IMG/VR virus record: IMGVR_UViG_3300028415_000329
Location: 1-21,454 of that record
Direction: 5' to 3' (one strand)
DNA length: 21,454 bases
Origin: a virus
Notes under the pieces: model-generated
What the model was told of the DNA's origin: nothing
The model's database searches: none
Seen by the model: the letters and a program-made list of their open reading frames with translations, nothing else
Shown: positions 1 through 21,454 of the stretch, piece after piece
Layout: each line of letters opens with the position of its first letter
How positions within the stretch are numbered: position 1 is the first letter of the stretch
Position numbers and translations under genes: made by a program

Positions 1-18
1 CCACTGCCACTGCCACTG
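1..18. repeat. CCACTG hexamer repeated three times
   Basis: Three perfect tandem copies of CCACTG open the window and may continue to its left. Further single copies occur at 38-43 and 412-417, the last followed by its inverse CAGTGG at 422-427. The array is too short to assign a role; a protein-binding iteron or simple sequence slippage are both possible. Confidence 0.6.
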
Positions 19-116
19 CCACCGGTGGGCAGCCCCGCCACTGGTGCTAGTGCTGGTGGCAGGCCTGCGGTCCAGCCTGCAGCTATCGGGAACGATTCCG
101 AGCAATTCGTTCCGAA

Positions 117-126
117 ACCACTACAT
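117..126. promoter_or_regulatory. Isolated half-site ACCACTACAT
   Basis: This 10-bp sequence is identical to the left arm of the nearby palindrome (149-158). It lies 32 bp upstream in the same orientation, close to three turns of B-DNA, so both sites would face the same side of the helix. That fits an auxiliary operator half-site for the protein that binds the palindrome. Confidence 0.4.
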
Positions 127-145
127 ATTGTGCCTCAGAAGTAGC

Positions 146-169
146 TGGACCACTACATGTAGTGGTCCA
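146..169. promoter_or_regulatory. 24-bp perfect palindrome, candidate operator
   Basis: The 24 bases are a perfect inverted repeat with no spacer. Each arm contains ACCACTACAT (149-158, with its reverse complement at 157-166) and the centre is ATGCAT-like (ACATGT). This is the most regular symmetric site in the window and is less G+C-rich than its surroundings. A dimeric repressor or activator site is the likeliest reading. A resolution, packaging or methylation site is also possible. No regulator gene lies in the window. Confidence 0.55.
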
Positions 170-201
170 ACCCCCCCTCCCCTGCCTCAACAGGCGCCCC
201 A

Positions 202-262
202 GCAGCCAGCAGCCGGCAGCCCGGCAGCCAGCACACTTGAGCGGCCGCCGCAGCCAGCACAC
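202..262. repeat. Three direct repeats of GCAGCCAGCA
   Basis: GCAGCCAGCA occurs at 202-211, 224-233 and 250-259. The last two copies extend to the identical 13-mer GCAGCCAGCACAC (224-236 and 250-262, 26 bp apart). Short direct repeats upstream of terminase genes are typical of packaging-protein binding sites, but the role here is inferred from position only. Confidence 0.45.
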
Positions 263-298
263 GCCTGCAGCACATCGACTTGCACCACGTCGCCGAAC

Positions 299-318
299 GT
301 GCTAGGCGCGCCCGGCAC
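299..318. repeat. Near-perfect 20-bp palindrome with GGCGCGCC core
   Basis: GTGC at 299-302 pairs with GCAC at 315-318 around a self-complementary core GGCGCGCC (305-312); only the two dinucleotide steps between them (303-304 and 313-314) break the symmetry. It could be a second protein-binding site. Palindromes of pure G+C are also common by chance in such DNA. Confidence 0.3.
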
Positions 319-365
319 TTGACCCCCGGTCCCAAGGCGGCGGGGCGGTGTTACTAATCATGCGT

Positions 366-441
366 CCCCGCATATGTCCGGGGTAACACTGGCTGCCGGC
401 GGGCTGCCGCCCCACTGCCGCCAGTGGCCCCCGCCGGGGGC
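366..441 (+). other. Cluster of three G+C-rich hairpins
   Basis: Three possible stems follow each other: CCCCG/CGGGG at 366-370 and 379-383, CCACTG/CAGTGG at 412-417 and 422-427 (4-nt loop), and CCCCC/GGGGG at 428-432 and 436-440 (3-nt loop). The last two abut. No U-run follows, so this is not a classical intrinsic terminator, but the stacked stems could stop transcription entering from the left or shape a packaging site. Confidence 0.35.
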
Positions 442-465
442 GGTGGTGTGCGCTACCTGCGCTTG

Positions 466-481
466 CTGCCGGTGCCGGCAG
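466..481 (+). other. Short hairpin CTGCCG-GTGC-CGGCAG
   Basis: A perfect 6-bp stem with a 4-nt loop. No U-run follows. Listed as part of the structured left region; function unknown. Confidence 0.3.
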
Positions 482-633
482 GGCTATCCCAGTGGGTGCC
501 TCAGCTAAGTTTCCGCTCCGCAGTCGTCTCCGCGAGTGGCTGCAACCGTCGGGGCCTGTCCGTCCGGTGCGCTGCCACCACCCACCCGATTCACAGACGG
601 TGGGCGTCCACATCTGTAGCGTGTGGATGCTGG

Positions 634-700
634 GTGTGCCTGTTGCGTTCCGCCTGCCATCACAGGCTTCGGCACACGCCCTGGACCTCCCTCGGAGGGA
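634..700 (+). other. Possible folded element: long-range stem plus local hairpin
   Basis: GTGTGCC at 634-640 can pair with GGCACAC at 671-677, and a local TCCCT/AGGGA hairpin with a 3-nt loop follows at 688-700. The layout recalls a structured RNA, but there is no covariation evidence and I could not fit it to a tRNA. Confidence 0.25.
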
Positions 701-759
701 TCACCAACCGCCATCACCGTCACGGTCACTCGAAACGCCGCTGTGGCGGGCGGACCCCG

Positions 760-781
760 GACGGCTTCTCGGTCTGCCGTC
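760..781 (+). other. Hairpin GACGGC/GCCGTC
   Basis: GACGGC (760-765) pairs with GCCGTC (776-781) across a 10-nt loop, about 110 bp before the terminase start. It would lie in the late-operon leader if transcription begins further left. No U-run follows, so I do not call it a terminator. Confidence 0.3.
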
Positions 782-879
782 GACCGTAGGTTGTGGTTGA
801 ACGCCCCCCCATCTTAGCACCGTTGAGGGTGTAGCCTCTGATGTGCATGACGGGGTGACGGCCCCTGTTGATTACCTCT

Positions 880-884
880 GGAGG
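880..884 (+). promoter_or_regulatory. Ribosome binding site that sets the terminase start
   Basis: GGAGG at 880-884 lies 4 bases before the GTG at 889. It falls inside the reading frame that extends back to a TTG at 868, which has no ribosome site of its own. This argues for GTG 889 as the start, although the spacing is at the short end of normal. Confidence 0.6.
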
Positions 885-888
885 CGCT

Positions 889-2820
889 GTGGCAGTTCGG
901 ACTTGCGCTTGCGGGTGCGGCGAAGCCTTGGCTAAAGGTGCCCGGTGGAACCGCATCTACCTGAACGATAAGCACCAGCGTCGGCAGACTGCTCGCAACT
1001 ACAACGCGCGGAAACGCACCAGTGAACGTGGCATCCGCAACGACCGGAAACGGGTGGGCACCGGCTCTGGGGACGCCCTCTCCTTCAAGGGCAAGGACGA
1101 GTCGCTGGATAATCGGGGCTCGTACCGGCGCGGCCCGAAGTACGAGGCGTTCTGCGAAACCGACTACCCGGAGGCGATCCTCAGCTCCGAGATGACCAAC
1201 GGGCAGGTCGCCTCCGAATACGGGGCGTCCCATGCCGACATCTCCCGGTGGATGGCCGCCTACCTGGAAGACCGGCAGACCGGCGCGGCGCTGAAAGACT
1301 GGACCCGCGACGAAGCGGTCGACGCCGCGCTGATGTCCTACCAGCCGTTCGTGGAGCACTTCCACCCGGAGGCCCTGATCCCCGACTTCCACCTGGAGTG
1401 GGAGCAGGAGATCGACGGGGTGGTGGGCAACGGCGGGCGGCTCGTCCTGTTGGCCCCTCAGAGGCACGGCAAGACCGAGTTCCTGATCCGCTACTGCCAG
1501 CGCCGTATCGCCGCCGACCCCGACATCTGCATCCTGTGGGTGTCGCGTGCCAAAGAGCTGGCCGAAGAGTCGGTCGGGATGCTGCGACAGTTGCTGGAGG
1601 ACGAGAAGTTCGGTGAAGCCGTACTCGGCCCCGGCCAGACGTTCAGGCCACCGGCCCGTTCCGGCAAAAGCTGGACCGACGAGAAGCTGACCGTCGGGCA
1701 GCGGACCCGCATCCGCAAGAGCCCGACGGTACGGGCACTCGGTATCGGCGGCACCACTTCCGGCCGTGACGCCGACCTCATCATCGTTGACGACCCGCAG
1801 GAACGTGAAGACTGCGTCAGCCCGACAACCCGCGAGAAGCAGTCGCGCTGGTTCATGACCACCCTGCTGGCCCGCAAGATGGAGAAGACCGGGATCGCGC
1901 TCATCACTTCGCGGCGCCACATCGACGACATCCCCGGCAAGCTCATCAAGGACCACGCCGAAGACTGGCGGACCATCATCTACCGGGCGCACAAGCTGGG
2001 CTGCCCGAAGCCGGAGGCCGACTCGGCCGACCACGCCGACTGCATCCTGTGGCCGGAGCTGCGGAGCCACAAGTTCCTGATGGGCCAGAAGCGCGCCGAC
2101 GTCGCCTTCTTCGAGTGCAACTATCAGAACAACCCGTCCGCCGACTCGCTGGTGCTCATCAAGGCCGAGCACCTGGAGCGGTGCAAAGACTTCTCCCGCA
2201 GCGTCGGGGCGATGCCGAAGAACGCGACCCGCTACATCGCAGGCATCGACCCTGCCGAAGCGAAGCCGGTCGCGGCGGTGCTGTGGGCGTGGGAGCCGTC
2301 AGGGACGATGCACATCGTCGACACGCTGGAGGCCGAACCGGGAGTGCGGGGTGGACGGCAGATCGTGACGACATGGTTCAAGAAGTACGCCTGCCGCGAG
2401 TTCGTGGTGGAAAAGAACATCGCTCAGTCGTGGTGGCAGGACAAGGAGCTTTCCGACTTCTGCGCCCGCAACGGCATCCCGAAGGTCCGCGAGCACTACA
2501 CCGACCGGACCAACAAGATGGACCCGAAGAACGGGGTGCCGTCGATGTACAACGACATGCGTACCGACCCTCCGAAGATCACCTTCCCGTACGGTGACCG
2601 TGACTCGCAGCAGCAGATGGACCGCCTGCTCCGGACCTTCCTGCTGTTCGACCCCGACCATGCAGGCGGCAAGCACGCCGACGATGACCTCCCTATGGCG
2701 GCATGGTTCGGGCACCACGTCATGCAGAAGTGGACGGTGCAGCGACAGGACGTCGCTGAGTACGACTATTCGCAGACACAATGGGTGTCTTCGACCACCC
2801 AGTACGCAGGAGTTGCCTGA
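889..2820 (+). CDS. terL: Terminase large subunit with N-terminal DNA-binding extension
   Basis: This is the motor and nuclease that cuts concatemeric phage DNA and pumps it through the portal (643 aa from GTG 889). The ATPase half shows a Walker A-like motif APQRHGKTE (Lys195), a Walker B LIIVDD (Asp301-Asp302) and a following LITSRRH coupling segment. The nuclease half has the RNase H-fold acidic residues in GIDPA (Asp454), VVEKN (Glu508) and HADDDLP (Asp598-600). The first 150 or so residues are unusual. They include a CACGC cluster (Cys6, 8, 10) with His29 resembling a degenerate zinc finger, a basic stretch, and a helix-turn-helix-like segment at about 103-125 (NGQVASEYGASHADISRW). No separate small terminase is in view, so this extension may recognise the packaging site. 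The stop overlaps the portal start (TGATG). The terminase identity is firm; the role of the extension is inferred. Confidence 0.95.
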   Translation: MAVRTCACGCGEALAKGARWNRIYLNDKHQRRQTARNYNARKRTSERGIRNDRKRVGTGSGDALSFKGKDESLDNRGSYRRGPKYEAFCETDYPEAILSSEMTNGQVASEYGASHADISRWMAAYLEDRQTGAALKDWTRDEAVDAALMSYQPFVEHFHPEALIPDFHLEWEQEIDGVVGNGGRLVLLAPQRHGKTEFLIRYCQRRIAADPDICILWVSRAKELAEESVGMLRQLLEDEKFGEAVLGPGQTFRPPARSGKSWTDEKLTVGQRTRIRKSPTVRALGIGGTTSGRDADLIIVDDPQEREDCVSPTTREKQSRWFMTTLLARKMEKTGIALITSRRHIDDIPGKLIKDHAEDWRTIIYRAHKLGCPKPEADSADHADCILWPELRSHKFLMGQKRADVAFFECNYQNNPSADSLVLIKAEHLERCKDFSRSVGAMPKNATRYIAGIDPAEAKPVAAVLWAWEPSGTMHIVDTLEAEPGVRGGRQIVTTWFKKYACREFVVEKNIAQSWWQDKELSDFCARNGIPKVREHYTDRTNKMDPKNGVPSMYNDMRTDPPKITFPYGDRDSQQQMDRLLRTFLLFDPDHAGGKHADDDLPMAAWFGHHVMQKWTVQRQDVAEYDYSQTQWVSSTTQYAGVA

Positions 2821-4607
2821 TGGGCTACTACGACGAGAAGCCGACGCCGAAGACCTTCGAGCAGGTCCGCGACCGCGTCGAAACGTTGCGCCAGATCACC
2901 GAGCCGTACATGGCGGACCGCCACCGCATCCGTTCGGTGGCCAACGGTGGGCGTCAGGCCATCAACGCACTGCTGAAGGACTACCAGGACAAGAACGCCG
3001 ACACGCTGCCTGCCGCCAACATGATCGCCGACGGCATCGAAGCGTTCTCCCACATGATCGCCCCGGTTCCGGCACTTCGCATCGACCCGCCGTCGCATCT
3101 GGACACCGACCCGGCGAAGAAGCGCGCGCAGAACCGTACCCGGATCGTCGAAAACTACGACCGGCTGGCACGCCTGCCGCTCCAGTTGGAGCGGATGTCG
3201 CAGTGGCTCCCCGGCTACGGGTTTTCGACGTGGTACGTGGTGGAAGGCCGGGACAAGAACAACGGCCGCTACCCACGCCTGATGCAGCACGACCCCTACG
3301 CGACGTGGGCGGGAGAGTGGGGCGTCGACTATCACCCTTCCGACGTGGCGCTCCAGTTCTGGACGTCCAAGGAAGAGTTCGCCCGCGCCTTCCCTGACGC
3401 TGCCGGCAAGGTGTCGTGGGGCGACCTCTACGGCAACACCCGCCAGCCCGGCTGGGACGGCGTCAACGAGGTGGTCGAGTTCACCCGCTACATCGACGGC
3501 GCGGCCGTGTACCTCTACTCGCCGCTGACCGACAACTTCCTGATGAAGCCGGTCGAGCATCCGCTGAACCGTGCCCCCATCGCCCTGCCTCGGCGCACCA
3601 CCTTCGACCAGTTGAAGGGACAGTTCTCCGAAGTGTTCGGGCTGGCTGCGTCGATCATCAAGTTCGCGCTGCTCTCCCAGATCAGCATGGAAGAGGCGGT
3701 GTTCGCCCCGGTTGTGGTCAACGGCCGGATGGAGGCGCCGTTCCGCAAGGGCCGCAACGCCGTCAACTTCGTTGAAGGCGGCGGGGCGCAGTACCTTCAG
3801 CAGAACCAGCCGTATCAGATGGCACAGGAGGTCGACCGCCTTGAACGCTACCTGCGGGCGTCTTCGGGCTACTCGAAGCAGGCTGACGGGGAGACGCCCG
3901 CCAACATGGCGGCGACAGGTGCCGGGCTGGAACAGTTGCAGTCGGGGACCAACCGGAAGGTGGAGCGCTACCACCGGGTCATCGCCGACGGGCTGGTCGA
4001 CATCGACTCGGTCCGCCTGGAGTGGGACGAGGTGGCATACGGCGGGGTGAAGAAGACGCTGGACGACACGACGAAGGGCGTCACGCACGCCAACACCTAC
4101 GACCCGTCAGATATCGGGGGCCACTACGGCACCCGTCGCGTCTACGGGCTGATGGCAGGATGGGACGAGCCGACGAAGCTGGTCGGCGGGCTGCAACTGG
4201 TCGGTTCCGGTGCCATCGACCTGACGACGCTGCGGGAGAACCTGTCGGGCCTCGACAACATCCCGCGCATCGAGCAGCGGCTCGGCAAGGAGACGGCACG
4301 CCGGGCGTTGGAGGCGTTCCTGATGCAGGGCGCCGAGCAGGGCGACCCGAAGGCGGTCCAGACGCTGCTGGAGTTGAACCGCACAGGCGACTGGGACAAG
4401 GCGTTCGAGGACTTCTACAAGCAGGAGGAGGAGGCCGCTCCGGCTGGGCCTGCGCTTCCCGAGCAGCCCCCCGGCCTGGAGCAGGCGATGGCGATGATGG
4501 GCGGCCCGGCAGGGGCCGGGGACACGTCGGGCCAGACGCTGTCCCGGCTGTCAGGTTCGGGCCGGGTAGAAGGCGGCGCGCAGGTCGTCGCCCCGATGGG
4601 AGGCTAG
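2820..4607 (+). CDS. Portal protein
   Basis: Predicted dodecameric ring at one capsid vertex through which DNA is packaged and ejected (595 aa). The start is ATG 2820, overlapping the terminase stop and preceded by AGGAG with a 7-nt spacer; the frame is open 39 bp further back but without a ribosome site. The call rests on its place directly after terL, a length usual for portals, and its content: an N-terminal helical part, a beta-rich centre (WYVVEGRDKNNGRYPRL, then FTRYIDGAAVYLY), and a long helical stretch (about 270-420) with the FGLAASIIKFALLSQISMEE segment expected for the stem and crown side. The C-terminal 60 residues are Pro/Gly/Ala-rich and probably disordered. Fold comparison would confirm it; a different head protein in this position is unlikely. 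Confidence 0.85.
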   Translation: MGYYDEKPTPKTFEQVRDRVETLRQITEPYMADRHRIRSVANGGRQAINALLKDYQDKNADTLPAANMIADGIEAFSHMIAPVPALRIDPPSHLDTDPAKKRAQNRTRIVENYDRLARLPLQLERMSQWLPGYGFSTWYVVEGRDKNNGRYPRLMQHDPYATWAGEWGVDYHPSDVALQFWTSKEEFARAFPDAAGKVSWGDLYGNTRQPGWDGVNEVVEFTRYIDGAAVYLYSPLTDNFLMKPVEHPLNRAPIALPRRTTFDQLKGQFSEVFGLAASIIKFALLSQISMEEAVFAPVVVNGRMEAPFRKGRNAVNFVEGGGAQYLQQNQPYQMAQEVDRLERYLRASSGYSKQADGETPANMAATGAGLEQLQSGTNRKVERYHRVIADGLVDIDSVRLEWDEVAYGGVKKTLDDTTKGVTHANTYDPSDIGGHYGTRRVYGLMAGWDEPTKLVGGLQLVGSGAIDLTTLRENLSGLDNIPRIEQRLGKETARRALEAFLMQGAEQGDPKAVQTLLELNRTGDWDKAFEDFYKQEEEAAPAGPALPEQPPGLEQAMAMMGGPAGAGDTSGQTLSRLSGSGRVEGGAQVVAPMGG

Positions 4608-4610
4608 AAG

Positions 4611-5042
4611 ATGGCACGTCGCAGACAGCATGGCGGCTACCGCCGACCGGCAAGCCCCGCAGCGGCGTCCGGTCCGGGCGCGCTTTCGCAGCGCACCGAC
4701 GGGGGGCCTGGTGAGCTTGAGTACTCGGGCCTCGCCTACGGCGAGAACAAGGCGGTCAACAGTCAGGCAGGCGCGGTGCCGCTTGCCGGGCAGCGTGGCG
4801 CCGACGGCGGAGGAGGCCCGCCGCCGGCAGGGGGCGGTGGAGGGCGTGTGCCGCAGGGCGGAGCGTTCGGGCCGACCACCCGCCCGGACGAGGCGATGAC
4901 CGCAGGCGTCAACTCTGGACCGGGGCCGGGGCAGCGCGGCCCGGTACTGGAAGAAGACCCGTACCTGATGATCCGTGCCCTGATGCAGGTTGCCCCGTCC
5001 CCCCAGTTGGCACAGATGTTGGCGAGGTTGTCCCGTGGCTGA
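4611..5042 (+). CDS. Small Pro/Gly-rich virion-associated protein of unknown function
   Basis: A 143-aa protein starting at ATG 4611, 3 bp after the portal stop, with GGGAGG 7 nt upstream. It opens with a basic stretch (MARRRQHGGYRR), then a motif SGPGALSQRTDGGPG (20-34), a long low-complexity Gly/Pro/Ala middle (about 60-110), and a short helical C-terminus (EEDPYLMIRALMQV). I recall the SGPGALSxRTDGGP-type motif from small proteins next to portals in actinobacterial and environmental phages, but cannot verify it here. No enzymatic motif is visible. A minor head or portal-associated protein is plausible. The last 8 bp overlap the next gene, so the two are translated together. Confidence 0.75.
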   Translation: MARRRQHGGYRRPASPAAASGPGALSQRTDGGPGELEYSGLAYGENKAVNSQAGAVPLAGQRGADGGGGPPPAGGGGGRVPQGGAFGPTTRPDEAMTAGVNSGPGPGQRGPVLEEDPYLMIRALMQVAPSPQLAQMLARLSRG

Positions 5043-8000
5043 AAACAACAGGTGGATCAGCGACGAGATGGAGATGCAGGCCATCGAGGAGGCGGACCGC
5101 CGCCGCCGTTCGGTCGCGTCGATGGCGCGGAACATCACGCCGCAGCAGGTACAGCAGGCGCAGGGGCTGATTGAGCGCAACCCGAACCTGTCTGCCGGGC
5201 TGTTGCAGGCTCTCCTGCAAGGCGACGTCCCCGACGCGCAGGCGGACGCGCTGGCGCAACAGGACGAAGGCGGATGGATGGGCTCGATCATGGACGTCGC
5301 CGGCGACGTCATCGAGTCGGTCACCGACGGCGGCGAATGGGCGATGACACGCGCCTACGAGTACGGGATCAAACCTGCGGTACGTGGCGTCGTGCTGGCG
5401 TCCGAGACGTTGGCGCAGGAGGTTGTTCAGCGTCCTCTGACGGCCGGGCTCGCCACCATCCAGGGCGAGGCCGACTCGTTCGGGCAGGCATACGACGACT
5501 ACGGGGACTCAGCGGGCGTCAACCTGCTGCAAGGCGACCTTGCAACCGTTGACGCGCAGGGCAACCCTATCGAGGACGGGGTGCTCGGAAAGGGGCTGTT
5601 CCTCGGAGGCAGCGCGCAGGCGGAGACGGACAGCGAACGGAAGCTCCAGATCAGAGGGCAGCGTGCCGACGTCGGACAGGCGCTCGCCAACGGGCTGGTC
5701 GGCTCGTTCTACTCCCCCGGCGACCGTGCCTACGACGTCACCGCAGGCATCTCGGGTTTCGCTGTCGACGTGTTCGGCGATCCGCTGGCGTGGGCGACAG
5801 GCGGCGCTACGAAGGCGATCAAGGCGTCGAGGTCGCTGTCGGTGTCCGGGGCGAACGAGATACTTGCCGCAGCGAAGGTTGCAGGCAAGGAGGATGAGCT
5901 GCTCGGGGCGGCGAGGGCCGCCTCCAGAACGGTCGACGCTGGAACGCTCCGCCCCAGAGGCAGCGTTTCGACGTTCGCTGGCCGGGCGGACGACTTTACG
6001 GACACCCTGTTCCGCGAAGTCGACGTCAACGACGCTAGGGCATACGTCCCCGGCGGCATGGGTGATGACGCTTCCGCCCGTGAGCTTTACTTCTCCTCGT
6101 CCCGCAACCTTGCGAGGGGGCAGGGCAAGAGCCAGGGCGTCGTTCTGGAGTTCGACGCTTCGGCCGTCCAAGGGCAGGCTCGCGCCAACGTCTCGAAGCC
6201 CGCCTGGGAGGCGGCCTGGGATGCGGGGGAGGCCGAGTTCACGGTGCTCCAGGCCCCCTCTCGGATGCGCGACGCGGTCCGTTCCGTCACCGTCAAGAGC
6301 GACGCTGCCGGAGCCAAGGGCGCTAGTTCTTCGTTGAGCCAGACACTCGACGAGCTTGTCGATGCAGGTTGGGAGCGGGTCGACGTCGAGGATGGCGTCA
6401 AGTACGTCCGCCCAGGGCGGGTGGCTGACGACGCGGCGTTCAAGGATGCCGGGCTCATCCAGGGTTCACGCCGCAACACGCTCCTGATGGAGAGAGGCCG
6501 CGACTTCTTCAGCAACGACCGGATGCTTCAGCGTCTCGCCGACTCGGACGAGTACGACATCATGCAGTCGTGGGCGCGCTCGCCCGCCAACCGCATCGAC
6601 CTGAAGACCATCGTCGCACTCGGGGACGCGAAAGATCCGGCGTCGGTCATCGAAGTGCTGCTCAATGCCGTCGGCCAGGGCGACGTCGCTCAGAGCGGCT
6701 TCTACTCCGGCATGGGCAACTTCGTCAAGCGAAGCCTGAACGAGTCAACCTCGAAGTTCGCAGGACCGTTCCGCTACTTCACCGCCGAAGGCAAGCTGGC
6801 GGGCCTCGCGCCGACCGGGTCGGTGTCTGCGGACACTCTCGCGTCGTCGGCTGGCAAGCTCGACTCACTGCTTCGTCAGGCGAACATCCCTCGCGAGTTT
6901 CGTGCCAGCATCTTCGGACGCATGGCACGGGCGGAAGACGGCGCGTTCGATGAGCTGTTCGACATCGTCACCGACGCCATCGACGAAGTCGCCTTGAAGG
7001 TCGACGGTGGCGCCGACACGTCGCTGAACGCCATCGCCAAGTCTTACCGCGAGGAGTTGGGGCAGCTACGCGAATACGGGATCGAGTCATGGGGCAACGC
7101 CATCGACGTGCCCTACGCGAAGCGGAAGATGGTGCAGAACTTCGACGGCACGACAGTTGAGATGGTCGTCCCGACGCCGCAGGCCCTAGTCGAACTGTCG
7201 GACCTCTCCCTGCACCTGCCCGACATTACGAGTATCCGTCGTGCCGCAACAGAGACGGCGCTGCTTCGCAGCGTCTACACCTCGAAAGGCTGGGACTTCA
7301 CTGCATCGACTGCCAAGTCGATAACCCACAACGTGTTCAAGCCGCTCGCGATCCTTCGTCCCGCCTACGTGGTCCGTATCGGGGCGGAAGAGCAGGCCCG
7401 CCTGGCGGTGGAAGGCTACGACTCCATGTGGGATCACCCCCTCCGGTTCATCATGGCGAACCTCCGCAACCGCGACGAGTTGAGCGACCTGATGGGCAGG
7501 GAGCTACGGGACGTCGCCGAGGAGGTCGGCGTGATAACGCGGGACGCTCACGGGTTCATGGCTGACTCCGCTGGCTCGAAGGGGCGTATGTTCACGAAGG
7601 TCTACCGGGTCGAGGGTGAGGATCTGTCGACGGCGTACGTCACGGGGTGGCGTGGCGAGCTTGGGCAGATCGCCGCTAGCGACGACCTGCGCCAGATGGC
7701 GTTCCTCCGTGGCAACCTTGACGAGTTCAAGACGTGGGCGCAAGGCGAAGGGCTACCGCACATCCGACGCATGGCGCGAGTCAACAAGGACGAGAACAAG
7801 CTGCTGGAGTTCGGGGACGGCTTCGATGATTGGGCGAGAGGGCAACGCACCCGTGTCGAGGCGAAGACCAACTGGGACGAAGACCTGATCGACCGGATCG
7901 TCAACAAGGACATCCCCTACCCCGGCCCGCACAAGAAGGCGAAGAACGCCGAACTCGGGTTCGCCAACTTCCTGCGCGCCAAGGCACGAGACGGGGTCGC

Positions 8001-10119
8001 TCCGGCAGCGGTCAAGTCGGAGATCAAGACTCCCGGCAGGACGAAGCATCTGGACAACGTGCTCGACACGCTGTTCAACAACCTCACAGGCAAGCCGACC
8101 TCGTACCTGGCCCGTTTCCCTGCGTTCCGCCAGTCGATGCTGCGACGCACCGGGGAGCTGTTCGACACGCTCGCCACCGACGAGCTGCGCGAAGAGGCGT
8201 TCGCACTGGCCGTCAACAACTTGGGGGCCAACACCGGCAAGGTGCTGCGCGACACCCCACAGTTGCGGGCGCTCCGCGAAGCGTTCGACGCATCGAAAGG
8301 CAAGGTCGGCGGCAAGATCAAGTCCATCGAGGACTTGAACCGGGCCGTCATCCAGAAGTCCTCGGAGGACGTCAAAGACCTGCTGTTCGATGTAACGGCA
8401 CGCGGCTCCGCCCAAGAGGCGATGGAGGTCGTCGTCCCGTTCCTCGACGCATGGAAGGAAGTGTCGAGGACGTGGGCGCGGCTAGGCAAGGAGAACCCGG
8501 CGTTCTTCATCCGGGCACAGGCTGGCTACCGGGAGCTGGAAGACAACGGGTTCTTCCACGTCAACGAGCATGGCAAAGAAGTGTTCAACATGCCGGGCGG
8601 GCAATACCTGTCGTCGTTCGTATCGCGACTCAACGAGGACGACGCTTCGTTTACCGAGGGGGGCATCGGGGCTGGCATTGGCGCCGTGGCGGGAGGGGCT
8701 ATCGCTTCGCGACTCGGGCCGCTCGGGACCAAGGCGGGAGCTGCGGCCGGGGGGGCGGCAGGGGGCGCTATCGGTGGTCTGTTCGGCGGCACGACACAGG
8801 CGGCCGCGGGCGCGGCAGCCGACGTAGCGACCGGCGACACGCCAGCCCAGGCCCCCCAGCTCGAAGGGCGGGTGGAAGGCATCAACCTGGTCGCCCAAGG
8901 CATCGGCCCCGGCTTCGGCCCGGTCGTCCAGTGGGGCGCAGGCGTGATGCCGAGCGCCCCTGAACTTGAAGGCTTCCGCAACTTCCTCGCACCGTTCGGC
9001 ACCGGCCTTTCCGAGCCCGACGACGTGCTGTCGCCGGGGACGATCCCGGAGACGCTGCTGCCCGCGTGGATGAGGAAGCTGTTCAACGCAGTCACCGAAG
9101 GCGACATTGACGAGCGCCAGTGGAACTCGACGGTCGGCGACGCAGTGAAGGCCCTGGTCGCGTCCGGAGAGATTGCACCCAACGACCCGGACCTGGTCGA
9201 GAAGTCGGAACGCTACGGACGGTGGCTGCTGCTGGCCCGCTCGTTCGGGCAGGCCACCGGGCCTACCGGGCCGTCGGCGACGTTGGAGACAGAGCTGCCG
9301 GACCGCAACGTCAAGCATGAGGACTGGAACCCGGAGATCGACCCGTCCGGCGAGATGTTCGGCATCGGCGTGCTCGCCTCCGACTACTACCGTCTGGCGC
9401 AGACCTACGGCCCCGAAGACGCGGCGGCACGGTTCTACGACATGTACGGCGCAGAACCGTTCTTCGTCGCGCAGTCGAAGACGAAATCGCTCGCCGAACT
9501 TCCGGTGTCAACCGAAGGCGGCCGGTGGATGCGGACCAACGAAGGGGTCGTCGACGACTTCCCGGTGGTGGCAGGCTTCTTCGCCCCGACCGACGAGGAC
9601 GCGGAGCTTGACTTCTCCGTCTACTCGGGGCAACTTGCCCGCGGTCAGCGGGAGTCGTTGACTCCCGCTCAGCAGACTGCCGCAGCCCAGCAGGTCCGCG
9701 CCCGTTCTATCTACAACACCGTGAAGGACCGTCTCGAAGGGCTCCCCACCGCACAGCGCGACCGTGCGTTGGCGTTGACGGAGGCGCGGCTGGAAGAGGT
9801 CCACCCCGGCTGGCGGGCGCCCGTGCTCGGCGTCGGCGGCACCCTACGTGCCGACGACAAGATCAGAGAGTTGCAGCGTGCTGTGGAAGACCCACGGCTC
9901 GCCGACAATCCGTTGACCCCGACCTTGTCCACCTACCTGCGGATCAGGGGCATGGCGTTGGCGGAGGCGGAGGCTCGCGGCTACAAGACGCTGGAGTCCG
10001 ATAAGGTCGCGGACATCCGCGAACGGCTGAGCGCAGCCGGTACGGCAATCAGTCAGAGCGACCCGGTGTTCATGGGCGTATGGTCAGGGCTGCTTTCGCG
10101 GGAGGTCGAAGACCAATGA
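5035..10119 (+). CDS. Giant internal virion (ejection) protein
   Basis: At 1694 aa this is the largest protein in the window. The start is GTG 5035 with GAGG 7 nt upstream, overlapping the previous gene by 8 bp; the frame upstream is open but lacks a ribosome site. The sequence is mostly helical. An N-terminal region with FGDPLAWATGG-type helical hairpins precedes a segment (about 323-420) laid out like an ADP-ribosyltransferase: LFREV (Arg327), YFSSS (Ser354-356) and EAEF (Glu399, Glu401). Residues 1209-1262 form a long Gly/Ala segment with GxxxG spacing, as in membrane-inserting glycine zippers. The C-terminal part carries WMRTNEG and PAQQTAAAQQ-like helices. Size, position before two wall hydrolases, and lack of tape-measure repeats suggest a T7 gp16-like ejected protein. 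The enzyme activity is a hypothesis only. Confidence 0.7.
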   Translation: MAENNRWISDEMEMQAIEEADRRRRSVASMARNITPQQVQQAQGLIERNPNLSAGLLQALLQGDVPDAQADALAQQDEGGWMGSIMDVAGDVIESVTDGGEWAMTRAYEYGIKPAVRGVVLASETLAQEVVQRPLTAGLATIQGEADSFGQAYDDYGDSAGVNLLQGDLATVDAQGNPIEDGVLGKGLFLGGSAQAETDSERKLQIRGQRADVGQALANGLVGSFYSPGDRAYDVTAGISGFAVDVFGDPLAWATGGATKAIKASRSLSVSGANEILAAAKVAGKEDELLGAARAASRTVDAGTLRPRGSVSTFAGRADDFTDTLFREVDVNDARAYVPGGMGDDASARELYFSSSRNLARGQGKSQGVVLEFDASAVQGQARANVSKPAWEAAWDAGEAEFTVLQAPSRMRDAVRSVTVKSDAAGAKGASSSLSQTLDELVDAGWERVDVEDGVKYVRPGRVADDAAFKDAGLIQGSRRNTLLMERGRDFFSNDRMLQRLADSDEYDIMQSWARSPANRIDLKTIVALGDAKDPASVIEVLLNAVGQGDVAQSGFYSGMGNFVKRSLNESTSKFAGPFRYFTAEGKLAGLAPTGSVSADTLASSAGKLDSLLRQANIPREFRASIFGRMARAEDGAFDELFDIVTDAIDEVALKVDGGADTSLNAIAKSYREELGQLREYGIESWGNAIDVPYAKRKMVQNFDGTTVEMVVPTPQALVELSDLSLHLPDITSIRRAATETALLRSVYTSKGWDFTASTAKSITHNVFKPLAILRPAYVVRIGAEEQARLAVEGYDSMWDHPLRFIMANLRNRDELSDLMGRELRDVAEEVGVITRDAHGFMADSAGSKGRMFTKVYRVEGEDLSTAYVTGWRGELGQIAASDDLRQMAFLRGNLDEFKTWAQGEGLPHIRRMARVNKDENKLLEFGDGFDDWARGQRTRVEAKTNWDEDLIDRIVNKDIPYPGPHKKAKNAELGFANFLRAKARDGVAPAAVKSEIKTPGRTKHLDNVLDTLFNNLTGKPTSYLARFPAFRQSMLRRTGELFDTLATDELREEAFALAVNNLGANTGKVLRDTPQLRALREAFDASKGKVGGKIKSIEDLNRAVIQKSSEDVKDLLFDVTARGSAQEAMEVVVPFLDAWKEVSRTWARLGKENPAFFIRAQAGYRELEDNGFFHVNEHGKEVFNMPGGQYLSSFVSRLNEDDASFTEGGIGAGIGAVAGGAIASRLGPLGTKAGAAAGGAAGGAIGGLFGGTTQAAAGAAADVATGDTPAQAPQLEGRVEGINLVAQGIGPGFGPVVQWGAGVMPSAPELEGFRNFLAPFGTGLSEPDDVLSPGTIPETLLPAWMRKLFNAVTEGDIDERQWNSTVGDAVKALVASGEIAPNDPDLVEKSERYGRWLLLARSFGQATGPTGPSATLETELPDRNVKHEDWNPEIDPSGEMFGIGVLASDYYRLAQTYGPEDAAARFYDMYGAEPFFVAQSKTKSLAELPVSTEGGRWMRTNEGVVDDFPVVAGFFAPTDEDAELDFSVYSGQLARGQRESLTPAQQTAAAQQVRARSIYNTVKDRLEGLPTAQRDRALALTEARLEEVHPGWRAPVLGVGGTLRADDKIRELQRAVEDPRLADNPLTPTLSTYLRIRGMALAEAEARGYKTLESDKVADIRERLSAAGTAISQSDPVFMGVWSGLLSREVEDQ
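8659..8820 (+). other. Glycine-zipper membrane segment within the ejection protein
   Basis: This stretch encodes residues 1209-1262, almost only Gly, Ala, Ile, Leu and Val, with repeated GxxxG and GGxxGG spacing broken by a short SRLGPLGTK turn. It can be read as two packed membrane helices. Such segments let ejected phage proteins form channels in the inner membrane. Low-complexity linker is the alternative. Confidence 0.55.
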
Positions 10120-10967
10120 CAGAGCAGGAACTTGCGGTACTTGAGGCATCGTTTGCAGGCGGGGGCAGCCTGCCCGCGGGGCAGGATGCCCCCATCGGTG
10201 GCTACGCCCCGCCACAGGCCCCTGGCGCGTCTTCGATGGCGCCACAGGACCCGAACAGGTTGGTGCCCGCCACCGAACGCCGGAGCCCCGGCTACGGAGC
10301 GCCCGTCCCGCCATCTAACGGAACGGTCTACTACGAGGGCGCCGACTACGGGGTCCTTCGCCGTATGTCCACGGAAGAACTCGGCCGCTTCCAGGACTCT
10401 CTCGTCGCCAACGGCCTGGCCCGCGAGATCATCCCCGGACGCATCGACGACAGCACCGTCGGTGGGATGCAGACGCTGATGGCTCTCGGCAACCGGCAGT
10501 CGACGTCGTGGAGCGAAGTCCTCGAAGGGATCATCCGTATCGGCGGCGTACCGGGCAGCGGCACAGACGGTGACGAGTTCGACCCGAAGCCGTATCTCGC
10601 ACCCGACTACGCCTCGCTGGCGCAGACGGTCAAGTCGACGTTCCGTCAGCGGCTCGGCCGCGAACCGGACCAGGCGGAGATGGCCGAACTGGTCGGCGAA
10701 CTGCAAGGCTGGAGCAAGGGCGCCTACGACGCCGAAGTCCAGTACGGGCAGGCACAGTTCGACGACGACGACGGCATCCCTGGAGTGGAGGAGCCGATGC
10801 AGGAGCTGTCCAACGTCGACCCGGTGTCGCGGTTCCAGGAGCTGTTCGACGAGCGCTACCAGGGCGAGATCGACTTCCGCGAGGACCAGGCTGCCGCACC
10901 GAGTCGGCGGGCGTCGGTCCAGGGCGCCGCAGACACCATCGCACGGATGAACCGGACGAGTTACTGA
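10116..10967 (+). CDS. Internal virion protein with possible peptidoglycan-binding-like segment
   Basis: A 283-aa protein whose ATG 10116 overlaps the preceding stop (ATGA), with GGAGG 10 nt upstream. The first 70 residues are Gly/Pro-rich. Residues about 85-135 (STEELGRFQDSLVANGL, then PGRIDDSTVGGMQTLMAL) follow the spacing of PG_binding_1 domains: a helix with a conserved Q-L pair, a Gly-Asp turn, then a T/A-V helix. Residues about 172-200 contain FRQRLGREPDQAEMAEL, a short helical repeat pattern that recurs in phage structural proteins. The C-terminus is acidic then basic. It sits between the giant ejection protein and the transglycosylase, so a role in targeting or anchoring wall enzymes is reasonable but not shown. 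Confidence 0.7.
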   Translation: MTEQELAVLEASFAGGGSLPAGQDAPIGGYAPPQAPGASSMAPQDPNRLVPATERRSPGYGAPVPPSNGTVYYEGADYGVLRRMSTEELGRFQDSLVANGLAREIIPGRIDDSTVGGMQTLMALGNRQSTSWSEVLEGIIRIGGVPGSGTDGDEFDPKPYLAPDYASLAQTVKSTFRQRLGREPDQAEMAELVGELQGWSKGAYDAEVQYGQAQFDDDDGIPGVEEPMQELSNVDPVSRFQELFDERYQGEIDFREDQAAAPSRRASVQGAADTIARMNRTSY

Positions 10968-11647
10968 TGGCTGAAGAACAACTCGGGTCGTTCATGGAGG
11001 CCATCGCAGAGCAGGAGTCGGGCGGCAACTACGGTGCCGTCGGGCCGTACACCGGGTCGCGCTACGGCCGTGCCCGCGGCAAGTATCAGATCATGGAGAC
11101 GATCTGGCCCGGCTGGGCGAAAGAGGCCGGGATGGCCGGCGCGTCGTGGAACGACCCGGCCGCACAGGAACGGGTCGCCCGCTACAAGATGTCGCAGTAC
11201 TACAAGCGCTACGGCTCGTGGGACCTTGTCGCGGTCGCATGGTTCGCCGGGCCGGGGCGAGCCAACACGGCGCAGCGCGAAGGTATCGGGGCGATAGGCA
11301 ACATCTCGGACGTGCTCGGGACCAGTGTCGCCAAGTACGTGGCAACGATGAACGAAGGGCTGGGTCGAGGCGCCGCACCGCTCCCCGGCACAGGAGCGGG
11401 CGGCGGCGCTCCCGGTACCGGCGGCATCCCAGGCATCGTCGAGAAGCTGGGTCGCCGCGGGGAGCCGCAGGCCGCTTCGGGGGCGATGGCGAGGATCATG
11501 GAGTCGATATCCAGGCGAGCATCCGAAGGCGGCGGCAAGATACTCAAGGTGGACGCGCTGTCTGGCGACCTGTTCGGCGACGACTCGGAACTTTCCGACC
11601 CGCTCGCCCAGTACCGCCCCCAAGAGCGCGACATCGGAGGCGCCTGA
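10967..11647 (+). CDS. Virion-associated lytic transglycosylase (SLT-like)
   Basis: A 226-aa protein predicted to cleave the glycan strand of peptidoglycan during DNA entry. Residues 9-125 carry the soluble lytic transglycosylase layout: catalytic Glu17 in EQESGGNYG, the GKYQIM motif, and AVAWFAGPGRAN near the end of the domain. Many such domains are embedded in larger tail proteins; here it is a separate small gene. After the domain comes a linker PLPGTGAGGGAPGTGG (138-153) shared with the next two genes, then a helix module MARIMESISRRASEG...VDAL (174-198) also found in the M23 protein. There is no signal peptide, as expected for an enzyme carried in the virion rather than used for lysis. 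Start ATG 10967 overlaps the previous stop (TGATG). Confidence 0.88.
   Translation: MAEEQLGSFMEAIAEQESGGNYGAVGPYTGSRYGRARGKYQIMETIWPGWAKEAGMAGASWNDPAAQERVARYKMSQYYKRYGSWDLVAVAWFAGPGRANTAQREGIGAIGNISDVLGTSVAKYVATMNEGLGRGAAPLPGTGAGGGAPGTGGIPGIVEKLGRRGEPQAASGAMARIMESISRRASEGGGKILKVDALSGDLFGDDSELSDPLAQYRPQERDIGGA
11384..11425 (+). repeat. 42-nt exact repeat, copy 1 (LPGTG linker)
   Basis: These 42 bases in the transglycosylase gene recur without a mismatch at 12328-12369, 944 bp downstream in the M23 gene. They encode most of the PGTGAGGGAPGTGG linker in the same reading frame. Exact identity at wobble positions points to recent duplication or gene conversion rather than convergence of glycine-rich sequence. 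Confidence 0.9.
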
Positions 11648-12390
11648 TGTACCTGCCGGTGGCAGGCATGAGCCCGAGCCAGTTGGCCGACACGTTCGGC
11701 GCCGACAGGGACGGCGGTGCGCGTAGACACAAGGGCATCGACATCTTTGCTCCCGAAAGCACGTCGGTCGTGGCGGTGCGCGGCGGCACCGTCGTCAAAG
11801 CTGGCACGGCAGGCAAAGGCGGCACCCGTGCGTGGGTCCGCGACGACGAAGGCTTCTACCACTACTACGCCCACATGAACCGGCTGAGCGTCAGCGCCGG
11901 CCAGCGCGTCGAGTCCGGGCAGGAGGTCGGCGGGGTGGGACGCACAGGCAACGCGCAGGGCACCCCACCGCACCTGCACTATTCGGTCAACTTCGGCGGC
12001 GGCACTTCCGAGGCGAACTCGCTGAACCCGTACAACTTCCTGATGAGCAAGCGTTCGGACCAGTTGCAGGTCGCAGCCGACGCGGAGCTTCCCGGCCAGC
12101 CACCAGCGCAACGGCGCAGCCCGAGCGACGTTATGGCAGGGATCATGCAGGCCGTGTCCCGTGCGGCGTCGGGCGACGGTGAAGGACGTATCCTCGACGT
12201 CAACGCCCTGTTCGGGCAGACTTCGCCTGCTGTCGCTACCGAGCCTCGCAGCGACGAGGAGCGCATCGCTGCACGGACCAACGATTCGCTCACCTACACC
12301 GGCACTGGCGGCTCTGACGCCGGGCTTCCCGGCACAGGAGCGGGCGGCGGCGCTCCCGGTACCGGCGGCCTCAACGATAGGAACCTCTGA
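11647..12390 (+). CDS. Virion-associated M23 (LytM-type) peptidoglycan endopeptidase
   Basis: A 247-aa zinc metallopeptidase predicted to cut peptide cross-links of the host wall. The domain covers about 10-130 and holds all expected ligands: His28 and Asp32 in HKGIDIFAP, His76 in YYAHM, and the HLH pair His109-His111. No signal peptide is present. The C-terminal half is not catalytic. It carries a helix module VMAGIMQAVSRAAS...VNALFG (162-190) matching the transglycosylase, and a terminal LPGTGAGGGAPGTGG linker (227-241). Start ATG 11647 overlaps the previous stop and has GGAGG 6 nt upstream, so the two wall enzymes are translationally coupled and probably made in similar amounts. Together they would attack both glycan and peptide bonds at the entry site. 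Confidence 0.92.
   Translation: MYLPVAGMSPSQLADTFGADRDGGARRHKGIDIFAPESTSVVAVRGGTVVKAGTAGKGGTRAWVRDDEGFYHYYAHMNRLSVSAGQRVESGQEVGGVGRTGNAQGTPPHLHYSVNFGGGTSEANSLNPYNFLMSKRSDQLQVAADAELPGQPPAQRRSPSDVMAGIMQAVSRAASGDGEGRILDVNALFGQTSPAVATEPRSDEERIAARTNDSLTYTGTGGSDAGLPGTGAGGGAPGTGGLNDRNL
12328..12369 (+). repeat. 42-nt exact repeat, copy 2 (LPGTG linker)
   Basis: Identical to 11384-11425. Here it encodes the last residues of the M23 protein, only about 340 bp before related repeats in the next gene. Confidence 0.9.
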
Positions 12391-14276
12391 TGGCACTCCC
12401 AGGACCAGGGGACCGCTCCACACCTGGGGCGCCGTCCGGCGCTAGCGAAGCTGTTCTTGACCCTCGCAGGCTGTGGCGCGAGTTCAAGGCCGCGGTCGAC
12501 GCGGGCCTCGCGCAGGAGATGGAGGGCTGGCGGGACGACAGGGACGAACTCGCCAACTTCTACATCTGGTACCGCAACCTCGGTCGCGTAGAGAACCACC
12601 CGTACCGCGGCCAAAGTCCCCCTTCCGAAAGCGACATGCGGGCCGCCCGCAGCGCAAGCGAGCCACCCAACCAGACCACGACCCCTGTCGACCGCTCCGA
12701 CGCTGGGCTTCCCGGCACGGGGCCGGGTGGCGGCGCTCCCGGCACCGGAGGCGTCACCGACCGCTCCGACGCTGGGCTCCCCGGCACAGGGCCGGGTGGC
12801 GGCGCTCCCGGCACCGGAGGGGTTTCTGGCGGCGGTGCGACCAGCGGCGGCGGTGCGACCAGCGGCGGCGGTGCGACCAGCGGCGGCGGGGCGGTCCCGG
12901 TCGACCCTTCCCTTCCTGAGCCTGGCACGCTCAAAGGTGTTCCCGGTGGCGGCGACGTGTGGAAGGTCGGAAACGACTACTGGCTGGCCTACACGATCCC
13001 TGGCACCAACACTCCGCTCGTCTGGAAGGTCAAGAACGAGAAGGACGCCCTGAGCATCTTCGGCACCGCAACTCCCGACGCCGACCGGACGTTGAGCCAG
13101 GCCCAGTTCAAGAAGCTGTCCCCGTGGCAGCTCGGCGGACTGACCGACGAACTAGGGGCCTTCGCAGACGAGACGCACCCGTGGGAGCAGTTCATCGCCG
13201 ACTTCGACAAGGCGGCGGAACTGCGTCCGTGGCTCAAGGACGTCGACTATATGGCGGTCGTCGCAACCGCCTACCTGGAGGGCCGTGAGCCAACCACCGA
13301 CGAACTGGCGACGACCGACTGGTGGCGGACGCACACCGAAGACGAGCGTCAGTGGATGGAGTCGTCCGCAACGGCCGGTGCCGCCGAGATCGACCGGCGC
13401 CGCGAAGACTCGAAGCGTGCCGTTGCCGAAGCGCTACGGCAGGCCGGCATGGCCAACCCGACAGATCAAGTGATCGACCTGATCGCAGAGCAGCGACTCA
13501 CCGGGAAATGGTCGGACGACTACACCGCACAGCAGGTCCGCAAGCTGGTGGACCCGTTCGCGGCTGGCGAGCTTGACAAGGGCCTGCTGACAGCTATGCG
13601 CGGCGTGGGGACCGCCGGAGACGCCCGCGCAGTGTCAGAAGGCATCGCTGCGGTGCGGGCACGGGTGCGGGCACTGTTCACCAACCGCAACACCACCATC
13701 GCTTCCGAAGACGGGGGCGAGTTCGAGACCATCGACCGCATCTCCCGGCAGATCATGTCGGGGCAGCGCAGCTTCGAGGAGGTCCGTGGCTCCATCGACT
13801 GGCGCGCCAGGCAGGAGGACGGGGGGCGGCCGGGAGGGCTCGACGTTACCCGCGAAGGTGAAGACACTGTGCGCGAGCTTGCAGCGAAATGGCTGGGCCC
13901 ATCCCTCGGGGAGATGTCGGACCGGCAGGTGTCCAGGTGGGCGGGGCTCATCCGCAACGACCCGGACGCTCAGCAGGAGTTCGAGGCCACGATGCGCCAG
14001 CAGCGGCTCGCGATGCTGCCCGGCTACACCAATCAGAACCTCACCTACGAGGACATCGTCGAGCCGGTGCGCCGTCTCGCCACGAAAACGTGGGGGCGAC
14101 CTGTCGACGACGAGGGGCTGCTGGTCGACCTTGCCAACACCGGGGACTACACGGAGATGGCGAAGCGGCTCCGCAAGGAGGGGCTAGCGAAAGGCGTCGC
14201 CAAGCCGGTACAGGATGCGCTGGGCGGACTGATGGGCACCAGCATGGGCGACCGCGTACAGAGGAGCACGGTATGA
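12390..14276 (+). CDS. Internal virion protein with LPGTG and GGGATS repeats
   Basis: A 628-aa protein starting at ATG 12390, overlapping the M23 stop (TGATG). Residues 1-95 form a small domain with WREFKAAVDAGL and FYIWYRNLGR. Residues 101-146 are two tandem 23-aa units containing LPGTGPGGGAPGTGG, followed by GGGATS units (147-168). The remainder is a folded, mainly helical part: DVWKVGNDYWLAYTIPG (189-205), a TDWWRTHTEDERQW segment, and WLGPSLGEMSDRQVSRWAGL then IRNDPDA...LPGYTNQNLTYEDI (501-560). I recall the WLGP / RNDPDA / NLTYEDI pattern from large structural proteins of environmental phages, but could not check it. No enzymatic motif is seen. Its place in the block suggests an ejection or tail-core protein. 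Confidence 0.72.
   Translation: MALPGPGDRSTPGAPSGASEAVLDPRRLWREFKAAVDAGLAQEMEGWRDDRDELANFYIWYRNLGRVENHPYRGQSPPSESDMRAARSASEPPNQTTTPVDRSDAGLPGTGPGGGAPGTGGVTDRSDAGLPGTGPGGGAPGTGGVSGGGATSGGGATSGGGATSGGGAVPVDPSLPEPGTLKGVPGGGDVWKVGNDYWLAYTIPGTNTPLVWKVKNEKDALSIFGTATPDADRTLSQAQFKKLSPWQLGGLTDELGAFADETHPWEQFIADFDKAAELRPWLKDVDYMAVVATAYLEGREPTTDELATTDWWRTHTEDERQWMESSATAGAAEIDRRREDSKRAVAEALRQAGMANPTDQVIDLIAEQRLTGKWSDDYTAQQVRKLVDPFAAGELDKGLLTAMRGVGTAGDARAVSEGIAAVRARVRALFTNRNTTIASEDGGEFETIDRISRQIMSGQRSFEEVRGSIDWRARQEDGGRPGGLDVTREGEDTVRELAAKWLGPSLGEMSDRQVSRWAGLIRNDPDAQQEFEATMRQQRLAMLPGYTNQNLTYEDIVEPVRRLATKTWGRPVDDEGLLVDLANTGDYTEMAKRLRKEGLAKGVAKPVQDALGGLMGTSMGDRVQRSTV
12690..12827 (+). repeat. Two tandem 69-bp units encoding LPGTG linkers
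   Basis: Units 12690-12758 and 12759-12827 differ at only a few bases and each encodes 23 residues beginning DRSDAGLPGTG. The same protein motif ends the M23 protein and follows the transglycosylase domain, so this is a duplicated form of a linker shared by three neighbours. Confidence 0.85.
12828..12893 (+). repeat. 18-bp tandem repeat (GGGATS), 3.7 copies
   Basis: GGCGGCGGTGCGACCAGC is repeated exactly at 12828-12845, 12846-12863 and 12864-12881, then a partial copy to 12893. It directly abuts the 69-bp units and encodes a flexible Gly/Ala/Thr/Ser linker. Copy number is likely to vary between related phages by slippage. Confidence 0.9.
14261..14266 (+). promoter_or_regulatory. Strong ribosome binding site in front of a 12-codon ORF
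   Basis: GAGGAG with a 6-nt spacer to ATG 14273. It is the best ribosome site at this junction, yet it serves a 12-codon frame rather than the 523-aa gene at 14311, which has only GGGGAA upstream. Confidence 0.6.
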
Positions 14277-14311
14277 CCCCCGCACGCAACGAGACTTGGG
14301 GAACAATCTGA
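14273..14311 (+). CDS. 12-codon bridging ORF (MTPARNETWGTI)
   Basis: This tiny frame begins with an ATGA overlap on the stop of the 628-aa gene and ends with a TGATG overlap on the start of the 523-aa gene. It has a strong ribosome site (GAGGAG, 6-nt spacer). The peptide itself has no recognisable feature. The most economical role is translational coupling: ribosomes recruited here stop exactly at the next start and can re-initiate. It might instead be the relic of a deleted gene, or a frame that arose by chance between two genes 34 bp apart. It is too short for protein comparison, so support must come from conservation of the overlap arrangement. Confidence 0.45.
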   Translation: MTPARNETWGTI

Positions 14312-15882
14312 TGGCTACCGCTCCGGGCGACAGCAACTTCAGCAGTGAGTCGGCGGCACGTCAGCGCATCGTCGACATCTACAGGAACCGGGGACTTGAG
14401 CCGCCACCCAACATCGAAGCGCAGGTGCAGCGCGTCGTCAGCGAGGGGACCAGTTACCTCGGGCAGATTCGCTCCCACGCTGAACGTGACGCGGCGTCCG
14501 CCCCGACGCCGCAGACTGGCACAACGGGGGGCGACGCCCAGTTCACCAGCCCCGCAGCGGCACGTCAACGCATCGTCGACATCTACGCGAACCAGGGGCT
14601 TGAGCCGCCACCCAACATCGACGCGCAGGTGCAGCGCATCGTCAACGAGGGGTCCGGCTACTTCGCGCAGATTCGCTCCCACGCTGCGCGCGACGCGCAG
14701 GGTGTCGCCGACGCTGCCGAAGAACTCGACAACGAGCGGAGCCTCAACTACCGGGGGCTTGCAGGCAACATGTTCCCGTGGCTCACCCCAGGGCTGCTCG
14801 ACCTGTTCGCAGACGAATGGGGGGAGACGGGCGAACCGCAGTTCGCGCTCGACAAGGTCCGCCAGTCGGCAGAGTACGGGCGGGTGTTCCCTGGTATCAA
14901 GCGGGAAGACGGCAGCCTGCGGATGTCGGAAGGCGACTACTTCGGGGAGAAGGCCGGGTTCCGTGAGGCGATGTCAGAGTTCGGCATCAACCCGGCCGAC
15001 TACGAGAGCCAACTCACTGACCTGTTCGTCAACGAGGTTGGTGCCCGAGAACTCTACGGGGCGCTCGGCAACGCCTACCAACGGTTCGTTGAGCCCGGCT
15101 CCGAAGACACCTCGATGGTGCGCTCGTTCCTCAACTCGTTCATCGGCTCCGGTTCCGAGGTTGACGCGACCGCAGCCATCCGCGACTCGGCCGCCTACGA
15201 CCAGGTGTTCACCGGCAACCGCCGTGAAGACGGCAGCCTGCGGATGGACGAGCCCGACTTCTTCGCGTACAAGCGCGGCTGGCAGCGCACGCTCGTCAGC
15301 TTCGGGCTGAACCCTGACGAGTTCGTCGGCCGCGGGGCGTTCCGTGAGTCGGTGGAAGGCGAACTGTCCGTCGCCGAGGTGGACGCCCGGCTACAGGCCA
15401 CCCAGGACGGCGTCCTTGACCGCGCCCCCGAGATGGCGGAATGGTACGCGCAGAACTACGGGATCGACCTGACCCCCGAAGCGATCCTCGGTATGGCGAT
15501 CTCCCCTGCGCTTCAGAAGGATGTGCTGGAGCGTCGCATCCTCGCGTCTCAGGTCGGCGGCGAGGCGAGCCTCCAAGGGTTCTCGCGCAACCTGGAGCGT
15601 GCCGAACAGCTTGCCCGCGCGGGGGTGGGGGGCGACCAGGCACGTCAACTCTATTCGGACGCAGCGATGCAGGTGCCGACGCTCAGCGCGTTGGCGCGTC
15701 GGCATTCCGACCCGGAAGGCAACCTCGGTATCGACGAGTTCGAGAACGCCAGCGTGCTCGGGGACGCCGGGGTGCGGCGACGCATCGGGCGAAGGATGCA
15801 GGACGAGCAGTCGTCGTTTTCGACACGCCGCAACGTCGCGGCCGACCAGGGCGGCGCGCTCACAGGGCTGCGCCAGAGGTGA
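14311..15882 (+). CDS. Internal virion protein with two sets of internal duplications
   Basis: A 523-aa protein from ATG 14311; a TTG at 14296 in the same frame is a weaker alternative start. The N-terminus holds two copies of a 47-residue unit at 14-60 and 82-128 (AARQRIVDIYxNxGLEPPPNI, then IRSHAxRDA), spaced 68 residues apart. The middle holds a second, more diverged duplication at about 178-232 and 285-338, each with YxxVFxGxxREDGSLRM followed by a helix and FGxNPxxF/Y. The C-terminus has a helical region ending in a basic segment. The REDGSLRM type of unit recalls repeats in virion proteins of actinobacterial phages, from memory only. It is the last gene of the ejection block, before a 447-bp gap. 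Function is unknown beyond probable virion location. Confidence 0.72.
   Translation: MATAPGDSNFSSESAARQRIVDIYRNRGLEPPPNIEAQVQRVVSEGTSYLGQIRSHAERDAASAPTPQTGTTGGDAQFTSPAAARQRIVDIYANQGLEPPPNIDAQVQRIVNEGSGYFAQIRSHAARDAQGVADAAEELDNERSLNYRGLAGNMFPWLTPGLLDLFADEWGETGEPQFALDKVRQSAEYGRVFPGIKREDGSLRMSEGDYFGEKAGFREAMSEFGINPADYESQLTDLFVNEVGARELYGALGNAYQRFVEPGSEDTSMVRSFLNSFIGSGSEVDATAAIRDSAAYDQVFTGNRREDGSLRMDEPDFFAYKRGWQRTLVSFGLNPDEFVGRGAFRESVEGELSVAEVDARLQATQDGVLDRAPEMAEWYAQNYGIDLTPEAILGMAISPALQKDVLERRILASQVGGEASLQGFSRNLERAEQLARAGVGGDQARQLYSDAAMQVPTLSALARRHSDPEGNLGIDEFENASVLGDAGVRRRIGRRMQDEQSSFSTRRNVAADQGGALTGLRQR
14350..14694 (+). repeat. Tandem duplication with 204-bp period
   Basis: The segment encoding residues 14-60 of the 523-aa protein is repeated 204 bp (68 codons) downstream with high nucleotide identity, including shared runs such as CATCGTCGACATCTAC and GAGCCGCCACCCAACATCGA. 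The similarity at silent positions suggests a fairly recent duplication. Confidence 0.85.
14905..15246 (+). repeat. Diverged duplication with 321-bp period
   Basis: A 21-nt identical run at 14905-14925 and 15226-15246 (encoding EDGSLRM) marks two related units 107 codons apart. Flanking protein similarity extends about 25 residues on each side, but the DNA has diverged, so this duplication is older than the N-terminal one. Confidence 0.75.
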
Positions 15883-16031
15883 CGGCCGCCCCACCTTGCT
15901 CGCGCCGCCAGCGAGAATGAAGTTCCGGGCTCTTACAGTGCCGGTGGCTGGAGGTGGACCTTCACGGGTTGAAAGAGGCGTCCCGGTGCCGGGGTGACCC
16001 GCTAGGCCGTCGGCGCGACCTTAGCGCCCAC

Positions 16032-16060
16032 TTGCGTCCGGCGTCGCGTCGCGCCATACT
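16032..16060 (+). promoter_or_regulatory. Candidate promoter for the scaffold-capsid genes
   Basis: TTGCGT (16032-16037) and CATACT (16055-16060) are separated by 17 bp. Matches to sigma70 consensus are 3/6 and 4/6, so the call relies on correct spacing and on position upstream of the highly expressed capsid genes. Transcription would start near 16067. Confidence 0.3.
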
Positions 16061-16081
16061 GTGCGCAGCAGCGGAATGGTG

Positions 16082-16129
16082 GCCGTCTCCCTCCGCTCGC
16101 AGGCCACGACTTCAGAGTGGCGAGACGGC
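16082..16129 (+). ncRNA. Bulged hairpin in the predicted leader of the capsid transcript
   Basis: GCCGTCTC (16082-16089) pairs with GAGACGGC (16122-16129), and directly inside it GCCAC (16103-16107) pairs with GTGGC (16117-16121) around a 9-nt loop. The right strand is continuous, so this is a 13-bp stem with one 13-nt bulge on the left. It would begin about 15 nt into a transcript from the candidate promoter. It may protect the abundant capsid mRNA or bind a protein. It is a predicted fold only, with no known family match. Confidence 0.4.
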
Positions 16130-16329
16130 AATCTGGGGGTCGACGTCCGGGGTTCCGCCCTCCCGGCCGTCCGTAACGTAGGGCGCGTACCCGTGGGCCT
16201 TGTGGATAGCGAGGCAGCCGCGATGTGCCCACGTCTCCTCATTCCATCTTCACTCTGCCTCGCCGGGCGAGTTGCGTACTCCACGGCGCTCCTCCGAACC
16301 CGACCGACGTGGGCGCGAGGAGTGTCAAG

Positions 16330-16767
16330 ATGGCTGAGAACGACCCCCAAGAGACCGAAGGTTCTGCGCTCCGCAAGCAGCTGGAAGCTGCGTTGACGGA
16401 GAACAAGGCCTTGAAGTCTGAGCGACGTGAACGTGCGTTCTCTGACGCCGGGTACGACCCGTCGGCAGGAAACGGCAAGGCGCTCGCGCAGCTCTACGAC
16501 GGTGAGGCAACCGTCGAGGCCATCCAGGCGTTCGCCAAAGACGAGTTCGGTTGGGAACCTCCCGCCGCTACGTCTGAGGAGCCAGCGGAAGACACGAAGT
16601 CCGAAGAGGACGGCTGGGATCAGCTCAGCCGGACACCGGGCGGGCAGTCTCCGGCGCCAAACGACCCCTCCTCGCTTGACAACCGGATCGCGAAGGCTCA
16701 GGCCGACGGCAACTGGGACGAGTTCGATCTTCTCAGTGCCGAAAAGGTCGAAGCCGCGCGACGCTAA
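16330..16767 (+). CDS. Capsid scaffolding protein
   Basis: A 145-aa acidic protein directly before the major capsid gene. The start is ATG 16330 with GAGGAG 7 nt upstream; an in-frame ATG at 16225 has no ribosome site and gives an implausible extension. Residues 10-35 form a charged coiled coil (SALRKQLEAALTENKALKSE), followed by a compact part with GKALAQLYDGEATVEAIQAFAKDEFGW (51-77), an acidic disordered middle rich in Glu, Ser and Pro, and a short C-terminal helix (DNRIAKAQADGNWDEFDLL). Coiled coil, acidic linker and small C-terminal capsid-binding helix are the usual scaffold layout. It would guide procapsid assembly and then leave the shell. No protease gene is visible. Confidence 0.83.
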   Translation: MAENDPQETEGSALRKQLEAALTENKALKSERRERAFSDAGYDPSAGNGKALAQLYDGEATVEAIQAFAKDEFGWEPPAATSEEPAEDTKSEEDGWDQLSRTPGGQSPAPNDPSSLDNRIAKAQADGNWDEFDLLSAEKVEAARR

Positions 16768-16788
16768 CCAAGAGGAGCGTGACCCCAC

Positions 16789-18000
16789 ATGCCAACCGTT
16801 GCCGCACTCGGTACATCTTTCAATCTGCCGAACTATCACGGCAGAGTCCACCCGCTCACCCCGTCCGACACGCCGTTCACGACCGCCCTGATGGGGCAGT
16901 CGGGCGGCGGCGAAGTCGACCCTGCCCGCACGTTCGAGTGGCAGACCACCGACCTGCGCGACGCCGCACAGAACACTGTGGTCGACGGTGATCGCGTAGG
17001 GACCGGCGAGCACCGCAGCCGCTCCAACGTGTTCAACGTCCTCCAGACCCACCGCGAAGACGTCGACGTGGCCTACGAGCGGCTGTCTGCAACCGGCCAG
17101 TTCGACGGTCGCAACATCGCTGGCGGCAACCCGATCGTCAACGAGGAAGCCTTCCAGATCACCCAGATGTGGAAGCAGATCAAGCGGGACATCGAGTTCT
17201 CGCTCATCAACGGCACCTACGTTCTGCCCGGCACCAACGGTACGGCGGCGCAGACCCGTGGCATCCTGGAAGCCATCACGACCAACGCCGTCGACTCGTC
17301 CAGCCAGGTCGCCACCCTGGCGACCTCCGCGAACTCCGACGACACGTTCGACACGTCGTCCGCTCACGGACTTTCGGTCGGCGACGACTTCTACATCACC
17401 GGGCTAACCGGCGGTTCGGGGATCGCAGCCAACACCCGCTACTACGTCACCACCGTCCCGACAACCACCTCCTTCACGGCTTCGGCCACGAAGGGCGGCG
17501 CGTCGCTCGACTTCGGTTCTGACGTCTCGGCAGGCAACATCTTCTCCTACGCCGAACCGGACGGTGAGTCGCTTGGCGACCTCATGCAGTCCGCATGGGA
17601 CAACGGCGGGTTGCAGGAGTCCGAGATGGGCCTGCTCATCGTCAACTCCGGCCTGAAGCGCTGGCTGACCAAGGTGTTCATCACCGACAAGAACCTGGAG
17701 ACTCGCAGCCGCGACGTCGGCGGAGCGAACGTTCAGGTCATCGACACGGACTTCGGTCCGCTCGGCATCATGCTGAACCGCTACATCCCGCAGGGCACGC
17801 TTGCGGCGGTGTCGCTGGACCAGTGCAAGCTGCACTTCCGCAACGTCCCAGGCAAGGGCGTCATGTTCGCTGAGCCGACCTCCAAGGCCGGTGCCTCCAA
17901 CGCCACGCAGCTCTACACGAGCGCCGGCCTGGAGTACGGCAACGAGGCGGCTCACGCCAAGAGCACCGGGTTCACTACCAACGCTCCGGCGGCTGTCTGA
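16789..18000 (+). CDS. Major capsid protein (DUF5309 / SU10-type, HK97 fold) with inserted beta domain
   Basis: The shell subunit, 403 aa, with AGAGGAG upstream of ATG 16789. The N-terminal part matches the SU10-type capsid pattern: LTPSDTPF (23-30), FEWQTTDL (49-56), a VDGDRV segment, and IKRDIEFSLINGTY (131-144). The conserved C-terminal part includes LMQSAWDNGG, LLIVNSGLKRWLT and VQVIDTDFGPLGIMLNRYIP. Between them residues about 170-252 are a Thr/Ser/Gly-rich beta segment (DTSSAHGLSVGDDFYITGL, then ANTRYYVTT) of the kind found as surface beta domains in phage fibres and decoration proteins. This is probably an insertion exposed on the capsid surface. Directly after the gene lies a strong hairpin. 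Family assignment is from memory of the motifs. Confidence 0.9.
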   Translation: MPTVAALGTSFNLPNYHGRVHPLTPSDTPFTTALMGQSGGGEVDPARTFEWQTTDLRDAAQNTVVDGDRVGTGEHRSRSNVFNVLQTHREDVDVAYERLSATGQFDGRNIAGGNPIVNEEAFQITQMWKQIKRDIEFSLINGTYVLPGTNGTAAQTRGILEAITTNAVDSSSQVATLATSANSDDTFDTSSAHGLSVGDDFYITGLTGGSGIAANTRYYVTTVPTTTSFTASATKGGASLDFGSDVSAGNIFSYAEPDGESLGDLMQSAWDNGGLQESEMGLLIVNSGLKRWLTKVFITDKNLETRSRDVGGANVQVIDTDFGPLGIMLNRYIPQGTLAAVSLDQCKLHFRNVPGKGVMFAEPTSKAGASNATQLYTSAGLEYGNEAAHAKSTGFTTNAPAAV

Positions 18001-18006
18001 TCGCTG

Positions 18007-18038
18007 GCAGGCGGGTCACGATAAGGTGACCCGCCTGC
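18007..18038 (+). terminator. 13-bp perfect hairpin after the capsid gene
   Basis: GCAGGCGGGTCAC (18007-18019) pairs perfectly with 18026-18038 around the loop GATAAG. No U-run follows (TGTCCC), so it is either an actinobacterial-type terminator without a U-tract, a partial terminator that lowers tail-gene expression, or a 3' stabiliser of the capsid mRNA. Confidence 0.7.
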
Positions 18039-18064
18039 TGTCCCACTCATAGGAGGGTCGACTT

Positions 18065-18967
18065 GTGAGCACGGTCCTCGACGTTGCTGACAAGACATTC
18101 CGGGACTACCTGTCTCCGGGCGATGAGGCCCCGATCATGGTCGCCTTCGCTGCGGCCGCGACGGCTGCCGCGACGTCGTGGGCCTACAGTTCCGCGATGC
18201 TCTCCCCTGAGGAGCTTGACTTCCTCGCCCCAGGGACGGTTGTGGAGGCCGGCGACGGCGAGCAGGTGCTCGTCACCGACGTCGACACGGGCACGTCGAC
18301 GCTCACCGTGTCGCGCGGCTACAACGGGACCGTCGCGACGGCTCACGCTGCGGGGGGGCTCATCGTCGTCGCCCCCGTGTTCGGGCGCCGCACCGTCATC
18401 GAAGCGGTCAAAGACGAGGTTGCGTCCCTCTACCCGAGCTTGCATTCGCAGGTCACCGTCACGGTTGCCACCAACGGCGAGTACATCGAGGTCCCGGCCG
18501 AAGCGATCACCCCGGTCTCGCTGTTGGTGGCTGGCGACACAGGACGGCTGTACCCGTCCCTCTACGACTTCCAGTCCAACTTCGTCCCGTCGCCCACCGG
18601 CAAAGCCATCGTGCTTCGTTCCGGGCAGAGCAGTGACGGACGCACCGCCTACTTCACCTACCGTGGCAGGTTCGCGCGTCCCGCCTACGACCGGGACGAA
18701 CTTTCCGAGTACGGGGTTCAACGTCACTGGGAACGCATCATCTCGACAGGTGCGGCGCTTGCTGTCACGGCAGGCCGTGACCCTTCCTACCTGACGGCGG
18801 ACTACATCACCGAAGCGCTGGAGCGCGAATCCAACCCGCCGGACACCGCAGGCAACGTCCGCAACCGACTCATCCAGCTTCGCAGCCTGTGGCTCGACCA
18901 GGCACGTTCCGAACAGGTCGCTGCCGAACCGCATCCTGTCGTCCAGCTTCCGGTCGGTGCCTGGTAA
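18065..18967 (+). CDS. Head-tail adaptor (connector) candidate
   Basis: A 300-aa protein from GTG 18065 with a very strong AGGAGGG site and 7-nt spacer. The N-terminal third contains a small beta module with VLVTDVDTGTSTLTVSRGYNGT...H (68-94), a pattern common in phage neck and fibre proteins. The C-terminal two thirds hold beta strands (LYPSLYDFQSNFVP, AYFTYRGRF) and then helices with YGVQRHWERIISTGAALAVTAGRDP, ending in a helix and short tail. Its place between the capsid gene and the tail protein is where podoviruses encode the ring that joins portal to tail (as T7 gp11). No motif proves this; a minor tail protein is the alternative. It ends with a TAATG overlap on the next gene. Confidence 0.65.
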   Translation: MSTVLDVADKTFRDYLSPGDEAPIMVAFAAAATAAATSWAYSSAMLSPEELDFLAPGTVVEAGDGEQVLVTDVDTGTSTLTVSRGYNGTVATAHAAGGLIVVAPVFGRRTVIEAVKDEVASLYPSLHSQVTVTVATNGEYIEVPAEAITPVSLLVAGDTGRLYPSLYDFQSNFVPSPTGKAIVLRSGQSSDGRTAYFTYRGRFARPAYDRDELSEYGVQRHWERIISTGAALAVTAGRDPSYLTADYITEALERESNPPDTAGNVRNRLIQLRSLWLDQARSEQVAAEPHPVVQLPVGAW

Positions 18968-20883
18968 TGGCCACGCCCACCACCGACAACGTCGCGAGGC
19001 CGTCCGCCCTCGGTTTCGGCTGCGCGCTCAACGGCGACCTGTTCCGGATCGGCACCGGGTTCGGTCAGGGGATGCTCATCGAGACGGCCCCTGCCGAAGC
19101 TCCCCGTGTCGACACTGCGTCGTCGCCGGAAGAGATGGTCGAAGACTACGGGCGGGTGTTCGCCCGCTCGTCGTTCGAGGGCGGGGAGGGCCAGTTCCGC
19201 GCCCACACGGAAGACGCCAGCCCGGACCGCTACTGGGATTCCCGTGGCGTGTCGGTGAGCCCGGCGGCTTCCGGCGAGTTCCCTGAGGCGACCCTCTCTC
19301 ACGACACCGAACTGTTGCGGGCGTCGACGGCGACCGGCATCCGCGTTGCCACCGACGGGTCGTCGCTGTGGACGACCGACGGCACCACGATATTCCGGAC
19401 CGACAACCCGACGGTCGCGTCGCCCACGTTCGCGGCGGACAGCCCCCACCTTGCGGAAGGGGCTGTCGCCGTCACAGGGCTCGCCGTGCTGGGCGACGAG
19501 CTGTACGCGGCGCTGGGTGCCAACGGCATCCACGTCCGCGCCTCAGGCGGCACCTGGACGCATTACAGCGACCTCGCGGCCGTGCGGGTGTGGGCGGTGC
19601 AGGGACGCATCCTCGCGTCCGACGGTCGGTCGCTCTACGAGATCGTCGCTTCCGGGGCTGCCCCTGCGGCGACAACGACGCTGCCGCCCGGCATGGAGTG
19701 GACGGGGGCTACCGACGCGGGTGCGGCGATCCTGGCGTCCGCCACCGACGGCTACGTGTACGCCTTCACCAACGAGGCGGGCACGCTGACGCTGGCCGGG
19801 CAGACCGAGTTCCCTGGCGAGCAGCCGACCGCCGTCGGCGCCACCCGTGGCATCGCTGCGGTCGGGACCAGGCAGGGCAACGTCGGGCGGCTGTGGGTGG
19901 GCACGCTCGACGAGCAGACGTTCACGCTGCGGCCCCTCCAACTGCTGCGGGAATGGCTCGACGACGGCTCGGGGGTGAACCGTCAGCCCTATGCGGTGCT
20001 GGCCTCCCGCAACGCGCTCTACACGGCCGTCGCGCTTTCCGGCAAGGTCGACGTGTGGCGCTACGAGCTTTCCACCCAAGGGCTCTCCCGCCACCTGACC
20101 ATCGCGGCCGAAGGTTGCACGCATGGGCTCGTCAACATCGACGGTTCGGTGTTCGTCCCCGTGTGCGAGGCGGGCCTGTACCGGGAATCCGAGAAGTTCG
20201 TGGACAGCGGCTACCTGATCGGCCCGTTGGGCGACTTCTATTCGGCGTCCGACAAGTCGTGGGTGGGTGCCAGGCTGGACAACGGCGAGCTGAACGGTGC
20301 CCGCATCGAACTGTGGTACACGACCGACCCGGAGGCGCTGGCCGACTCGACGTCGACGTCGTGGCGGCGAATCATCTCGCGTACGGCAGGGACGTCGTCG
20401 GACGAGTCGCCGCTGACTTCGGTGGTCGCCCGGTCGCTGGCCGGCATGGTCAAGATGTTCCCGGACTCTGCGAAGACGGCCGCCCCGACGTTGCGTTCGT
20501 TCGCGTTCCGTGCGTTCCAGCAGTCCGGCGACGGCGACGTGATCGTGACGCTGCCCGTCAACATCTCGGACCGGATCGAACGGCGTGGCCGCATCGCAGG
20601 ACGCAGCAAAGGGCTCGGCGCACGGACGTTTTCGCGGCTGAAAGACTACGAGGGCCGTCCGGTGCTGCTCACCCTCTACCGCCCTTCCGAACGTGTCCGT
20701 GGGCTGGTCGAGTCGGTCGGCGTTCCGGTGTCGCAGATCAACTCTCGCGGTTCGGTGACGACGCTGGCGGTCGTCCGGGTTCGTGGTCGGCGGGTCGGTT
20801 CTACCGGCTCTGTCACCGGAACCGGGGCGTTCGCCACCCGGCACCTGTTTGCCACCCAGCCGACGTTCGGAGCATCGACATGA
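18967..20883 (+). CDS. Tail nozzle/hub-like protein with propeller-like repeats
   Basis: A 638-aa protein; the start ATG 18967 overlaps the adaptor stop (TAATG), with no strong ribosome site, so it depends on coupling. Residues about 120-430 are a run of short beta repeats of the sort GIRVATDGSSLWTTDGTTIFR, VLGDELYAALGANGIHVR and GRILASDGRSLYEIV, as in a beta-propeller. The C-terminal part (about 440-638) is beta-rich with ARIELWYTTDPEAL, RSFAFRAFQ and VLLTLYRPSERVRGLVESV. In podoviruses the gene after the adaptor often encodes the tail nozzle (T7 gp12), which also has a propeller, and this fits in order and size. A fibre-attachment or receptor-binding protein is possible. It ends with an ATGA overlap on the fibre gene. 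Confidence 0.65.
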   Translation: MATPTTDNVARPSALGFGCALNGDLFRIGTGFGQGMLIETAPAEAPRVDTASSPEEMVEDYGRVFARSSFEGGEGQFRAHTEDASPDRYWDSRGVSVSPAASGEFPEATLSHDTELLRASTATGIRVATDGSSLWTTDGTTIFRTDNPTVASPTFAADSPHLAEGAVAVTGLAVLGDELYAALGANGIHVRASGGTWTHYSDLAAVRVWAVQGRILASDGRSLYEIVASGAAPAATTTLPPGMEWTGATDAGAAILASATDGYVYAFTNEAGTLTLAGQTEFPGEQPTAVGATRGIAAVGTRQGNVGRLWVGTLDEQTFTLRPLQLLREWLDDGSGVNRQPYAVLASRNALYTAVALSGKVDVWRYELSTQGLSRHLTIAAEGCTHGLVNIDGSVFVPVCEAGLYRESEKFVDSGYLIGPLGDFYSASDKSWVGARLDNGELNGARIELWYTTDPEALADSTSTSWRRIISRTAGTSSDESPLTSVVARSLAGMVKMFPDSAKTAAPTLRSFAFRAFQQSGDGDVIVTLPVNISDRIERRGRIAGRSKGLGARTFSRLKDYEGRPVLLTLYRPSERVRGLVESVGVPVSQINSRGSVTTLAVVRVRGRRVGSTGSVTGTGAFATRHLFATQPTFGAST

Positions 20884-21454
20884 GCGACCGCGAAACGAAC
20901 GTCTCCATCTGGGAGGGTGAGATCACGTCCACCCTGTCCGCCGGGGCGACGACCATCGCGGTCGACGCGACGGCAGGGGTGCCGGCCGTCCCGTTCTTCG
21001 TGGTCGCCAACCCGTCGTCGGATGACCGTGAAGTCATCCTGATCGACGACTCGACGACAGGCACGTCGCTGGTCATGTCGTCGGCCGCTTCGCGCGGGCA
21101 GGACGGGACCACCGACGTCGAGCACGCCATCGGGACGGTCGTCGGCATCTACCCGGTCCCGAGCCACTGGACCGACATCAACGACCGGGTGGACGCTGCC
21201 GAGACGACGTTGGCGACGAAGCTGACCGAGGCCGACATCGACACGCTGGCCGAACTGAACGCCATCGTGGGCGACGCGACGTTGGACACGTCCTCGGCGA
21301 CCCGTGTCCCGACCGACCTGTCGGTCACCAACGCGAAGGTTGCTGCTGCTGCCGCTATCGCCCAGTCGAAGATCGACGGGCTGGTGGCCGACCTGGCCGC
21401 GAAGCTCGCTTTGGCGGGCGGCACGCTGACCGGCGCTCTCGTCCTGGATGCGGC
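20880..21454 (+). CDS. Tail fibre protein, 5' part only
   Basis: The frame opens at ATG 20880 (ATGA overlap with the previous stop) and remains open for 191 codons to the window edge. Residues 14-90 form a beta module with VILIDD, then SRGQDGTTDVEH (71-82), similar in spacing to a module in the adaptor. A short coiled coil (WTDINDRVDAAETTLATKL) follows, then the segment AAIAQSKIDGLVADLAAKLAL and GGTLTGALVL, which are typical of trimeric tail fibres. The N-terminus would attach the fibre to the tail, and the missing C-terminus would bind the host. The rest of the gene lies to the right of the window. Confidence 0.8.
   Translation, partial: MSDRETNVSIWEGEITSTLSAGATTIAVDATAGVPAVPFFVVANPSSDDREVILIDDSTTGTSLVMSSAASRGQDGTTDVEHAIGTVVGIYPVPSHWTDINDRVDAAETTLATKLTEADIDTLAELNAIVGDATLDTSSATRVPTDLSVTNAKVAAAAAIAQSKIDGLVADLAAKLALAGGTLTGALVLDA

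What the first reader, a model, noticed from the sequence alone, without database searches (positions are those of the whole stretch)
6001..6300. ADP-ribosyltransferase-like R-S-E layout inside the giant ejection protein
Seen: residues 323-420 run LFREV (Arg327), an acidic loop, YFSSSRNLARG (Ser354-356), a strand GVVLEFDAS, then EAEFTVL (Glu399, Glu401) and a closing strand. Known: R-S-E ADP-ribosyltransferases have an Arg on the first strand, an S-T-S-like motif before a helix, and E-x-E on a late strand, and T4 packages such an enzyme (Alt) and injects it. Inferred: this protein may deliver an ADP-ribosyltransferase into the host with the genome. If so, it would be an injected host-takeover enzyme fused to an entry protein.
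Basis: partly seen in the sequence, partly recalled or inferred. Interest (0 to 1): 0.7.

Follow-up and report, generated by a model that had tools for sequence, protein, structure and literature searches.

The report
Swappable ADP-ribosyltransferase-like phage protein module
A giant phage protein, probably one that leaves the particle with the DNA, carries a small extra domain that is predicted to fold like enzymes that tag host molecules with ADP-ribose, and near-identical phages lack it, so it looks like a plug-in tool for taking over the bacterial cell.

Summary
Arg327, Ser354-356 and Glu399/Glu401 lie where stated, in one 1694-aa frame (5035-10116). AlphaFold2 models of the domain, built on the window sequence and on a 30-34% identical relative, retrieve almost only ADP-ribosyltransferase (ART) superfamily structures (Tpt1/KptA, Scabin, Rhs TreX/TreTu, cholera/pertussis A chains, CARDS, DarT1). 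Z reaches 6.1 and 7.4; unrelated folds appear only at 3.6. Arg sits on the first strand, the serines end the second strand, and Glu401 starts a late strand, which is the R-S-E layout.
(1) The domain is a discrete inserted module: a phage about 95% identical on both sides has 22 residues in place of its 182, and two more distant relatives also lack it. (2) It belongs to an unnamed family without a Pfam model. One relative is encoded just upstream of a terminase gene. The other lies in a variable slot of the giant protein of Thalassomonas phage BA3, where related phages carry other sequence, in one case with an HEVGH metallopeptidase-like motif.
Best reading: a cassette ART effector carried by an ejection-position virion protein. 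Packaging, delivery, activity and target are inferred, not shown.

The parts
5035..10119 (+). giant 1694-aa protein between portal and wall-hydrolase genes; host of the module; probable ejection (pilot) protein
   Evidence: open frame; homologues in L002 (63%), L003 (95%), L099 (30-41%); no Pfam family
5890..6435 (+). inserted module, residues 286-467; about 66 nt (22 aa) in its place in L003, nearly identical DNA on both sides
   Evidence: also absent in L002 and L099
6007..6021 (+). LFREV, predicted first strand with Arg327 (candidate NAD+-binding Arg)
   Evidence: Arg invariant in 3 of 3 family members
6085..6120 (+). LYFSSSRNLARG, end of second strand, candidate S-T-S motif (Ser354-356) and following helix
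   Evidence: STS in L008, TDD in BA3
6136..6156 (+). GVVLEFD, third strand; with GQGK before it the most conserved stretch of the family
6229..6249 (+). EAEFTVL, candidate E-x-E (Glu399, Glu401) at the start of a late strand
   Evidence: EGEL in L008; register uncertain in BA3
6340..6420 (+). C-terminal helix plus hairpin (LDELVDAGWERVDVEDGVKYVRP) shared by the family members
868..2820 (+). terminase large subunit
   Evidence: phrog_38, E 9e-51
2817..4607 (+). portal protein
   Evidence: phrog_104, E 7.5e-10
10967..11647 (+). SLT lytic transglycosylase
   Evidence: PF01464, E 2.6e-8
11638..12390 (+). M23 peptidase
   Evidence: PF01551, E 1.9e-25
16789..18000 (+). major capsid protein
   Evidence: phrog_1328, E 9e-61

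Best explanation
Residues about 286-467 of the giant protein are an independently folding, horizontally acquired ADP-ribosyltransferase-like module of R-S-E type, inserted in a permissive slot of a virion protein that probably leaves the particle with the DNA. Steps: (a) the module has an ART-like fold with Arg327 on strand 1, Ser354-356 at the end of strand 2 and Glu399-x-Glu401 at a late strand [predicted]; (b) it is an optional cassette: the same giant protein exists without it in close relatives [shown by sequence]; (c) the giant protein is packaged and ejected with the genome, aided by the neighbouring wall hydrolases [inferred from gene order]; (d) once inside, the module uses NAD+ to ADP-ribosylate a host protein or nucleic acid early in infection, in the manner of T4 Alt [inferred]. 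The target is unknown.
For: Fold: window model pLDDT 68.5, pTM 0.67 with only 3 sequences. In VIA-align 2 all 50 rows shown are ART superfamily members, Z 4.8-6.1. A second model, built on the homologue L010 (pTM 0.71), gives Tpt1/KptA at Z 7.4, rmsd 2.6 over 83 residues, then pertussis, CARDS, Scabin, diphtheria, DarT1 and Rhs ART toxins, with the first clearly unrelated fold at Z 3.6. The offsets at the start of the aligned ranges put model residue 38 (= Arg327) on residue 7 of cholera toxin A1, 9 of pertussis S1 and 10 of CARDS; those are the known catalytic arginines (own knowledge). Both models place the S-x-S at the end of strand 2 and the second Glu of E-x-E at the first residue of a late strand. 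Family: L008, 34% identical, has LFRETN, STSRNLALGQGKNKGV and GEGEL and lies directly upstream of a terminase gene; BA3 gp2 is a proven homologue of L008 (E 9e-10). Module nature: clean replacement; absent in three relatives. Context. In the BA3 relatives the same kind of slot holds unrelated sequence.
Against: Foldseek alone gives no significant PDB match (best E 0.13, though the top seven are ARTs), and Z stays below 8. No Pfam, NCBIfam or PDB sequence match. Profile comparison with T4 ModA/ModB is not significant. BA3 has TDD instead of S-x-S and an uncertain E-x-E, so at least that member may be inactive or different. The best structural match, Tpt1/KptA, belongs to another ART clade (H-H-h). 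The two models share one shallow alignment, so they are not fully independent. No coordinates were available to measure whether Arg, Ser and Glu form one pocket. Virion localisation and ejection are not tested.
Confidence: 0.6

Rival explanations
1. The module has the ART fold but is no longer an enzyme: a degenerate ART used as a binding or decoy domain in the ejection protein.
For: BA3 lacks S-x-S and perhaps E-x-E; the most conserved stretch of the family is LAxGQGKxxGVxxE[FL]D rather than the catalytic motifs.
Against: The window and L008 both keep R, S-x-S and E-x-E although they are only 30-34% identical.
Confidence: 0.17
2. An ART-superfamily enzyme with another chemistry, for example RNA/DNA end ADP-ribosylation or 2'-phosphate transfer (Tpt1/KptA-like) or NAD+ degradation, rather than modification of a host target in the manner of Alt.
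For: Tpt1/KptA chains are the best structural matches of both models.
Against: The residues at the three catalytic positions are R, S, E and not those of the H-H-h clade; the Tpt1 alignments mostly cover only about 80 residues.
Confidence: 0.1
3. A domain of another fold; the ART match comes from a shallow three-sequence alignment.
For: Mean pLDDT 68-69; no significant Foldseek match in the PDB.
Against: Models of two differing sequences return ARTs almost exclusively, and random matches would be mixed.
Confidence: 0.1
4. The insertion is an assembly chimera.
For: It is found in one contig only; relatives lack it.
Against: Both junctions are in frame inside a 5 kb open frame, third-position GC of the module (0.80) is close to that of the gene (0.83), and homologues occur in similar genomic settings.
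Confidence: 0.03

Closest known systems
T4 Alt (Alt/VIP2 family, R-S-E ART packaged in the head and injected)
   Same: R-S-E placement of residues; proposed delivery with the genome (PMC5512222)
   Different: No significant profile similarity to the T4 ART paralogues ModA/ModB (Alt itself not compared); here it is a module inside a 1694-aa protein between portal and wall-hydrolase genes, not a stand-alone head protein
ARTs of phage polyvalent proteins (Tox-ART-HYD2 clade, Pfam ART-PolyVal)
   Same: ART domain inside a giant protein thought to be injected; modular architecture (PMC5512222)
   Different: Those have H-Y-D residues; this has R-S-E. [quoted passage not shown] No Pfam match here
Thalassomonas phage BA3 gp2 (ABV74287), N-terminal variable slot
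   Same: Homologous module (LYRET ... LALGQGKNQGV..EFD ... TYTR) inside a giant protein near a DNA-ejection gene of a P22-like podovirus
   Different: S-x-S replaced by TDD and E-x-E uncertain; the carrier is a polyvalent methyltransferase protein (phrog_15406), unrelated to the window's carrier protein
Phage ARTs fused to MuF or encoded beside terminase and portal genes
   Same: Position in the packaging/virion block (PMC9503650)
   Different: Different carrier protein and an undescribed, divergent ART-like family

Membership tests
ADP-ribosyltransferase superfamily (fold) | split beta-sheet ART fold | tested here: inconclusive
   Two AF2 models retrieve almost only ARTs (Z up to 6.1 and 7.4), but Z is below 8 and Foldseek E is at best 0.13. 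Strongly suggestive.
R-S-E clade ART | Arg on strand 1 | tested here: met
   Arg327 on strand 36-40 of the model; Arg in 3 of 3 members
R-S-E clade ART | S-T-S-like motif at the end of strand 2 before a helix | tested here: met
   SSS in the window, STS in L008; not in BA3 (TDD)
R-S-E clade ART | E-x-E on a late strand | tested here: met
   EAE in the window, EGE in L008, second Glu opens the strand; register unclear in BA3
R-S-E clade ART | Arg, Ser and Glu in one NAD+ pocket | not testable with these tools
Alt/VIP2 family | sequence or profile similarity to Alt/ModA/ModB | tested here: inconclusive
   hhalign to ModA/ModB E 0.57, though the S-x-S strands are in register; shallow profiles. 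Alt itself was not compared
ART-PolyVal (Pfam) | match to the Pfam model and H-Y-D residues | tested here: not met
   No Pfam match at E 5; residues are R-S-E
Ejected virion protein | present in the particle and ejected with DNA | not testable with these tools
   Gene order only
Catalytic ADP-ribosyltransferase | transfers ADP-ribose from NAD+ | not testable with these tools
   needs biochemistry

The most novel reading that the evidence does not exclude
A previously undescribed, divergent family of R-S-E-type ADP-ribosyltransferases that phages plug in and out of a cassette slot in giant ejected (polyvalent-like) proteins, so that otherwise near-identical phages differ in the injected effector they carry.
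Probability: 0.5. Interest if true: 0.62.

Novelty: new variant of a known kind. Interest (0 to 1): 0.5.

Why it matters
Injected ARTs are a known first move of some phages, but the R-S-E kind had been reported as absent from genuine polyvalent proteins. Here an R-S-E-like module is present in one phage and cleanly absent from a sister about 95% identical on either side, giving a natural with/without pair. This suggests that giant ejection proteins have effector slots in which host-takeover enzymes can be exchanged. Looking for such slots by comparing near-identical phages would be a simple way to find unknown injected effectors.

Tried and rejected
Pfam, NCBIfam, PHROG and PDB sequence searches of the domain: nothing significant. 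Near-identity and protein searches in phages and plasmids: only a weak BA3 lead (E 2), later confirmed through L008. Genome-contig scans with the module and with the capsid protein: no relatives, so no host could be named. A profile scan of 45 records, nearly all of them encoding related capsids, found no further module; the tool warns that such an empty answer shows little. T4 ModA/ModB profile comparison: not significant. Foldseek against viral models: only BA3 itself significant. The idea that the region is an ordinary, conserved part of the ejection protein was rejected because three relatives lack it. Foreign base composition as a sign of acquisition: not seen (GC 0.68 against 0.66, GC3 0.80 against 0.83, within the range of the gene).

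Full report
What is there. The window is a 21,454-base IMG/VR virus record. Genes on the plus strand run terminase (868-2820), portal (2817-4607), a small gene, the giant gene (5035-10119), a 295-aa gene, an SLT transglycosylase, an M23 peptidase, two long genes of unknown function, a scaffold-like gene, the major capsid protein and tail genes. Capsid relatives in the phage collection are largely actinophages. A giant gene between portal and capsid, next to two wall hydrolases, is the usual place of ejection proteins in short-tailed phages; this is inference from gene order, since the protein itself matches no named family.

The observation. All residues named in the finding are at the stated positions when the frame is counted from the GTG at 5035. 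The loose R / S-x-S / E-x-E pattern occurs once in the protein and in 0.6% of shuffles, a figure to be read with care since the pattern was chosen afterwards.

The region is a module. Related phage contigs were found. L003 carries the first 438 residues of the protein (cut off by the contig end), about 95% identical; L002 carries a full-length version, 63%; L099 a more distant one, 30-41%. None has residues 286-467. In L003 the DNA is nearly identical up to about window position 5889 and again from 6437, and between them about 66 bases stand in place of 546, all in frame. Absence in the two outgroups makes gain in the window's lineage the simpler story. Base composition of the module is not unusual for the gene, so either the donor was of similar composition or it has adapted.

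The family. A weak match to Thalassomonas phage BA3 led through a two-sequence profile to L008, a 34% identical domain at the C-terminus of a protein encoded immediately upstream of a terminase gene. L008 and BA3 are clear homologues (E 9e-10). The three share L[FY]RE, LAxGQGKxxGVxxE[FL]D, a late strand-turn-strand and a C-terminal stretch ending in YxRP/YTR. L008 has the canonical STS and EGE; BA3 has TDD and an uncertain E-x-E. BA3's copy is in a 2631-aa giant protein close to a DNA-ejection gene of a P22-like podovirus. Aligned with four related phages, that giant protein is well conserved before and after, but the stretch with the module is replaced by other sequence; one relative (L102) has HHEVGHW there, a zinc-metallopeptidase-like motif. 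So the same module sits in variable slots of two unrelated giant proteins.

Fold. For the second model Tpt1/KptA leads (Z 7.4, 2.6 A over 83 residues), followed by other ARTs, with the cohesin rows at Z 3.6 the first clearly unrelated fold (the CC0527 rows at 4.6-4.8 are a DUF952 protein, which from own knowledge is grouped with the ART clan). Foldseek alone is weak (best E 0.13) but its top seven are ARTs. In both models Arg is on strand 1, the serines close strand 2 before a short helix, and the second Glu of E-x-E opens a late strand. For the window model the range offsets place Arg327 on cholera A1 residue 7, pertussis S1 residue 9 and CARDS residue 10, the known catalytic arginines (own knowledge). 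Given the tool's own warning about middling Z, the fold is called strongly suggested, not proven.

Mechanism. Most likely the giant protein enters the cell with the DNA and the module ADP-ribosylates a host molecule early in infection, as T4 Alt does. Shown: module boundaries, family, motif conservation, predicted fold. Inferred: packaging, ejection, catalysis, target.

Place among known things. ARTs in giant injected proteins and ARTs beside packaging genes are known (PMC5512222, PMC9503650). The polyvalent ARTs described there are of the H-Y-D kind, and the R-S-E family of Alt was stated not to occur in genuine polyvalent proteins. The present module is R-S-E-like, has no Pfam model, and sits in giant proteins; it is therefore a new variant of a known kind. 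Membership in the Alt/VIP2 family is not claimed.

Limits. Only three family members were found, the models rest on one shallow alignment, no coordinates could be examined, no host could be named, and a library of cellular predicted structures was not on hand.

Noticed in passing
window 11362-11427, 12306-12371, 12689-12754, 12758-12823: A 66-nt repeat encoding a DAGLPGTGxGGGAPGTGG-type linker occurs four times, across three consecutive genes (SLT, M23 and the 628-aa gene): possible recombination points between virion proteins.
   Followed up: partly
window 14325-14493 and 14529-14697: A 169-nt direct repeat (84% identical) encodes two tandem copies of an RQRIVDIYxNxGLEPPPNI unit at the start of the 528-aa protein.
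   Followed up: partly
window 8659-8817: A glycine-zipper-like stretch (GGIGAGIGAVAGGAIASR...) in the giant protein, mostly missing in L002; it might be membrane-inserting.
   Followed up: no
L102 (MW824394), variable slot of the giant protein (alignment columns about 600-850): The slot that holds the ART-like module in BA3 holds sequence with an HEVGH zinc-metallopeptidase-like motif in Vibrio phage 41E34.2 and other sequence in L103/L104.
   Followed up: partly
window 1-867: No convincing plus-strand gene before the terminase; it may be a noncoding or minus-strand region, or the record's ragged end.
   Followed up: no
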